From: Epilithonimonas arachidiradicis
GTDB lineage: Bacteria > Bacteroidota > Bacteroidia > Flavobacteriales > Weeksellaceae
DNA length: 64,000 nucleotides
Assembly: GCF_003610695.1 (NCBI RefSeq)
Contig: NZ_RAQH01000011.1
Location: 1-64,000 of the forward strand
Reading direction: 5' to 3'
Both the position numbers and the translations under genes were made by a program. The notes below the pieces were generated by a model. The model searched no databases. It had not been told where the DNA came from and worked only from the letters and a program-made list of their open reading frames with translations. Shown here in pieces: positions 1 to 64,000 of the stretch (positions are counted from its first letter, which is position 1; each line of letters opens with the position of its first letter).

Positions 1-69
1 TAAAAAGTTATTTCCGAAAATTATTTTTGAGCTTTAGAGGGCTCAAAAATTTTTCAGAATAACTTTTTA
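1..69. repeat. long imperfect palindrome
   Basis: Arms 1-32 and 41-69 are near-complementary, with the perfect inner part TTTTTGAGC / GCTCAAAAA and outer part TAAAAAGTTATT / AATAACTTTTTA, around an 8-base loop. It may be a strong terminator or the end of an element lying left of the window. It overlaps the start of the decayed membrane-protein frame. Confidence 0.55.
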
Positions 70-324
70 ACTTACACAGTTAGTGAGACGCTACCAATTT
101 TATTTTGTATCACTTCATTTCTAAGTGTATTATTCTCACTGCTATCAAGAAACGAAGGTGAGAATCCAATTACTAATATAGGTTTTCCTTTTAATTTTTA
201 TCATCAATTTTGGTTGAAAAACAATGATTTACATTGGGGGTGGAGTTTTAAAAATTTAATTTTCAATTATGTTATTTAATTAATTATAATTTTTGGGATT
301 TACCTAATTAAAAATCGAAAGTAG
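31..324 (+). pseudogene. remnant of a small two-helix membrane protein
   Basis: This frame is open from 31 to an in-frame TAA at 277-279, then continues in the same frame to TAG at 322-324. It has no ATG, and a TGA at 28-30 closes it upstream. The translation looks like real protein: a hydrophobic helix (LPILFCITSFLSVLFSLL), a GFPFNFYHQFW-type loop, then a second hydrophobic stretch (LIIIFGIYLI) ending in KNRK. The internal TAA falls at the start of that second helix, as expected for decay. Small Bacteroidota membrane proteins with a similar loop exist from memory, but I cannot name a family. It could also be chance AT-rich sequence. Confidence 0.4.
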
Positions 325-350
325 AATTAAATATTCTGAATAAGTTATCA

Positions 351-377
351 GAAAAAATCCGCTGTGAGGCGGATTTT
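351..377 (-). terminator. terminator of proline dehydrogenase
   Basis: AAAATCCGC (354-362) pairs with GCGGATTTT (369-377) around TGTGAG. Read leftward, the stem is followed by a T-run. It begins 8 bases past the stop codon of the proline dehydrogenase gene. Confidence 0.8.
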
Positions 378-384
378 CTAATTT

Positions 385-1548
385 CTATTTTCTTCTTTTC
401 AATTCTTTCTGTATTAATCCTAATTCTCGTCCCGTTTGTCCGGCAACAGAAGTATTTTCCTGCGCACGTCTTGTCAAATATGGAACAACATCTTTTACAG
501 GCCCATACGGAAGGTATTTTGCGACGTTATAATGTTGATTGGCTAAGTAATAAGTAATGTTATCACTCATCCCATAAAGCTGTCCAAAATAGATATGTGG
601 ATTATCGTGTTCTAATCCTTTGGTTTTCATTTTGTCCATCACCAATTCGGATGACTTCTCGTTATGTGTTCCGAAAAATGCAGAAACCTTGTCCAGATGT
701 CCCATTACAAAATCGATTCCGGCATTGTAATTATCATCAGTTGCTTGTTTATTCGGCTGGATTGGGTCTGGATAATTTTGCTCTTCGGATCTCTTTCTTT
801 CCTTCTCCATATATGCACCACGAACAATCTTATAACCAATGAAATAACCTTTTTCTCTCGCTCTTTCCAGATGAGCATTCATATATTCCAAACGACCGGT
901 TCTGTACATTTGGATGGTGTTCCAAACGATGGCTTTTTCCTTATTATACTTTTCCATCATTTCTTCGCAAAGCTGGTCAGCCGCATCCTGCATCCAGGTT
1001 TCTTCCGCATCGACCATCACTTTCTTATCACTTTCATAACAAAGTTGACAAACTTCATCAAAACGAGTGACTACTCTATTCCACTCTTCTTTCTGACTGG
1101 TTGTGAGTTCTTTTCCTTTTCCAACTTCTTCATAGATATCAATTCTCCCAAAAGCTGTTGGTTTGAAAACAATAAATGGAATCGCAGGATTTCCTACAGA
1201 AAATCTCACAATATCCTTAATTTCCTTACATACAGCATCAAAAACTTCTTCCTCTTCCTTCCCTTCAATCGAGTAATCGAAAATACTTCCAACGCCGCGT
1301 TTGAACATCTGTTTTACCACTTTCATACTTTCTTCTCGGGTTTCGCCTCCGCAAAACTGTTCAAACAAAGTCTGCTTCACAATCCCGTCCACAAACGGAA
1401 AATTGTTTCTAACGGTAAAATTGAGAAGAGAAACACCAATATTGGTCAATGCAGGCTGTTCAATCGCCTTGAACATCCAATAGGCTTTTTTGAGCTGAGC
1501 ATCCGTTTTATCGGCAAATGCGAGCTTTGTATCATTGAAAATACTCAT
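385..1548 (-). CDS. proline dehydrogenase family protein
   Basis: FAD-dependent oxidation of L-proline to pyrroline-5-carboxylate, the first step of proline catabolism. At 387 residues it has the size of a stand-alone (monofunctional) PRODH rather than a PutA fusion. The C-terminal signature YLTRRAQEN (about residues 357-365) matches the substrate-binding YLxRRxxEN motif of the family, and the TIM-barrel region upstream is intact (for example GYKIVRGAYMEKER). The gene has an ATG start, its own terminator just past the stop and a TAnnTTTG box just upstream, so it is probably monocistronic. No P5C dehydrogenase gene lies nearby, so the second step must be encoded elsewhere. Confidence 0.93.
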   Translation of the reverse strand: MSIFNDTKLAFADKTDAQLKKAYWMFKAIEQPALTNIGVSLLNFTVRNNFPFVDGIVKQTLFEQFCGGETREESMKVVKQMFKRGVGSIFDYSIEGKEEEEVFDAVCKEIKDIVRFSVGNPAIPFIVFKPTAFGRIDIYEEVGKGKELTTSQKEEWNRVVTRFDEVCQLCYESDKKVMVDAEETWMQDAADQLCEEMMEKYNKEKAIVWNTIQMYRTGRLEYMNAHLERAREKGYFIGYKIVRGAYMEKERKRSEEQNYPDPIQPNKQATDDNYNAGIDFVMGHLDKVSAFFGTHNEKSSELVMDKMKTKGLEHDNPHIYFGQLYGMSDNITYYLANQHYNVAKYLPYGPVKDVVPYLTRRAQENTSVAGQTGRELGLIQKELKRRK

Positions 1549-1564
1549 ATCCAGAATTTGGTCT

Positions 1565-1572
1565 CAAATGTA
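1565..1572 (-). promoter_or_regulatory. -7 box of proline dehydrogenase promoter
   Basis: Read leftward this is TACATTTG, a full match to the Bacteroidota -7 consensus TAnnTTTG. It lies 16 bases upstream of the start codon, giving a leader of about 10 bases. No clear -33 TTTG is visible at the expected distance. Confidence 0.45.
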
Positions 1573-1769
1573 AATATTATTTCGATTTTTGAATGACTTT
1601 TGAAGCTAAAATTTGTCATCCTTTTTTTATTTTTAAATACAACTTTTTTAGATATTAAAATTTAAAAATTGCTTTATAAAATTAATACATACAGTGTTCT
1701 GGGACATCAATGCGTCAGATTTAATAAAAATATTGCCTTTTTGATAGAAAGAATTACTGTTTCCGGGCT

Positions 1770-1792
1770 TATATTTGTAATTTGTATCTTTG
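1770..1792 (+). promoter_or_regulatory. two candidate -7 boxes for the TPR-AraC gene
   Basis: TATATTTG (1770-1777) and TATCTTTG (1785-1792) both match TAnnTTTG. The first would start transcription about 14 bases before ATG 1798. The second would start it at the ATG itself and would favour the next in-frame ATG at 1813. Neither has a good -33 element. Confidence 0.4.
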
Positions 1793-1797
1793 CAGCG

Positions 1798-3393
1798 ATG
1801 AAATTGAAGATTATGTTTCTGGAACAAAAGATTCTTTGCACCAACAAGTTAATTGTTCTGTTGATGGTTGTTTGTGCGAATTTTTTGTGGTCACAGAAGC
1901 AGTCGGAAAATGAAGATATTTTTGAAAATGCAGCCGGAAATCTTTATACTCATCCGGAAAAAACTATTACCGTTTCCGAATACCTTTCCATCAACCCCGG
2001 TTCCAACGAGGAACGTTTCAAAGCGTTGAATCTGAAAGCCGAAGCGCTGATCTTACAGGGAAATTACATTCTTGCACTCAACGCACTTCTGGAATCTTTT
2101 CATCTCAATTCCGACAGTGGTGATACTACAACACTTTCCAGGACTAATCTTATTTTAAGTGAGCTTTACAGAAAGTTGGGAATCATCCCAAAAGCTGAGG
2201 AAAGATTAAGTCTAGTTGCGAAAAGTCTCAATAATGATCCTGCTGATAATCCGGAAAAAGCCAGTCTTTATATTGATTTTTTTACAGCAAAATCTTCATT
2301 ACTACTTGAGCAAAAAAAATATGAGGAAGCAATAAAAGCTATCGATATTAAATTTCTTGAAAGATATTCTCATCAATTTCCATATCAGGTCTCCAAATCT
2401 TACCTTCAATTAGCACGCATTTACGGGTCAGCTCAGCAATGGAAAAACGCTTCAGTATATGCTGGAAAAGCATTGCAATTGTCTCAGGAATCTGGGTTGG
2501 GAGAAAATTATAACGCTTATGCCGAGCTGGAAATTTCAAAAGCCGATTTTACTCAGAAAAACAGGCAGAAATATCTTAGTGAGATCCCGCAACTTCTTAT
2601 TCTTTCGGAAAAAGTTAACGATATTGTTCTAAAGAAAAACATTCATCAGTTTCTAGCCGATTATTACCGCTCGGAAGGTGATAACAACAAATATCAATTC
2701 CATAATCTTAAGTATCTTGAACTGTCAGAAACCATTACCACTGCTCAGCAAAAAGCCAGCGACTTGATTCTTTCGCTGACAGAAAATGATCTTAAAACTA
2801 AAGATGACCAGCGTTATAAAACCAATCATATTTTGATCTGGGTTATCGGTTTTGCGATAGTGATTCTTGGTTTGGTATTCTGGTTTCGGCTCAGGACAAA
2901 GCAGAATTACAATAATTACAAGGAATATATCAGCAAGCTGAAAAACAAGCAGCAAGAGTCTCAAATGCTTGTTCCGAAATCTGAATCTGTAGAAGAAGTT
3001 TCTAAAACACCACAGTTTATCCCTGAAAAAACAGAACAGATTCTATTGGAAAAACTCCTGGCTTTTGAAAACGGAACAGATTTTACCAAGAAAAGTCTGA
3101 CGCTCCAATCTCTCGCCAAAGACCTTGATACCAACACAAGATATCTTTCAGAAATTGTTAATAAGCATAAACAAAAGAATTTCAACGCTTACATTAATGA
3201 GCTCAGAATCAATTACATCATCAACAAACTCCGTAATGAATCTGCTTTCCTGAATTACAAAATTAGCTATCTTGCAGAGGAAAGTGGATTTTCGTCGCAC
3301 ACTTCGTTTTCGACTGTGTTCAAAACGGTTACAGGAATTCCGCCAAAAGAATTTATCAGTTTTATCAAAAAAGAAGTTTCCTTAGCCGATTGA
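1798..3393 (+). CDS. TPR and AraC-type helix-turn-helix membrane regulator
   Basis: Single-polypeptide sensor-regulator of a type common in flavobacteria. An N-terminal hydrophobic signal/anchor (KLIVLLMVVCANFLW) is followed by a long helical tetratricopeptide-like region, then a transmembrane helix (HILIWVIGFAIVILGLVFWF), and a cytoplasmic AraC-family domain over roughly the last 95 residues. The AraC domain includes YLSEIVNKHKQKNFNAYINE and GFSSHTSFSTVFKTVTGIPP, the two helix-turn-helix units. The open frame extends upstream to a TTG at 1669, but promoter boxes at 1770-1792 and the position of the signal sequence place the start at ATG 1798 (or 1813). The next gene begins three bases past the stop, so the two are probably co-transcribed. 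Target genes are unknown; the adjacent T9SS protein is a candidate. Confidence 0.85.
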   Translation: MKLKIMFLEQKILCTNKLIVLLMVVCANFLWSQKQSENEDIFENAAGNLYTHPEKTITVSEYLSINPGSNEERFKALNLKAEALILQGNYILALNALLESFHLNSDSGDTTTLSRTNLILSELYRKLGIIPKAEERLSLVAKSLNNDPADNPEKASLYIDFFTAKSSLLLEQKKYEEAIKAIDIKFLERYSHQFPYQVSKSYLQLARIYGSAQQWKNASVYAGKALQLSQESGLGENYNAYAELEISKADFTQKNRQKYLSEIPQLLILSEKVNDIVLKKNIHQFLADYYRSEGDNNKYQFHNLKYLELSETITTAQQKASDLILSLTENDLKTKDDQRYKTNHILIWVIGFAIVILGLVFWFRLRTKQNYNNYKEYISKLKNKQQESQMLVPKSESVEEVSKTPQFIPEKTEQILLEKLLAFENGTDFTKKSLTLQSLAKDLDTNTRYLSEIVNKHKQKNFNAYINELRINYIINKLRNESAFLNYKISYLAEESGFSSHTSFSTVFKTVTGIPPKEFISFIKKEVSLAD

Positions 3394-3395
3394 TT

Positions 3396-4535
3396 ATGAA
3401 AAGCCTTCTCCAAAAAATAAACAAATTTATTATAGTCTGCATTTTTCTTTTTATTGTTGATTATCAGATAGTATCGGCGCAAAAGACAGCGCAACCCCAC
3501 CTGGATTCTCTATTTCTGATGATGAACTCGAACCCGGATAAGGTGATAAAGCTGGGGACAGAGCTTTATAAAAAATACAAAGGAAATCCAAAAATGGAAA
3601 TTTCTATTCTCACCATTATCGGTAGCAGCTATTCTATAAAAAAGGAATATGAAAAAGCTATTGAATATGCGTTTAAAACAAGAGAAATTTCCCAGAAAAT
3701 CAATGATTATCCTACGCAGATTCAGGTGGCGGGTTTCATTGGTGAAAAATATCATAATCTTAATATCTACAGCAAAGCCAAATATTACGCAGACGAAGCT
3801 TATGAACTGATAGAAAAACATCCTCTACCCGACGATTTGAAGTTCTATAAAGGCAACATTTTGTATTTGAAAGCCTTAATTTACCGAGATGAATTGGGAT
3901 GCGATTTCGCAGAAACCTATTACAACCAAGCGCTTGAAGTTTATATATCAGCGTTGAAAAATCGAGAAATGCTTCGGTTTTCGATAGCAGATCTGTATAA
4001 CGAAATCGCTAGCTGCTTTTTGGAAGAAAATAAGCTGGCAGCAGCGAAAGAATCCTATGATAAATCATTGTATTATGCTGTGAATGGTGACTATGATTTA
4101 CTGAATGCAGAAAGCATTGCCGGACTTGGCAGGATTTATTATCTTCAAAAAAATCACGGAGCAGCCAAACGGGAATTTGATAAAGCTATCAGCATTTTAA
4201 ACTCAAAAAAAATAGAGAATGCGAATCCGGAAGTCTATAAATACATCTCTGAAAACTATTACGCCCTTGGTGATATAGAAAATTACACATCTTATCTCAA
4301 CCTTTACAAGCAAAAAACCAATACAGATATCAGTGCCAAAAAAAAATCGGTAAACGGAATTATCGTAAAAAAAACAGCTGAGGAAAATTCCGATGACGAT
4401 AACAGCAGCAAATACTGGATCATCTCCATTCTTGCGATTCTGATTGTTTTAATTATTTACCAGATCGTCCAGACCAAAGTCAAAATTGCAAAACTGAAAA
4501 AGCAAATTTCAAAAGACGATAATACTTTTTCCTGA
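3396..4535 (+). CDS. TPR membrane protein, truncated relative of TPR-AraC regulators
   Basis: 379 residues from ATG 3396, which follows the previous stop by two bases. It has a signal/anchor helix (FIIVCIFLFIVDYQIVSA), tetratricopeptide-like helical repeats (for example ALGDIENYTSYLNLYKQ near the end) and a C-terminal transmembrane helix (YWIISILAILIVLIIYQIV), then only about 20 lysine-rich residues. The architecture copies the upstream regulator up to the membrane helix but stops where the AraC DNA-binding domain should begin. I see no helix-turn-helix in the next 100 bases in another frame. It may act as a sensor or decoy partner of the upstream protein, or be a regulator that lost its output domain. 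Confidence 0.7.
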   Translation: MKSLLQKINKFIIVCIFLFIVDYQIVSAQKTAQPHLDSLFLMMNSNPDKVIKLGTELYKKYKGNPKMEISILTIIGSSYSIKKEYEKAIEYAFKTREISQKINDYPTQIQVAGFIGEKYHNLNIYSKAKYYADEAYELIEKHPLPDDLKFYKGNILYLKALIYRDELGCDFAETYYNQALEVYISALKNREMLRFSIADLYNEIASCFLEENKLAAAKESYDKSLYYAVNGDYDLLNAESIAGLGRIYYLQKNHGAAKREFDKAISILNSKKIENANPEVYKYISENYYALGDIENYTSYLNLYKQKTNTDISAKKKSVNGIIVKKTAEENSDDDNSSKYWIISILAILIVLIIYQIVQTKVKIAKLKKQISKDDNTFS

Positions 4536-4621
4536 TCACAAAAATCGCAATGTTCTTTCAAAAACACTGAATATTTCTTCATTTTTAAAGCATAACAATA
4601 GGAATCATCAGGCTTCTGCTC

Positions 4622-4629
4622 TATGTTTG
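4622..4629 (+). promoter_or_regulatory. -7 box of the T9SS protein promoter
   Basis: TATGTTTG matches TAnnTTTG and lies 18 bases before ATG 4648, so the leader would be about 12 bases. No good -33 element is seen. Confidence 0.45.
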
Positions 4630-4647
4630 TTGAAAAATGAAATATAT

Positions 4648-7533
4648 ATGAACAAAGCATTAACTTTTTTTTCTTTGCTCTGTTTTCTATTCACCTTTGG
4701 ACAAACGGATCCGGTATCGCTTCCGTATTCCAATGGTTTTGAAACAGCAGCAGAACAAAACTATTGGTACAAAATGATGTCAGGTCCTGGAACTCCCTGG
4801 GAATTTTCTGATGAAACCAGTACGATTTATGGTCCTTCACAAGGCCAGTATTATGCAAGAGCCCAGAGCGACTTCGAAAATGGAGGAGCAGCGTGGCTCA
4901 TTTCGAAAGGAATCAATATCGAAGCCGGTCACACTATTGCATTGGATTTCGATTACCGATCCAGTCTTAATACTCTTTTTCCGGTTAAATTAAAAGTTGT
5001 ACTGAAACAACAACCAATTCCGGTTCTTGACAATTCGACAGAATTATGGGTTAACGAGAATATTCAGATCAGTACTTACCAGAATGCGCACAAGACATTC
5101 GAAGTTTCTGAAACCGGTACTTATTATCTGGCTTTTTACTTTTATCCGGATCCCAATATGGGATATATTAGTTTGGATAATATTAATCTATATGAAGAGT
5201 TATGCCCAAAACCCGTAAATGTAAAAGCAATTCCTGGACAGACTACAGCAAACATTTCCTGGGAAAGTGCTTCAACGCCGGGTGCAGGATTTGAATATGT
5301 AATTAAAACACCAGGTTCAGGCATTCCTACTGGGTCAGGTATTCCGGTACAAGGTCTGTCAACAACTGCTGAAGATTTGCAGCCAGCAACCCAATATGAA
5401 TTGTATGTAAGATCTGTCTGCACAGCAGGTTCACTTTATGGAAAATGGTCCAGTCCTGTTACTTTTAAAACCTATCCTGCCACAACAGCAGCTCCAGTGA
5501 ATTTGCCATATAATGAAAGTTTTGAAGGCGATAGCCGTTGGACACTCCTTGAGCCAACAGTTGGAAAGCCTTGGGTAAAAGGTGATTTTGATTCAGGTCC
5601 CGGAGGTCTGTATGGCCCATCTGACGGGAAAAACTATTTAATGCACGATGACAGCGAAAATGTTTCCGACGCTTGGGTAATCTCCAGAGGAATTAATCTT
5701 CCTGCGGGTAAGGAAATTACTTTACAGTTTGATTACAGATCCAGCCAGGACGAGTATTATCCACAAAAAATGAAAGTGGTTGTAAGCAAAGACCCGTTCC
5801 CTTCTGCAAACTCCGTCGAGATCTGGAATAATGATTTTATCCAAAGTACGACTTACAACACTGCTAATGTAACATTTACTGTCCCGGATAATGGCGTTTA
5901 TTACTTAGGTTATCAGGCCTATTCCGACGCTAATTATGGCTTTGTTATGTTTGACAATGTAAAAGTTTCTGATAAAGAATCTTCTCCCTGCGAATATATT
6001 CTTCGTCTGAAGGATGCGGAAGGCGACGGATGGAATAATAACACCATGAATCTTTACGTTAACGGAGATGCTGTTTTTACAGATCTTACATTACCAATCG
6101 GAGATGTATTGGATTTTCCTTTCAAAATCAATTCCGGCGATGCCATTACTACTGTTTGGAACGGTGGAAGCCACAGTGGGTTTGAAACAAGCTACGAGAT
6201 CCTGGATTCCAACGGCAATATTGTGGGAAGCGAAACTGAGCAAAGTATCAGCATACCAATTATCGCTTCCTGCCCTAACTGTGCAAAACCATCCAACCTA
6301 AAAGCCAACTATGGACAGACAACTGTAGATCTGACTTGGGATTTTCTTACACAATCCGCCACCAGTTACGAATATGTTGTACAACCAGCCGGTACGGGTA
6401 CACCATCTTCCGGAACTACCATCAATAATGTGCAGGCTCATGTAGAAGATCTGGCACCAGAAACGAATTATGAAGCTTATGTAAGATCAAGCTGCGCAGA
6501 AAATGAATTTAGCTCTTGGGCAGGACCTATATATTTTAAGACTTTACCGAATCCTGGGACAGCGGTTAATTTACCTTATAAGTATGGCTTTGAGACAGAT
6601 GACCAATGGATCACTCAATCTATAACAAGAAATAATCAATGGGAGATTAATTCAACTTATCCTGTTGAAGGAGAATTTCACGCAATTCAAAATTTCAATT
6701 ATTATTTTGATGCTAATTCCTGGTTCTTCTCAAGAGGTCTGAATTTACAAGGCGGAAAGGAGATTCTTATCAAATTCAAATACAGATCTTTAGGAAACAA
6801 TGTTCCGTTGAGCTTCAGTATTGCCGATAAAGCTTATGCATTTGTTCAAAAAAACAATATCATCTGGAGCAAAAATGTGAGCAATGAGAAGTATGATGAG
6901 GCGATCTTATCGTTCACGCCATCCAGTTCAGGGGTTTATTATTTAGGATTTAATTCCCTGGCAGCCAAAGGAACATCAGCCCTGATTGATGATGTTCAGG
7001 TTTACCTTGTCGGCTTGCCGGATCCACCTCAATGTGAATATACTTGTCCTGAAAATATGACAGTCTACACAAATCCAGGGAATATCGGTGCAGTTGTTGA
7101 CTACAACCTGACTTTTGCTTGTGATGGTAATTCTAACGGCGTTTTTTCAGTGTTAGCACAAGGTTTACCTTCAGGCGCCATTTTCCCTGTTGGAGAAACG
7201 ACTGTCAAACATAACCTGATTTTCAACGGACAGGTGATTGATACTTGCAGCTTTGTGGTAAAGGTTGAAGAGAGGCTTGGAACTGCGGATAATAGCAAAG
7301 ATCAAGAACTTCAATATTATCCAAATCCTGTAGTTGATAACCTGACGGTGAAGATGAATGGTGATACGATTGAGAATATTGCGGTATATAATTTTGCAGG
7401 AAGTATGGTTAAATCAGAACAACCTAAAGCAAAAACAGCTAATATCGATATGAGAAATTTACCTTCCGGAGTTTATATTGTGAATATCAGAACAGCGTCC
7501 AATGTAAAATCATTCAAGGTGATTAAAAAATAA
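4648..7533 (+). CDS. exported multidomain protein with T9SS type A sorting tail
   Basis: 961 residues from ATG 4648 (the frame opens upstream at TTG 4627, but the signal peptide MNKALTFFSLLCFLFTFGQ starts here). Domains in order: choice-of-anchor/MAM-like beta-sandwich (about 20-185), fibronectin type III (about 190-275), a second sandwich (about 285-445), a short domain with CEYILRLKDAEGDGWNNN, a second FN3 (about 550-635), a third sandwich (about 645-790), a HYR-like module (CEYTCPENMTVYTNPG) and a C-terminal sorting domain (YYPNPVVDNLTVKM ... SFKVIKK) recognised by the type IX secretion system. It is a surface or secreted protein, probably an adhesin. No catalytic motif is visible. It sits right after the two TPR regulators in the same direction but has its own promoter box and terminator. 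Confidence 0.88.
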   Translation: MNKALTFFSLLCFLFTFGQTDPVSLPYSNGFETAAEQNYWYKMMSGPGTPWEFSDETSTIYGPSQGQYYARAQSDFENGGAAWLISKGINIEAGHTIALDFDYRSSLNTLFPVKLKVVLKQQPIPVLDNSTELWVNENIQISTYQNAHKTFEVSETGTYYLAFYFYPDPNMGYISLDNINLYEELCPKPVNVKAIPGQTTANISWESASTPGAGFEYVIKTPGSGIPTGSGIPVQGLSTTAEDLQPATQYELYVRSVCTAGSLYGKWSSPVTFKTYPATTAAPVNLPYNESFEGDSRWTLLEPTVGKPWVKGDFDSGPGGLYGPSDGKNYLMHDDSENVSDAWVISRGINLPAGKEITLQFDYRSSQDEYYPQKMKVVVSKDPFPSANSVEIWNNDFIQSTTYNTANVTFTVPDNGVYYLGYQAYSDANYGFVMFDNVKVSDKESSPCEYILRLKDAEGDGWNNNTMNLYVNGDAVFTDLTLPIGDVLDFPFKINSGDAITTVWNGGSHSGFETSYEILDSNGNIVGSETEQSISIPIIASCPNCAKPSNLKANYGQTTVDLTWDFLTQSATSYEYVVQPAGTGTPSSGTTINNVQAHVEDLAPETNYEAYVRSSCAENEFSSWAGPIYFKTLPNPGTAVNLPYKYGFETDDQWITQSITRNNQWEINSTYPVEGEFHAIQNFNYYFDANSWFFSRGLNLQGGKEILIKFKYRSLGNNVPLSFSIADKAYAFVQKNNIIWSKNVSNEKYDEAILSFTPSSSGVYYLGFNSLAAKGTSALIDDVQVYLVGLPDPPQCEYTCPENMTVYTNPGNIGAVVDYNLTFACDGNSNGVFSVLAQGLPSGAIFPVGETTVKHNLIFNGQVIDTCSFVVKVEERLGTADNSKDQELQYYPNPVVDNLTVKMNGDTIENIAVYNFAGSMVKSEQPKAKTANIDMRNLPSGVYIVNIRTASNVKSFKVIKK

Positions 7534-7550
7534 GAAAGAACTAATAACCA

Positions 7551-7592
7551 TAAAAATAAACCCCAACTGAATTACAGTTGGGGTTATTTTTT
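7551..7592 (+). terminator. strong, probably bidirectional terminator
   Basis: CCCCAACTG (7561-7569) pairs perfectly with CAGTTGGGG (7575-7583) around AATTA, followed by TTATTTTTT and preceded by an A-run. It separates the T9SS gene from the convergent purH gene. Confidence 0.9.
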
Positions 7593-7620
7593 ATAAATGA
7601 ATTGAAAATTCAATAGTTTA

Positions 7621-9138
7621 TCAATGCAAGAAATGTCTCATTCCTGTAAATAACATTGGTATTTTGTGTTCGTTTGCCGCTTCGATAGAATCATTATCTT
7701 TCATACTTCCACCCGGCTGAATAATCGCTTTGATACCTTCCTGTGCACAGAAATCCACCACGTCTCTGAAAGGGAAGAACGCATCCGAAGCCAAAACCAA
7801 TTCACCATCGAATTTCGATTTTGCTCTTTCAATTGCTTGTTGTGTTGCCCAGATTCTGTTCACTTGTCCACCACCTATTCCGATGGCCTGAACGCCATTT
7901 GAAACCACGATTGCGTTTGATTTCACATATTTAACAACTCTTTGAGAGAACAGCAAAGCTTTTCTTTGTTCTTCCGTCGGAGCCGTTTCTGTCATCAATT
8001 TGATATCTTCTGAGAATTGGTCGTCTGCATTCTGAACCAGCATTCCGCCATCTATTTTTACCCAAACCTGTTTATCAGTAACATTGTTTTTGATTTTAAT
8101 GATTCTAAGGTTTTTCTTTTTTCTCAGAATTTCCAAAGCATCTTCATCAAAATCTGTCGCCATTACAATCTCTAGGAATGTTTTGTTTAATTCCTCTGCT
8201 GTTGCTGCATCTACTTTATAATTCATTCCAATGATTCCTCCAAAGATAGAAATCGGGTCACATTCAAAAGTTTTGGTGTAAGTTTCCAAAGCGGAAGTTC
8301 CAACGGCAACACCGCAAGGCGTAGAGTGTTTTACCGCACAACAAGCTAATTCTTCTTTGAACTCGTTAACCACTTTCCAGCATAAATCCATATCACGAAG
8401 ATTATTGAAAGACAATTCTTTACCTCCCAAAATCTCAAAATCTTTCATCGCACCATTTTCGAAAGTCGAAGTGTAATAAGCTGCAGACTGATGAGGATTT
8501 TCGCCATATCTCAAGTCAGAAACCTTTTTGTAAGAAGCGTTTAAGTAAGTTGGATATTCTTCGTCCAAAAGCATACTGGAAATCGCTGCATCGTAAGCAG
8601 AAGTCAGGTTGAATACTTTTCCTGCTAATTTCTTTCTTGTTTCGATGGTTGAATCTCCGTTTACTGACATTTCATTTTGAACAACTTCGTAATCATTAAC
8701 ATCTGTCAAAACTGTCACAGAATTGAAATTCTTAGCTGCAGAACGCAACATAGAAGGCCCACCAATATCGATGAATTCTACTTTTTCATCAAGAGAAATA
8801 TCTTTGTTTACGTTTTCAAAAAACGGATAAAGATTCACAATCACCATATCAATCAGCCCGATTTCGTACTCCTGAACTGTTTTCATATGTTCTTCGTTGG
8901 AACGAACTGCCAACAATCCGCCGTGAACTTTTGGATGAAGCGTTTTCACTCTACCGTCCAGCATCTCTGGAAAATCGGTTACTTCATCAATCTGAATTGG
9001 ATTAAGTCCGGCATCTTTCAGATGTTTGAAAGTGCCGCCTGTGGAAATCAATTCGTAATTGTTAGCTTCCAAAAATTTGGCAAAATTTACCAAACCGCTT
9101 TTATCAGATACGCTGATAAGTGCTCTCTTTTTACTCAT
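7621..9138 (-). CDS. purH: bifunctional AICAR transformylase / IMP cyclohydrolase
   Basis: Catalyses the last two steps of IMP synthesis: formylation of AICAR by 10-formyl-THF, then ring closure. 505 residues from ATG 9138; the frame extends four codons upstream to a TTG, but ATG followed by [14 protein letters not shown] is the usual N-terminus. The N-terminal IMP cyclohydrolase domain (about 1-190) includes [15 protein letters not shown] and the [13 protein letters not shown] loop. The transformylase domain has [11 protein letters not shown] and [12 protein letters not shown] with the catalytic Lys-His pair. It is the last gene of the leftward purM-purN-purH run, 190 bases after purN. Confidence 0.97.
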
Positions 9139-9328
9139 TTTTTCTTTCAAATTTTACTTTTTACAGTTTTATTCAAACTGTGATTTACCGGTTCTTTCAC
9201 CTCCGGATTTACTTTTTATTTACTTTAGATTTTATCTTTTATTAATTAAAGTTAATTTTAATTAAAACTCATAAATCATTATATTAAAATAATTTACGAA
9301 TTAAAATATTATTTTCACTTTAATTAAA

Positions 9329-9898
9329 TCAATTCTGTTTATTAAGAACCAAATCAATGGCTTTTGGGAAAATATCATATTCAGTCTGATGAACTTTTTG
9401 AGCTAATGTTTCAGCTGTATCATTTTCATTCACCTCAAATTTTCCCTGCAGAATTATCTCGCCTTCATCGATTCCTGAAGTCACAAAATGAACGGTTGCT
9501 CCACTTTCTTTTTCGCCGGCTTCAATCACAGCATTGTGAACGTGATGTCCCCACATTCCTTTTCCACCAAATTTTGGCAGCAGTGCCGGATGAATATTAA
9601 TAATTTTACCTTCCCATTTTTGACAGAACTCAGGTTTTAAAATGGATAGAAAACCTGCCAAGACAATCAAATCTGTATTTTCCGGAATTGCTTTTTCTAA
9701 GTTTTCAGAAAAATCTTTTCCTCGTTTGATCAATAAGTTCGGAATGTTATGTTTTTCTGCTCTTTCCAATCCGAAGCATTCTCTGTCTGCAATCACTAGA
9801 TTCACTTTTGCATTTCGGATTTCGCCGTTGTCAATACAGTCTATGATTCTTTGAAGATTGGTTCCTGAACCTGAAATTAAAATGGTAATATTTTTCAT
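9329..9898 (-). CDS. purN: phosphoribosylglycinamide formyltransferase
   Basis: Third step of purine synthesis: transfers the formyl group of 10-formyl-THF to GAR. At 189 residues it has the usual PurN length. The N-terminal ILISGSGTNLQRIID is the phosphate-binding loop. The catalytic Asn-His-Asp set is visible as NIHPALLPKFGG and the later GIDEGEII region. ATG start. It lies 85 bases downstream of purM; that gap is filled by a copy of a dispersed CACAAAG-type repeat. Confidence 0.96.
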   Translation of the reverse strand: MKNITILISGSGTNLQRIIDCIDNGEIRNAKVNLVIADRECFGLERAEKHNIPNLLIKRGKDFSENLEKAIPENTDLIVLAGFLSILKPEFCQKWEGKIINIHPALLPKFGGKGMWGHHVHNAVIEAGEKESGATVHFVTSGIDEGEIILQGKFEVNENDTAETLAQKVHQTEYDIFPKAIDLVLNKQN

Positions 9899-9899
9899 A

Positions 9900-9983
9900 A
9901 TCTAACCACAACGACACAAAAGGATTCACAAGGCTCGCAAAACAATTGTGTTCTTTGCGCAATGGCTTTGCGACTTTGTGTTT
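9900..9983. repeat. dispersed ACAAAG-type intergenic repeat, copy 1
   Basis: Contains ACGACACAAAAGG, CTTTGCG and TTTGCGACTTTGTG words arranged as loose inverted repeats. Similar sequence occurs at 36929-37012, 39098-39156, 41450-41515 and 54338-54530, always between genes. Confidence 0.5.
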
Positions 9984-10973
9984 TTAATATAATTTAATTT
10001 TCTCAGAATCTTCTGTTATTTCCCCAATTTCGTAAGCATCTTCCAAAAGGTCAAGGATTTTGTCAACGTGATTCTCGTCGGTTACCAAAACCATTCCCAC
10101 ACCCATATTGAAAGTTCCGTGCATTTCTTTTCTATCGATGTTTCCTCGTTTTTCTAATTCTAACATCACCGTCGGAACTTTAATTTTGGATTCATCAATG
10201 CTTGCGCAAAGTCCTTCCGGAATGATTCTCGGAACATTCTCGTACAGCCCGCCTCCTGTGATATGCGCAATTCCGTAAACCGGAACTTCTTCCAGAACCT
10301 TGTGAATGTCTTTGTAGTATAATCTTGTGGGAACAAGCAAAGTTTCATACAATGGTTTCCCTTCGAATTCTTCTTCAAAATTTGGAAAGATCTTTCTTAC
10401 CAAAGAAAACCCATTGGAATGAAACCCAGAACTTGGAATTGCAATGATTTTGTTACCTTTTCTGATTTTGGAACCGTCTATAATCTGGTCTTTCTCTACA
10501 ATTCCTACACAAAATCCAGCAACATCGTAATCTCCTGGTTGATACATTCCTGGCATCTCAGCCGTTTCGCCACCAATTAATGCGCAGTTATTATCCTTGC
10601 AGGCATTCACCATTCCAAGAACGATTTCCGCAGCAATGTCAGAATCCAATTTTCCGCAAGCCAGATAATCCAGGAAAAATAATGGTTTTGCACCGTGACA
10701 AAGGATATCATTGGCACACATTGCAAAACAATCGATACCGATAGAATCATATTTTTTAGAATCTAAAGCGACTTTCAGTTTTGTTCCAACACCGTCTGTT
10801 CCGGAAACCAGAACAGGATTTTTATAACCAGCGATTTCGTAAAATGCACCGAAGCTTCCAAGATTATTAAGAACATTTTTGTTGTGGGTCTCAGCAACAG
10901 CAGATTTGATTTTGTCAACGGTTTTGTAACCTTCTTCCTTATCTACACCGGCTGATTTATAGGTATTGCTCAT
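9984..10973 (-). CDS. purM: phosphoribosylformylglycinamidine cyclo-ligase (AIR synthetase)
   Basis: ATP-dependent ring closure of FGAM to AIR, the fifth step of purine synthesis. 329 residues, the usual length. Recognisable family segments are SGTDGVGTKLKVA, CANDILCHGAKPLFFLDYLACGKLD, GGETAEMPGMY, IPSSGFHSNGFSLVRKI and AHITGGGLYENVPRI. ATG start. It heads the leftward purM-purN-purH operon; a TAAGTTTG promoter box about 85 bases upstream and a 12-bp leader hairpin suggest where regulation could act. The other pur genes are not in the window. Confidence 0.97.
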   Translation of the reverse strand: MSNTYKSAGVDKEEGYKTVDKIKSAVAETHNKNVLNNLGSFGAFYEIAGYKNPVLVSGTDGVGTKLKVALDSKKYDSIGIDCFAMCANDILCHGAKPLFFLDYLACGKLDSDIAAEIVLGMVNACKDNNCALIGGETAEMPGMYQPGDYDVAGFCVGIVEKDQIIDGSKIRKGNKIIAIPSSGFHSNGFSLVRKIFPNFEEEFEGKPLYETLLVPTRLYYKDIHKVLEEVPVYGIAHITGGGLYENVPRIIPEGLCASIDESKIKVPTVMLELEKRGNIDRKEMHGTFNMGVGMVLVTDENHVDKILDLLEDAYEIGEITEDSEKIKLY

Positions 10974-10999
10974 TTTACTTTCAGAATTGCAATTCTTTC

Positions 11000-11033
11000 G
11001 ATTCCTTCAGGCTTTTGAAAACCTGAAAGAATC
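11000..11033 (-). promoter_or_regulatory. hairpin in the purM leader
   Basis: GATTCCTTCAGG (11000-11011) pairs with CCTGAAAGAATC (11022-11033) apart from one wobble, around a 10-base loop. It lies between the promoter box and the purM start. It could attenuate or stabilise the message, or simply be a dispersed palindrome that landed here. Confidence 0.4.
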
Positions 11034-11055
11034 TTGGAATTCATTAGATTTATTT

Positions 11056-11082
11056 CAAACTTACTTTTTCAATTTTATCAAA
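11056..11082 (-). promoter_or_regulatory. promoter of the purMNH operon
   Basis: Read leftward, TAAGTTTG (11056-11063) is a full -7 match. A TTTG (11079-11082) lies 15 bases upstream, somewhat closer than the usual -33 spacing. The expected leader is about 75 bases. Confidence 0.55.
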
Positions 11083-11114
11083 TAAAAAAGCCGACAATCT
11101 TAGAGATAGTCGGC
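11083..11114 (-). terminator. terminator of the FMN reductase gene
   Basis: GCCGACAATCT / AGATAGTCGGC (11090-11100 with 11104-11114, one A-A mismatch) around a 3-base loop, followed leftward by a T-run. It isolates purMNH from the upstream reductase gene. Confidence 0.8.
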
Positions 11115-11268
11115 CGTTATTTTAGTTCACAAGTTCGGAGGTGTTTGTGTAATTCTTTTTGCAAGAATTAAAATACTGTTGGAAATGAACTTGTGGGATT
11201 TTCATCTGATTAATTTCATTTTTCTTTGATGACAAAGTTAAGCATTCTTAACATTAATATCCAAAATG

Positions 11269-11805
11269 TTATCCAAAAAAGTTTTTAACAGCAGATAATT
11301 TCTCCTGAAACTCAGCATTCTTTTCTTCATCTACAATACCTTTCTCAATATCAAAAGTCTCTTTGAACTTAGGCAAATAGAAACTTTGAAGCACATTTGC
11401 ACCACTAGATTTAGCTCTTTGTTCGAATGCAGCTACTACATGTCTTCCACCGCCAGGACCTGTTGCAGTTGCCAAAAGAAAAACAGGCTTCTCTCCAAAA
11501 TGTTTTCTGTCCTTTATTCTGGAAACCCAATCGAACACATTTTTGAAAGCCACAGTATATGAGCTGTTATGCTCTGCCAAAGCAATAATCAACAAATCAG
11601 CTGCATCAATTTTCTCAGCAAACCTCAACGCCAGAGTTGGAATTCCGTCGTGCTTTTCTCTGTCAACACTGAAGATTGGCATTTCGTAATCATTCAAATC
11701 AAGAACTTCTACTTCAGCGCCATTGAATTGTTTTGCTGTGTATTCTGCTAATATTTTGTTGATGGATGCTCTGGAATTGCTTCCTGCAAAAGCTAATATT
11801 TTCAT
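11269..11805 (-). CDS. NADPH-dependent FMN reductase family protein
   Basis: Flavodoxin-fold oxidoreductase that uses NAD(P)H to reduce FMN, quinones or azo compounds; the substrate cannot be told from sequence. 178 residues, the usual size. The N-terminal ILAFAGSNSRASIN is the FMN phosphate-binding loop, LLIIALAEHNSSYTVAFKNVFDWVSR is the flavin-contacting segment, and LLATATGPGGGRHVV is the typical glycine-rich later loop. ATG start, single gene with its own terminator. Confidence 0.85.
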   Translation of the reverse strand: MKILAFAGSNSRASINKILAEYTAKQFNGAEVEVLDLNDYEMPIFSVDREKHDGIPTLALRFAEKIDAADLLIIALAEHNSSYTVAFKNVFDWVSRIKDRKHFGEKPVFLLATATGPGGGRHVVAAFEQRAKSSGANVLQSFYLPKFKETFDIEKGIVDEEKNAEFQEKLSAVKNFFG

Positions 11806-11879
11806 TCGTTTAAATTTTAAAGCGTCAAATGTAGAGACTTTAAACCAAAAATGGATTGATGTAGGTTAGTTTTATAACA

Positions 11880-11910
11880 AAAAAATTGAGCATCTGATGC
11901 TCAATTTTCA
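11880..11910 (-). terminator. terminator of the DUF4142 gene
   Basis: AAAATTGAGCAT (11882-11893) pairs perfectly with ATGCTCAATTTT (11897-11908) around CTG. Read leftward it is followed by T-rich sequence, about 20 bases past the stop of the DUF4142 gene. Confidence 0.8.
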
Positions 11911-11931
11911 ACATAACTTTGTCAAATTATT

Positions 11932-12561
11932 TTATTTAGCTGCAGCTTTGGCTTTTTCAGACTCCATCAAGTGATGTTCCAATGTTGGAACCGTTTTATT
12001 GGCAAAAGATTTAAGCGAAGATTCCGTTCCTTTAGACGCTTCTTCTTTGAATTCTGCAATATCTTTTTTATGATCGCTGACCATCAGATCCGTATAAGCA
12101 CGATCGAAGTCTGCTCCTTTTTTAGCTTTCAGATCATCATATTTTTTCTGTTTGTCTGCATCCAGACTTGTTGGTAAAGTATAGCCTGCTGTGGATGCCC
12201 ATTGCTTCAGCTCATCATTTGCTTTGCTGTGATCTTTTACCATCATTGCTCCGAGAGATTTTACTTCAGCACTGTTGGCGTTTGTTGAAGCCAGCTGCCC
12301 CATCATCACTTCCATCATTCCGCCTCTTGCAGCAGCGTCAGCAAATTTTTTGTCCTGAGCGCTTAGGTTAGCAGTCACACTGCTGTTGGTTCCTGTAGCG
12401 GCAGAATCTGCGGGCATCATTGTGCTATCATTGCCAACAGTTGCAGAATCATTAGTCATCATTGCTGTGCTGTCACCTGTGGTGTTCATAGTTGTCGTGT
12501 CACTTTTCTTGCAGGCTACCAGAGCTGCAACAGCCAGAAGGCTTAGGATTGAATTTTTCAT
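11932..12561 (-). CDS. DUF4142 domain lipoprotein
   Basis: 209 residues with a lipoprotein signal (LLAVAALVAC, Cys 17), a Ser/Thr/Met/Asp-rich linker of about 50 residues, then a DUF4142 four-helix domain. Helices carry DKKFADAAARGGMMEVMMGQLA, EVKSLGAMMVKDHSKANDELKQWA and the second-half His-containing segments VSDHKKDIAEFKEEA and TVPTLEHHLMESEKAK. The paired MxxDHxK/MxxDHKK elements resemble ferritin-like metal sites, but the function of the family is not established. Located in the periplasm or outer envelope. Single gene with its own terminator. Confidence 0.85.
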   Translation of the reverse strand: MKNSILSLLAVAALVACKKSDTTTMNTTGDSTAMMTNDSATVGNDSTMMPADSAATGTNSSVTANLSAQDKKFADAAARGGMMEVMMGQLASTNANSAEVKSLGAMMVKDHSKANDELKQWASTAGYTLPTSLDADKQKKYDDLKAKKGADFDRAYTDLMVSDHKKDIAEFKEEASKGTESSLKSFANKTVPTLEHHLMESEKAKAAAK

Positions 12562-12994
12562 AACAATATTATTTAGTGTGTGTAATGTGTTTGACTTAAC
12601 AATTTGTCTGCCAAATAATTAGTTAGACCAAGTATTATGAACTCTATTCGTCTTTCAATCTGTGATAAAAAGGGAGAGAAACAAATTTGAGCTGCTTCTC
12701 TCCCGAAAGAATATAATCAATTTGTGGATTATCAGAAAAGAGGACATTGCTGCCCTCCTTATCAAAAAATCTAATACTATGAACTAGATTTCTTTGAAAA
12801 TTTCACATCAAAGTATTTGCCAAAATTATCATAATCCTGAATTAAATTTGACTTATACAATTTATAACCAGTCTAATAAGGATTTACAAACTGATTAATA
12901 TGATCAAATATCAATCCTACTCAACATGAAATATCTTTATCAAATAATTATTAAACTAACTTCTAAACAATCAAATTGTTATTCAAATTGATTT
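12562..12994. other. 433-base gene-free stretch
   Basis: It holds the upstream region of the DUF4142 gene, the candidate structured RNA at 12655-12790, and about 200 bases of very AT-rich sequence with no open frame or repeat that I can support. Confidence 0.5.
12655..12790 (-). ncRNA. candidate small structured RNA
   Basis: Read leftward, a 10-bp stem (12751-12760 with 12737-12746, two wobbles) is capped by a GCAA tetraloop of the GNRA class. About 30 bases later comes a 9-bp perfect stem GGGAGAGAA / TTCTCTCCC (12672-12680 with 12696-12704) followed by TTTTTATC, a good terminator. No gene on this strand explains the terminator. The 5' end is unknown and no strong promoter box was found. An alternative is a 30-codon frame starting at 12751-12749 after GGAGG, but its sequence is unremarkable. 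Confidence 0.35.
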
Positions 12995-13435
12995 ATGGTC
13001 TTAAAATTGATATTGAATCTCAAATACAATTTACTATTTGATTTAATTAATACCTCTTGCGCTATGATATTTGATAAAAACTACCTTAAACCAAGTAACG
13101 ACAGCTCATACTTCGTTTACCAAGAAGAGCAGGAAAACACCAATTTCATCAACCCTTATAATGATAATCCTTATATGATCAGCTCTCTGCAAAAACTCAA
13201 AAAACGAATGACCTGCAAAAAGAAACAGTCTATCGTTAATGAATGTCTCAATGATTATAAAGATCATATAGTAGAACATCCTCAGATTAATCATGCTTTT
13301 GAAACAGAAGATATCAAGCCTCCTAAGGCATCCTTTGCAGAATATGCCAGATCCTCTTACCAAAAGGTTCTGAAAGACCTGGAAAACATCCAGAAACTTA
13401 TTGATAAATTGAGTATCAATGAAGTAAGACTATAA
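12995..13435 (+). CDS. hypothetical protein
   Basis: I do not recognise this protein. The frame gives 146 residues from ATG 12995 or 123 from ATG 13064. The first 23 residues come from AT-rich DNA with little character, so ATG 13064 (MIFDKNYLKPSND) is the likelier start. The rest is polar, with a lysine-rich patch (KLKKRMTCKKKQ) and a predicted helical C-terminus (YQKVLKDLENIQKLIDKLS). No signal peptide or membrane segment. It is a lone gene followed by a strong terminator. Probably a genus-level conserved cytoplasmic protein. Confidence 0.6.
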   Translation: MVLKLILNLKYNLLFDLINTSCAMIFDKNYLKPSNDSSYFVYQEEQENTNFINPYNDNPYMISSLQKLKKRMTCKKKQSIVNECLNDYKDHIVEHPQINHAFETEDIKPPKASFAEYARSSYQKVLKDLENIQKLIDKLSINEVRL

Positions 13436-13470
13436 AACAATTAAATAAATATTAGTTAATAGATCAAGAA

Positions 13471-13500
13471 AACCCGGAAGCAAATACTTCCGGGTTTTTC
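13471..13500 (+). terminator. bidirectional terminator
   Basis: AACCCGGAAG pairs perfectly with CTTCCGGGTT around CAAATA (stem core 13473-13480 with 13487-13494), then TTTTTC. A-rich sequence on the left lets it serve the convergent PfpI gene as well. Confidence 0.85.
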
Positions 13501-13518
13501 GTATCATAGTAATTCTGA

Positions 13519-14067
13519 TTAAAGATTCTGGTCTTCGTGTTTACCTTCTTTGATCTCTTCCACCATTTTTGCATTGAAAGCTGGCAGATCTTCCGGAGTT
13601 CGGCTTGTTACCAGACCATTATCTACAACCACTTCACTATCTTCCCAAACTGCGCCGGCATTTTTGAGATCGGTACTGATAGAGTTGACAGAAGTCATTT
13701 TCCTGCCTTCTACGGCACCAGCATTGATGAGAAGCTGCGGACCGTGACAAATGGCAGCGACAGGCTTATGCTGTTTGAAAAAATCCTGAACAAAGGATAT
13801 AGCCTTGTCATTAGTCCTCAATTGATCCGGATTGATAACGCCGCCCGGAAGTACCAACGCATCGTAATCAGATGCTGAGACCTGATCCAAGGTTTTATCT
13901 ACTTCATAATCTCGTCCCCAATCTTTTTCTGCCCACGCCTTAATGGTTCCAGATTTTGGGCTGATAATATGAGTAATCCATCCCATTTGTTGCAGGTAAT
14001 CTTTTGGAGATTTCAATTCGCTTTCTTCGAAGCCATCTGTTGCGAGTATTGCAATTTGCTTTGACAT
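13519..14067 (-). CDS. DJ-1/PfpI family protein (type 1 glutamine amidotransferase-like)
   Basis: 182 residues, close to the PfpI/YhbO subfamily. The nucleophile elbow is AAICHGPQ with Cys 107 and His 108, and the N-terminal acidic residue is in DGFEESEL (Glu 14/15). ALVLPGGVINPDQLR is the typical strand before the elbow, and VTSRTPEDLPAF is the family C-terminal motif. Members have been described as stress-induced chaperones, deglycases or proteases; sequence alone does not decide. Cytoplasmic. ATG start, monocistronic. Confidence 0.9.
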   Translation of the reverse strand: MSKQIAILATDGFEESELKSPKDYLQQMGWITHIISPKSGTIKAWAEKDWGRDYEVDKTLDQVSASDYDALVLPGGVINPDQLRTNDKAISFVQDFFKQHKPVAAICHGPQLLINAGAVEGRKMTSVNSISTDLKNAGAVWEDSEVVVDNGLVTSRTPEDLPAFNAKMVEEIKEGKHEDQNL

Positions 14068-14236
14068 AATAAATATTTTTTGTGATTAATATGGTCACAG
14101 TAAGGAAAATATTATGCCGACGAAACCATTAGAATTATAAAACTTTGTTAAAGGTAGAGTGAGTCGGGTTACAAGTTGCGAGGTTTATGTTTAAAAAATC
14201 TTTAAGATTAGAAATTGACAACTGCATTATGGCTAA

Positions 14237-14614
<378 letters not shown>

Positions 14615-14617
14615 TAT

Positions 14618-14645
14618 GTCATTGCGAATGAAATGAAGCAATCTC
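14618..14645. repeat. dispersed CATTGC...GCAAT palindrome, copy 1
   Basis: GTCATTGCGAATG continues into GAAGCAATCTC, an imperfect palindrome. A related copy in the opposite sense is at 37121-37148. Confidence 0.5.
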
Positions 14646-14721
14646 TCGTCTTTTTGAATAAATAAGCATATTGACAAGCTGAAGCTTCATTAATTAATCA
14701 TTCATAACTTATAACTCATTA

Positions 14722-15354
14722 TTATATAAGCTTATTCTCTGCTGCTATCTTCACTAATTCGATCATATTTTTGGCTTTGAATTTTTGAAGCAGGTTTCTA
14801 CGGTGGGTTTCTACGGTAATGACTGAAATGAAAAGCTTTTCTCCAATCTCAATAGACGTATGACCATCTGCAATGGCTGAGAGAATCTGCTGTTCCCGCT
14901 TGGTTAATCTCGGAAGCTCGAAGTTGTCTGAGGAAGCACGGAGCATGATTTCCTGAACTTCTTTACTCAAAGCTAAGTCACCATTGATGGCTTTATTGAT
15001 ACAATCTGTAATTTCTTTGGGGTTGGCGTTTTTGAGAATATAACCATTACCGCCATTTTCCAGAAAGCGGAAGATAATACTGCGTTCTGCCTGATTGCTG
15101 ATGCCGATAACAATTGTTTTGGGTAATTTCTGCTTGATGCTTTTACAAAAGTCAAGACCGCTACCATCATTCAGAACTATATCCAGCAATACAACATCCA
15201 CTTGGTTTTCCTGAATAAAATCCAGAATAGCAGAGCCTTTGGTAAAGGAAAAGATTTGGAACTGATTATCCTGTTGCAAAAGGGATTTCAGGCCTTCCAG
15301 AATCATGGGGTGGTCATCTACAATAGCCAGAGTGAGTCGGGGTTTGTTATACAT
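14722..15354 (-). CDS. NarL/LuxR-family response regulator
   Basis: 210 residues: receiver domain (about 7-125) with the acidic pair DD13-14, phospho-acceptor Asp 58 in VVLLDIVL and the conserved Lys in YILKNANPKE, then a LuxR-type helix-turn-helix (about 145-205) with RLTKREQQILSAIADG and SVITVETHRRNLLQKF. Binds DNA when phosphorylated. Its start codon lies inside the 3' end of the upstream kinase gene (8-base overlap), so the two are translationally coupled and form a cognate pair. Targets are unknown. Confidence 0.93.
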   Translation of the reverse strand: MYNKPRLTLAIVDDHPMILEGLKSLLQQDNQFQIFSFTKGSAILDFIQENQVDVVLLDIVLNDGSGLDFCKSIKQKLPKTIVIGISNQAERSIIFRFLENGGNGYILKNANPKEITDCINKAINGDLALSKEVQEIMLRASSDNFELPRLTKREQQILSAIADGHTSIEIGEKLFISVITVETHRRNLLQKFKAKNMIELVKIAAENKLI

Positions 15355-17308
15355 AGCATTCTACATTGATGGTTGTTCCTTCGCCTTTTACCGAATGGAT
15401 CTCTACTTTACCATTAATCAGACGGACACGGTTTTCTATGTTCTTTAAACCTAATCCGTATGTGATCTTGGACTTATCGAAACCTACGCCATCGTCTTCT
15501 ACAGTTAAGGTAAGCGTATTACCGTCCTGACTGATTTGGACAATCACATTGTTGGCCTGCGCATATTTGATGACATTGCTGATGCTTTCCTGTGCGATAC
15601 GATAGAACGCCAACTGAATCTGAAAAGGAATCTTTTCAGACACATCAAACGCTTCAAACTGAATCGAAAAATGCTTGTGTGTCATTGATTCGCAGAGTTC
15701 TTTCAAGGCGGTTTCCAATCCTAGATTTTTGAGCGTCTCAGGCATCAGGTTTCTGGAGATTCTTCTCATTTCCGAGATAGACTTATCTAATTTTTCAACA
15801 ATATCCGTCGATTGGTAAAGCTCATTAGCAGAGATAGACATTCTGATATTAGCCAACATTCCGCCCATACTGTCATGGAGATCCTGAGCAATACGTTGTC
15901 TTTCCTGCTCTTCTCCCTGCAATACGGCTTGAGTAGCTTCATATTTTCTTTCGTTTTCTATGTGGAGAAGATCCTGTTGATGGCTGATGCTAATCTGCTG
16001 ATTCAGTTTTTGTTGTTTTCTGTAGGTTAGATAAATCAGAACAGCAATGATGAGACTTAATCCTAATGCAATAGCTAAGATGGTGATACGCAGATTCTTG
16101 TTTTTAGCCATCAATTCATTCTCTTTTTTCTCCTGCTCCAATTGATTAATCGTCTTTTGCTTTTCTGTTGTCTTATGGAGGATTTCGTATTCATTCAATT
16201 TCTGGAGAAGCTTTTGTTGATTAAGGCTGTCACCCAAGTCATTGGATTTCTTCATCCATTGGTAGGCTTCTTTAGATTGACCCAACACATCATTCACAGC
16301 TGCTAATTGCGTGTAAGTGATTCTTCGGTTCAATGCTTCTTTACTTAATATATTTTCTTTGAGGATTTGCTCCAACTGTTGCTTGGCTTTAACATAATCC
16401 TTCTGCATCAGATAGACATTGTACATTCTGAAATACAAAAGATGCAAAAGCTTCAGCTGATTTTTCGCTTTAGCCAACTTCACACCAGCATCCAGACTGC
16501 TAAGCGCTTTTGGATAATCCTGCTTGGTTGTATAGTACATCCCTTCCTGATAGTAGTAATTGGCATAATGCTGAGACTGCGGATAATTCTGAATCATCGC
16601 TTTGGCTTTATCCAAATAAACCTTTGCTGTTTTGCTGTCGGGTTTGTAACAATAATTACTTACTAGGTTGAGATAGGTAATCAGGTGAACTGTCTGTGTT
16701 TTCGGGATTTGCTTCAATACTTCCAAAGCTTTTTTATGATATTCTTCAGCTTTGTCCAATTGTCCTACCGACATAAACGTCAATCCCAATTGGGTATAGC
16801 TGTAGGCGAGCAGTTCCTTGTTGTTGGTTTTCTCACTTAGCGGGATGCATTTTTCTGTCAAAGCCTTAACCAAGAAATCATAACTCTTGTCTTCTATCTG
16901 GATATAAGCTTCATTGTATAAGGCTCTTATCAGGATGCCTGAGTTTTTCTTATCATTCTGTAAGAGTTTTATGGCCTGTTCATAATGTTTTTTAGCATCT
17001 GTCCTGCTCCCCTGGTTGGTAGCGAATATCCCTTGGTAATATTCTAGAAGTCCTTTTGAAAGGAGATTTTTCTTGGGGGAATTCAGTACGGTGTTAAGAG
17101 CCTGAGCACTTTTCAGACTATCGGTAGGTGCCCAATATTCTGATAACAGCAGGTAATTCTGCAAAACTACTCTATCATCTTTGCTTGTATTGATGGTATT
17201 ATTAATCTGATTCAGATACCTGACCTCATCTATCGGAATCAGCTGTTGCGATTTGCAGACTACAGTCAAAAGCAAAAACACCAGTAATAAAAATGTATTT
17301 CTGAACAT
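15347..17308 (-). CDS. TPR sensor histidine kinase (HisKA_3)
   Basis: 653 residues. Signal peptide (MFRNTFLLLVFLLLTVVCKSQ), periplasmic tetratricopeptide repeats (about 30-380), a coiled coil, one transmembrane helix (ITILAIALGLSLIIAVLIYLTY), a second coiled coil, then HisKA_3 with the phospho-accepting His in ERQRIAQDLHDSMGG and a HATPase_c domain with the G-boxes DDGVGFDKS and GLGLKNIENR. It passes phosphate to the NarL-type regulator encoded just downstream. The periplasmic TPR sensor is typical of Bacteroidota and may sense a protein or peptide partner. Divergent from the lipoprotein gene at 17473. Confidence 0.92.
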   Translation of the reverse strand: MFRNTFLLLVFLLLTVVCKSQQLIPIDEVRYLNQINNTINTSKDDRVVLQNYLLLSEYWAPTDSLKSAQALNTVLNSPKKNLLSKGLLEYYQGIFATNQGSRTDAKKHYEQAIKLLQNDKKNSGILIRALYNEAYIQIEDKSYDFLVKALTEKCIPLSEKTNNKELLAYSYTQLGLTFMSVGQLDKAEEYHKKALEVLKQIPKTQTVHLITYLNLVSNYCYKPDSKTAKVYLDKAKAMIQNYPQSQHYANYYYQEGMYYTTKQDYPKALSSLDAGVKLAKAKNQLKLLHLLYFRMYNVYLMQKDYVKAKQQLEQILKENILSKEALNRRITYTQLAAVNDVLGQSKEAYQWMKKSNDLGDSLNQQKLLQKLNEYEILHKTTEKQKTINQLEQEKKENELMAKNKNLRITILAIALGLSLIIAVLIYLTYRKQQKLNQQISISHQQDLLHIENERKYEATQAVLQGEEQERQRIAQDLHDSMGGMLANIRMSISANELYQSTDIVEKLDKSISEMRRISRNLMPETLKNLGLETALKELCESMTHKHFSIQFEAFDVSEKIPFQIQLAFYRIAQESISNVIKYAQANNVIVQISQDGNTLTLTVEDDGVGFDKSKITYGLGLKNIENRVRLINGKVEIHSVKGEGTTINVECYV

Positions 17309-17472
17309 TATTCCCTAATTATACTACAAATATCCAAATAAAAAAAACGCGATGTCTGACCGACACTCAAAATCATGGTAAACCATTAGAAATAAAATCA
17401 TCGTTTCTGATGATTGCCTCCCCAAGCCATTCTACAGAAATTTGTGTTTCACAAACCTATAAAAATAATATT

Positions 17473-17955
17473 ATGAAAAAGATAAGCACCCGAATAGCCC
17501 TATATGGCTTTTTATCTGTAATGACTTTTGGAACTGTATTAACGAGCTGTAGCAAGGATAATGATGACATAGTGGACGAGGTTATCGGACAAGGCAGTCA
17601 TTACAAAGTGACTGTAACGCTTGAAAATGTGAATCCAGACGATGATTTTGTGTCTGTAAGCTTAGCAGGCGGATCCGGCGGTACAAAGACTGATATTTGG
17701 AAAGTGAACGGCGTGGTAAGAACAGGCGAATCTGCAATAGGCTTAAAAGACACTGACTTTGCAGGTGCTACAAAAACCTATGTTATCGAAACTACCGAAC
17801 CTATCAGAGCCTTTGCCAATGGTGTCCAAATCATCAATTATGGTGCACCAATGGTTGTAAAATACAAAATTGAAAAAGGCAGCGAAACGGTTATTAATGA
17901 AAACCTTACCCTTACTGGGGACGGTGCTGACTTTACAAAACAATACTCTTTCTAA
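17473..17955 (+). CDS. hypothetical lipoprotein
   Basis: 160 residues from ATG 17473; the frame extends 21 codons upstream, but this ATG begins the signal MKKISTRIALYGFLSVMTFG with lipobox LTSC. The mature part is acidic at first (SKDNDDIVDEV) and then beta-rich (HYKVTVTLENVNPDDDFVSVSL ... YVIETTEPIRAFANGVQII ... VVKYKIEKGSETVINENLTL), consistent with one immunoglobulin-like beta-sandwich. I do not recognise a named family. It is divergent from the TPR kinase gene and could be under its control. Followed by a terminator. Confidence 0.75.
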   Translation: MKKISTRIALYGFLSVMTFGTVLTSCSKDNDDIVDEVIGQGSHYKVTVTLENVNPDDDFVSVSLAGGSGGTKTDIWKVNGVVRTGESAIGLKDTDFAGATKTYVIETTEPIRAFANGVQIINYGAPMVVKYKIEKGSETVINENLTLTGDGADFTKQYSF

Positions 17956-18014
17956 GAACACAAATATATTGTAAAACTGATGGCTTAATGATATAATAGA
18001 GGCCCTCTAATTTT

Positions 18015-18044
18015 AAATCCTGAGACTTGTCTTGGGATTTTTTG
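18015..18044 (+). terminator. terminator of the lipoprotein gene
   Basis: AAATCCTGAGAC (18015-18026) pairs with GTCTTGGGATTT (18029-18040) with two wobbles and a 2-base loop, then TTTTTT. Confidence 0.75.
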
Positions 18045-18070
18045 ATAAATCATAATTAGAATGGCAAATC

Positions 18071-18122
18071 CTCGTCAGTTCGAGTGTTTTCGGAGTATAG
18101 CGGAGAAAATGTATCGAGAACC
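18071..18122 (+). repeat. half copy of the palindromic repeat family
   Basis: Carries GTCAGTTCGAGTGTTTTCGG, an AGCGGAGAAAATG segment and TATCGAGAACC. This matches the left half of the full elements at 33358-33476 and 33925-34048. The right half is absent here. Confidence 0.75.
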
Positions 18123-18151
18123 ATTCTAAAACAACCAATCCTACACACTCT

Positions 18152-18208
18152 CAATTCCCCTCCCTCGGAGGGGTGGCAATTTGCTTCAGCAAATTGACGG
18201 GGTGGTTT
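18152..18208. repeat. tandem double-hairpin element
   Basis: CCCCTCC / GGAGGGG (18157-18163 with 18167-18173, loop CTC) is followed at once by CAATTTGCT / AGCAAATTG (18177-18185 with 18188-18196, loop TC). Two perfect stems side by side suggest a REP-like dispersed element. Confidence 0.65.
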
Positions 18209-18222
18209 ATTCCAAGAAGACC

Positions 18223-18278
18223 TCCGTCAATTCGAGTGTTTTTCTGCAGCATAGCGGAAGAAAAATGTATCGAGAACC
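18223..18278 (+). repeat. half copy of the palindromic repeat family
   Basis: CGTCAATTCGAGTGTTTTTC, AGCATAGCGGAAGAAAAATG and TATCGAGAACC: a second left-half copy, about 100 bases after the first and in the same orientation, with compensating changes (an extra T on one arm, an extra A on the other) that keep the stem. Confidence 0.7.
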
Positions 18279-18287
18279 TATTAACCT

Positions 18288-18322
18288 AAAAACAAAAAGC
18301 CTAACATTATATCAGGCCTATT
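18288..18322 (-). terminator. terminator of the 45-residue gene
   Basis: Read leftward, GCCTGATATAATGTTAGGC can fold with wobbles and is followed by TTTTTGTTTTT. It starts about 10 bases past the small gene's stop. Confidence 0.55.
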
Positions 18323-18327
18323 AAAAG

Positions 18328-18465
18328 TTACTTTTTACGATTAGGATTCAGCTGTTTTCCTCTGTTCCCTTGGTTTTGGTCATACTGCTTATTAGTTCCT
18401 GCAGTTCCTTTGTTCGCATTCTTTGTATTAGAAGCGTTTTGTTGTGGTGTGATTTTGTTTTTCAT
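18328..18465 (-). CDS. small basic hypothetical protein (45 residues)
   Basis: Begins MKNKITPQQNASNTKNANKG and ends QLNPNRKK, using an ATG at 18465. It is very rich in Asn, Gln, Lys and Gly and has no hydrophobic core, so it is probably unfolded, like small nucleic-acid-binding or stress-related peptides. It has a start codon, a clean stop and a terminator, and it sits just downstream of the AAA/VWA-like pair on the same strand, separated by 16 bases. I do not recognise a named family. Confidence 0.6.
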   Translation of the reverse strand: MKNKITPQQNASNTKNANKGTAGTNKQYDQNQGNRGKQLNPNRKK

Positions 18466-18481
18466 TGTTTTAAAATTTTAA

Positions 18482-19279
18482 TTAGTAAGTATTTTTTAAA
18501 TGGACACCTTGATTTTGCAGTTGTTTGATAATCCAGTCAATCGCTTCAGCATTTCTAACCTTAAGACTAAAAATTTCATCTACATAGATGTCACCTTTTT
18601 GGCTGGCACTACACGGTCGCCCATAGGCATGAGCAAAGTCTGCCCAACCCTCCAACTCTGCCACCGAAAACATAATCCGTCTTAACATCGCCGGATGCGC
18701 AAGACAAAATGCCAGTTCAGCAAAATTGAGAGATTGGTTTGATTTTTTTATACAGACATCCACTTCAAGTTTAGACTCATAATATTGAGAGGTTTCATTT
18801 AAAATAATTTCGCATCGGTATCCTGACATTTCCAAGGCATCAACCAAAGCACAAACCATTGCGCCTTTCTGAATAATGACGTCTGAGTTTATCGCTGCCG
18901 AAACCGAAATATTACATACAATGGTCACTATTTTTCCTTTTATTTCTTGTTCTGCTATCTGTTTAGTCAAAAAATATTCAGGTGAGTTGCTTAAAAACAT
19001 GCCCACATCTACAACATTACCGGCAAAACAATATTCAGGATCATACCTTACAATTTTTGTAGCTACAACTTCCGACAGTTCTGCAGTGATTGACCTTACT
19101 TTTTCCATACCTTCCCACCAACCAGAAGTAGCAAGCTTTTTAGTTTGCTCCCATGTGACACCGCCATACCACTCTGATGCTGGTTTTCGTGAATCTTTCT
19201 TGTATGAAATGCTTTCTCTAAAAGAAAAATCCCAAAAGTCTTGAAGATTTCCAAACTGTAAATACCGATTACCAAACAT
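18482..19279 (-). CDS. degenerate VWA-like partner of the AAA+ ATPase
   Basis: 265 residues with no named family that I can assign firmly; it may belong to a DUF found next to AAA ATPases. Residues 116-160 (KIVTIVCNISVSAAINSD followed by a helix GAMVCALVDALEMSGYRCEI) have the layout of a von Willebrand A domain: a strand, a metal-site loop, then a helix and the next strand. The expected DxSGS metal site reads NISVS, so metal binding is probably lost. No signal peptide. It overlaps the upstream AAA+ gene by 11 bases, so the two are made together. In known AAA/VWA pairs (MoxR-, CobS/CobT- and RavA-type) the VWA protein is the adaptor. Confidence 0.6.
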   Translation of the reverse strand: MFGNRYLQFGNLQDFWDFSFRESISYKKDSRKPASEWYGGVTWEQTKKLATSGWWEGMEKVRSITAELSEVVATKIVRYDPEYCFAGNVVDVGMFLSNSPEYFLTKQIAEQEIKGKIVTIVCNISVSAAINSDVIIQKGAMVCALVDALEMSGYRCEIILNETSQYYESKLEVDVCIKKSNQSLNFAELAFCLAHPAMLRRIMFSVAELEGWADFAHAYGRPCSASQKGDIYVDEIFSLKVRNAEAIDWIIKQLQNQGVHLKNTY

Positions 19280-20324
19280 TGATATTATTTTTAATCAGTT
19301 CAACTCTCGAAGCTTCAAGTCCTTTCCACAGAACATCATTTTCAACATCTTGTCTCCTGATGCCAACTTTCAAAAGTTCTGCCCCTATGATAGAAGCTCT
19401 TGGACTTATTACAATTCGTTCATTTATTTTTGCAACAGCTTTTCTCACTTTCTGAACATAGCTGGTCCATTCATCATTTCCCGCCAGTTGACGTTCCAGA
19501 TTTTCATCAATTTCCCAAGACATAAAGATAAATCGATCAAGGCTCGCAGCGTCTAGTTGGTTTCTTCCTACATACTGTCGATCAGCTCCTGTTCCGTAGG
19601 TATTAGCGGCAGCAATACAATAAAAATCCTTATGCTTTTCTACTCTACCATCCGGAAAATCCATAAAGTCATTGGCCAATGCCGCATTGAAAGCTAATAT
19701 AGCTTGAGGAAAACTCGCATCTATTTCATCAAAAAGAAAAACACCGCCCTGCTCATACGCTTTCCTAAAATCAGTGGATACAATCTTTCCGTGCGCATTC
19801 ATAAAACCTGTTAATTTAAACTCACTGGTAATAGCACCTGTAAAATAAAACTCCATACCAAGCGCCTTGGCAATATTTTTTGCAGCGGTGGTTTTTCCCG
19901 AGCCAGCTGATCCTACCAAGAAAATATTATTTTTGGTCTGTACATATTTCAGTAGCTTTTCAAATTGATAATGCTGGAGACCAAGATCTTTGATTTTATG
20001 ACCATCCACAACTCGGATACTCACACTTCTATAGTTTCTTAATTTATCAATTCTACTATTCAGTTGCTTATTTTTTTCTTGTAATACTTGATGATTCTCT
20101 TGTAACTGGATAATTGTAGCTTGTAACTTCTTGATTTCAGAATTAGACCTCCCTAATTGAGATTTGAAAACGTGATCCAAATCTTTTTTCAGATTTAATT
20201 TAATGTCCTGTTCCACTTTGCTCTTTATGAGATCCAAATGTTGATGCACATAATTTTCAAGTACGCTATTACCATTTTTGTGATTCTCGGGTTTTGAAGT
20301 TCTGTGGCTTCTTTTAATTTCCAT
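19269..20324 (-). CDS. MoxR/CobS-like AAA+ ATPase
   Basis: 351 residues. A polar N-terminus and a coiled coil (about 55-97) precede an AAA_5-type ATPase: Walker A GSAGSGKT (138-145), Walker B VFLFDEID (195-202), sensor-1 region IAAANTYGTGADRQ (about 238-250) and an arginine in LDRF (264). The core resembles CobS and MoxR proteins, which remodel protein partners. It is 11 bases overlapped with the VWA-like gene. No helicase, protease or chelatase domain is present. Location beside restriction genes suggests, but does not prove, a defence role. Confidence 0.85.
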   Translation of the reverse strand: MEIKRSHRTSKPENHKNGNSVLENYVHQHLDLIKSKVEQDIKLNLKKDLDHVFKSQLGRSNSEIKKLQATIIQLQENHQVLQEKNKQLNSRIDKLRNYRSVSIRVVDGHKIKDLGLQHYQFEKLLKYVQTKNNIFLVGSAGSGKTTAAKNIAKALGMEFYFTGAITSEFKLTGFMNAHGKIVSTDFRKAYEQGGVFLFDEIDASFPQAILAFNAALANDFMDFPDGRVEKHKDFYCIAAANTYGTGADRQYVGRNQLDAASLDRFIFMSWEIDENLERQLAGNDEWTSYVQKVRKAVAKINERIVISPRASIIGAELLKVGIRRQDVENDVLWKGLEASRVELIKNNINVW

Positions 20325-20380
20325 AATAGTTTTTAAAATTGTTTGTTATACCATAGACTTATCAAAACAGCATCCGAAAA

Positions 20381-20419
20381 CAAAAAAAAAGCGTTTCCGA
20401 AAAACATCATCGGAAACGC
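20381..20419 (-). terminator. terminator of the LytTR regulator gene
   Basis: GCGTTTCCGA (20391-20400) pairs perfectly with TCGGAAACGC (20410-20419) around a 9-base loop. Read leftward it is followed by nine T. Confidence 0.9.
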
Positions 20420-20456
20420 AGGAACAAAAGCTTTTTATAGAGGAACAAGAGCGGTA

Positions 20457-21218
20457 TTAGCCCAACTCTTTTTTAATGACACTTTGGTAATTTTCAGACA
20501 CAGGCAGATGCAATTTTTTCGTTTTACCCTGTCCGTCATACACCGTAATTTCTACAGTCTCTGTTTTTTTATGATAACATTGGATATACTTCCTGTTCAC
20601 ACGGAAAGACTTATGAATCGTGAGAAACTGACTTTTCAGCAGACCTTTCTCCTCCATCTTGGAAAATGAGAAGTCAATCAGGTTCTCTGGCTTGCGGTCG
20701 ATGAAATAGATCTGCTTATTGTTGGACTCAGATCCGGCTTGTTTATCGGCACATAGATAGACAATGTTGTCCAGTAGAATTTCGTTTCGCTTGCTTTTAT
20801 TAAAGTCAAGATACACATATTGGAGTTTTGCAAAAAGAGACACCTCCTGCAGAAACCGCTTAAAGCTCTTCACAAACTGCTCCTCCTTGAAAGGTTTGGT
20901 AATATGATCCACACAGATTTCAGCTTCCCGCTTCAGATTTTCAATATCCTCTATATAGTCTGCTGTATTTACGCTGGCAAAGAACACTGGCATTCTCACT
21001 TCCTGCGCCACTTCCATTCCCGTCATACTATCATTACCAAGGTCAAGATCTGCTACTAGGATATCAGGATGAGCATTAGGAAACTCCTGAAAAAAGTGAT
21101 CCGAATCTCTGCTTTTCAGCACGATCTGGACATTCGGGATTTGGTTGAGATAGGCTTCCAGCTTATCCAGCTGTTTGCTGTTGTCTTCTAGAATGGCGAT
21201 GCGGTGGGTGTGGTGCAT
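20457..21218 (-). CDS. LytTR-family response regulator
   Basis: 253 residues: receiver domain (about 5-130) with Glu 11/Asp 12, a phospho-acceptor Asp in ILVADLDLG (57 or 59) and Lys in DHITKPF, then a LytTR DNA-binding domain (about 150-250) with SQFLTIHKSFRVNRKYI. No histidine kinase is adjacent, so it is an orphan in this window. Its ATG lies inside the 3' end of mcrC (31-base overlap on the same strand), so it may now be read from the restriction operon. A strong terminator follows. Confidence 0.9.
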   Translation of the reverse strand: MHHTHRIAILEDNSKQLDKLEAYLNQIPNVQIVLKSRDSDHFFQEFPNAHPDILVADLDLGNDSMTGMEVAQEVRMPVFFASVNTADYIEDIENLKREAEICVDHITKPFKEEQFVKSFKRFLQEVSLFAKLQYVYLDFNKSKRNEILLDNIVYLCADKQAGSESNNKQIYFIDRKPENLIDFSFSKMEEKGLLKSQFLTIHKSFRVNRKYIQCYHKKTETVEITVYDGQGKTKKLHLPVSENYQSVIKKELG

Positions 21219-22465
21219 AGTTTAATTTCATCAAAAAGGTTTATTATTTTTTCTCCAAGCAATACATCCAATTCATTAGCTTCATTGAATATTGTAATTT
21301 TTCCTAATCCACATTGATGATTGGAATCTTTATCAGTTGGAACAAAAGGTTTAAAATCATTTAAATGACTGCTGTTAGATGGGTAAAGTAAAAGAGCTCT
21401 GGTACTTTTCCAATACTCATTGTACACATACATCTGCCTCAGGTCGTGAGTGGATGGTTGAGATTGATCGATATTTTTCCATTTGGTGTCAACAATCAGA
21501 ATATCTTTAGTCTTATCATCTATTTTCTTTTCCAAAACAATATCTGGTCGAATAGTAATCCCGTTCCAAAATTCCAAAGAGTTTTGTCCATATACCTCAA
21601 CTTCTTTCTCCTTCGCAACTTGTTTTAATCTTACCAAAACATACTCTTCCCAAAGACTGTTCATATCAAAAAGCAAAGCCAGCATATTCTCTGATCCACT
21701 TGAAACATTGGGTGCATAATTCAGAATAATGAGTCTGGCGATAGCTAAAGCCGTTTCGTAAGGCGCTGTTTTTCTTGATTTGGGGATTTTACTGAAAGTG
21801 TTTTCATTAGCATTGATGGTTTTCACTTCCGGAAAATCAAGTTGTACAGTTTTGCATTGGCTGTAGAGATAAGTTCCTTTTGAAAGATGGGCAACGATAT
21901 CCAAAGCCTGACCTAAAATCTGATGAATCAGATGGTCTTTTTCATATACCTGATGCGTGGTATAAAACCGTTCTTTATGAACTAAGTTTTTATTGATATG
22001 ACCTGCAAATTCCAGTTTTCCCTTCAAAGCCTTTACATTCCCCGTCTGTTTATAATACTGTTTTATTAAGCCTTGATGAATAAGTAACTGCACCTCACTC
22101 AAAAACCATTCAAAATAAATATCCAAAAGATGAATCGACTGTCTGGAAACATTGGCTTGCCCTACTTGCTGAATCTTCAGCTTTTTGGTCACTTTCAACA
22201 TTTCTATCAGAACCTTTTGCCACTTGGCTTTGTTATCTTTACTTTCAGATTCGTAACGGTCTATTTTAGGCAGAATTTCTATTATTAAACCATCCACCTG
22301 AATGACACCGACGAATTGTTTGAAGACGACGCCATTATGTTTCAAATCAAAATACTTGTAATCGTGCAGCGCATTGAGTTTTGATAACGCTTCAAAATGC
22401 TGCTTCTCAAAACCACTTTCTCCAATAGCCAGAAAACTATGTTCAAAAACCTGAATTTTAGACAT
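21188..22465 (-). CDS. mcrC: McrC-family nuclease subunit of a McrBC system
   Basis: McrC partners the McrB GTPase and cuts modified DNA. 425 residues from ATG 22465; the ATG overlaps the mcrB stop in ATGTCTAA, a coupled start, whereas the frame's earlier TTG is unlikely. The C-terminal half carries the PD-(D/E)xK nuclease: RPDIVL, then ILIVDTKWK with the Asp-x-Lys, followed by QMYVYNEYW. The N-terminal half is the family's McrB-interacting region. Its last 31 bases also encode the start of the LytTR regulator, and the tail KLCTTPTASPF may be an extension. Confidence 0.92.
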   Translation of the reverse strand: MSKIQVFEHSFLAIGESGFEKQHFEALSKLNALHDYKYFDLKHNGVVFKQFVGVIQVDGLIIEILPKIDRYESESKDNKAKWQKVLIEMLKVTKKLKIQQVGQANVSRQSIHLLDIYFEWFLSEVQLLIHQGLIKQYYKQTGNVKALKGKLEFAGHINKNLVHKERFYTTHQVYEKDHLIHQILGQALDIVAHLSKGTYLYSQCKTVQLDFPEVKTINANENTFSKIPKSRKTAPYETALAIARLIILNYAPNVSSGSENMLALLFDMNSLWEEYVLVRLKQVAKEKEVEVYGQNSLEFWNGITIRPDIVLEKKIDDKTKDILIVDTKWKNIDQSQPSTHDLRQMYVYNEYWKSTRALLLYPSNSSHLNDFKPFVPTDKDSNHQCGLGKITIFNEANELDVLLGEKIINLFDEIKLCTTPTASPF

Positions 22466-24491
22466 TTGTTTCTTCAACTTTTTTATTCATTAAAATTTGA
22501 ATTGCTTTAATGATTTCAAAATCTTGATTAATGGTTTTCAATCTAAAAAAACGACCGCCTTGTGGATAGTTTTCTGTTTGAAACTTGGCAAATAAAGAAT
22601 TGTCAAATTTCTCAAACTCTTCAAAAAATTCCATTCCCAATACCATCCCAATCTTTTCATAATCTCCATAAAAATACTCTTGCAGCAATGGGATAATATT
22701 ATTTTTGAATGTATTTCTAAGGTCATTTTCATTTTTAACATTGATAAAATAAGAATGCCCTATAGTGTGATCTCTATCCAATAAAACTTCAATTCTTTTG
22801 TTGATGATAGTCAATACTTCCTCTAGGTTAACTGTCCCAATATTCTTATCTTTCAGTAGGAAAGGTTTAGGTAACATTTCTTCAAAGGTAAAGCGTCTTC
22901 TAAGTGCGGTATCAAGAGCTTCCACACTCCTGTCTGCCGTATTCATCGTACCGATAATGTAAAAATTAGATGGAACACCAAATTCTTTTTTGCTGTAAGG
23001 CAATTTAACTTCCAGACTTTCATCTGCATCTAGTCTTTTACTTTCTTCAATCAAAGTAATAAGCTCTCCAAAAATTTGAGAAACATTTCCTCTGTTGATC
23101 TCATCGATGATTAATACATACTTTTTAACATTTTTATTTTGGAGAGATTGTTTATCTAATGCATCAAATTGATCTTTTATTTCCTCATAAGATTGATCTT
23201 CATAATTGAAATATATGGTCTCTATTTCTCCTTTATTAGCAATTACAAATTCATAAAAAGACTTGTAAACAGCAAAAAGTTCACAATGTATATGCCCTAC
23301 AATAGGATGTAATTCAGCTTTTAAACTCTTTACTTTATCTGGTTCAATACCTTCTAATAGAACTTTCTTGAGTTTTTCTTTAGTTACGCTAAATGTATGT
23401 TGTCCTTCCTCTGTCTTATTTTTATTACTCCAAAGATATTTTACCAGAATCGAGTTTTCATTGGCATCAATCAACATTATCTCTACTCCTGTTTTGGTTG
23501 TAAAGATACCTTCTCTCTTGTTTTCAAAATCCTTAATACTATTAATGTAAGAGTTATAAATAGAATCAAAATCATCAGATTCTGAAACTTCATCATCTTT
23601 ATCCAGATACTCAATCAAAGCTTTCTTTACAAATGATTTGAATAATCCGTCTTCGACAGAATAGGTTACCTGTTCATTTTTTGTTTGTGGTTTGATCCCT
23701 TCTACAAAATCCTCATAACTCATACTTTGATGAAAAGTAGTGAAGACCACCTGTCCAGATTCAATATAACTTTCAAATCGTTGTTTTAAGTCATTTCTAT
23801 TTTCATCCTTTAGCTCAATCTCATATTTATTTTCAAGAATTGATATGGCTTTATTAATCGTATTGTAAGTCTTTCCGGTTCCGGGAGGTCCATAAAGAAT
23901 TTGGTTGAGAGGCATATGTATTGGAGTGTTTTTATTTGTATAAAGTGTATCAGAGTTTAATTTAAAATATTCTTTTAAGAATGTTAAATAATTGTTTTTC
24001 CCTAATATAGCAGTAGGACGATAATTGCCTTTCTCTCTACCATTTTTTGAAAAAGAAGGAGAATTGCTGTAAACATTTTTACTTATCTCATTATATTTGT
24101 TTTGAGCATCTGTAACATCAATTAAAAATAAATCTGTCTCAAAGTCTGTTTTGTACCACTTTTCATAGCTATCAATCTCGGATTCAAACCGTTCCATATT
24201 GCCATTGAACTGTTTAGAAAAGTATGTTTTGAGTTCCTTTTCTTCTCTAGATACAAACCAATTAATAAATTCTTTTTTTACATCTCTAAAAACTAAATTC
24301 CTGACTTTCTCTCCCAATGTTTCTTCAAATTGAAATAGCGCCTTTTCTAATTTGCTAAATATATCTTGGTCTTGAAAATCAATGTTATTTTCAAAAGCTA
24401 TACTGTTCTCTGTTCCTCCGTGATCACTATTCCAAAAAAAGCCTTCAGGTAATTGATCAGTTAACAAACTTTTATTTTCTATTCCTAACAA
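22458..24491 (-). CDS. mcrB: McrB-family AAA+ GTPase of a McrBC system
   Basis: GTP-driven translocase of methylation-dependent restriction. An N-terminal region of about 190 residues, unlike the usual DUF3578 as far as I can tell, is followed by the AAA_5 motor: Walker A GPPGTGKT (201-208), Walker B VLIIDEINRG, the family signature GTMNTADRSVEALDTALRRRF. Only TTG is available near the start; the one chosen lies 20 bases inside the upstream gene, so translation is probably coupled to it. The start is therefore uncertain by a few codons. The novel N-terminus and upstream gene probably set which modified DNA is recognised. Confidence 0.9.
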   Translation of the reverse strand: MLGIENKSLLTDQLPEGFFWNSDHGGTENSIAFENNIDFQDQDIFSKLEKALFQFEETLGEKVRNLVFRDVKKEFINWFVSREEKELKTYFSKQFNGNMERFESEIDSYEKWYKTDFETDLFLIDVTDAQNKYNEISKNVYSNSPSFSKNGREKGNYRPTAILGKNNYLTFLKEYFKLNSDTLYTNKNTPIHMPLNQILYGPPGTGKTYNTINKAISILENKYEIELKDENRNDLKQRFESYIESGQVVFTTFHQSMSYEDFVEGIKPQTKNEQVTYSVEDGLFKSFVKKALIEYLDKDDEVSESDDFDSIYNSYINSIKDFENKREGIFTTKTGVEIMLIDANENSILVKYLWSNKNKTEEGQHTFSVTKEKLKKVLLEGIEPDKVKSLKAELHPIVGHIHCELFAVYKSFYEFVIANKGEIETIYFNYEDQSYEEIKDQFDALDKQSLQNKNVKKYVLIIDEINRGNVSQIFGELITLIEESKRLDADESLEVKLPYSKKEFGVPSNFYIIGTMNTADRSVEALDTALRRRFTFEEMLPKPFLLKDKNIGTVNLEEVLTIINKRIEVLLDRDHTIGHSYFINVKNENDLRNTFKNNIIPLLQEYFYGDYEKIGMVLGMEFFEEFEKFDNSLFAKFQTENYPQGGRFFRLKTINQDFEIIKAIQILMNKKVEETNV

Positions 24492-25152
24492 TTAATTCGT
24501 AGTGGCAAAATCCATCCCTTCCTATAATTCCTTTGCTATCTGATATCCAAACATAACTATCATAGACCGTTTGAATTTCAAAATCTTTGATTAGAATATC
24601 TTCACTTTTTATATAATCTTTAAAATCATAAACAACCTGTTTAAATTTGGAGTAATATTGTTCTGAATCTGAAAGATAATTATCTAATAAATTAGAATCT
24701 TTGGCAATATTATAAAGCTCTTCAATATGATGTTTTCTATACTGAGAACGCTCTTGTTTTGGTAAATAGCTGGTACAGCTTTTCAGCCAATAGTTTGTAA
24801 TTAATTCTTGATTATTAAGGAATTCATCTAAACTGAAAGAAACATTAAAAGAAGCAGGTTCATAATTTCCGAAAACGTCTTTATCAATATGAGGAATGTT
24901 TTCAAAAAGATGCCAATCATCTTTGTTAATCATAAAGCCAAATTCTTCTCCTCCTTTGATATAAAGCACCAACCTGCTGTTAATATTCACAGAAAATCGT
25001 TTCCTAGAATCGTTTCGTACATTCAACACAAGACGCTCATCATCTGCAGAAAGATTATTTTCTGTAATCAGTTGGTCAATTAAATTGAAAAAAAGTCTTA
25101 CTGCTTTTGGATGTGCAATAGTATCAATTCTTCTTTTGATATCGAGATTCAT
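24472..25152 (-). CDS. unrecognised protein coupled to McrBC
   Basis: 226 residues from ATG 25152. I do not recognise a family. Features: N-terminal helical segment (HPKAVRLFFNLIDQLITENN), a beta-rich middle (RFSVNINSRLVLYIKGGEEFGFMIN, then DDWHLFENIPHI), a helical part and a C-terminal strand pair (DSYVWISDSKGIIGRDG, CHYELIVRNRK). No signal peptide or membrane segment. It precedes mcrB with a 20-base overlap, so it belongs to the same operon. Likely an added DNA-recognition or regulatory subunit of the restriction complex. Confidence 0.75.
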   Translation of the reverse strand: MNLDIKRRIDTIAHPKAVRLFFNLIDQLITENNLSADDERLVLNVRNDSRKRFSVNINSRLVLYIKGGEEFGFMINKDDWHLFENIPHIDKDVFGNYEPASFNVSFSLDEFLNNQELITNYWLKSCTSYLPKQERSQYRKHHIEELYNIAKDSNLLDNYLSDSEQYYSKFKQVVYDFKDYIKSEDILIKDFEIQTVYDSYVWISDSKGIIGRDGFCHYELIVRNRK

Positions 25153-25232
25153 TTAGTTATTAGTTTTATTTTTTATTATTTTCTATTTACCCTCTTTACT
25201 TCTTTCCCCCAATATTGCCGCCACATCATTCT

Positions 25233-25829
25233 CTACCTTCCAAACTCAAACCTCGCCAACCTCAAATACTGCAACCTATACCGCAAAGCAGCTTCCGAAA
25301 CACCATATCGCTTCGTAAGTTCATCTCGGATTAACACCCAAATCCCGAAAGTATAATCATTTTTGACTAACAAAAAATCTTTGATTTTCTTTCTACTTCG
25401 GTTTTCTAAGATGCTTAAAAATGCTACTTTTACTTTTTCCTCGGGCATTAAAAAGCAACTTGCAAAATAATTGGCTTCTCTTTCAATGGGGTCAAATTGG
25501 TTACCTTCTTCTGCAATATCCGTATTGGAGCAATAGATGGAATTATCCTTTAACTGATGTGCTAAAAAATAATGTCCCAACTCGTGAGCAATCGTAAAAT
25601 GCCTGCGACCTGTATTGTCGATATTTCCATTGATGAAAATATAGCTTTTCTGTCCAGTATTTCCTTTAGTGAGTGCGCCGACAAAATTCTGATTAGCACT
25701 GTTAATTTCTTTAAACACAATCCCTTCTTCCAACATAATATCTTCAAAGAGTTTGTAGCTTCCGCCTCTTTTTTGATATTTTGTTAAAACACCATTTACG
25801 ATAGCTTCTATTTCACTATTTGTCTTCAT
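25233..25829 (-). CDS. ImmA/IrrE family metallo-endopeptidase
   Basis: 198 residues with a zinc-peptidase core: TIAHELGHYFLAHQ gives His 82, Glu 83 and His 86, and EREANYFASCFLMPEE supplies the third ligand (Glu 116 or 118). ImmA-type enzymes cut a repressor, often an XRE protein encoded next door. No XRE gene is adjacent here. It overlaps the end of hsdS by 14 bases and so is made with the type I system. The C-terminal segment (YGVSEAALRYRLQYLRLARF) is the usual one for the family. Possible job: cleaving the HTH regulator at 32975 or a toxin-like partner. Confidence 0.9.
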   Translation of the reverse strand: MKTNSEIEAIVNGVLTKYQKRGGSYKLFEDIMLEEGIVFKEINSANQNFVGALTKGNTGQKSYIFINGNIDNTGRRHFTIAHELGHYFLAHQLKDNSIYCSNTDIAEEGNQFDPIEREANYFASCFLMPEEKVKVAFLSILENRSRKKIKDFLLVKNDYTFGIWVLIRDELTKRYGVSEAALRYRLQYLRLARFEFGR

Positions 25830-27333
25830 CGTTCATAGCATCGAAGAGTTCTCTAAGGGTATCTTTATCCAAACTTCCTCTTGCCGCAAGACCTTGTTGA
25901 GAGACCCACAGTTCAAAACGTTCATCATACCAGGCGGCAGTTCTCTCCACTGGTGTACTATATTCTTTTGTATCAGCTTCCGCAACAATTCTTAAAATCT
26001 CCTTAGGCTGAACATACTTTTTAGAAACAACTTTCTTAGCTTTCCCCCCATTCTTCAACGCCACAATCTCCTCCAGCAAATCTTTGGCATCTCCATCAGT
26101 CTCCAACTGCTCGCTCAGCTCCCCTTTGAAAGCTTTGTGCAAAATAGTCTGTGGCAAAGTTTCTATTTTGGTTTTTAGTTTTTTGTATTTTTCTTCTATG
26201 GCATCTGCTTTGGCAAATAGACTTTCTACGCGGGAAACGATTTCTTGCTGTTCTTCAAGTGTAGGTATTTTAATATTTATTGATTTTAAAGCTGTTAAAC
26301 TTAAAAAAGGTTGCGCTCCTCCTCTAACTTGATTAGTGAGTATTTCTGCTTTATGCTTATCAAAAGAAAACTTTAAAAATCTACCATTAATGATATCTCG
26401 TTTAGGTTTGACAATTGCAATGTTTTTAAAACTAAATTCAATATCTGTATCAATTAAAACATTGTTTCCAGTTCCAGCTCCTATATTAACAATTAATAAA
26501 TCCCCTTTTTCAGGTTTACATTTATTATAAAGTTCTTGATGATCTTTTTCACTAATAAAATTATTTTGGCTAAAGTCTAAAAAACCACCTGTTAAATCTT
26601 TTGCCATTAAATAAGGATAACCAGTTTCAAGTACTTTTGGCACATTGTGAGCTCCATCGGTAATTTTAACAGAAATTTCTCCTAGCAAATAAGATTTCCA
26701 ATCTTCCAACTCCTTCCCCTCTCTCCATTCTTCTGTCAATTTTCCTGTCATCGCCTGCGTCAAAACCTGCTGACGAAAGTTCTTCAACAAAACCGGGATT
26801 TTTTCCATTGAGCTTTTTATCACTTCCAACTGACCAAATAAGCGATCTAACTTTTCTACAATGCGGTTTTGCTCGGATAAAGGTGGAAGTGGAAATTTTA
26901 ATCCAGAAAGCTTCGGAGCATTAATATTTTGTACGGCAATTCCTGCGGAAACATCAGAAATTGCATTCCAATAATCAGATGATTTTAAATAATACTCAAT
27001 TAATTTAGCATTTACATAAGGTTTAAATCTAATCAAATATGAAGCAAAAACAGCTTTTTCAGGAGATTCTTCTATCCTATAACTTAATCCTACTGAGCCT
27101 GCTCTTGAAATTAATATATCATCTTTCTCAACTTGGTATTTTGAAATATCATCTGGAATATCTATACAGAATGGCACTAAATCCCAATCAACTTTCCCTC
27201 GACTTAAATCTGTTGTTCTTAAATATTTTACATCACCATCTATACCTGCCTTTGAAGTCCATCCATACTGAGGTTTTGTAGTGATTTCACCTAATACAGT
27301 TTCTACCCAATTCTTTGGCAATTCCTTCTCCAT
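25816..27333 (-). CDS. hsdS: type I restriction system specificity subunit
   Basis: 505 residues with two target-recognition domains. TRD1 (about 5-150, NWVETVLGEIT ... AVQNINAPKLSGLKFPLPPLSEQ) and TRD2 (about 212-365, DWKSYLLGEIS ... FLSLTALKSINIKIPTLEEQ) each end with the family's conserved 'ipPl.EQ' segment, followed by a helical spacer (RIVEKLDRLFGQLEVI; EIVSRVESLFAKADAI). A C-terminal extension of about 80 residues is unusual and basic (KAKKVVSKKY). It shares one base with hsdM (TAATG), so translation is coupled. Confidence 0.95.
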   Translation of the reverse strand: MEKELPKNWVETVLGEITTKPQYGWTSKAGIDGDVKYLRTTDLSRGKVDWDLVPFCIDIPDDISKYQVEKDDILISRAGSVGLSYRIEESPEKAVFASYLIRFKPYVNAKLIEYYLKSSDYWNAISDVSAGIAVQNINAPKLSGLKFPLPPLSEQNRIVEKLDRLFGQLEVIKSSMEKIPVLLKNFRQQVLTQAMTGKLTEEWREGKELEDWKSYLLGEISVKITDGAHNVPKVLETGYPYLMAKDLTGGFLDFSQNNFISEKDHQELYNKCKPEKGDLLIVNIGAGTGNNVLIDTDIEFSFKNIAIVKPKRDIINGRFLKFSFDKHKAEILTNQVRGGAQPFLSLTALKSINIKIPTLEEQQEIVSRVESLFAKADAIEEKYKKLKTKIETLPQTILHKAFKGELSEQLETDGDAKDLLEEIVALKNGGKAKKVVSKKYVQPKEILRIVAEADTKEYSTPVERTAAWYDERFELWVSQQGLAARGSLDKDTLRELFDAMNDEDK

Positions 27334-28793
27334 TAATTCAATTCTTTTATCATTGCATTCAATTGCTCGGTAATGCTTTGCAGTTCTGCTAAAGCGTCTT
27401 TGGCGATATCAATCGGCTCTCCCAAATCTTCGCTGTTGCTCAGGCTACTGTCGGCAATCAATCCTAAGTCGAGGCTGTAGTTTTTCTTTTCTATTTCTGC
27501 CAGAGAAATGCACTGCCATCTTTCATCGGTAATGGTTTTTCTTTTCTCTTCATCTATTTCGGCTTCATAGTTTTTCATTACGTCATCTGCACAAATGCCA
27601 CCGGTGTAAGCGGTAATAAAATCTTCAAAAGCTTTTTCGGTAAAAGGCGTACGCTTCCCAAAACTCGGCATATTGGTACGCATATCGTAGAACCATACGT
27701 TTTGGGTATTGGCTTCATCATTTTTACCTCGGGTAAAAAACAGGACATTGGTTTTCACGCCTGCTGCATAGAAAATTCCTGTAGGCAAACGTAGAATGGT
27801 ATGCAGATTACACTTTTCCATCAGGTCTTTACGGATGCGCTGTCCGTCTCCATCTTCAAACAAAACATTATCGGGTAAAACCACAGCGGCACGGCCAGTT
27901 CCATCAGTAATCAAACTTCGGTAGATATGCTGTAAGAAATTAAGCTGTTTGTTGCTCGATACATATTTAAGGTCGTTTCTGGTAGGCTTTTCTCCTCCTT
28001 TTTTGGTTCCAAATGGCGGGTTGGCGAGTACGCCGTTGTAGCCTTTCAGGTTTTCTCCCAGACTGGTTAAAGTATCACCAAGATAGATGGTACTTTCCAT
28101 TCCGTGAAGTCGTGCATTCATCAACGCCAAACGGTGTGCATCACCCACCAGCTCAACGCCTGAAAAAGCTTTTTCTTCCTGAAATTTTATCTGGTCAGCA
28201 TTTAAGGTATAACGGTAATCGTATTTTTCTTTCAGATAATGGTCTGCCGAAATCATAAATCCAAAAGTTCCGCAAGCGGGATCGTTCCATTTCTCGCCCA
28301 ATTTAGGAGCCATCAGTTTTACCATCACATTGATGAGCGGACGTGGCGTAAAGTATTGTCCTGCTCCACTTTTCTTTTCACCCGCATTTTTCTCCAATAG
28401 ACTTTCATAGATGTCACCCATTACATCACGGTCAGATTCTTCATACCAGTCTAAATCGTCTATCGCCTTTACCAAAGTATTAAAGTTCACTGGCTTCGTC
28501 AACGTAGTAGAAGCATTGGTATAAATATCTTTGATGGATGCGCTGTCGGTTTTACTGCTTACAGTAGCCAAAAACTCACGATACAATCTGAAAGCTTCAA
28601 TATTATCCGTTTCCTCCGTAAACTTCGCCCATCGGTATTCTTCAGGAATCTGCTCTGCAAATCCTTTTACTTCTGAAAGTTTCAGAAAAAGGATGTAGGT
28701 CAATTCGTTAAGATATTGGTGGTAGGTAACCCCGTCATCACGGAGTACATTACAAAGATTCCAAAGTTTATTGGCTATTTCCTGTGCGCTCAT
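27333..28793 (-). CDS. hsdM: type I restriction system N6-adenine methyltransferase
   Basis: 486 residues. HsdM_N helical domain (about 5-130), then the N6_Mtase: AGQYFTPRPLINVMVKLM, the SAM-binding motif DPACGTFGFMISA, and the catalytic motif NPPFG in GVLANPPFG. It adds methyl groups to adenine at the site chosen by HsdS and is needed for both protection and restriction. Start ATG 28793 is 3 bases before the GIY-YIG stop, so expression is coupled to the gene upstream. Confidence 0.95.
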   Translation of the reverse strand: MSAQEIANKLWNLCNVLRDDGVTYHQYLNELTYILFLKLSEVKGFAEQIPEEYRWAKFTEETDNIEAFRLYREFLATVSSKTDSASIKDIYTNASTTLTKPVNFNTLVKAIDDLDWYEESDRDVMGDIYESLLEKNAGEKKSGAGQYFTPRPLINVMVKLMAPKLGEKWNDPACGTFGFMISADHYLKEKYDYRYTLNADQIKFQEEKAFSGVELVGDAHRLALMNARLHGMESTIYLGDTLTSLGENLKGYNGVLANPPFGTKKGGEKPTRNDLKYVSSNKQLNFLQHIYRSLITDGTGRAAVVLPDNVLFEDGDGQRIRKDLMEKCNLHTILRLPTGIFYAAGVKTNVLFFTRGKNDEANTQNVWFYDMRTNMPSFGKRTPFTEKAFEDFITAYTGGICADDVMKNYEAEIDEEKRKTITDERWQCISLAEIEKKNYSLDLGLIADSSLSNSEDLGEPIDIAKDALAELQSITEQLNAMIKELN

Positions 28794-28796
28794 ATA

Positions 28797-29582
28797 TTAT
28801 GTGTTTCTTGCTGTTATTCTGCATTTATCTTTTGCCATTCTCAGCTCCGCTAATGCAAGAGGATTGTGGCTATCATTCAGCAAGGGTTTCAGTTTGCAAA
28901 TTAAATGTTTTTCTTCCTCAAAATTGCTAGTTTTAAAAACGGCAATCTCTAAATTATTTTCGATCCAAAAGATAATTTTCTTTTGGTCTTCCTTTATAAA
29001 TTTATAATTATTTTGATTTGACTTTCCGTGTAATGATCCTGCCTCCGGTAGGTATCCTAAGACTGCACCAATACTTCTGAAAAAAGTTCCGTGACCTTTT
29101 GCAAAAAGCTCTTGATTTAATCGCTCTTTAAGTGTTTGACCTTGTGCTTTACCAACATATATAATTTGATGTTCTCTTTCAGATAAAAATTGCTGGAAAG
29201 GTTTTGGTAATAAACATTTCTCTTTTAGTCTTAAAGAATATAAACCATAAAAGTTCAATTCATTAATAAAATCTCGATTGATAGTAGAATATTCAACAGC
29301 TAGTAAATTAAAAACAGAAGTAGAAACCTCTTGAAATTTTTGTTTTGTTGTACTATTAATTTTTGAAGTAGGGATATTAGAAAGGATTTTTATTTTCCCA
29401 CTAGAAATTAATTTATTAAAATCCGAAGAGGTTATATTCCTTATATTAAAGTCAGTCATACGAAAATCAAGCTTCTGCATTTTGCGTCTAGCTTTTTTTC
29501 GGTCTTCCGCACTGTCTGACTTTTCATAAGTAATGACAAGACCTCTTAACCTTTCAATTATTTCTTCTGAAAAATTCATCAT
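28797..29582 (-). CDS. GIY-YIG domain protein within the type I operon
   Basis: 261 residues. An N-terminal helical region of about 110 residues (ERLRGLVITYEKSDSAEDRKK...) is followed by a GIY-YIG fold: NFYGLYSLR, IIYVGKAQGQTLKERLNQEL (YVG and Arg), and a downstream acidic/Asn segment EEKHLICKLKPLLNDSHNP. The catalytic Arg and Glu are present, so it may be an active nuclease. It sits between hsdR (1-base overlap, TAATG) and hsdM (3-base gap), an unusual place. Function in the type I system is not known. Confidence 0.8.
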   Translation of the reverse strand: MMNFSEEIIERLRGLVITYEKSDSAEDRKKARRKMQKLDFRMTDFNIRNITSSDFNKLISSGKIKILSNIPTSKINSTTKQKFQEVSTSVFNLLAVEYSTINRDFINELNFYGLYSLRLKEKCLLPKPFQQFLSEREHQIIYVGKAQGQTLKERLNQELFAKGHGTFFRSIGAVLGYLPEAGSLHGKSNQNNYKFIKEDQKKIIFWIENNLEIAVFKTSNFEEEKHLICKLKPLLNDSHNPLALAELRMAKDKCRITARNT

Positions 29583-32500
29583 TATGCAGAATATAAATCA
29601 TTATTTAACTCAACAATCAAATCTTCTAATTCATTATTGAAAATTTTATTAATTCTATTAAAACCTCCTTCATCTAAAAACGGTTTCAAATCAAGATCTT
29701 TCTTAGTTAAAATGCTTTCAGCAAGCAATTGCTTTTCAAAACGGTCAATCCATTTTAACTGATGAATATTCCAGTCTCTACTTGATTTAATCTTACTAAT
29801 CGCATTTTTCACACGCTCTTGTGGTGAAATAAGGTCAACACCCATAGAAAGAGTTCTGATGTATGCGATAATATCTGCTGCAATGTCTATATTTTTTGCA
29901 GATTTCCAAGCTGTATTGAGAGAGATTTCATTGAAACCTTTTTCATCAAGAATCAACTTTAATTCTCTCAAAGATTTCCGATCCAATTCCTGAGGTTTAT
30001 TACAGATAATGTTGATGGCTGCAATGGTGTTGATGTTTTCTGCAATGAATTTCTTGAAGCCTTCAATGTAATCTTCCGGCTTTTCTGCATTGCCATAACC
30101 ACGGGTGACTTCTTTTACAGAATCTTCGTGAGTTGAATAGACTTGTGTGTACTTCTTATAAACTTTGTTATCCAGATAGTTCCAAAGTGAACTGAGTTGC
30201 TCTACTTTGCTTTTTATTTCGGAACTGGGCGTATTTTTCAAATCGGCAATGAGTTCAGCGATTGACTTTCCATCCGTATGAAGTTTTATATGTTCCTGTT
30301 GATGCGTTTCTATCAATTTTGATTTGCGTTGTAGCTTCGCAACGATTTGCTCGATTTGGCTGTTTAGTCTTTGCTCATTAGTAATCTTATCAGTTTCTGC
30401 TACCAACTGTTCAAAACTGTAAGACGGATTAGAAACGGTTTGCATTTGGGTATAATCCTGCAACGCTTCGTATAATCTCACCGCATCATAAATTTTAAAC
30501 GCTTCTTTTCCTATTTCAGGACAAAGACGGGTAGCTCTTCCCAACATTTGCTCATACAGAATACGGGATTGCACACGTCTCATAAAAACAATATTGCAAA
30601 TCGAGGGAACATCTACTCCTGTACTGAGTAAATCTACTGTGATGACAACGTTTGGATATCTTTCGTTTTTAAAATCTCTTGTAAGTTGAGCATTATCGTA
30701 AACACTTCCGGTAATTTTTTCAATAGCTTTGTTGTGAACGTCTACACCAATGTTTTGAAACTCTTCTTTCAGCATATACAAAATAGTATCTGCGTGGCTG
30801 TCTCTCGCTGCGAAAATCAAAGTCTTTTCATTGCCGTTTGGATCTAAATTTTCCGCTAAATATTTTACAACTGCTCTGTTGAAGTTATCATTAAGAACCT
30901 GTTTATTGAAATGCTCTACATCAAATTTAAGTTCATCGTCTAAAGCTTCAAGGTCCGTAATTTCTCCTGTCTCAGCATCATAAGCTTGAGGTTTTTCGCC
31001 TTTTTCCCATTTAATCCCTTCAGAATTGAGATTAGTGGAAATATTGTAAGGAGGTTCGTGATCCACCAAGTTACCATCTATGACAGCTTGTCTATAAGAA
31101 TAATCAAAAACAGAATCTCCGAAGATTTCTTTTGTATGCAAAGCTGGTGTGGCAGTCATTCCAATTTTAAAGGCATCGAAATAATCCAGTACCTTTCGGT
31201 ACTGTGCTACATAATCGTCCTCATTTCTAATACCAAAATCATCCTCGTTCATTTCTTTATCCAGCTGATAACCTCTGTGCGCTTCATCAACAATTACACA
31301 GTCATAAGTATCCACAGTTAAAGGATTTTCAGAATAAAAAAGTCGTTTTACCATACTCTGAACCGTTGCAAAATGAAGTCGGGTTTCAGAATCGGGCTGT
31401 GTTATGCTGGTGTCTTCAAATTTATAAATCCCTCCAAACGATTGTTGATCTTCTATTTTATTTTCTTTAACGCTGTCTTTTGCTTGTGAAGCAAGCAATG
31501 TTCTGTCTGTTAAAAAAAGAATTCTTTTGAAACGGTTGGCTTTAATCAATCTATAAATCAATCCGTTGATTGTCCTTGTTTTTCCGGTTCCGGTTGCCAT
31601 TACTAGCAACGCTCTTCGGTCTTGTGGGTATTCAATTAATTTATTTTCAACTGATTTGATGGCTTCTATTTGGTAATCACGAAGATTGAGACCTTGCGGA
31701 GAATTTAGATAATCATAATCGCTATCTGTCAGTTTTTTATTCGCTGATTCTGTATCACGTTCATAAATTTCTTTCAGTCCATCAGGAGAAAGCCATCCGC
31801 GTAAAGGATAAGCGTGATTGGTATTAATTCGGATATCCTGAAACCATATACCGCTTTTGGTTTTTATTTGCTCAAGATATTTTCTGCCATTCGTAGAGAA
31901 TAGAAAAGGAGCTTTCAAGTTCTCCCATTTACCCAGAAGTTGAAAACTATCGTTAGCTGTGATTTTTTCTGCATATACTTTAGATTGTCGCAAATCAGTT
32001 GAAATATCAAGTCTATATTTCTTTGCTTCTACCAATCCATACAACTCCAATCCTATAAACAATGCGTAGTCTGCATATTTACTACCACAAGGCCATTCTG
32101 CTATCGCAATATTTCGCCCTTTTTCGGGAAGTGTTTTATGGTATTTATAATTGATCTTTTCAGTATCGCATTCCCATCCTGCATCTCTTAACTGTTTATC
32201 AATCAATTCGAGTCTGGTTTCCTGTTCACTCCAGTCAATTCGGTTTGCAGATTCAATTGATTTAACCCTTCTTGAGTTAATCGTCTGTTTCGATTGATTT
32301 AAGATTTCAATCTTATTTTGATAATCTTGGATTTGCTCAGCTAAATCTGCTAACTTTTCATTCAGCTTTTCAGTTTCAACTTTAGATTGCTCTGGTGGGA
32401 GTTCATAAACTTTAGCTTCAACATAGTCATTCTCATAGGTTTCGTAGAACCATCTTGAAAGTGTAAATAGTTTTTTAAGAACAAAGAGAGCTTGCTGTTT

Positions 32501-32803
32501 GGTACTTTCTCCATTATGTGAAGCATCATTACCAGATTTTCTAATAGTATGAAAGAGTGAACCTATTGCATCAGGAAACACATTTCTATTTTGCAGAAAC
32601 TGGATAGACTCCACTTGATTTCTGCCATTCAGATTCTCAACTTCCAAATCTGCAATTAGCTTAATAAGCTTTTCACCAAAAAGTCTGGCTTTTGAGATAG
32701 AAGAACTTGCGTCCACATAATACAAACTTTCCGCAAGCCTTGCTTGATGAAATAACGAAGGATAAGCCTCACAAAGAAAATTAAAACTAGACAAATCTGC
32801 CAT
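29582..32803 (-). CDS. hsdR: type I restriction system motor/nuclease subunit
   Basis: 1073 residues. Order: DUF4145-like helical domain (about 1-115), coiled coil (about 140-185), PD-(D/E)xK nuclease (about 195-300) with Asp 245, Glu 259 and Lys 261 in YADYALFIGLELYGLVEAKKY-like sequence, then the helicase: Walker A ATGTGKTRT (about 403-411), DEAH in IVDEAHRGY (about 506), the SF2 motifs STGVDVPSICNIVFMR and LGRATRLCPE, and a C-terminal EcoEI-type domain. It translocates DNA and cuts at collision. ATG start at 32803; TATATTTG promoter box 29-36 bases upstream. Confidence 0.95.
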   Translation of the reverse strand: MADLSSFNFLCEAYPSLFHQARLAESLYYVDASSSISKARLFGEKLIKLIADLEVENLNGRNQVESIQFLQNRNVFPDAIGSLFHTIRKSGNDASHNGESTKQQALFVLKKLFTLSRWFYETYENDYVEAKVYELPPEQSKVETEKLNEKLADLAEQIQDYQNKIEILNQSKQTINSRRVKSIESANRIDWSEQETRLELIDKQLRDAGWECDTEKINYKYHKTLPEKGRNIAIAEWPCGSKYADYALFIGLELYGLVEAKKYRLDISTDLRQSKVYAEKITANDSFQLLGKWENLKAPFLFSTNGRKYLEQIKTKSGIWFQDIRINTNHAYPLRGWLSPDGLKEIYERDTESANKKLTDSDYDYLNSPQGLNLRDYQIEAIKSVENKLIEYPQDRRALLVMATGTGKTRTINGLIYRLIKANRFKRILFLTDRTLLASQAKDSVKENKIEDQQSFGGIYKFEDTSITQPDSETRLHFATVQSMVKRLFYSENPLTVDTYDCVIVDEAHRGYQLDKEMNEDDFGIRNEDDYVAQYRKVLDYFDAFKIGMTATPALHTKEIFGDSVFDYSYRQAVIDGNLVDHEPPYNISTNLNSEGIKWEKGEKPQAYDAETGEITDLEALDDELKFDVEHFNKQVLNDNFNRAVVKYLAENLDPNGNEKTLIFAARDSHADTILYMLKEEFQNIGVDVHNKAIEKITGSVYDNAQLTRDFKNERYPNVVITVDLLSTGVDVPSICNIVFMRRVQSRILYEQMLGRATRLCPEIGKEAFKIYDAVRLYEALQDYTQMQTVSNPSYSFEQLVAETDKITNEQRLNSQIEQIVAKLQRKSKLIETHQQEHIKLHTDGKSIAELIADLKNTPSSEIKSKVEQLSSLWNYLDNKVYKKYTQVYSTHEDSVKEVTRGYGNAEKPEDYIEGFKKFIAENINTIAAINIICNKPQELDRKSLRELKLILDEKGFNEISLNTAWKSAKNIDIAADIIAYIRTLSMGVDLISPQERVKNAISKIKSSRDWNIHQLKWIDRFEKQLLAESILTKKDLDLKPFLDEGGFNRINKIFNNELEDLIVELNNDLYSA

Positions 32804-32831
32804 ACATTATGATAAATTAGTTTTTCACTCC

Positions 32832-32875
32832 CAAATATAACCAAAAACCCAATCCCATACATACGTTTTTCCGTA
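32832..32875 (-). promoter_or_regulatory. hsdR promoter region with candidate operator
   Basis: Read leftward, TATATTTG (32832-32839) is a full -7 match. Just upstream lies TACG-N6-CGTA (32862-32875), an inverted repeat at about -33. That is where the divergent HTH protein could bind. The operator part is inference. Confidence 0.4.
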
Positions 32876-32974
32876 CTCCGCAAAAAAATCATAAAAGCCC
32901 AATCATATTTTCAACCCAAATCACAAAACCAATTAAAAATTTTTATTAATTTTAATCTCCAAAAACCCAATAAT

Positions 32975-33238
32975 ATGAAAAAAATACTACAATCAGAGGT
33001 AGCGCAACACTTAGCGCAATCTCATTTGGCAAACAATTTCCCATTCAATTTATCGGATATAGACTTATCCAAGGACTTATTGACAGACAAAGATGTACTC
33101 AAGTTATTTGGCATCTCAGAAAGAACACTGTCCAATCACAAGAAAAAAGGATTAATATCCTATTTCAAGATGGGCAGCAAAACAATGTACCTCAAACCCA
33201 TTTTAATGATGGACATCCTCAAGATCTACAACGATTAA
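32975..33238 (+). CDS. HTH_17-type DNA-binding protein
   Basis: 87 residues. The C-terminal half LLTDKDVLKLFGISERTLSNHKKKGLISYFKMGSK is a MerR-like 'helix-turn-helix domain-containing/excisionase-like' motif found in Bacteroidota, ending in a short strand and helix (MYLKPILMMDILKIYND). It is divergent from hsdR with 171 bases between them, the usual place for a controller of a restriction operon. It could also be an excisionase left by an integrated element, although no integrase is nearby. Confidence 0.8.
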   Translation: MKKILQSEVAQHLAQSHLANNFPFNLSDIDLSKDLLTDKDVLKLFGISERTLSNHKKKGLISYFKMGSKTMYLKPILMMDILKIYND

Positions 33239-33257
33239 AATGTTACAAAACCAAATA

Positions 33258-33284
33258 AGCAGACCTCACAGTCTGCTTTTTCAC
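33258..33284 (+). terminator. terminator of the HTH gene
   Basis: AGCAGAC (33258-33264) pairs with GTCTGCT (33271-33277) around CTCACA, followed by TTTTTC. Confidence 0.8.
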
Positions 33285-33357
33285 TACCAAATCCCGTCAG
33301 TCCGACTACTGTACCTTTGGTGGATGTATCAAAACCAATTGTAAAAAACGGACAACT

Positions 33358-33476
33358 TACGTCAGTTCGAGTGTTTTCGTAGCATAGTGAAGAAAATATA
33401 TCGAGAACAATTCATAAAAAACTAACACCAATTTCTAGATACAATTCGCCTATCAGCGAATCACTCGAAGTGACGA
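33358..33476 (+). repeat. full-length cloverleaf-like palindromic repeat, copy A
   Basis: Outer arms GTCAGTTCGAGTG (33361-33373) and CACTCGAAGTGAC (33462-33474) pair nearly fully. Inside are a left hairpin region (33374-33395), a middle stem TATATCGAGAA / TTCTAGATACA (about 33397-33407 with 33433-33443) and a perfect right hairpin ATTCGC / GCGAAT (33444-33449 with 33456-33461). The fold has three branches on one stem. Confidence 0.75.
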
Positions 33477-33500
33477 TTGATTGAACGACTAAGGGATAAT

Positions 33501-33553
33501 TTACGTCAGTTCGAGTGTTTTCGTAGCACAGCGAAGAAAATATATCGAGAACC
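33501..33553 (+). repeat. half copy of the palindromic repeat family
   Basis: GTCAGTTCGAGTGTTTTCGT (33505-33524) through TATCGAGAACC. Left half only, same orientation, ending 37 bases before the stand-alone GIY-YIG start codon. Confidence 0.75.
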
Positions 33554-33589
33554 TCAATTATTTCTTACATTTAATAAAACACAAATTCT

Positions 33590-33880
33590 ATGCTTTCATC
33601 TTATGTTTATATTTTAGAATGTTCTGATGGGACTTATTATACAGGCATCACAGAAAATGTTTATAAGCGTTTTGAAGAACATCAAGAGGGCAAATACTTT
33701 GGCTCCTATACTTTCAGTAGAAGACCTGTACAGTTGGTTTACTTTTGTCATCTTATGGATATTGAACAAGCAATTACTTTTGAAAAGAAGATTAAAAAAT
33801 GGTCAAAAGCCAAGAAGCTTGCATTGATAGAAGATCGTTTTGAGGATTTACCAAATCTAGCTAAAAAGAAGTTTAAGTAA
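33590..33880 (+). CDS. stand-alone GIY-YIG nuclease (UPF0213-like)
   Basis: 96 residues, nearly all GIY-YIG domain: YVYILECSDGTYYTGITENV holds both sequence signatures (in the YVY-YTG variant), KRFEEHQ the conserved Arg, and QAITFEKKIKKWSKAKK the Glu helix. This is the small UPF0213/YhbQ-like group, whose role is not settled. ATG 33590. It is flanked on both sides by copies of the palindromic repeat in the same orientation, with no other gene between. See findings. Confidence 0.88.
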   Translation: MLSSYVYILECSDGTYYTGITENVYKRFEEHQEGKYFGSYTFSRRPVQLVYFCHLMDIEQAITFEKKIKKWSKAKKLALIEDRFEDLPNLAKKKFK

Positions 33881-33924
33881 ATTAATGGATAAAGTACAGT
33901 AAGAATCTTCAATAACTAAAAACC

Positions 33925-34048
33925 AACTCTCGTCAGTTAGAGTGTTTTCGGAGCACAGCGGAGAAAATGTATCGAGAACCGGTAGTACAAAACACCAACT
34001 TCTCAATACAATTAGTCTAACGACGAATCACTCGAAGTGACGAGAGTT
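33925..34048 (+). repeat. full-length cloverleaf-like palindromic repeat, copy B
   Basis: The outer arms (33925-33944 and 34029-34048) match at 18 of 20 positions. The middle stem is TGTATCGAGAA (33968-33978) with TTCTCAATACA (34000-34010). A left hairpin (33945-33967, TTTTC...GAAAA) and a right hairpin (34011-34028, TTAGTC...GACGAA) lie between the stems. Confidence 0.8.
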
Positions 34049-34090
34049 CAGATTACTTTACAGGTATATCTTCTATAAAATCCGCAACCA

Positions 34091-34132
34091 ACAACTAACA
34101 ACTAACAACTAACAACTAACAACTAACAACTA
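34091..34132. repeat. six tandem copies of a 7-base unit
   Basis: ACAACTA is repeated six times without error. The last unit contains the TAG stop codon (read leftward, 34130-34132) of the DKNYY gene. Copy-number change would therefore lie just past the stop and not alter the protein. Confidence 0.9.
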
Positions 34133-35878
34133 CCTCACCAACGCCGTCTTCACGCCTTCTTTCTCTAACTGATTCTGTAATTCTTTGATATAGGTTTTGA
34201 CCGTCGCTTCTGATTCGGAGAGCAAAGTGACTTTAGTAGAAAAGTGGGTATTAAAACTCTTTTTACCATTTTTCATCACAATCTGCATTCTGCCACTGTA
34301 ACCACTATTGCTTCTATAGTTGGATCTGACTGCTGAGAAAACAACTTTGTCAATCTCTGTGAGTTGGTATCTTTTAAAATTCATGTTGTTGAACATCAGA
34401 TAACCGTCTTGCAATATAAAAGGTGAGATCTTTTTATTTCTTAAAAGGAAAGCAACTAAACCAGCGATGCCGCCACCTCCCAAAATCAGTAAATAAGGCC
34501 AATACCAATCTCTGTTATAAGAGACACTGGATGTCAAAACATTATCGCTTGGAGGAAACGACAGAGCCTCTGAACGGTTTAGCTTCCGGATATCATCATA
34601 CCTCAAGTCAGATTGGGTAAGGATATCTCGTGCTGTAGCTTCGTCCTTGATTTCATAAACTGCTGATGACATCAAATTGGAGCTGCCAAAGTTGTCCAAA
34701 TAAAAGTATCGCTTACCAGCCTGCCAAATATTAATGTAGGGATTCTCACCATTGTCCAGCTTTTTAAAGTCTGATGCACCGACATCTTCCAGCTCTAAAA
34801 GATGGGTAGATCGACTGCTCAGACCTGTTTTTCTGCCCCAATGTTCCGAAGCGGCCAGAAAATAAACCTTATTAGCACTGGCAAAAACATCCGGAGCCAA
34901 CTGCGTGAACTGATTATCTACAAATGGATTGTCGCCAGCGCGTTCCACTTTTTCACTTTCTGGATCGTAGAAATAGACACCTTTCCGACTGCTGAACAGC
35001 GGCTGATTGGCGTGTTTCAGATTAGCACTCAGCATTTTGTATGGTGCTTTGGACACATCAAAAGCATGTCCATCGGCATACACCATCCCGTGTATGCTAT
35101 CAATAAGATAAGCGCTTCTGGATGGGATATCACCTTCTATCCCTACCTCAAATAAACTGTTATTATAAACAAGAGGCAACAATTGGTTTTCGTAATATAC
35201 ATTCTTACCATCGGTAAAATAACTGGAGCTCTCCCGCTCCTGTCTATCTGCATACCGTATATTGAGTGGACGTATGGATTTAGGATCTGCTTTTGGCATC
35301 ACTTGTCCTCTAAAAAAAGCCTGATACGCATTGCCTCCAATATTAAAACCCTTTTTTGAAGTGTAGAACTGATTCTTTGGAAGTTCAACAAATGGATACC
35401 AATAGGTCTGTGGTTTCTCGGCAGTCCCCATACTCTGCCTTACCAATTGTAAGACTTCTTTTAAAGTGCCAAGCTCCTTATTACGCTTTGAATTTCTGGC
35501 GCAGAAATAAGTCGTAGCACCATCGGTATAGTAGTTATTAGCCAATGCTTTCAGATTATTGGGATTAAGACCTTTGAGAATGATATTTCCGGCATATACA
35601 TGCTTGCCATCCCAACCGATGTGCGCATCCTGATAATTATCTGTAAAAGTCTTAAAGGTCTTGGCATCGGCTCCTTTCACTTCACAATAGCCATTACTCG
35701 GTACTGCTGCATAGACTTTGCCTTTGTAAGTGCAAAACACACTATTGAGATCGGTCTTGGGTGTGCTGTAAGTAATAGGCTCCGCTTTGTCTGACAACGA
35801 GACATACAAAAGACCAAAACAGGCAACAAAAATTAAAATCAATAAGCAGCCAATAAGAATTCGGAATCTATAGAACAT
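34130..35878 (-). CDS. DKNYY-type repeat membrane protein
   Basis: 582 residues. N-terminal membrane anchor (ILIGCLLILIFVACFGLLYVSL), then a long periplasmic region of repeats carrying the DKNYY-type signature, seen as HIGWDGKHVYAGNIILKGLNPNNLKAL, YFTDGKNVYYENQLLPL and VFASANKVYFLAASEHW. A second transmembrane helix (YWPYLLILGGGGIAGLVAFLL) precedes a cytoplasmic PH-like C-terminal domain of about 110 residues. DKNYY proteins are common and uncharacterised. It is downstream of the copper-linked barrel gene on the same strand, but a link is not shown. Confidence 0.8.
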   Translation of the reverse strand: MFYRFRILIGCLLILIFVACFGLLYVSLSDKAEPITYSTPKTDLNSVFCTYKGKVYAAVPSNGYCEVKGADAKTFKTFTDNYQDAHIGWDGKHVYAGNIILKGLNPNNLKALANNYYTDGATTYFCARNSKRNKELGTLKEVLQLVRQSMGTAEKPQTYWYPFVELPKNQFYTSKKGFNIGGNAYQAFFRGQVMPKADPKSIRPLNIRYADRQERESSSYFTDGKNVYYENQLLPLVYNNSLFEVGIEGDIPSRSAYLIDSIHGMVYADGHAFDVSKAPYKMLSANLKHANQPLFSSRKGVYFYDPESEKVERAGDNPFVDNQFTQLAPDVFASANKVYFLAASEHWGRKTGLSSRSTHLLELEDVGASDFKKLDNGENPYINIWQAGKRYFYLDNFGSSNLMSSAVYEIKDEATARDILTQSDLRYDDIRKLNRSEALSFPPSDNVLTSSVSYNRDWYWPYLLILGGGGIAGLVAFLLRNKKISPFILQDGYLMFNNMNFKRYQLTEIDKVVFSAVRSNYRSNSGYSGRMQIVMKNGKKSFNTHFSTKVTLLSESEATVKTYIKELQNQLEKEGVKTALVR

Positions 35879-35959
35879 GAAGTGTTTTTATAGAGGTTGA
35901 CTCTCAAATTTAATAAAAAGATTGGTTACTAATGGTTAATTATTAATTATTAATGATGA

Positions 35960-36916
35960 TTAAATTCCGAAGTTGATAAATAAGCTGAATCTGGATTTGG
36001 CTTCGATATCACCACCTGCCAATTGGGTATAAGCAGGCAACATCAGCTCGCTGCCGAGACTGAACTTCTTGTAAGACACTTCGAATCCCAATCTACCATA
36101 CAAGGCACTGCCAGCTGTCTTGGGCATTACCTCGCCAAACTGCTTGTTCCAGTCATAGACTTCACCTTGCAAGCCCAATTTTCCAGAAAAGATACTATTC
36201 TCGTTACGCCACAATCTATAAAATCCAGTTGCAGCATAATTCCATTGGTTACCAAAGCGGTAGTGTTTTTTATTTTCGGTTTTGATAGTGTAATCGGTAT
36301 TTAGCATCAATGCAAAGAGGTTTTTCTGGAATTTGTAACTCAATGCCAACTGGTAATCCCAGCTTCCTGTTCCCAATTGGAAACTTGGATTAACACCTGT
36401 AATTCCTTTCTCATCAAATCTCCCCAACGGAATTTTTACACCTAAACCACCATTCAGCTGATGGTATTCGTTTTTGGATTTGAGGATTTCGTAAATTCCC
36501 ATCACACTTGCATCTCCTATCCCATTGATGCTGATGTCGCCCTGCAAGGTTTTCTTCTCGTGAAACTGAAACGGAATACTTCCATAAATACTTAGCTTCT
36601 GAGTTACCGGAATCTTGCCCCAAACCTGAATGGTATTAAAATATTGGTTCTGCGTCAAATCCTGCGTAAACAGATTTTCTTTGGCTTTGTAATGCTGGGC
36701 AAAATATTTAACACCAATAAATTGGGGATTCAATAACGATTCGAAGCCGGAAGAGCCATTGCCAGCAGCACAACCACAGGCGTCACAGAAAAATTTTTCG
36801 TATTTGGCTAAATACTGTAACTGGTTTTCATATTGAGGAATGTAAAGGCTGTCTCGGTTGGCTTTTATTTGCTGAGACAGGATGATTAGTATTAGGAGTA
36901 GGATTGATTTTTTCAT
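35960..36916 (-). CDS. outer-membrane barrel protein with CxxCGC motif
   Basis: 318 residues. Signal peptide (MKKSILLLILIILSQQIKA), then the Cys motif CDACGCAAG at about 43-51, then repeated amphipathic strands ending in the aromatic-terminated FSLFINFGI, as in outer-membrane beta-barrels. Proteins of this type are usually annotated 'transporter'. It lies downstream of the MbnH/MbnP genes on the same strand (257-base gap), which with the Cys motif suggests copper or another soft metal. The substrate is not known. Confidence 0.7.
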   Translation of the reverse strand: MKKSILLLILIILSQQIKANRDSLYIPQYENQLQYLAKYEKFFCDACGCAAGNGSSGFESLLNPQFIGVKYFAQHYKAKENLFTQDLTQNQYFNTIQVWGKIPVTQKLSIYGSIPFQFHEKKTLQGDISINGIGDASVMGIYEILKSKNEYHQLNGGLGVKIPLGRFDEKGITGVNPSFQLGTGSWDYQLALSYKFQKNLFALMLNTDYTIKTENKKHYRFGNQWNYAATGFYRLWRNENSIFSGKLGLQGEVYDWNKQFGEVMPKTAGSALYGRLGFEVSYKKFSLGSELMLPAYTQLAGGDIEAKSRFSLFINFGI

Positions 36917-36928
36917 TGTTGATTTTTA

Positions 36929-37012
36929 TTTAACCACAAAAGGCACAAAAGTTTTGGTTTTGAACACAAAGGGCACTAGGTTTTTGTTTCAAATGCTGTT
37001 GGTAGTCTCACA
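36929..37012. repeat. dispersed ACAAAG-type intergenic repeat, copy 2
   Basis: AACCACAAAAGGCACAAAAG, then GAACACAAAGGGCAC, and TCACAAAGGCGCTTCAC slightly later. Confidence 0.6.
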
Positions 37013-37047
37013 AAGGCGCTTCACTTTGATGAGATTTATATCTATTT

Positions 37048-37107
37048 CTCGCAGATTTTTAGGATTTTGCAGATTATTAAATCCGCTTGATCTGTAAAAT
37101 CTGCGAG
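37048..37107. repeat. 12-bp perfect inverted repeat
   Basis: CTCGCAGATTTT (37048-37059) and AAAATCTGCGAG (37096-37107), spaced by 36 bases that contain a further TTTTGCAGATTATTAAATCC core. Probably another dispersed element in the gap between the MbnH-like and barrel genes. Confidence 0.6.
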
Positions 37108-37120
37108 TTAATTATTATTG

Positions 37121-37148
37121 GACATTGCTTCACTTCGTTCGCAATGAC
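37121..37148. repeat. dispersed CATTGC...GCAATG palindrome, copy 2
   Basis: GACATTGCTTCAC and GTTCGCAATGAC. Same family as 14618-14645, opposite orientation. Confidence 0.55.
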
Positions 37149-37173
37149 AATAGCAGTTTCGTATTAATAGCTA

Positions 37174-38250
37174 CTATTCTGCAAATTGCTTGTTAGTAAT
37201 AAATTGTTGGTCGCTGAGGGTTTTCAGGAAAGCGATGATGTACTGTTTTTCTAAAGTAGTCATTGGGAGACCAATACGTCCATTCTGTTTCAGAATTGGG
37301 TCCAGATTGGCTTGATTCTCGACATTATCCGAATAGAAATTGAGCACAGCATCCAAAGAATAGAAACGTCCGTCGTGCATATAAGGTGCGGTGTATTCTA
37401 CATTTCGGAGGCTTGGCACACGGAATTTCATATTATCATTCCAATCCAATGTCACACGGTATCTACCACGGTCGTCATACTGTGCATTGTAATACATTCC
37501 GGTATTTCGATAACTTTCATCGGTAAACAACTCTCCTGAATGACAGCTTGCACATTTATTTTGAAATAATACCATCCCCTGAGATTCTTCATTTGTGAAA
37601 GAAGCTTTTCCTTTCTTCATTCTGTCATATTTGGAATCGGCGGAAATCATTGTGACCATAAATTGGGTCAATGCTTTCAATAATCTTTCGCCGGAAATAT
37701 TCTCATCACCATAAGCTGCTTTGAATAGCTTTTTATAATTAGCATCCTGACTTAGTTTTGAAACGACTTCGGGCAGAGAACTGTCCATTTCAAAATCTGT
37801 AGTAATAGGAACCAAAGAACGCTCATCCAGATTATGGCTAACGCCATCCCAAGTGTAGTTTTTGAGAAATGCCATATTCTGAATTGGCGGTGCATTGCGG
37901 ATTCCTAATTTATCATCAATACCGTGACTCACAGGATGTCCGTGATGGGTGAACGCATACTCCTGAATATGGCAGAATCCACAAGAAATGGTATTGTTAC
38001 GCGACAGTTTGCCTTCATAAAATAATTTCTTACCCAAGGCTACACCATTTACAGTTACAGGATTTTTTTTAATATCAAATGCCAACGCGGGAAAATTTGT
38101 CGGAACCTCTAGATTGTACGTTTTGTCTTCTTCAAAAGCTTCGCCTTCATATTCGTAGGAGCAAGACATTGATATTCCTGAAATTACAATGAATAAAATC
38201 CAAAGAGAACATAATCGCCCTCTTTGGAATTGTTGAATTGACTTAATCAT
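37174..38250 (-). CDS. MbnH-like di-haem peroxidase (MauG superfamily)
   Basis: 358 residues with a lipoprotein-like signal (lipobox near Cys 30) and two c-type haem sites: CGFCH (90-94) and CASCH (233-237). The family's peroxidase features are present (AFTHHGHPVSHG and GRFYSLDAVLNFY). MauG-superfamily enzymes such as MbnH oxidise tryptophans in a partner protein via bis-Fe(IV) chemistry. The partner MbnP-like gene lies directly upstream with an 8-base overlap (ATGATTAA), which supports the MbnH assignment over plain cytochrome c peroxidase. Periplasmic or outer-membrane side. Confidence 0.85.
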   Translation of the reverse strand: MIKSIQQFQRGRLCSLWILFIVISGISMSCSYEYEGEAFEEDKTYNLEVPTNFPALAFDIKKNPVTVNGVALGKKLFYEGKLSRNNTISCGFCHIQEYAFTHHGHPVSHGIDDKLGIRNAPPIQNMAFLKNYTWDGVSHNLDERSLVPITTDFEMDSSLPEVVSKLSQDANYKKLFKAAYGDENISGERLLKALTQFMVTMISADSKYDRMKKGKASFTNEESQGMVLFQNKCASCHSGELFTDESYRNTGMYYNAQYDDRGRYRVTLDWNDNMKFRVPSLRNVEYTAPYMHDGRFYSLDAVLNFYSDNVENQANLDPILKQNGRIGLPMTTLEKQYIIAFLKTLSDQQFITNKQFAE

Positions 38251-39061
38251 TATGGACGTGGTCTACTTTGAACATATTGATGAGGTTGTTGCTGACATTT
38301 ACTAAATGTGCGCTGCTGCCCATCGCCATATTATTGGAAGTATCCAATGACAACGTTGTTTTCCCACTCAAATATTGGTTAAAATCTGCCAGAATATGAA
38401 CAGAAGGTGTAATATCCTTATTCACTCTGGCTGTAGTCGGTAAATCCAAAACCACTTCTCTATAAAGATCTGCGGTTCCGTTTGAGGAAACATCTCCCAT
38501 ATTGCCGCAATGGTTCATAAACTCGGTATCAGGTGTTGATGTTCCGTAATTCCCTTCCAGTTTTGTGAAGATATAACCAGCTGCCCAAGACCAAGCCATT
38601 CCTTCTTGTTTGGCTTTGTCCCAAAACAAACCTTGTCCGTCCTGACCAATAAGATAAGCCGCAGGGCTGATCCCCAAGCCTAATTTAATTTTTTTATAAT
38701 TTCCTTTCGGGACTTCGTTGAGGTTAATGAAGACGATTCCAGCTTTGGCTTCTTCCTGATTGATGATGAAAGCACCTTTGTCCGGATTGTTGTAATGGTA
38801 TTTAAATTCCGATCCGTTTTCATCGATGAGTGAGATGTTGCTGATGATGTATTTAAGCGTTGAGAACTGGTGTTTTTGTCCTTTGACTGAGGTTTGTATG
38901 GTCTGATTCAAAACAATATCGCCGAGATTATAGAAGCCGTTCTCGAATTTGACTTGAAGATTTCCAGTTGTGTTATCTTGGATATCGTCATCGTTGTTAC
39001 TGCAAGATGAAAGAGTTATTATTGAGATGAATAGTAATGATAATAGTTTATAGATTTTCAT
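38243..39061 (-). CDS. MbnP-like copper-binding lipoprotein
   Basis: 272 residues, lipobox LSSC (Cys 20). Family segments: LKYIISNISLIDENG, GNYKKIKLGLGIS, and EGMAWSWAAGYIFTKLEG, where Trp 157 and Trp 159 are in the region that carries the modified tryptophan of MbnP. MbnP binds copper using kynurenine made from Trp by MbnH. The overlap with the di-haem enzyme gene fits. Which Trp is modified cannot be told from sequence. Located in the outer envelope. Confidence 0.82.
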   Translation of the reverse strand: MKIYKLLSLLFISIITLSSCSNNDDDIQDNTTGNLQVKFENGFYNLGDIVLNQTIQTSVKGQKHQFSTLKYIISNISLIDENGSEFKYHYNNPDKGAFIINQEEAKAGIVFINLNEVPKGNYKKIKLGLGISPAAYLIGQDGQGLFWDKAKQEGMAWSWAAGYIFTKLEGNYGTSTPDTEFMNHCGNMGDVSSNGTADLYREVVLDLPTTARVNKDITPSVHILADFNQYLSGKTTLSLDTSNNMAMGSSAHLVNVSNNLINMFKVDHVHND

Positions 39062-39097
39062 TTGTTCGATATTATGATTGATAATTTTTAAAGGTTT

Positions 39098-39156
39098 TTA
39101 TCGCAAAGGCACAAAAGATTTTTTAAACAATTCTTCGTTTCTAAGGCACAAAGGTT
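39098..39156. repeat. dispersed ACAAAG-type intergenic repeat, copy 3
   Basis: CGCAAAGGCACAAAAG followed by TTCGTTTCTAAGGCACAAAGG. Confidence 0.5.
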
Positions 39157-39210
39157 TGACTTCGCCAATATTGACAAAGACTGTTTTGTTGAAATGTGAG
39201 TTTTTGTGCT

Positions 39211-39341
39211 CTGCTGCGATAGGGATAGCAGCGGTTACCCCGCAGGGCAGCGGCGGAGCGAAGCGGAGCCGTTGACCGAGGAGTATGAGCGGATAGCCGA
39301 CCCGAGTGGCTGCCTTAGCGTCGGAGAGGGAATCGCCCTAA
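39211..39341. repeat. GC-rich, structured intergenic block
   Basis: About 65% G+C by my count, far above its surroundings. It folds locally: GCTGC / GCAGC around GATAGGGATA, CGGC / GCCG around GGAGCGAAGCGGA, and AGCC / GGCT further on. No open frame fits. Probably a dispersed repeat or structured RNA element. Confidence 0.5.
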
Positions 39342-39354
39342 TTACCTATATTAT

Positions 39355-39711
39355 CTAAACAATTGGAGGTCTGAAAATGTGTTTCAGATACAGATAAGAA
39401 TAATCTGTGGTGTATGGGAAAGTAAGGCTGGTAAAGAATCTTTGCCCTACTGTTTTGACTGCAGCAATCTCAACCGGAATATAGCAGTCGATGATTTTCT
39501 GGGTCAGATTTTTGGATTTGGAATCTTCTGAGCTATTTTTGGCAAGCTCTTTTCCGAGGTAACATTTACCGTTGCAATGCAGCTCCGGTTTTTTCTTGTT
39601 GATACACAAAACGTTTGAAATATAATCATAATTAACAGCATACTCTACCAATGGCAGCAGTGGTTTGAGCACCAAATAAAAGACTAGTAAAAGGTTAAAG
39701 ATGAGTTTCAA
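39355..39711 (-). CDS. CNGKC-motif membrane-anchored hypothetical protein, paralogue 1
   Basis: 118 residues. A hydrophobic N-terminal segment (LIFNLLLVFYLVLKPLLPLVEY) is followed by NYDYISNVLCINKKKPELHCNGKCYLGKELAKNS and ends in HIFRPPIV. The start is TTG followed by AAA, with no ATG available; the paralogue at 41591 has the same kind of start. The two Cys of CNGKC and the upstream Cys suggest a metal or redox site at the membrane. The context of SCO, YHS and MbnP suggests copper. Confidence 0.7.
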   Translation of the reverse strand: MKLIFNLLLVFYLVLKPLLPLVEYAVNYDYISNVLCINKKKPELHCNGKCYLGKELAKNSSEDSKSKNLTQKIIDCYIPVEIAAVKTVGQRFFTSLTFPYTTDYSYLYLKHIFRPPIV

Positions 39712-39729
39712 GACTTTGTTTTGAGGTTT

Positions 39730-39761
39730 TTAAAAAGCACAGGCTAGCTGTGCTTTTTTTG
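39730..39761 (-). terminator. bidirectional terminator after the superoxide dismutase gene
   Basis: AGCACAG (39736-39742) pairs with CTGTGCT (39748-39754) around GCTAG, with A- and T-runs on both sides. It closes the YHS-SCO-SOD operon. Confidence 0.85.
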
Positions 39762-39775
39762 ATATATTGAGGCTG

Positions 39776-40444
39776 TTATTTAATAGCTTCCTCATATCTT
39801 CTGCTGATTTCTTTCCAGTTGGTCACGTTCCAAAGTGCAGCCAGATAATCGGCTCTTTTGTTCTGATATTTAAGATAATAAGCATGCTCCCAAACATCGA
39901 TTCCGAAAATTGGCGTTCCCTTTACCTCGGCGATATCCATCAAAGGATTATCCTGATTTCCGGATGAAGTCACCGCCAATTTTTTGTCAGCCGTTACTAC
40001 CAGCCAAGCCCAACCTGAACCGAAACGATCAGCACCGGCTTTGCTCAGCTTTTCCTTCAAAGCATCCAAACTCCCAAAAGAATCGTTGATGGCTTTGGCT
40101 AATTTAGCGGAAGGCTGTGTATTTTTCTCAGGTGTCAACACTGTCCAGAACAACTCGTGGTTGTAGTGTCCGCCAGCGTTGTTTCTAACGGCAGGACTTT
40201 CTTTGGAAATGTGGGAAAGAATCTTTTCCAAACTTTCTTTTTCTAGTGGTCTTCCTGCAATGGCTTTGTTTAAATTTGCAACATAAGCTGCTGCATGTTT
40301 TGTGTAATGGATTTCCATTGTCTGTGCATCAACAGATCCTTCCAAAGCATTGTAAGCATATGGAAGCGGCGTTTGCTTGAACTGTGCCGTCGCAAAAGTT
40401 GCTGCAGATATAGCACTCGCGAGGAATATTTTCTTGATTTTCAT
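39776..40444 (-). CDS. exported Fe/Mn superoxide dismutase
   Basis: 222 residues, starting with a signal peptide (MKIKKIFLASAISAATFATA), so the enzyme acts outside the cytoplasm. Metal ligands by alignment from memory: His 46 (IHYTKHAAAYV), His 96 (GGHYNHELFW), and the Asp and His of FGIDVWEHAYYLKYQNKR. Fe or Mn use cannot be decided. It follows the SCO gene by 28 bases in one operon. Most Fe/Mn enzymes are cytoplasmic; an exported copy in a copper-linked operon suggests envelope redox protection. Confidence 0.92.
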   Translation of the reverse strand: MKIKKIFLASAISAATFATAQFKQTPLPYAYNALEGSVDAQTMEIHYTKHAAAYVANLNKAIAGRPLEKESLEKILSHISKESPAVRNNAGGHYNHELFWTVLTPEKNTQPSAKLAKAINDSFGSLDALKEKLSKAGADRFGSGWAWLVVTADKKLAVTSSGNQDNPLMDIAEVKGTPIFGIDVWEHAYYLKYQNKRADYLAALWNVTNWKEISRRYEEAIK

Positions 40445-40472
40445 AATAACTTTTTTAGTGGTTAGACATCTA

Positions 40473-41156
40473 TTATTTTAATAATTTTCTGATATCTTCT
40501 ATTAATTTTTCTCTATCCGGATGGTACTTCCCTTTCAGGCTGGTTTTAGTTCCAGCTTCATCTTCGTAATTCAAACCTGAATAATAAAGAATCGGCATAT
40601 TGTTCTCATCGAACCGGCAACGGAGGTTTCCTTCTTTATCTACCAAAGCAATCATCCCACTATGATTGAGACTCTCCGAATCATCTTCCTTATCTCCAAC
40701 ATAAATGTCAAACATATCCGCTAAGTTACCGATATAGTCCCGGTCTCCCGATAGAAAATGCCAATTGGGCGACTTGGCTCCAATCATTTTAGCGTGGTTT
40801 TTCAGCACTTCCGGTGTATCATTGGTTGGGTCTATGCTGATGGAAATGATTCCGAAATCCGGATTATTGATTTGCTCATCAATGTATTTCATATTGGAAT
40901 TCATCACAGGGCAAATCGTAGGGCAACGGCTGTAAAAGAACTCTACGAGATAAACTTTTCCTAGCATATCTTTATCGGTAATCTTCTTGGAATTCTGGTC
41001 TGTGAGCGCAAATTCCGGGACTTTCATTACCGTGTAAAGACTCTTTTTGAAATAGCTCATCCCAATTCCTATCACCAAAAATAGTACCGCAAAAACTATT
41101 ATCGGCAGAATCAGTTTGCTTTTCTGGAAAGACTTCTGTTTCTTTCTGTTTATCAT
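40473..41156 (-). CDS. SCO family copper chaperone/thiol oxidoreductase
   Basis: 227 residues from ATG 41156, which overlaps the YHS gene's stop (ATGA); the longer frame is not needed. N-terminal anchor (LILPIIVFAVLFLVIGIGMSYF), then a thioredoxin-like domain with CPTIC (78-82) and His 165 in LNHSGMIALVD, the copper-binding set of Sco proteins that help load the CuA site of cytochrome oxidase. Faces the periplasm. Part of the YHS-SCO-SOD operon. Confidence 0.92.
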   Translation of the reverse strand: MINRKKQKSFQKSKLILPIIVFAVLFLVIGIGMSYFKKSLYTVMKVPEFALTDQNSKKITDKDMLGKVYLVEFFYSRCPTICPVMNSNMKYIDEQINNPDFGIISISIDPTNDTPEVLKNHAKMIGAKSPNWHFLSGDRDYIGNLADMFDIYVGDKEDDSESLNHSGMIALVDKEGNLRCRFDENNMPILYYSGLNYEDEAGTKTSLKGKYHPDREKLIEDIRKLLK

Positions 41157-41422
41157 TTCAAAGCATATTTGGCTGGGGTTTTCTTGAATTCTTTTTTGCA
41201 ATGATCGCTGCAAAAACCATAAGTTTTGCCTTTATAAATGATAGTATCTTTTAGGAATTCGGCTGTTTTCATATGGCAAATCGGGTCATCTGAGTTCACG
41301 ACCTTTACACCTTTGAGGTCGGTCTTGGGCTTCATTTTGGAAACCTGTTTTACTTTGGGTGTCTCCTGTGCACAAGACAGTGCCGACACCGAAAGCAGTA
41401 TCATCAAAATATTGAATTTCAT
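41153..41422 (-). CDS. YHS domain lipoprotein
   Basis: 89 residues. Lipobox LSC (Cys 17 region, LSVSALSCAQ), a Lys-rich linker, then a YHS metal-binding domain: DDPICHMKTA, then TYGFCSDHCKKEFKKTP. The Cys-Met and CxxxC ligands are typical of domains that bind copper or other soft metals. First gene of the YHS-SCO-SOD operon, overlapping SCO by four bases. Confidence 0.88.
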   Translation of the reverse strand: MKFNILMILLSVSALSCAQETPKVKQVSKMKPKTDLKGVKVVNSDDPICHMKTAEFLKDTIIYKGKTYGFCSDHCKKEFKKTPAKYALK

Positions 41423-41449
41423 TTTTTTGAAGTTGATTTAATGTTTTAC

Positions 41450-41515
41450 GAAAGCTTTTGAACACAAAGCGCACAATGATTTTTACTTGATGCTTATTAA
41501 GGTTCACAAAGGCGC
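41450..41515. repeat. dispersed ACAAAG-type intergenic repeat, copy 4
   Basis: GAACACAAAGCGCAC followed by TTCACAAAGGCGCTTCGCTT. Confidence 0.6.
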
Positions 41516-41590
41516 TTCGCTTAAAAAAGATTTTAGCTATTAACTGTTTTAAAGTCCCAAAGACAAGTTTTGTTCAGTTAATTTTCATAA

Positions 41591-41959
41591 TTAAACTAAC
41601 GGTGGATGGAATATCCTTGAATCTAATGAGAAATTGTAGAATGAACTTAAATAAGAATTCTGTTTTTGATTGTCCAGATTGAAATTAAAATCATTCAAAA
41701 CTGTGAACACATTGCCTACAGTAAATAATTCTGAGAATACAGAAAGTTTCAGTTGATCTTGCTTGGCAGAGTTTTGTGAGGATTTGGAAAGTTCTTTTGC
41801 CAGGTAGCATTTGCCGTTACAATTCATTTCTTTTTTTGCTCTGTTCTCACAAAGGTTTTTGGTGATGTAACTGTAATTCACGGTATAATCTATCAACGGC
41901 ATTACCGGCCGTAATGCTATTATGAAAATGATGAATATGGAAATGAAAGCTTTCAACAC
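41591..41959 (-). CDS. CNGKC-motif membrane-anchored hypothetical protein, paralogue 2
   Basis: 122 residues. Same plan as the 118-residue protein at 39355: a hydrophobic segment (FISIFIIFIIALRPVMPLIDY), NYSYITKNLCENRAKKEMNCNGKCYLAKELSKSS, a variable middle and a final IFHPPLV. The frame begins at GTG 41959, but alignment to its paralogue puts the start at the next codon, TTG 41956. The shared motif CNGKCYLxKELxKxS and terminal F(H/R)PPxV define a small family that I cannot name. Confidence 0.7.
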   Translation of the reverse strand: MLKAFISIFIIFIIALRPVMPLIDYTVNYSYITKNLCENRAKKEMNCNGKCYLAKELSKSSQNSAKQDQLKLSVFSELFTVGNVFTVLNDFNFNLDNQKQNSYLSSFYNFSLDSRIFHPPLV

Positions 41960-42117
41960 AACAAAAATAACTTATTAGTCTCAGATAGCAAATGATATTT
42001 GACAGCAGATTCTTAAATATGACTTATTTTAAGGTCGTACCTACGGCACTTTTGTCTATCATTAATCTTTTTTACTATTAACAGGTCGCTCGTACCGAGG
42101 TTCTAATAATCAAAATT

Positions 42118-42152
42118 AAAAAACAAAAAAGTCAGAAGAAAAACTCCTGACC
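42118..42152 (-). terminator. terminator of the exported nuclease gene
   Basis: GTCAGAAG (42131-42138) with CTCCTGAC (42144-42151), one wobble, followed leftward by TTTTTTGTTT. Confidence 0.75.
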
Positions 42153-42175
42153 TTTTTGTTATAATTTGAAAATGA

Positions 42176-43927
42176 TTAATCAACAATTACTTTAGTGCTG
42201 CTAGATTTTGTTTTTACAAAATAAACACCTTTAGAAAGTTTTTTCAAGTTAATCTTTTCGTTGTTGTTAACGTTATTGATTGTTTGAACCAATTGCCCGT
42301 TGACACTGTAAATCTGAACTGTTTCGTTCTTAGAAATTCCACTGATGAACAATTCGCTGTTTTTAACTGGATTTGGATAAACTGTTAGTTTTTGGTTTTT
42401 AGCATTAGATTCTGAAACTGCTAATTTTGTGTAGCAAGTCCAAGATAAGTTATCAAAAGATACTCTGTTACTTGTTGTATCATCTACTAATTCAATCACT
42501 ACGTCACCTTCAACATCAATATTAGAAATTGTAGTCGTAGTCGCTGTTTTAGAATAAGGGATTTGTCCTTTCACAACGCCATTAACTTTCAAAGTATAAT
42601 TACCCGCAGAATCCGCAAAAGGTAAATAAGTTTTAACTGTCAATGAACCAATACCTCCGGAAATTGTAGAAGATTTCAACGAACCTTTTCTTAAACAAAT
42701 TGCTCTGTTGTTATCGCCATCGATATAGATTTGCTTATCTGTTCTTGCATTAGAAGCTGTCCAAACAATATTCTGGTTAGACCATTCTCTATCCAAATAA
42801 GAAGAGTTAGTCGCAGGCATACTTTCAAAATCTTCTGTACCACAAGTTGTTCCGGTTCCCGGAGTTGTACCGTTTTCTGTAGTACCTTCTACCGATGTAC
42901 TATTTCCAGATTTGTTTCCAGCAAAATCTTTAGCCACTACATAGAAAGAATATGTTGTAGCCGGTGCAAGACCTGTTACAGTTCCACTATTAGTCGATAC
43001 GGACATTTTATAAGTGTTGTTCAAATAGATATCATAGCTGTTCACGCCAACGTTATCCATAGAAGCTGTCCAAGATAAGGAAATACTTGAAGATGTTTTT
43101 CCAGAAACTGCTAAGTTGGTTGGTGTAGTTGGAGCTTCTGTGTCACTAGTACTTCCACCATTGAAGGTATCTGGCCAAGTATTCTGAGCTGCAGGACCAC
43201 CCCAAATCACCGTTGCCAAATAAGGATTATCTATGAATGGATTTCTGTTCTTTTGCGTGTTAGCAACTACATTGTTTCTTTGTCTTTCGAAATCTGAAAC
43301 AGGGTCTTCCACATTCCATTTTAAAAGAATATCCGGGAAATCTGAAGAATAAGTAGCTGGATTCATTGTGATGTTCAAAGGAAGACATCTCGTGTTGTAT
43401 CTTACATACATATACATCAGGATCCTGGCAACATCTCCTTTCCATTCGTCTCCAGGATACCATCCGCCACGACTTGTTTTGTAAGCTGTTGCTCCGGTTC
43501 CGTCATCAAATAACAAACTTCCTCTGGTACTGTTCAAAGTATTATCTGCCGGACGAAGATGATGACCATCTGCTCCGGGACCGGAAGTTCCCAAGTTTGG
43601 TGTTCCTTTCGATTTTGCATAAACATGCTCACGGTTCCAAGAACCATTAATCGCACGACTTCTCTGGTGCGTTCCAGAAGCTTGAGAACCATAAATCAAC
43701 AATAGATTGGATGGATTTTGAGGATCAACATCACTCCTTTTCAAAAGCGTTTGCAACTCGCTGTAAGAAATAGTTTTGGTGTGAGTTGTTGTGATTAACG
43801 TTGCAAGTTCACTCTTTAGTTCATTTTTTGTTTTGTTAAAATTAACTCCGGAATAATAAGACGGAGCCGATTGTGCAAAAGCAAACAATGAAACAATACT
43901 TGCAAAAAAAGAAATTTTTAACTTCAT
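42176..43927 (-). CDS. secreted endonuclease I-type nuclease with FN3 and T9SS tail
   Basis: 583 residues. Signal peptide (ends LFAFAQ), endonuclease I/NucM-like domain (about 25-255) with WNREHVYAKSKG and GADGHHLRPADN, one fibronectin type III domain (about 265-350), a beta-sandwich (about 365-500), and a C-terminal type A sorting domain (LTVYPNPVKNSELFI ... TKVIVD). Secreted by the type IX system, it would degrade extracellular DNA or RNA for nutrients. ATG start; the next gene upstream (43940) is 12 bases away. Confidence 0.9.
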   Translation of the reverse strand: MKLKISFFASIVSLFAFAQSAPSYYSGVNFNKTKNELKSELATLITTTHTKTISYSELQTLLKRSDVDPQNPSNLLLIYGSQASGTHQRSRAINGSWNREHVYAKSKGTPNLGTSGPGADGHHLRPADNTLNSTRGSLLFDDGTGATAYKTSRGGWYPGDEWKGDVARILMYMYVRYNTRCLPLNITMNPATYSSDFPDILLKWNVEDPVSDFERQRNNVVANTQKNRNPFIDNPYLATVIWGGPAAQNTWPDTFNGGSTSDTEAPTTPTNLAVSGKTSSSISLSWTASMDNVGVNSYDIYLNNTYKMSVSTNSGTVTGLAPATTYSFYVVAKDFAGNKSGNSTSVEGTTENGTTPGTGTTCGTEDFESMPATNSSYLDREWSNQNIVWTASNARTDKQIYIDGDNNRAICLRKGSLKSSTISGGIGSLTVKTYLPFADSAGNYTLKVNGVVKGQIPYSKTATTTTISNIDVEGDVVIELVDDTTSNRVSFDNLSWTCYTKLAVSESNAKNQKLTVYPNPVKNSELFISGISKNETVQIYSVNGQLVQTINNVNNNEKINLKKLSKGVYFVKTKSSSTKVIVD

Positions 43928-43939
43928 TCTATAAAATAT

Positions 43940-44482
43940 TTAATTTTTTGTAATGTTCTTTATAATTTTATTTTGATACACGATATCAAATGGATGTTCT
44001 TTAATAGTTACCGAAATTTTATTTTCAAATTCCAGATAAAAGCTGTTATCAAACCTATAAAGTTTAGCAGGGAGCTCATCTTTATTAACTTGTGTTGAAA
44101 TTTTTACATCAATTCCTTTTTCTAATTCTTCTTCTGAAAAAAGAATATCAATCAATTCTAAATTTTCTCCGAGACGAATAACACTCGTCAAAAGTCCAGG
44201 ATGGGAATCTCCTGCCCCGACAAAAAGCCTGTTTTCTTTTTCATCTATCCCGATCACATACAAAGGCTCCTTTTTTCCGCCTACATTGATTCCTTTTCGT
44301 TGTCCAATCCTGAAATTTTCAACACCCTGATGTTCACCAACCAAAAAACCATCAAACAGCGAGTACTCTTTTTTCCTGGATTTCCAGATGAGTTCATCTT
44401 TCTTGGAATGAAATACCGGCAATTCTATACTATAGATTGGAGCGCTTGCAGGTATTTCAACTATTTGGCCTTTTTGAGTCAT
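43940..44482 (-). CDS. stand-alone MnmA C-terminal (PRC-barrel and beta-barrel) domain
   Basis: 180 residues. The middle, GVENFRIGQRKGINVGGKKEPLYVIGIDEKENRLFVGAGDSHPGLL, matches the central part of tRNA 2-thiouridylase MnmA (GQRKG ... EPLYVIG), and the rest looks like its C-terminal beta-barrel. The ATP-pyrophosphatase domain and catalytic Cys pair of MnmA are missing, so it cannot thiolate tRNA alone. It starts at a clear ATG with its own upstream gap, so it is not simply a fragment cut by the window. It may bind tRNA or assist a full MnmA. Confidence 0.75.
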   Translation of the reverse strand: MTQKGQIVEIPASAPIYSIELPVFHSKKDELIWKSRKKEYSLFDGFLVGEHQGVENFRIGQRKGINVGGKKEPLYVIGIDEKENRLFVGAGDSHPGLLTSVIRLGENLELIDILFSEEELEKGIDVKISTQVNKDELPAKLYRFDNSFYLEFENKISVTIKEHPFDIVYQNKIIKNITKN

Positions 44483-44624
44483 TAAAATCTTCGATATAAA
44501 CCTCTTGTATCAAGAGGGGCGCGCAATTTAATTAATTTAAATTAAATACAACTATTTTTCAAAATTTTTATTGACTTATCTGTAAATAGTTATTTTATTT
44601 GAATCGTAATAATTTATCTCAACC

Positions 44625-44660
44625 AAATAAAAACTTCCCATCAATTCAGATAGGAAGTTC
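44625..44660 (-). terminator. terminator of the SusD gene
   Basis: AACTTCC (44632-44638) pairs with GGAAGTT (44653-44659), with an inner ATC/GAT extension. Leftward it is followed by TTTTTATTT. Confidence 0.75.
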
Positions 44661-44707
44661 TTTAAAAGAAAATAATATAAAAACTCGATTTGTGAGATCA
44701 ATTCTTA

Positions 44708-46318
44708 TTAGTAGCCATCATTTTGTATCAGATTAGGATTAGCTGTGATATCAGATGACGGAATTGGAAATATATTAAACTTAGCATCTACAGCCTTGCC
44801 AGCCTGAGCATTACCTTTCCAACTCCATAGATAATCTGCAGTTGTAAACTTATTGAAACGGATGAGGTCTGTTCTTCTCAGAAGCTCCCAGGATAATTCT
44901 CTTGATCTCTCATCTAAAATGAAATTCAAATTCATATCTGACAGGGAAACAGCGCCATTTCCATTGTTGTAAGCTCTGTTTCTAATAATGTTCACATAAT
45001 TAAGTGCATCAGAATTCTTGCCTAATCTAACATACGCTTCAGCTGCCGTCAAATAAGCTTCGGAAAGACGGAACATTGGAAAATCCGTATCCACATAAGC
45101 CGCATCTGAACCTGCTACTCCATTCTTCGTTACATTTCTCCACTTGGTAAAAGCATAACCATCCTGAAAAGTTCCCGGAAGTGCGGCAATTTCTTTCTTA
45201 TGACCAATGTTGAAGAATAAAGCTCTACTGTCATTTTTCGTGAACGCATTAGGATCCGTAGTTACAAAATTTTGATCTGCTGATTCAAACTTATTGACAA
45301 ATTCCGGACGAAGACGGATATTGCCCCAGCCTCCGGCAATTCCCAAGTTCAGATAATTTAGCATCGTTCCTCCTGTTTGAGCTAAAACAAAGAATGTTGT
45401 TCCTCCATACGTTTTGGACTGAATGCCATCCAAATTCAGCGACCAAATAATTTCCGGAGAAGTGTGATTGTCTGCAAGGAAATTGTAAAGATATTTCGGA
45501 GCAAGGCTATAATGACTTTGGATTACTTTTTCTGCATATTCCGCCGCTTTTGCCCATTGTGGACTTTTGGTGTAAACTTCAGCATTGAGATAAAGTCTTG
45601 ATAATAGAAAATTGGCTGCTGTTTTATCAACTCTTCCGTATTCATTAGTTTCAGGAAGTGTTGTTTCAATTTCTTTCAATTCATTTTCTATGTAAGAATA
45701 AAGATCAGTCCTGGAAATTTGCTTTGGTAAAAACTGAGGATCTTGTTTATCAGCATCTGTTACAAATGGCACTTTTCCAAAAGTATCCAATAAAACCCAA
45801 TAAGAATAGGCTCTCAAAAATCTGGCTTCTGCCCGAAAATATGAGACTTGCTGTTTGAAGCTGGCATCTGTATGACCTCTTTCCTCGAGTTTAGCATCAG
45901 TCGTTTGTCTGAGAAACTCATTAGAATAGCCAATAATCTGATATAATCTGGCATAATAACCATTCAGAATTGCGGTGTTGGAGTCCCAAGTATTGGTCGC
46001 CATTTGTCTTAAGCCATTGGTTTGGGAACCCATGATAGCCTCATCGGTTGTCAAAATCTGAACATAGAAAGCCAATCTAACAAAAGAGCTGTAACCTTCA
46101 TCAAAATTACTGATATCCGGATCTCCGGTTGGACCTTGTTGTCCACTAAGACTTAATGCAGCATAACATTTTGCCAAAACACCTTTGTAGTTTTCCGGAT
46201 TTGAATAAACCTGTTCCGTCGTTACGATATTTGGGTCAATAGGAACTGTGTCAAGGTCATTAACACAAGAACTTAATGTGAAAAGAGAAAATATAAAAGT
46301 TATATATATACGTTTCAT
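44708..46318 (-). CDS. SusD/RagB family substrate-binding lipoprotein
   Basis: 536 residues from ATG 46318; the frame extends 42 codons upstream but this Met begins the signal MKRIYITFIFSLFTLSSC with lipobox LSSC. Typical family segments: YKGVLAKCYAALSLSG, FLRAYSYWVLLDTFGKVPFV, AEAYVRLGKNSDALNYVNIIRNRAY and a C-terminal FILDERSRELSWELLRRTDLIRF. It caps the SusC transporter encoded 7 bases upstream and captures the substrate at the cell surface. Confidence 0.95.
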   Translation of the reverse strand: MKRIYITFIFSLFTLSSCVNDLDTVPIDPNIVTTEQVYSNPENYKGVLAKCYAALSLSGQQGPTGDPDISNFDEGYSSFVRLAFYVQILTTDEAIMGSQTNGLRQMATNTWDSNTAILNGYYARLYQIIGYSNEFLRQTTDAKLEERGHTDASFKQQVSYFRAEARFLRAYSYWVLLDTFGKVPFVTDADKQDPQFLPKQISRTDLYSYIENELKEIETTLPETNEYGRVDKTAANFLLSRLYLNAEVYTKSPQWAKAAEYAEKVIQSHYSLAPKYLYNFLADNHTSPEIIWSLNLDGIQSKTYGGTTFFVLAQTGGTMLNYLNLGIAGGWGNIRLRPEFVNKFESADQNFVTTDPNAFTKNDSRALFFNIGHKKEIAALPGTFQDGYAFTKWRNVTKNGVAGSDAAYVDTDFPMFRLSEAYLTAAEAYVRLGKNSDALNYVNIIRNRAYNNGNGAVSLSDMNLNFILDERSRELSWELLRRTDLIRFNKFTTADYLWSWKGNAQAGKAVDAKFNIFPIPSSDITANPNLIQNDGY

Positions 46319-46325
46319 AGTTGAA

Positions 46326-49313
46326 TTATTTAAAGTTAACATTAAGTCCAAACAAGAAAGAACGTGGTCTGGAATACATATTATTATCAATTCCCAGATA
46401 AACTTCGGGGTCAAGTCCGCTGTATTTGGTAATGACAAAAACATTTTGAACGGAGAGATTTACACCTAAATCGAACTTGTCGCTGATATTCTTGAAATTA
46501 TGTCCTAGCGTGATATTGTCCATTCTGAAAAAAGAAGCTTTTTCAAGGAAGAAATCTGAGTAAAGCTGCAGATTATCAAAACCTTGTTCCGCTGTATAAC
46601 TCAAAAGATTGGAATAAGTTCCGTTTCCTAAGGTCGCTTTGGTTTTATAATCTTTGGATTTCACATTGTTATAAACATAGTTCCCAAAATTAGCGTGACC
46701 ATTGAACCCTAAATACCAATTCTTATAACTCAACTTGGAAGAGATTCCAAGGAAAGATTTTGGCATTGGGTTTTTATCTTTTACTAGTCCGCCTTTGTAT
46801 TTTCCTTCAATCGGTTTTCCTGCTTCATCATATTCCTGCTGATACAAATAAAAAGTATATGGAGAATATCCAACAGAATGTGTCTGAATTGTTCCTGCTG
46901 TTGAACCGGAAACATTCCCGATGTTCACACCGTAATTTGGACTATCTACAAGTGTTAGTTTAGTAATTTTTGATTCGTTGAATGTAATATTTGCATCCAA
47001 AGACCATTGCCAATCGGTTGTTTTGATTGGAATTGTATTCAATGAAACTTCAACACCTTTATTTTCCATTGAACCAATATTCGTAAAAATCATATTGGTC
47101 AAATTGGAACCCGCCGCTACTGAAATTTTATTCAATAAATCATCTGTTGTTCTCTTATAAACTTCGATCGAACCGGAAACTCTGTTCTTAAGAATTCCGA
47201 AATCCAAACCCACGTTATAAGTAGAAGTTGTTTCCCACTTCAGATTCGGGTCATAACCGTTTGGTCGGATGGTCTGATAATACTGGTTTCCCAACTGATA
47301 CAAAGCATTGGACTGGCTAAACGTATAAGTCTGCATCCATTCATAATCTCCACCAATATCCTGCTGACCGGTTTTTCCATAACTCAATCTTAATTTCAAA
47401 TCAGAGAAAAAACTACTGTCTTTCAGAAAACTTTCTTCATTGATTTTCCAGGCAAATGCTGCCGACGGGAAAAGTCCCCAATGATTATCTTTTGAAAACC
47501 GCGAAGAACCGTCGTTTCTAAGTGTTGCCGTGAAAAGATAACGGTCTTTGAAAGTATAATTCAAACGTCCATAAAATGAAACCAAATAATATTCTGACTT
47601 CGAAATGATATTCTGATAGACTTTATTTCCAGAAACATTGGTTTGATTATCATCATAGCTTTGCCAGAACTTCTGCCAGGAATAACCTCCCATCACATCA
47701 ATTTTATGATCGGAAAGTGTTTTGGTATAATTTGCATATAAGTCCAACTGGGTATTATTTTTCTTCTGAGTATAATTCTCAATCAGACCTTGTCCATCGT
47801 TTCCAATAGAAGTCCAGGCCAAAGGCGCATTGTCCGGAACGAAGATATCGCCGTTACTTTTCAAAATATCAAAACCTGCATTGGCATTCAATTTCAAATC
47901 CTCAAAACCATGAATTTTATAATCCAACTGAATGTTCCCAATATGACGAACCACTTTGGACTCATCTTTTCTTAGATTAAGGACAGAAACAGGATTGGCA
48001 CTTGCGATCGTAATCGGTTTTCCAGAAGCATCTTTCCATATAAAATAACCTAAACCATACTGAGAAGAATTATCATAAACAGGACGAGTCGGGTCAAACC
48101 CCACAGCCGAACTTGCCGGATTGGAAATGAAATCGTTATTCTCAATACTTGGTTTATAATTAAGATTAATGTTCAAATGTTTATCAAAAAATGAAGGATT
48201 GATTGCCAAACTCGCATTCATTCTCTCATAAGAATTTTTCCTGATAATCCCTTGCTGGTCTGTATATCCTAAAGATAAACGATAAGGAATATCTTTTACA
48301 GCTCCGGTCATACTGAAGTTCTGATCATTACTGACAGAAGTTCTGTAGATCTCTTTTTGCCAATCGGTATTTCCCGTTCCAAGACCATTGATTATAGTAT
48401 TGTTTCCAGCGTAATAATCCTTAATAAAACTTCTATATTCATCGCCACTCAAAACGTCCAACATTTTAGGATTGTAACTCACTTTTGTATTGGAAGAATA
48501 TTGGAATCTTGTTTTTTTACTGCCTTTTTTAGTTGTAATGATAATCACACCATTCGAAGCTCTGGAACCGTAGATTGCTGTTGAAGAAGCATCTTTCAGA
48601 ACCGTGTAAGTTTCGATATCGTTTGGATTAATCATCCCCAAAATATTGCTTGAACCTGATGTTGAGGAATTATCAATCGCAATCCCGTCGATAACAATCA
48701 ATGGATCATTACTGGCAGACAAAGAAGAACCACCTCTGATTCTGATAGTTGAACCTGCACCTGGTGCTCCGCCAGGAGAAATAATATTAACTCCAGCCGC
48801 TTTTCCCGTCAAAGCTTCCTGTGCCGAAACCGGACTTCCGTCATTCTCACTATCAATTTTAACAGTCGTAAGAGAACCTGTTGCATCAGACTTTTTAACT
48901 TTACCATAACCGATAATCACCACCTCATCAATCTTCTTCTCCTGCACCGAAATAGTGTCTTTGGGAATGGGAAAATTTTCTGATTGGGAAATTAATTTGA
49001 CATTGGTTTTCCTAAGAACAACCGTATTATTTTTTATTTCATATTCTATCGGATAGAATTTTTTGAGATATTTTAATGATGATTCCAAAGATGAATAATT
49101 GATAGCGCTATCATTCACAAAAACATCTTTGAAGTCTGTGCTAGAATAGAGAAATGGAATCTTGGAAGATTTACTGAGCTTATCAAAAACTTTGATAATG
49201 GACACCCGATTCTCTTTTTTCATAGCAACCGGCGGTGTTTGACCGGCTTGTCCGTAAGCGATTGGAAGACCTGTGGCAACCAATAAGATTACAGACATTA
49301 CTGTTTTTTTCAT
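46326..49313 (-). CDS. SusC/RagA TonB-dependent transporter with STN domain
   Basis: 995 residues. Signal peptide, a secretin/TonB N-terminal (STN) domain (about 30-105, IIKVFDKLSKSSKIPFLYSSTDF) that contacts FecR, then the plug beginning IDEVVIIGYGKVKKSDATGS, and a 22-strand barrel ending in FGLNVNFK. The STN domain marks it as a transducing receptor: substrate binding signals through FecR to the ECF sigma factor of the same operon. I see no carboxypeptidase-regulatory-like domain. ATG 49313; partner SusD follows. Confidence 0.95.
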   Translation of the reverse strand: MKKTVMSVILLVATGLPIAYGQAGQTPPVAMKKENRVSIIKVFDKLSKSSKIPFLYSSTDFKDVFVNDSAINYSSLESSLKYLKKFYPIEYEIKNNTVVLRKTNVKLISQSENFPIPKDTISVQEKKIDEVVIIGYGKVKKSDATGSLTTVKIDSENDGSPVSAQEALTGKAAGVNIISPGGAPGAGSTIRIRGGSSLSASNDPLIVIDGIAIDNSSTSGSSNILGMINPNDIETYTVLKDASSTAIYGSRASNGVIIITTKKGSKKTRFQYSSNTKVSYNPKMLDVLSGDEYRSFIKDYYAGNNTIINGLGTGNTDWQKEIYRTSVSNDQNFSMTGAVKDIPYRLSLGYTDQQGIIRKNSYERMNASLAINPSFFDKHLNINLNYKPSIENNDFISNPASSAVGFDPTRPVYDNSSQYGLGYFIWKDASGKPITIASANPVSVLNLRKDESKVVRHIGNIQLDYKIHGFEDLKLNANAGFDILKSNGDIFVPDNAPLAWTSIGNDGQGLIENYTQKKNNTQLDLYANYTKTLSDHKIDVMGGYSWQKFWQSYDDNQTNVSGNKVYQNIISKSEYYLVSFYGRLNYTFKDRYLFTATLRNDGSSRFSKDNHWGLFPSAAFAWKINEESFLKDSSFFSDLKLRLSYGKTGQQDIGGDYEWMQTYTFSQSNALYQLGNQYYQTIRPNGYDPNLKWETTSTYNVGLDFGILKNRVSGSIEVYKRTTDDLLNKISVAAGSNLTNMIFTNIGSMENKGVEVSLNTIPIKTTDWQWSLDANITFNESKITKLTLVDSPNYGVNIGNVSGSTAGTIQTHSVGYSPYTFYLYQQEYDEAGKPIEGKYKGGLVKDKNPMPKSFLGISSKLSYKNWYLGFNGHANFGNYVYNNVKSKDYKTKATLGNGTYSNLLSYTAEQGFDNLQLYSDFFLEKASFFRMDNITLGHNFKNISDKFDLGVNLSVQNVFVITKYSGLDPEVYLGIDNNMYSRPRSFLFGLNVNFK

Positions 49314-49362
49314 AAATTTGGGGATTAATTTGATTATACTTTAGCGAGTCGAATCATTTATT

Positions 49363-49388
49363 GCATCGATAACCGTCATTATCGGTGC
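49363..49388 (-). promoter_or_regulatory. hairpin between fecR and susC
   Basis: GCATCGATAA (49363-49372) with TTATCGGTGC (49379-49388), one wobble. On the transcribed strand the T-run precedes rather than follows the stem, so it is not a terminator here. It may protect the 5' end of the susC message or mark a processing site. Confidence 0.4.
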
Positions 49389-49392
49389 TTTT

Positions 49393-50220
49393 TTATTTTA
49401 ATTGTAATTGATTGTCAGATTTTTTTTCAGCTTTAAGATTGAATGGATAACAGATGGCGAACAAGACCTCACTCATATCGCCCGAGAATGAACCTTTGAT
49501 TTTCTTTCTAGCATATTCCTGAGGATAATCGATTTTAACATTATAAACCACTTCCAACTCTTGGATGATATTTTCAAAATTTTCATCTTCAAAAGAGAAA
49601 TTTCTTTTCACATTTGCAACAATATAAGTCTGAGGCTTTTCTTCCATATTCTTGTTCCACGACTCGTTAGGAAGCAAATAAGTGATTTTCCCTTGATGAT
49701 TGACTTTTACTTTTCCTTCAAAAAGTTCCACTTTTTCTTTTCCGCTTGTTTGGTCCAGGAAGAATTTAGTTCCTAAGACTTGTACTGTAAAATCTTTCGC
49801 ATTGATTTTAAAAGGTCTTGTCTTATCTTTTGCAATATCGAAAGTTGCTTTTCCAGTAAATGTGATTTTTCTGTCTGTTTTGCCGAAATCCTTTGCCAGT
49901 TTAAGTGTACTGTGAGGTTCTAAGACAATATTACTTCCGTCAGGAAGACTAATCTTTTTCGTGAAATCCACACTGGAATAAAATTGAGACTGAGCTTTCT
50001 CCACAGAAGCCGGCGAAGAAAGCATATAAAAAAGAATACCAAATCCAGTGATTACCGCAGCTGCAGCAACCCAATATAATTTTTTGAACTTGTTAACGGA
50101 TTTTATCTTCCGTTGAATTCCCGCACGGATTCGCTCATCAGTTTGCGAGTCCATTTGCTGATTTTCTTCGGCAACTTTTTCCCAGTTTCTTTTAAAATTT
50201 TCGTCTTCTGTGTGATTCAT
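49393..50220 (-). CDS. FecR family anti-sigma factor
   Basis: 275 residues: cytoplasmic N-terminal segment (about 1-45) that holds the sigma factor, one transmembrane helix (YWVAAAAVITGFGILFYML), a periplasmic FecR domain (ISLPDGSNIVLEPHSTLKLAKDF, ITFTGKATFDIAKD, FTVQVLGTKFFLDQ) and a C-terminal DUF4974-like domain (RNFSFEDENFENIIQELEVVYNVKI ... IKGSFSGDMSE). It links SusC occupancy to the sigma factor. 79 bases separate it from susC. Confidence 0.93.
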   Translation of the reverse strand: MNHTEDENFKRNWEKVAEENQQMDSQTDERIRAGIQRKIKSVNKFKKLYWVAAAAVITGFGILFYMLSSPASVEKAQSQFYSSVDFTKKISLPDGSNIVLEPHSTLKLAKDFGKTDRKITFTGKATFDIAKDKTRPFKINAKDFTVQVLGTKFFLDQTSGKEKVELFEGKVKVNHQGKITYLLPNESWNKNMEEKPQTYIVANVKRNFSFEDENFENIIQELEVVYNVKIDYPQEYARKKIKGSFSGDMSEVLFAICYPFNLKAEKKSDNQLQLK

Positions 50221-50307
50221 ATTTAGTATTACGCAGGAATTTTAAATCGTCAACCTTTGAATCAAAGTTTTTTTAAAAATTATTCTGTCTCAAAAATTTA
50301 ACTCAAA

Positions 50308-51573
50308 TTATTTCTGAGAACTTGTCAAATTCTCAAGATAAGCTTTCACATCATTCCATTGATAGTAAGGAAAACTATTGGTTTTGATGGGAATATGAAC
50401 TTCGTTTTCGTTATGAAGGAATTTTACCAACACATCATTTTTCTTATTCTTGTAAAAAATCATCTGGAGATTCGCAGCCATTGGAGCAACTTCATAGGCA
50501 TTCCAGACTTTGTAAACTTCTCGTGGATTGATTTCTTCCGCACCCATATTTTCAACATCCAAAAGAGCAAGCAATGGCGCAATATTCCCATCGTGACCGA
50601 ATCTGAGAGACGCTCCTTTTTTATTGTTTTTAATATAGTCTTCAGCCTCTTCCAAAATATTTTTCACCAACGGAATGGCATTATTCTTCACCAATCCTTT
50701 GCTCAAAGGCGACGCTGCATCATTGACATAAAATTGATAATTGATAGCCTGATAGATATTGAATATTTCTTCTTTTGTGAACAAATCATAGAATGAAATA
50801 TCAGTTTCAAGATTTTGCATATCGCTGGCTATCCAATAGAATGACTCCACCACTTTTTCAGGGTTTACATTTTTGTAGATGTAAACGTCATTGTTAAACA
50901 GGTTTTTAATAAATCTGTCCAAACGGAGCCCATCTTGCTTGAATTTCCTTTTCTCTTCCTGCCAAAAACTATCTTGGCTTTTGAAATCGATGGATTCTTT
51001 GGTATGATGGTTCAAGTACTTCATATACTTATCAGAAGACTCTATACTGATTTGTAGTTTTGGATTATTCCCTTTTAACTCATTCGTAAAATAAGCCATA
51101 CTGATGATGCATCTTGGAACAATCGTAGATTTTGCCGTCACAATTGCATTACCCTCAAAGGCATGGGGATTATTTTTGAACATCCTCTGAGAAATCTGCT
51201 GATGCTGTAATCCGCCTAACTCTGTCAAATCGCCATTATGCCCTTCCGCAATCGTCCAGATTTTCTCAAGACGTTGTAATGCCGATTTTCCGGTTTCTGT
51301 CAAAGCATTATTATCATTGGCTTTTTTCAAAACATCCATCACACCAGAAAAATCTTTGTCATTGATTAGCCATCTGGAGCCGTGTCTTCCGTAATGACTG
51401 ATGTAAAATGGCTGATATCCTGATGGAACAGCAGTCAGTTTTTTTGTCGGAGTTGGATAAGCATAGTAAACACCGCCTGTTTTATTGAGGTCTGAAAGGA
51501 TTTCTTCTTTGGTAGTTTGTCCCTGATAAAAAAAGGAAACTGCAAGCAGCAGAATAGAAAATGATTTCTTCAT
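50308..51573 (-). CDS. histidine acid phosphatase family protein
   Basis: 421 residues. Signal peptide (MKKSFSILLLAVSFFYQGQ). Catalytic motif ISHYGRHGSRWL (Arg 63, His 64) and the distal HD-type motif RFGHDGNIAPLLAL are those of histidine acid phosphatases, the group that includes phytases and MINPP. Exported, so it would act on extracellular or periplasmic phosphate esters such as inositol phosphates. It lies between the sigma factor and FecR genes, so it shares their regulation; this is an unusual place. Substrate is inference. Confidence 0.87.
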   Translation of the reverse strand: MKKSFSILLLAVSFFYQGQTTKEEILSDLNKTGGVYYAYPTPTKKLTAVPSGYQPFYISHYGRHGSRWLINDKDFSGVMDVLKKANDNNALTETGKSALQRLEKIWTIAEGHNGDLTELGGLQHQQISQRMFKNNPHAFEGNAIVTAKSTIVPRCIISMAYFTNELKGNNPKLQISIESSDKYMKYLNHHTKESIDFKSQDSFWQEEKRKFKQDGLRLDRFIKNLFNNDVYIYKNVNPEKVVESFYWIASDMQNLETDISFYDLFTKEEIFNIYQAINYQFYVNDAASPLSKGLVKNNAIPLVKNILEEAEDYIKNNKKGASLRFGHDGNIAPLLALLDVENMGAEEINPREVYKVWNAYEVAPMAANLQMIFYKNKKNDVLVKFLHNENEVHIPIKTNSFPYYQWNDVKAYLENLTSSQK

Positions 51574-51646
51574 TATAAACTTATTTTAGTTTCAGATTGA
51601 TTTCTGTCTTACGATTAATTACGCAGACTTACCGGAATCGTCAACC

Positions 51647-52162
51647 CTAAAAAAGTTTTTTAATGAAAATCACTAGAAGAAAAAATAAATTAATATTTGT
51701 TTTTAGAATATGAAGCACCTTATTAACGTGCTTAGCCACAGCATTTTTGGAAATACTGTTTTCTTTTGCAATTTGAGAATAACTCAAACCATCAATTGTA
51801 TGTTTCAGGAAAAATGATTTGCTTTTTTGGGGAATAAGCTCTAGTAATTTTTCTGCTTGTTCAGATTGTGATTTGAACTCTTCCTCATCATACTCATCTT
51901 TCACAATACTGAGATGAGATTCCTCTTTGAAATCCGAGAAAGACAACTTATTTTTTCTGTAGAAATTGGCAATCTCTTGTTTTGCAGTTTTGAAAACAAT
52001 GGCTTCTTTATTTTTGTCTAAAGAATCTCTATGTTTCCAAAGATGAACAAAAATATCCTGCACAATATCCTCAACGTCATCCTGTCCGTGAACATATTTT
52101 TTCACGAAAAAGAAGACCTGATTTTTGTAATCAGAGTATAGTTTTTCAAATTGAGATTGCAC
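51647..52162 (-). CDS. ECF-type sigma-70 factor
   Basis: 171 residues from a GTG at 52162. Region 2 (YSDYKNQVFFFVKKYVHGQDDVEDIVQDIFVHLWKHRD) and region 4 (LLELIPQKSKSFFLKHTIDGLSYSQIAKENSISKNAVAKHVNKVL) are intact. A hydrophobic tail (LFFLLVIFIKKLF) is common in this group. It starts the sigma-phosphatase-FecR-SusC-SusD run. A good housekeeping promoter lies just upstream. Confidence 0.93.
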   Translation of the reverse strand: MQSQFEKLYSDYKNQVFFFVKKYVHGQDDVEDIVQDIFVHLWKHRDSLDKNKEAIVFKTAKQEIANFYRKNKLSFSDFKEESHLSIVKDEYDEEEFKSQSEQAEKLLELIPQKSKSFFLKHTIDGLSYSQIAKENSISKNAVAKHVNKVLHILKTNINLFFLLVIFIKKLF

Positions 52163-52203
52163 TTAGAGAATATATTTTAAGGTCTATATATATACGAAGT
52201 TCT

Positions 52204-52233
52204 CAAATATATCAAAAAATAGCAGCCTACAAA
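52204..52233 (-). promoter_or_regulatory. promoter of the ECF sigma operon
   Basis: Read leftward: TTTG (52230-52233), an 18-base spacer, TATATTTG (52204-52211). Both elements and the spacing fit the Bacteroidota -33/-7 consensus, the best match in the window. The leader to GTG 52162 would be about 35 bases. Confidence 0.75.
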
Positions 52234-52335
52234 ATAAAATTTAAACTCTTAAAAATCAATCAAATACATATAAAACTAAAGAAATACATTTACCCAATAC
52301 TTCAACTCAAAACATTATTTTGAAAATCCAATGTT

Positions 52336-53013
52336 TTATTCCGGAAACTCCACTTTGAAACCAATACCGCGAACAGAATCGAATTTGATTCTCTCATCTT
52401 TTTGGAAATATTTTCGCAGTCTTGTCATAAAAACATCCAGACTTCTTCCCAGAAAATAATCATTTTCGCCCCAAAGTGTTTCAAGGATTTCCTTACGATT
52501 AATAACTTTCTGATTGTTTTTGGAAAGCAAAAGCAACAATTCAGATTCTTTCTCAGTCAACTGAATGGTTTCGTTTTGAAAAAGCAACTGAAACTGCGAC
52601 GGAATGAAAGAATAATTGCCAAGTTTAATTATTGCTTTTGTAGAATTCTGTTGTCTTTTGAGAATATTTTTGATTCTTAAGATCAATTCTTCCGGCTCGC
52701 AAGGTTTTGTGATATAATCGTCTGCACCAAGCTTTAAACCAAGAATTCTGTCGATACTTTGACCTTTTGCTGTTAAAAATAAAAATGGAATCTCAGAGGT
52801 TTTTCGGATTTCTTTAGACAACTCAAAACCGTCGATAACAGGAAGCATTACGTCGAGAATTGCTATTTGATATTGTTCAAGTGATTTTTTATTTTTCAAA
52901 ATTTGTTCAGGATTCGGAATCCAATTGACTTCGAAATCAGAAAATTCCAAATACTGTTTCAGAACCATTCCCAAGTCCGGGTCGTCTTCAACTAATAAGA
53001 TTTTAGGCTTCAT
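52336..53013 (-). CDS. OmpR-family response regulator
   Basis: 225 residues from ATG 53013; the frame's earlier Met is inside the kinase gene. Receiver domain with Asp 10/11, phospho-acceptor Asp 54 (IAILDVMLPVIDGF) and Lys in DDYITKPCEPEEL, then a winged-helix DNA-binding domain (about 130-225) with LTEKESELLLLLSKN and FLGRSLDVFMTRLRKYF. The ATG overlaps the kinase stop by 11 bases. Divergent from the TonB receptor, which may be a target. Confidence 0.93.
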   Translation of the reverse strand: MKPKILLVEDDPDLGMVLKQYLEFSDFEVNWIPNPEQILKNKKSLEQYQIAILDVMLPVIDGFELSKEIRKTSEIPFLFLTAKGQSIDRILGLKLGADDYITKPCEPEELILRIKNILKRQQNSTKAIIKLGNYSFIPSQFQLLFQNETIQLTEKESELLLLLSKNNQKVINRKEILETLWGENDYFLGRSLDVFMTRLRKYFQKDERIKFDSVRGIGFKVEFPE

Positions 53014-54307
53014 TGGGAATTGTAATTTTAAATGAAACACCTTTCTTTTTTGGATTCACATCAATATCGCCTTTGTATTTGTCAACGATTGTCTTAACCA
53101 GAAAAAGTCCGACTCCAAGACCATTAACGTGAAGATTTTCGTCTCTCGTAATGCGGTAATATTTATCAAAAATGTTTTGCTTCTCTTCTTTCGGAATTCC
53201 GATGCCGTCATCAGAAACTTCCATTCCAATTGCGTTGTTTATTTTGATCAAAATCTCGATTTCCTTTGCGCCATATTTTGATGAATTATCGATGAGATTA
53301 TCCATAATTTGCTTGAAATCGTTTTGATACAAAGATTTGTTCTCAATAAAATCCAATTTAATTTTAAAATCGATTTTATTAAAAGACTTTTTAACCTCAG
53401 AAAAATAATTCTCAATCTCTTTTTTGTCAATTAGAATATCATCAGAATCATTGTTATGAATAGACGAAACGATATTTTCAAGGCGTTTGATCTGACGCTC
53501 CAGCAAAGCTTTGGTTTCAGAATCAGAAGATTGAGCGACTGAAAATTTCAAAGTTGTAATTGGCGTATTCAGTTCGTGAGCGATGGAATCGATTGTTGTA
53601 TGGAGCTGTGAGATTTTCTTTTCCTGACGACTTAGATTTTTGATACTGTTTCTGAATAAGATGATAATCAGAACTATAATCAATAGACTAATGATAATCA
53701 AAGGAATAATTTTTTTTAAAACCAAAATTTTGACATTCAGAAGCTGAAAAGTTGATTTAGATTTTACCAAATAATAATTTTTCTCATCCAGCTTCAAATC
53801 TGTATTTTGTTTGGATTGCCGACTCGACCATTTCCCTTCGTTAATAACTAAAGGTTTTGACATTTTTTTTACCGTTTGATATAAAACAAGTGAGCGACCA
53901 GCCGGCAAAAGTTCCATTTTCTGAACTTCATCCAATATCGAATAGATTTCACTTTTCATTGCAATTTCAAAACCTGTGTTACCAATATTTTCTTTAAGGA
54001 TCTTCTCTAATTTCTTGTTGTATAGCTTTTCCGAGTTATAAATTCTTTCGGGATTTGTAATCTTTTCTTTTTGAATAGTAATACCTGTTTTCAGCCTTTG
54101 GAAATCACCAACCAATTTTTCCTCATTGGTATCGGTTTCATATTTTTCCATTGTATCCAGCGTTTTGTCCGCAATAGCTCTTGCTTGTACGGTAAGGTCT
54201 CTTTCCTGAAGACGATAAGAATTGTAGATATAATAGCCTTGCAGAACAACCAAAATAACAAGGCTGAACGTGAACAAAGTAATCGTGATGTTTCTCTTCC
54301 GATTCAT
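53003..54307 (-). CDS. membrane sensor histidine kinase
   Basis: 434 residues. First transmembrane helix about 7-28, a periplasmic sensor of about 155 residues, second transmembrane helix (IIPLIIISLLIIVLIIILF), HisKA with the phospho-accepting His in IDSIAHELNTPI (about 243), and HATPase_c with NLIDNSSKYGA, VSDDGIGIPKEE and GLGVGLFLVKTIVDKY. Cognate kinase of the OmpR-type regulator just downstream. The layout resembles the RprX/RprY pair of Bacteroidota, but I cannot confirm orthology. Confidence 0.92.
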   Translation of the reverse strand: MNRKRNITITLFTFSLVILVVLQGYYIYNSYRLQERDLTVQARAIADKTLDTMEKYETDTNEEKLVGDFQRLKTGITIQKEKITNPERIYNSEKLYNKKLEKILKENIGNTGFEIAMKSEIYSILDEVQKMELLPAGRSLVLYQTVKKMSKPLVINEGKWSSRQSKQNTDLKLDEKNYYLVKSKSTFQLLNVKILVLKKIIPLIIISLLIIVLIIILFRNSIKNLSRQEKKISQLHTTIDSIAHELNTPITTLKFSVAQSSDSETKALLERQIKRLENIVSSIHNNDSDDILIDKKEIENYFSEVKKSFNKIDFKIKLDFIENKSLYQNDFKQIMDNLIDNSSKYGAKEIEILIKINNAIGMEVSDDGIGIPKEEKQNIFDKYYRITRDENLHVNGLGVGLFLVKTIVDKYKGDIDVNPKKKGVSFKITIPNEA

Positions 54308-54337
54308 ATTGATTTTTATAAAAACTACAAAAATAAT

Positions 54338-54530
54338 TTAAACGCAAAGTCCGCAAAGTTTTTTGAATCTTATTGAAAATATTTTTAAGATTCGCAAATC
54401 ACATATTCATCGATTCATTTAAAAAACAATAAACATAGTGAGATAAAGGCGCTTCGCTCAGCAAAAAATTAATCTTGCAATATTCAAATTCGTGTTCTTT
54501 GTGAAAATCTTTGTGTCTTTGTGTTTAAAC
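54338..54530. repeat. dispersed ACAAAG-type intergenic repeat, copy 5, in a 337-base gap
   Basis: The gap 54308-54644 holds CGCAAAGTCCGCAAAG, AAAGGCGCTTCGCTCAGC and CTTTGTGTCTTTGTGTTTA words and the divergent promoters of the kinase and TonB-receptor genes. No open frame was found. Confidence 0.5.
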
Positions 54531-54644
54531 TTTACACTTCAAAAATACAATCAAATTTCTTTCAAAAAAGGCATTAACCTTCCATTAACCGTTCATTAAC
54601 AAAAATTTCCTACGTTTCGTCTCAATTTTGTCAAAATTATTGAA

Positions 54645-57000
54645 ATGAAAATATATAACGCAATTGTACTTCTGTTTCCGATTTTTGTCTGGAGTCAGAA
54701 TATCAAAGGCCATATCGAGAACGAAAATCAGGAACCTATTTCTGAATCAAGCATTGAAATTAATGATAATCAATCAATCAATATTTTATTCTGATAAAGA
54801 AGGGAATTTTAGTCTTGAAGGCATTTCGAAATTTCCTATATCAATTGTTATTAAAAAAGCAGATTATCAGGATTATGAAATCATTTTGGAAGATAACCAA
54901 TCACTGAATATTATTCTCAAAAAAGACACGGTAAAATCAATTGCAGGTGTAACAATAAAAGCTAACAAACCTTTATTGAAAAGGAAAATTGACCGATTGG
55001 AATTCAATATCGATAAAACACCACTTCAGAATCTGAACGCTTGGGATATCCTTAAAAACACACCCAATATTTTGGTTAAAAATGAGGAATTGAGCGTTCG
55101 TGGGAATTCTCAAATTATTGTCACTATCAATGATAAAAAAACTATGATGACACAGGAGCAACTGAAACAACTTCTTGAAAATACGGATGGAAACAATGTT
55201 TCTTCCGTTGAAGTCATCACCAATCCACCTGCGAAATACGAAGCGCAGGGAAGCGCGATTATCAATATCAAAATGAAGCAAAATGTTTTGTCCGGTTACA
55301 AAGGAAGAATCTCGACAAGATATACGCAGGCAACTTATGCAAAGGGACTAATCGGGACTTCACAATCTTACAATACTGATAAATGGCAACTGACCGGGAA
55401 TTACAATTTTGTAACCGGAGATTATGTCCGAAAAAACTTTGATGTTGTGATTTTTGACAAGGACAAAACCCGTTGGGAAAGCGATATGGTAAGAAAAACA
55501 CACGCTCACGAACAGCACGTCTACAACTTCTCAGGACAATATAATTTGGATAGTTTATCGACTGTACAATTTGGGTTTGATGGTTATAATGCGCCCAATA
55601 ACAACGGACATTACAATGTTCCGACGAATATTTACAACACGGAAAATAATCAACTGCAATCTTATTATTTGACTTCCAACAAGAAAAAGCAATATGATAA
55701 TAGTTTTAATTCTTATTTGGTTTTTGATAAAAAATTTGGGGATCATAATCTGACTTGGACGAATAACTCGAGTATGAAACGATTTAAAGAAAATCAGGAT
55801 GTCGAGACATTGTTGAATTTTGACGGTCGACCTGCAAATAATAACAGATTTGCGAATAATAGTATTCAGGATATTTCGCTTTATGCCACGCAATTGGATT
55901 ATCGATTTTCGAATGATCAATTTACATTGGAAAGTGGGCTGAAATACAGTTTTGTAAAGAATAAAAACGACCTTGATTTCTTTGACGGAACAAGCGGAAA
56001 TTTGGTTCCTGATTTGTCGAAAAGTAATTTATTTAATTATAAAGAGAATATTTTCGCTGCGTATATTTCTTCAGAATACAAATGGAGAAAATGGGAAATG
56101 AAAGCAGGTTTGCGTTCAGAAACGACTTTAATTAAAACCAATTCTGATAATCCGGTTGTGGAAAACAAGACAACCAGAACCGGACTCTTCCCTACTTTTT
56201 ATCTGATGTATAACCTGAAAGAAGACCAACAGTTGGGACTCTCATACGGGAAAAGAATCGACAGACCTAATTATGATTTCCTAAATCCTTCGAAATCTTA
56301 CTATAATTTATATTCATATTTTCAGGGCGATGCGAATCTGAAATCAACCATCATTCATAATCTGAGTCTGACTTACACGGTGAAAGACTGGAATTTTGAA
56401 GCTTATTACAGCTATATCAAAGACCCTTCTATGGAAATCTCTGTACAAAATCCACAGACTTTTGAAACGGTTTATAATTACACCAATATCGACCACGGAC
56501 AAAACCTGGGAGCTAATTTCTCCAAAAGTTTTTCTATAAAGCCATTCTGGAAACTGAATATTTTTGCAATGGGAGAATATCAGGAGAATTATTTTATGGG
56601 AACGGACAAAGTTTTATATAAAAATGATGTCTTCTTTTACAATGCTAATGTTTCCACACAAATCACTTTGGACAAAGCCAAAACCTGGGATTTGAATGTG
56701 TCTTATGTTTATAATTCTAAGACGGTTCAGGGTTCTTTTGACATCAGTTCTTCCCAGAGAACGAATATTATCATTAATAAAAAAATGTTTGATAAAAAAT
56801 TAGAAGCTGGTATGGTTTTCAATGATATTTTCCGAACGGACAGAAACACCATATCTACGAGATATGCTGACCAAAATCAGTATTTCAAAGATTATCGCGA
56901 TACGCAGTATTTTATGATCAATCTGAAATACAATTTCGGAAATCAGAAAGTGAAAGATGCAAAAGCCGGACGGAAAACAGATGAGCAAAACAGGTTGTAA
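54645..57000 (+). pseudogene. TonB-dependent receptor, frameshifted at a tetranucleotide repeat
   Basis: Outer-membrane beta-barrel receptor with an N-terminal CarboxypepD-regulatory-like domain, plug (ITVNDKKTMMTQEQL-like region followed by NNVSSVEVITNPPAKYEAQG) and barrel ending ITRNLKYNFG-like. The true start is ATG 54645 (MKIYNAIVLLFPIFVWSQN, a signal peptide). That frame hits TGA at about 54792, while the rest of the protein continues in the next frame. The break lies in AATC repeats (54768-54782). Deleting one 4-base unit joins the frames as EINDNQS-IFYSDKEGNF and gives 783 residues. It may be an inactivated gene, a phase-variable OFF state, or a sequencing error. Confidence 0.8.
54768..54782 (+). 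repeat. AATC tetranucleotide tract (3.75 units)
   Basis: AATCAATCAATCAAT lies within codons 42-46 of the TonB receptor. One unit fewer restores the reading frame. Confidence 0.85.
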
Positions 57001-57019
57001 ACACTATTTAATTATAACA

Positions 57020-57062
57020 AAACGCCAGCTAATGTAATCAATAGTCGGCGTTTATTTTTTTA
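57020..57062 (+). terminator. terminator of the TonB receptor gene
   Basis: AAACGCC (57020-57026) pairs with GGCGTTT (57047-57053), followed by ATTTTTTTAA. It may also serve the convergent response-regulator gene. Confidence 0.7.
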
Positions 57063-57425
57063 ATTTTTAAGATACTTTGCTACCTTTTGTTCCAAATCCT
57101 CCAGATCAAACGGCTTGGCAACAAAATCATTGGCTTGCGCACTTTCTGCAAGAGCTTCTATATCGTTATTGGCAGTCACATAGATAACAGGAATGTGTTT
57201 GAATTCTTCCTGACTTTTCAAAAGTCTGGTAGCTTCTATTCCACCGATGTTTGGAATCCAGTTATCCATCAGAATAATATCGGGATGAAACTCGGAGACT
57301 TTTTCCAAAATATTGTGTGACGTCTGGGAAATGTCCACTTCATAACCGCCGTCTTCAAAAATAATTGAAATCAGTTCCAGAAGCGTGGTGTCATCATCAA
57401 AAATTAATATTTTTTTCTTGCTCAT
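57060..57425 (-). CDS. single-domain response regulator
   Basis: 121 residues, receiver domain only: acidic cluster Asp 10-12, phospho-acceptor Asp 54 (IILMDNWIPNIGG), Thr in YVTANND and Lys in DFVAKPFDLEDL. No output domain, so it acts by protein contact or as a phosphate sink or relay. Last gene of the leftward signalling cluster, 18 bases after the CheB-type gene. Confidence 0.92.
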   Translation of the reverse strand: MSKKKILIFDDDTTLLELISIIFEDGGYEVDISQTSHNILEKVSEFHPDIILMDNWIPNIGGIEATRLLKSQEEFKHIPVIYVTANNDIEALAESAQANDFVAKPFDLEDLEQKVAKYLKN

Positions 57426-57443
57426 ATGTAGTAAATTTAAAAT

Positions 57444-58028
57444 CTATAGTTTATTATTTTTATTAAGTTGATTGATATAACGGGGTAAATTTTCTGGTGT
57501 GATTATCAGGTCAAAATACACGTGATCAACCGCTTGTTTCGGCATAAAATCGATCTCTGCAGTTTCGGGATTCTGTATCCAGACCTGGCCACCATTCCTT
57601 TTAACATACTGCAAACCTTCTACACCGTCCGAATTGGCGCCAGATAATAAAACAGCTACCAAACCACCCTCATAAACTTCTGATGCAGAACGGAATGATA
57701 CATCAATCGAAGGTCTGGAAAAATGCAGCTTTTCCGATCTGTCAAGCGATACATTAGTTTTATCATCAAACAGCAGATGGTAATCCGCCGGAGCTATGTA
57801 AATTTTGTTTGCCTGGATCTCCGTTTTATCTTCAATTTCCATAACTTCAAGAAGTGAAAATTGCTGTAATAGTATAGGCAAAATACTTGTCGATTGGGCT
57901 TTGCGATGAACGACTAAAACAATGGCAAAACCAAGATCTGCATCTAGACCTCTCACAAGTTCCAGAATAACTTGCAGGCTCCCTGCAGATCCACCGATGA
58001 TTACCAATTCTGTTTTCCCGTTCATCAT
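57444..58028 (-). CDS. CheB-type methylesterase domain protein
   Basis: 194 residues, methylesterase domain only, without the receiver domain of classical CheB. The catalytic triad is Ser 14 (IIGGSAGS), His 41 (VVHRKA) and Asp 134 (LLSGANSDGVEGL). In chemotaxis it removes methyl groups from receptor glutamates. No receptor, CheA or CheW gene is nearby, so the substrate may be a non-classical sensor, possibly the coiled coil of the hybrid kinase in this cluster. 5 bases after cheR-like. Confidence 0.9.
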   Translation of the reverse strand: MMNGKTELVIIGGSAGSLQVILELVRGLDADLGFAIVLVVHRKAQSTSILPILLQQFSLLEVMEIEDKTEIQANKIYIAPADYHLLFDDKTNVSLDRSEKLHFSRPSIDVSFRSASEVYEGGLVAVLLSGANSDGVEGLQYVKRNGGQVWIQNPETAEIDFMPKQAVDHVYFDLIITPENLPRYINQLNKNNKL

Positions 58029-58033
58029 TTATT

Positions 58034-58864
58034 TTAATTATGATCAATTTTCTTCCATATTTTCTGGTCTTCAACCTGGTGATAATATTTACCCAAATTT
58101 GAAAATCTCAATGTTTCCTTCGAACCCAAAGCCAGATAACCCAAACTTTCCAGACTGTCATCAAATAAGCGAAATACCCTTTCCTGTAATATTTTATCAA
58201 AGTAAATCAAAACATTACGACAAATAATCAATTGAAAACTATTAAAGGAACTGTCAGACACCAGATTATGTGTGGACAGGATCATCTTCTCCTTTAGACT
58301 TTTATCGAATCGCACACTATCATAATTCGCTGTATAATAATCCGAGAAATCCTTTTTCCCTCCGGATAAGATATAATTCTCGGAATAGACTTTCATCTGC
58401 TGGATTGGAAATACACCCGATCTTGCTGTTTCCAGGACTGACGGATTAAGGTCCGTCGCATAGATCAGGCACTTTTGATAAAGTCCGGCTTCCTTCAACA
58501 AAATAGCGATGGAATAAGCTTCTTCGCCTGTGGAACAACCCGCAACCCAAACTCTTATCAATGGATAAGTACCCAGCTGTGGTAATATCTTTTCTCTCAA
58601 TGTTTTGAAAAAGTAGGGATCACGAAACATCTCTGTAACGTTCACCGTGATTTCTTCTATAAAATGCTTCAGATAGTCCGGATCGTTAACCAAAGTGTAT
58701 CTTAGTTCCGCAAAACTTGTGAACTTATCAATAAGGCAAATCCTGTTGACTCTGCGTTTAAAAGATGCTCTGCTATACAGGGAAAAATCGTACCCGTACA
58801 GTTCATATACGTCTTTTATTAAGAATTCTATCTCTTCGTCTTTTACAATTCCTGGTTCCAGCAT
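58034..58864 (-). CDS. CheR-type protein methyltransferase
   Basis: 276 residues. N-terminal helical CheR domain (about 5-70), then the SAM-dependent domain: EITVNVTEMFRDP, RVWVAGCSTGEEAYSIA (SAM site), IYATDLNPSVLETA and FQLIICRNVLIYFDK. It uses SAM to methylate glutamates. It shares one base (TAATG) with the preceding response-regulator gene and pairs with the CheB-type gene downstream. Confidence 0.93.
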   Translation of the reverse strand: MLEPGIVKDEEIEFLIKDVYELYGYDFSLYSRASFKRRVNRICLIDKFTSFAELRYTLVNDPDYLKHFIEEITVNVTEMFRDPYFFKTLREKILPQLGTYPLIRVWVAGCSTGEEAYSIAILLKEAGLYQKCLIYATDLNPSVLETARSGVFPIQQMKVYSENYILSGGKKDFSDYYTANYDSVRFDKSLKEKMILSTHNLVSDSSFNSFQLIICRNVLIYFDKILQERVFRLFDDSLESLGYLALGSKETLRFSNLGKYYHQVEDQKIWKKIDHN

Positions 58865-59226
58865 TAGAATTTTTCTATAGCAATTAATAACTGATCTAGG
58901 TCAATCGGTTTTGTAATATAATCGTCAGCGCCAGCTTCCAGACATTTTTCCCGATCTTCCGGCATCGCCTGGGCTGTTACAGCAATTACAGTCGTTTCTT
59001 TTATTGATGAAGTCTCACGGATTATTTTCATCGTCTCATAACCATCCATATCAGGCATCATCATATCTATCAGGAGAACCTTGATCTCTTCATCATTTTT
59101 CAAAAGATCTATCGCCTCCTGTCCCATCGTGGCAGTTATAATCTGATAACCTCTGGCCTTCAGTGTCAGTTTAAGAGCAAAAATATTGCGTGGATCATCG
59201 TCCACAATTAGAATTTTCTTCTTCAT
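58864..59226 (-). CDS. single-domain response regulator
   Basis: 120 residues from ATG 59226; the open frame runs 33 codons further upstream into the kinase gene but the domain starts here. Receiver: Asp 9-11, phospho-acceptor Asp 54 (LLIDMMMPDMDGYETM), Lys in DDYITKPIDLDQL. Very similar to the third receiver of the hybrid kinase just upstream (MDMMMPEMDGYQTI), which suggests duplication. 5 bases after the kinase stop. Confidence 0.93.
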   Translation of the reverse strand: MKKKILIVDDDPRNIFALKLTLKARGYQIITATMGQEAIDLLKNDEEIKVLLIDMMMPDMDGYETMKIIRETSSIKETTVIAVTAQAMPEDREKCLEAGADDYITKPIDLDQLLIAIEKF

Positions 59227-59231
59227 TAGAT

Positions 59232-62200
59232 TTAACTTTCGTATAACCAAACACGTAATAATGATAATAGCTGATCGATATCTACCGGTTTCGAAATATA
59301 GTCCGAAGCACCTGCAGCAATACACTTGTCACGATCTCCTAACATCGATTTTGCAGTCACAGCAATAATCGGTAATCGGGCAAACTTCGGCATCTGTCTT
59401 ATTTCTCGGATTGTTTGATAGCCATCCATCTCCGGCATCATCATATCCATCAGAACAACATCTATGTCAGGATGGTCATTGATCTGACTCAAAGCCTGTT
59501 TTCCGTCCATTGCCAAAACGACTTCCACTTTATATTTTTCGAGGGCTTTGGTTAATGAGAAGATATTTCGGGCATCATCGTCGGTAATCAGGATTTTCTT
59601 TCCACTTAAGACTTCTGTTAATGAACCAAGCGTTTTGCTTCTGGTTTCTTCGGAATTGTTCTTTTCCTCAACCAAATGTAAAAACAAACCTACTTCATCC
59701 AGAATGCGTTTGTAAGAATGAGCGGTCTTCACCACAATAGAATCCGCATACTTTTTGATTTTCAACTCTTCCGAAGTGGACAGGCTGCGTTCTGTAAAAA
59801 TGATGATTGGCAGATTCTCGAGACCTTCATAACTTTTGATCGATTCAACAATTTCGAATTCATTCCCTTTGGAAGCGCCGATATCCAAAATCACACAATC
59901 TACACGATTAGAAACCAAAGCATTAACACTGTCTTCTACATTATTTTCTACAGATAACGAAATGTTATAATTGCTCAAAAAGTAGGACAAAGCACTGGCG
60001 TGTCTGGCATTTTCTTCCACAATCAGGACTTTTTGAGGGGATTTTCTGATCGCTTCTTCGATTTTTTTGAAAACCGATGTCATCTGTTCTAATGCCATTG
60101 GCTTGTTGATAAAATCAATCGCACCTTTCATCAGACTCTCCTGTTTTGCACGCATTACCGACATCATATGAACCGGGATGTGTCTTGTGCCCGAATTGGA
60201 TTTCAACTCATCCATTACTTGCCAGCCATCTTTTACCGGCAACTGAATATCCAGCAAAATAGCAAGCGGATGATATTGGATCGCAGCCGACAGCGCCTGA
60301 TCGCCTCTTACAACCACAACACCTTTGTAGTTCTGCATTCTTGCATACTTGAGCAAAGCTTTGGCAAAATTGGTATCGTCTTCTACAATCAGAATCACTC
60401 TATCATCCTCTGTTATAGTATCTCTGTCGTCATCTACATCTTCCGGGATTTCCAAAACAGGATGACTATCGTCCAAAATATGCTTAATCTCTTCCACATC
60501 TTCTTTGATAATGTCAACAAGATTCTGGTCGGTTTCTAACTGAACGATTTCAATATTTTTGCTGGATGGAATTGTGAGACTGAATTCACTTCCTTCGTTC
60601 ACTTTACTGGTTAATGTTAATTCTCCGCCTAATAATCGAGCGATTTCCCGGCTGATTGATAATCCCAAACCTGTTCCACCGAATTTTCTTCTTGTGGAAC
60701 CGTCAGCCTGTTGGAAAGCTTCGAAAATGATATTCTGTTTGTCTTCCGCAATTCCTATTCCTGTATCTTTTACGGAGAAAATAATGAAACCTTTATTCTT
60801 AGGATCATTTTTGATGTTCAGGCTGATACTTCCTTCTGAAGTGAATTTGATAGCATTAGATAAAAGATTTCTCAACACCTGATCCAGTCTCAGTCTGTCC
60901 GTCTCAAAATTGGTTCTAACATCTTTATCAATTTCGATATTGAACTGAAGTGCTTTCTGATGAATCACCGGATTGAAAAGGTTACGCAGATCTTTTACCA
61001 CATCTTCCAACGAAATATCCTGGTAATCCAAAGTCATTTTTCCCGATTCGATTTTTGCAAGATCCAGGATCTCATCAATCAGAGTTAACAGACTGGTTCC
61101 CGAGCTCTGGATCACTTTTGCAGATTCTATCTGGTCTTCATTCAGGTTTTCATCAGGATTTTCAGCCATCAAGCGGGACAACAAAAGAATCGAATTCAAA
61201 GGTGTACGCAGCTCGTGTGACATATTCGCCAGGAACTCGGATTTGTATTTGGTACTTAACGCTAACTCTTCCACTTTTCTCTGGATCTCAGCATTACGCT
61301 CACCAATCAGAAGATTTTTTTCCTCCAAAAGCTTGGAACGCTCTTCCAGCTCGGCATTGGATTGCATCAGTTCTTCCTGCTGCACTTTTAGCTCCTCTTC
61401 AGAAGCCTGCAATTTCTGAGTTTGAGCTTCGAGCTCTGTATTGAGATTCTCCAGTTCAGAATGCTGTACCTGCAATTCTTCTGATTGCGTTTGGGTTTCT
61501 TCCAACAATCGCTGTTCCTGCTCCCTGCTTTTTGCTGTATTAAGGGCAATCGCAATATTGCGGCTGCTTTCTATAAAATATTCAACTTGATTATCATCAA
61601 AATTCGTAGTTGAATTCAGTTCCAAAACACCAAAGCTGTGTTCCCCATAATAAATCGGAACCAATAAAATACTATTGACTCTAACCTTATTGGCTGCAAA
61701 TGTTACTGTAAAATCGTTTTCATTAATATCATTGTAAACCTTCGGCATTCTCTGAACGAAAACCTGTCCTACCATTCCTTCGCCGTGTTCGAAGATTTTT
61801 TTCATATGATCTTCTAATCCATAAGCTGAGCTCAGTTTTAGTTTTCCTTCCTCATTCAGATAGATCGCGCCGTTGATACATTTAGCATAATCGATCAAAC
61901 TATTGAGAGACTGGCTTGTGACTTCTTTTACAGACTTATTGCCCACCAGGGATTCATTCAGTAGAACCAAGCCTTTTTGTCGCCATTCGCTTTGATTAAT
62001 CTGGTCAAACGATTTCTTGAGAGAATCTGTCATATGGTTCAAGGATTCTACCAGATCACCCAAATCGTCCTGTACATTATCAACCGCTTTCTGGCTGTAA
62101 TCCCCATTGGAAACACGATTTGCAATTTGTTTGATTGCATTGACACGTCTGGTAATTTCAAGATCCTTTTCCTTTAGCTCTCTTTCCAGCTTATCTCTCC

Positions 62201-62819
62201 TGATAAGATCTGCCTTTAGTTTTGCATAGAAAGAAGCCGTTACTATGACCGCTGCAATTGCAGAAAAAATGATAAATAAAACAGTGGTATTGGAGGATTT
62301 TGTCAGATCCTTGTTTTTAATTTCTAATATCTGTTCTTCATACTTTACAAAATCATTTACGATGCTTCGGCATTTGTCCATATAAGCCTTGCTCATCGTG
62401 ATCTGCTCCTGGGTCATCTGGATACCATTGCGTCTGTCCTCTACAAAATGTTGCAAATTATTCATAGTGGTTTTAACATTTTGCTCCAGATTATTAAAAC
62501 GTTGCAATTGGAACTGATCATCGATATCCAAAGCTTTTGCACGTTCTATGGCTTTTGGAAGCTCTACCAAACTGCGTTTGTAAGGATCCAGATAATTTTC
62601 TTTACCGGTCAGCTGGTAACCTCTGTTTCCTGTTTCAGCATCAAGCAATAAAATCAGAACATCTTTGACCGCAGTAATAGATTTTCTGCTTGTAGAGAGC
62701 TTTTCTCTATTTTGCATTTGATTTTGGATACTCCAATAAGAAGCAATCGAACTGGCAATAAGAATCAAAAGTGACAAACCGACTCCTATCTGCAGATTTC
62801 TTATAATTTTCTTTGGCAT
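59232..62819 (-). CDS. CHASE3-HAMP-GAF hybrid histidine kinase with three receiver domains
   Basis: 1195 residues. Two transmembrane helices (about 8-30 and 180-203) flank a CHASE3 domain (with AETGNRGYQLTGKENYL). Then HAMP, a GAF domain (about 290-435), a long coiled coil (about 435-530), HisKA (FLANMSHELRTPLNSI, about 545), HATPase_c (VKDTGIGIAEDKQ, GGTGLGLSISREIAR) and three receivers: VILIVEDDTNFAK, KVLIVEENARHAS (weaker) and KILITDDDARNIF with MDMMMPEMDGYQTI. The central kinase of the cluster, feeding several receivers. Confidence 0.93.
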   Translation of the reverse strand: MPKKIIRNLQIGVGLSLLILIASSIASYWSIQNQMQNREKLSTSRKSITAVKDVLILLLDAETGNRGYQLTGKENYLDPYKRSLVELPKAIERAKALDIDDQFQLQRFNNLEQNVKTTMNNLQHFVEDRRNGIQMTQEQITMSKAYMDKCRSIVNDFVKYEEQILEIKNKDLTKSSNTTVLFIIFSAIAAVIVTASFYAKLKADLIRRDKLERELKEKDLEITRRVNAIKQIANRVSNGDYSQKAVDNVQDDLGDLVESLNHMTDSLKKSFDQINQSEWRQKGLVLLNESLVGNKSVKEVTSQSLNSLIDYAKCINGAIYLNEEGKLKLSSAYGLEDHMKKIFEHGEGMVGQVFVQRMPKVYNDINENDFTVTFAANKVRVNSILLVPIYYGEHSFGVLELNSTTNFDDNQVEYFIESSRNIAIALNTAKSREQEQRLLEETQTQSEELQVQHSELENLNTELEAQTQKLQASEEELKVQQEELMQSNAELEERSKLLEEKNLLIGERNAEIQRKVEELALSTKYKSEFLANMSHELRTPLNSILLLSRLMAENPDENLNEDQIESAKVIQSSGTSLLTLIDEILDLAKIESGKMTLDYQDISLEDVVKDLRNLFNPVIHQKALQFNIEIDKDVRTNFETDRLRLDQVLRNLLSNAIKFTSEGSISLNIKNDPKNKGFIIFSVKDTGIGIAEDKQNIIFEAFQQADGSTRRKFGGTGLGLSISREIARLLGGELTLTSKVNEGSEFSLTIPSSKNIEIVQLETDQNLVDIIKEDVEEIKHILDDSHPVLEIPEDVDDDRDTITEDDRVILIVEDDTNFAKALLKYARMQNYKGVVVVRGDQALSAAIQYHPLAILLDIQLPVKDGWQVMDELKSNSGTRHIPVHMMSVMRAKQESLMKGAIDFINKPMALEQMTSVFKKIEEAIRKSPQKVLIVEENARHASALSYFLSNYNISLSVENNVEDSVNALVSNRVDCVILDIGASKGNEFEIVESIKSYEGLENLPIIIFTERSLSTSEELKIKKYADSIVVKTAHSYKRILDEVGLFLHLVEEKNNSEETRSKTLGSLTEVLSGKKILITDDDARNIFSLTKALEKYKVEVVLAMDGKQALSQINDHPDIDVVLMDMMMPEMDGYQTIREIRQMPKFARLPIIAVTAKSMLGDRDKCIAAGASDYISKPVDIDQLLSLLRVWLYES

Positions 62820-62826
62820 AAAGAAT

Positions 62827-64000
62827 TTAATTTAATGGTAAAGTGAAATAAAATGTAGAACCTTCTCCCAACTCACTGGAAACACCAATTGTTCCGTGGT
62901 GCTGTTTAATGATTTCGGAACAGATGTACAAACCGATTCCCATTCCCTGGAACTGTAGAGACGACTCTTCTACACGATAAAATTTCTGAAAAACATACTC
63001 TTGTTTGAAATCCGGAATCCCAATTCCAAAGTCTGTAACACTGATTCTGACTTCTTTTTCATCTGTAAAAGTGGTAACGATGATTTGGTGATTCTCGGGA
63101 GAATATTTGATAGCATTGCTAAGGAAATTGATTAAGACCTGCTCGATTCTAATCTTATCAAAAGGTATCAGAAAATCCGGTTTCACGCCGTGACGTTCTA
63201 TTTTCACATCCGCTCCATTGGTATGCAAGATGGTTTCGATAGCGTTTTGAAGGACATTTTCCAGGTTCTCAGGTTTTTTATTGATTTTCAGTTTTCCGTT
63301 TTCAATTTTAGAGACATCCAGCAGATCTGTGATGAGACTGTTCAGTTTTTCGATTTGGTCTAATGTTTTTTCGACATAGATCAATTCCGAATTTTCCTGA
63401 TTAAGTTTCAGTTTGCGTTCCAGCAATTGGGTGTAGGCTTTGATACTTGTGAGAGGTGTTTTCAGCTCATGACTCGCAATGCTCAGAAATTCATCTTTTT
63501 CTTTCTCGATTCTTTTCTGATCATCGATATCCGTGAAAGTTCCCACCCAGGTTTTGATCAATTCACCTTCAAAAACTGGCGACATTCTCAGCAGATGGTA
63601 TCTGTAATGATTGGTTTTGATATTCTTGATACGGACTTCCAATTCCAGCGCTTTCCCTCTCTTTCTACACTCTTCGAATTCTTGTTTGATGTTATGATCA
63701 TCCGGATGCGTTTCAGGAAAAACCTGCTCAGAGTCCGAATATTGGTACCATTTACAATTTACAAAATCCACTTCCCCATCTTGATTGAGTGTAAAAGCAA
63801 TTTGTGGCAAAGCTTGCAACATCAAATGAAAATGATCGATCTGGGATTTCATGGTCGCCTGAGATTCACGTCTGCCTTTAACTTCCAGCTCCAGATTTTG
63901 CTGTGTTCTTTTCATCGCAAGACTGTTCTCCTGCAGATTATAAAAAGTTTTGACTTTAAGAAGAAGGATTTCCGGATCTATAGGTTTTGTAACATAATCG
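62827..64000 (-). CDS. REC-PAS-histidine kinase, 5' end beyond the window
   Basis: The frame is open to the window edge. The ATG at 63915 is internal: the 28 codons before it read DYVTKPIDPEILLLKVKTFYNL, the end of a receiver domain (with the conserved Lys). After a helical linker come a PAS domain (about 30-140 from the internal Met; IAFTLNQDGEVDFVNCKW ... WVGTFTDIDDQKRIE), HisKA (FLSIASHELKTPLTSIKAY) and HATPase_c (VTDFGIGIPDFKQ, GMGIGLYICSEII). Cytoplasmic. It starts or continues the signalling cluster and precedes the hybrid kinase by 7 bases. The start lies outside the sequence shown. Confidence 0.9.
   Translation of the reverse strand, partial: DYVTKPIDPEILLLKVKTFYNLQENSLAMKRTQQNLELEVKGRRESQATMKSQIDHFHLMLQALPQIAFTLNQDGEVDFVNCKWYQYSDSEQVFPETHPDDHNIKQEFEECRKRGKALELEVRIKNIKTNHYRYHLLRMSPVFEGELIKTWVGTFTDIDDQKRIEKEKDEFLSIASHELKTPLTSIKAYTQLLERKLKLNQENSELIYVEKTLDQIEKLNSLITDLLDVSKIENGKLKINKKPENLENVLQNAIETILHTNGADVKIERHGVKPDFLIPFDKIRIEQVLINFLSNAIKYSPENHQIIVTTFTDEKEVRISVTDFGIGIPDFKQEYVFQKFYRVEESSLQFQGMGIGLYICSEIIKQHHGTIGVSSELGEGSTFYFTLPLN

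Follow-up and report, generated by a model that had tools for sequence, protein, structure and literature searches.

A small GIY-YIG nuclease gene among GTCA-tagged palindromes: a candidate REP system run by a nuclease

We analyzed a stretch of 64,000 nucleotides from the genome of Epilithonimonas arachidiradicis, and we call this whole stretch the window. It carries a small gene for a predicted GIY-YIG nuclease, which together with the palindromic repeats around it (type A) forms a cassette at the right end of a 16-kb segment. The features that we refer to are the following.

17966..34124, no strand assigned: segment without counterpart in the relative G022, which joins its matches of 17965 and 34125 over about 165 nt
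18071..18122, forward strand: half of a type-A repeat, near the segment's left end (core search)
18225..18278, forward strand: another type-A half repeat near that end (core search)
33358..33476, forward strand: full type-A repeat, an inverted pair of GTCA-tagged hairpin units (left half 33361-33409, inverted right half 33424-33476)
33501..33553, forward strand: type-A half repeat upstream of the gene (left-half unit 33505-33553)
33590..33880, forward strand: small predicted GIY-YIG nuclease gene, UPF0213-like, 96 aa (PF01541, E=1.4e-17)
33925..34048, forward strand: full type-A repeat downstream of the gene (left half 33932-33981, inverted right half 33991-34043)

An earlier note on this DNA had placed the gene and the repeats around it at these positions, and a re-reading of the coordinates confirms it. 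The nearest repeat, the half repeat that ends at 33553, is separated from the ATG of the gene by 36 bases. The note also had all the repeats pointing the same way. Because each full repeat is an inverted pair of half units, this stands for the pairs taken as wholes and for the left halves, but it does not hold within the full repeats, where the halves are inverted and the GTCA tags look outward. The inverted pairs of the window are 33358-33476 and 33925-34048, and its other three copies are single halves.

By its domain and its conserved residues, the product of 33590-33880 is a small UPF0213-like GIY-YIG protein, with a predicted nuclease role. Residues Y7, Y17, R27, H31, and E65 are invariant in alignments of 20 and of 47 GIY-YIG sequences, and we take the Y, R, and E among them to be the catalytic positions. 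When an AlphaFold model of the protein (mean pLDDT 90.9) is compared with the PDB using Foldseek, the list is headed by two UPF0213 proteins, 1ZG2 (E=5e-6) and 1YWL (E=2e-3); ranks 3 to 12 are all Slx1, with weak E-values of 0.02-0.1, and the GIY-YIG domain of UvrC is also a weak match (E 0.5). A profile search finds no Y1 HUH transposase in the gene, where the GIY-YIG and T5orf172 models alone match, and an NCBIfam search reports no matches at E <= 0.001. PF01541 has three matches (E <= 0.001) in the genome: this gene, which is the sole intact small one, a 603-aa frame inferred by size to be UvrC, and a frame with four stops adjoining tRNA-Met genes.

A type-A unit combines a basal stem of 4 bp with a GA/GA mismatch and an extended apical hairpin, and it carries a CGTC or TGTC tag at one hairpin end (ACGTCAGTTC, TCGTCAGTTA). 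The repeat has six matches in the 3.65-Mb genome, the sixth at G000:C3:71647-71702, and a search for its 19-nt core, allowing at most 3 mismatches, gives five places in the window, where 100 shuffles give 0.01 on average. The folding of the two full repeats beats 200 of 200 shuffles (z -5.4 and -6.1), and that of the half repeat 33501-33553 is not above shuffles (z -0.8). As single-stranded DNA, 33925-34048 is predicted to form an outer stem with three inner arms. Such a branched fold might plausibly be a substrate for a GIY-YIG enzyme of this kind.

The limits of the 16-kb segment come from the comparison with G022, in which the two matches lie only ~165 nt apart; therefore the window has about 16 kb extra. 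The G022 DNA to the right of the segment is 94% identical to the window. Type-A repeats lie 105 nt inside the left end of the segment and 76 nt inside the right end, and these end regions hold five of the six type-A matches of the genome. The repeats may have brought the segment in, or may themselves have inserted close to where it ends. The segment encodes a McrBC-family protein and its AAA partner, the specificity, methylase, and restriction subunits of a type I restriction system, and also DUF7192 and IrrE-like proteins. A second protein with a GIY-YIG domain (PF20815, E=9e-29) is encoded at window positions 28797-29582, between the type I methylase and restriction subunits.

Are small GIY-YIG genes flanked by repeats elsewhere? 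We compared the upstream DNA of each such gene to its downstream DNA, using no motif, and counted a score of 22 or more as a pass. In the first form of this test, 32 of 44 genes of relatives pass (with L003 and the UvrC-size loci excluded, and with no ORF found in L049 and L055), compared with none of 20 UvrC genes, these controls being assigned by length. Seven of the 32 passes are among 10 loci that were later excluded as tRNA-linked, and the remainder is 25/34. For the named genomes, a set made of the best 80 of 504 loci in the scan, of which 77 are testable, 48/77 pass versus 5/131 control ORFs from the same loci. Short flanks led to the removal of L040 and, among the named loci, of L148, L174, and L176.

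Some ORFs extend into the downstream repeat, so in the refined form of the test, devised after this run-on was noticed, the downstream flank begins at the end of the domain; the controls are genes with gaps of at least 70 nt on both sides. The refined test is passed by 84 of 110 small GIY-YIG genes (30/33 in relatives, 54/77 in named genomes) and failed by 26, while only 3/53 controls pass, with a p of 6e-19 that is nominal because the rows are related. Leaving out six poor rows, one with the ORF on the wrong strand (L078) and five with truncated frames (L125, L139, L162, L164, and L167), the count is 80/104; L115 and L046, which have the same protein, are apparently the same strain. Ten tRNA-linked loci had been removed before arriving at the 110, one of which, L054, has no tRNA according to ARAGORN and would have passed. 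In the 110 loci themselves ARAGORN reports no tRNA and one tmRNA, in a locus that fails the flank test. Judging by record titles, passes outside the Bacteroidota occur in Ignavibacteriae, Nitrospinaceae, Chloroflexi with Dehalococcoidia, Omnitrophota, Myxococcales, and Proteobacteria. Small GIY-YIG genes are thus flanked by repeats above chance in several phyla; the earlier note had proposed to check for such an excess in this genome and related ones.

Two side observations belong here. The ORFs of L045, L046, L050, L068, L070, L081, and L115 extend into sequence that resembles the repeats, which adds tails such as DKGFDSAQPDN. And hairpins are found near further genes outside the tested sets.

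The top enriched tetramer in 84 shared segments is GTCA, present in 75 of them versus 41.9 expected, often as CGTCA or TGTCA and joined to a hairpin. In most Bacteroidota loci the unit has the form GTCA-N3-Y-GAG...CGA-R-N3', and type A follows this plan except that its apical hairpin is longer. The three-pair stem covaries: 262 of 291 cells are paired, compared with 144.8 +/- 7.5 (maximum 168) when the partner arms are shuffled. All stem pairs are formed in 77 of 97 distinct units, and the closing pair in 119 distinct units is T-A in 75 and C-G in 25. Of the 77 genes that have a hairpin on each side, 47 have both nearest hairpins looking outward.

The class of hairpin follows the protein tree, with 16 changes compared with a mean of 43.5 and a minimum of 36 when labels are shuffled. 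The class patterns were written after the flanks had been read; they cover 103/110 genes, and they match 6/160 and 20/335 control stretches. Flanking similarity reduces the 104 tree rows to 72 locations. Using one row per location, the 67 labelled rows require 16 changes versus 34.5 (minimum 28 in 2000 shuffles), and 12-nt types present at at least two locations require 29 versus 37.2 (minimum 32). The tree is short (106 columns, with 49 of 100 inner branches open), and for this reason we make no finer claims from it. The location-collapsed test replaces a same-genus class test (27 rows and 10 types, with 9 changes, the fewest possible, and a shuffled minimum of 14), the result of which is mostly due to shared locations. 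Two or three GIY-YIG genes with differing hairpin types are found together in six genomes. The gene itself seldom moves, and many loci are syntenic and vertically inherited (104 rows, 72 locations).

One could argue that dispensable genes in loose intergenic DNA passively gather whatever dispersed repeats there are, and the 3/53 control genes also flanked by shared repeats are what that would look like. Passive accumulation is nonetheless very improbable in view of the difference between 76% and 6%, the fit of class to clade, and the outward orientation.

REPs are abundant repeats of many bacterial genomes, and for the GTAG REP superfamily the enzyme is known, RAYT. Among the matches listed in a search of open-access PMC (bioRxiv not included), no title or beginning of an abstract ties GIY-YIG genes to REPs. 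The 2013 survey of CGTC repeats by Di Nocera, De Gregorio, and Rocco (PMC3733652) has no word starting with "giy," and PMC1564403, in the portion of text available, does not mention flanking repeats. After the hypothesis was framed, we fetched later loci and examined 14 of 36 matching records, 12 of them from Proteobacteria. The same flank score is reached by 11 of the 14. In eight, the gene lies between CGTC/TGTC hairpins (Neisseria, Aeromonas, Azospirillum, Rhizobium sp. CIAT894, two Shinella, Neorhizobium, and Sphingobium), and a ninth, Sinorhizobium (L326), has weaker ones, also on both sides. In Photobacterium and Spirosoma the hairpins are one-sided, and the Rhizobium tumorigenes GIY-YIG locus has no repeat.

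Hairpins of the same kind are also dispersed. The pattern GTCANNNYGAGC-N2,3-GTCGAR is found in 21 of 79 genomes of the order, in up to 64 copies, while its reversed control has one match over all 79. The window's genome has 43 such YGAG-type copies (48 using a looser pattern, with 2 for its reversed control), and despite them it has no YGAG-type GIY-YIG gene. Similarly, G072 has 20 orphan YGAG copies and G060 has 14, each genome with one PF01541 match, and G003 has 11 type-A matches and a single PF01541 match, of UvrC size. The hairpins may outlast their gene, or another agent may spread them. Over the 79 genomes, at least two PF01541 matches are present in 19/21 of those with the YGAG pattern versus 24/58 of those without it (p=9e-5). 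This co-occurrence is gone once the comparison is confined to the 31 genomes that measure 2.4 Mb or more (16/17 vs. 13/14), which is why we do not use it as support. As a separate observation, the YGAG hairpins at nine places in the window's genome (for instance L292, L294, and L301) often form pairs with a similar spacer of ~30 nt and with the GTCA tags inward, in contrast to the outward arrangement at most GIY-YIG genes.

A second subfamily of small GIY-YIG genes abuts tRNA genes, often in the order tRNA, GIY-YIG gene, partial tRNA copy. Examples are G000:C3:10062-10265 (L003, the copy in the window's genome, with four stops), L043, L044, L052, L074, L083, L261, L264, L275, L284, L286, and L288. 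An extra partial tRNA copy of at least 30 nt is present in 12 of 21 loci tested, as if the gene had been inserted into a tRNA gene, with some of these matches inflated by similarity to other neighboring tRNA genes. Tandem GIY-YIG genes ~360 nt apart occur in L274 (three), L275 (three), and also L271 (L275 is in G063, the other two in G062), and a tRNA-Arg fragment is present in each tandem unit of L275. By coordinates, G062:C34 has eight GIY-YIG genes in a row. Other GIY-YIG genes lie less than ~600 nt from a tmRNA gene (L268 in G056, L285 in G053, and L151).

Hairpins without a matching gene are also what one would see if the gene were that of a homing endonuclease, parasitising palindromes spread by another agent by cutting and inserting at repeats of its own type. 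The sister subfamily, whose partial tRNA copies resemble site-specific insertion, fits that idea as well. A site where the cassette is present in one genome and absent from others bears on it. In Azospirillum lipoferum 4B the cassette splits sufB-sufC, with an inverted CGTC hairpin pair on each side of the gene. Five other Azospirillum replicons (from 22 further matching Azospirillum records) have neither a GIY-YIG gene nor a tagged hairpin at sufB-sufC; the two genes are there 32 to 129 nt apart, with flanks ~90-97% identical, and the empty site of B510 has an untagged inverted repeat of its own. Since these empty sites have no tagged hairpin, it seems that the gene came in along with its REP pairs, at a place where no REP had been. 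At this one locus that would speak against homing, though the recognition site may be of another kind. Against homing there is also the report that CGTC repeats are not associated with transposase genes, a dedicated transposase apparently lacking (PMC3733652, in the portion available). We consider the homing explanation unlikely. Judging by coordinates, the GIY-YIG gene of Shinella sp. PSBB067 likewise lies in the sufB-sufC interval, and for that reason this may be a favored place.

Other sites differ in a similar way. Among 22 genomes of the window's genus, the murG-murC interval holds a cassette in 4, a gap of 47-49 nt in 3, a gap of 8 nt in 2, and some other sequence of 427-686 nt in 13. 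A type-A cassette directly beside the 318-aa gene of the window's neighborhood is found in G009 alone out of 20 genomes, and none of the 6 relatives compared has a counterpart of the hairpin pair C1:741773-741844 of the window's genome at the corresponding site; these last two differences may reflect loss in place of gain. Empty sites, for which the earlier note had suggested a comparison of strains, are seen here between related genomes, for cassettes as well as for hairpin pairs, at sites that otherwise match. We considered a target-site duplication at the hairpin pair of L301 and rejected it: overlaps of ~17 nt hint at one, and no exact duplication is seen by eye. On a different matter, a type-C cassette between conserved neighbors is inverted in G022 (L241) relative to five genomes (L242-L246), which recombination between inverted repeats would explain as well.

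On the other hand, nothing might move at all. The nuclease could process cruciforms as host housekeeping, or the hairpins could serve the gene by terminating its transcription or stabilising its mRNA. The branched-DNA nuclease Slx1 is the next PDB match after UPF0213 (with weak E-values, 0.02 and above), many loci are vertically stable, and in two Bacillus-type loci the gene overlaps both operon neighbors and leaves no space for repeats, all of which would suit a housekeeping role. Yet whole cassettes and hairpin pairs are present in some genomes and absent from their relatives, and six genomes keep two or three GIY-YIG genes with differing hairpin types. We regard housekeeping as quite improbable.

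The reading that we favor, and believe probable, is that of a REP system with a GIY-YIG nuclease as its enzyme, in which GTCA-tagged (CGTC/TGTC) palindromes would go with their own dedicated nuclease gene lying between them. Its basis is in the sequences: tagged and mostly inverted flanking hairpins, a pairing constraint on the stem, the fit of class to clade, dispersed kin hairpins, and presence/absence differences. There is good support for the association of gene and hairpin, for its generality, and for its specificity. It is likely that the nuclease acts on its own hairpins. That it would also spread them is reasonably inferred, with serious cautions from the orphan hairpins, the vertical stability, and the co-occurrence lost after the size cut. 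In the mechanism that we propose, the protein would recognize its own hairpin extruded as a single strand or a cruciform, and would cut near the GTCA tag. Repair of the break would then place a copy of the hairpin pair, and at times of the gene too, at a new site. The nuclease would act on hairpins as RAYT does on REPs, yet without being an HUH transposase.

The GIY-YIG family is a strong candidate for the missing spreading machinery of one of two large palindrome families. A more general reading is possible, if somewhat doubtful. Small GIY-YIG nucleases would be dedicated mobilisers of the CGTC REP superfamily by structure-specific cutting and break repair, with no transposase; the same protein family would give rise to minimal elements in tRNA genes, and the repeat pairs would be able to carry larger cargo, such as the 16-kb restriction segment. 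With a candidate whose gene lies between hairpins of its own in several phyla, the question of the CGTC-REP enzyme becomes directly testable. If the proposal is true, dispersed repeat families could be sustained by a nuclease whose family, to our knowledge, is not known for strand transfer.

How does this compare with known systems? The UPF0213 proteins (1ZG2, 1YWL, and Bacillus YazA) share with the 96-aa protein the domain and a comparable size and fold, whereas in the two Bacillus-type loci the gene belongs to an overlapping operon. Slx1 has the GIY-YIG fold in common with the predicted model, but it is far longer and has a partner, Slx4 (PDB titles).

CGTC REPs have, in the available portion of PMC3733652, stems of 8-9 bp, loops of 4-5 nt, and CCA-like tails, and they occur mostly in inverted (HH) pairs. 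The repeats described here share with them the CGTC/TGTC tag at one hairpin end, the inverted pairs, and the dispersed copies, and their stems, loops, and tails are matched beside the genes of Neisseria, Aeromonas, Azospirillum, Rhizobium sp. CIAT894, Shinella, and Neorhizobium. Type A differs in its short basal stem, its mismatch, and its extended apical hairpin. Because it lacks the combination of 8-9 bp stem, 4-5 nt loop, and CCA-like tail, type A is CGTC-REP-like and not a strict member.

The GTAG REPs and REPINs with their RAYT (TnpA-REP) are alike in that a gene has its own hairpin type, with inverted tagged hairpins on its flanks, hairpin pairs elsewhere without the gene, and a tetranucleotide beside the hairpin. 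A gene surrounded by its own inverted hairpin family is what we find for most, and not for some, of the small GIY-YIG genes. The RAYT gene is largely stable, as the GIY-YIG gene is here (PMC6006769, in the portion available). The comparison with RAYT made in the earlier note is apt, given the inverted tagged hairpins around one gene, the dispersed kin hairpins, and the presence/absence sites. The two systems differ in their tag, GT[AG]G for RAYT and GTCA/CGTC for the GIY-YIG-linked repeats, and in their enzyme, which is a Y1 HUH transposase in the RAYT system and, in that of the window, a predicted GIY-YIG nuclease instead.
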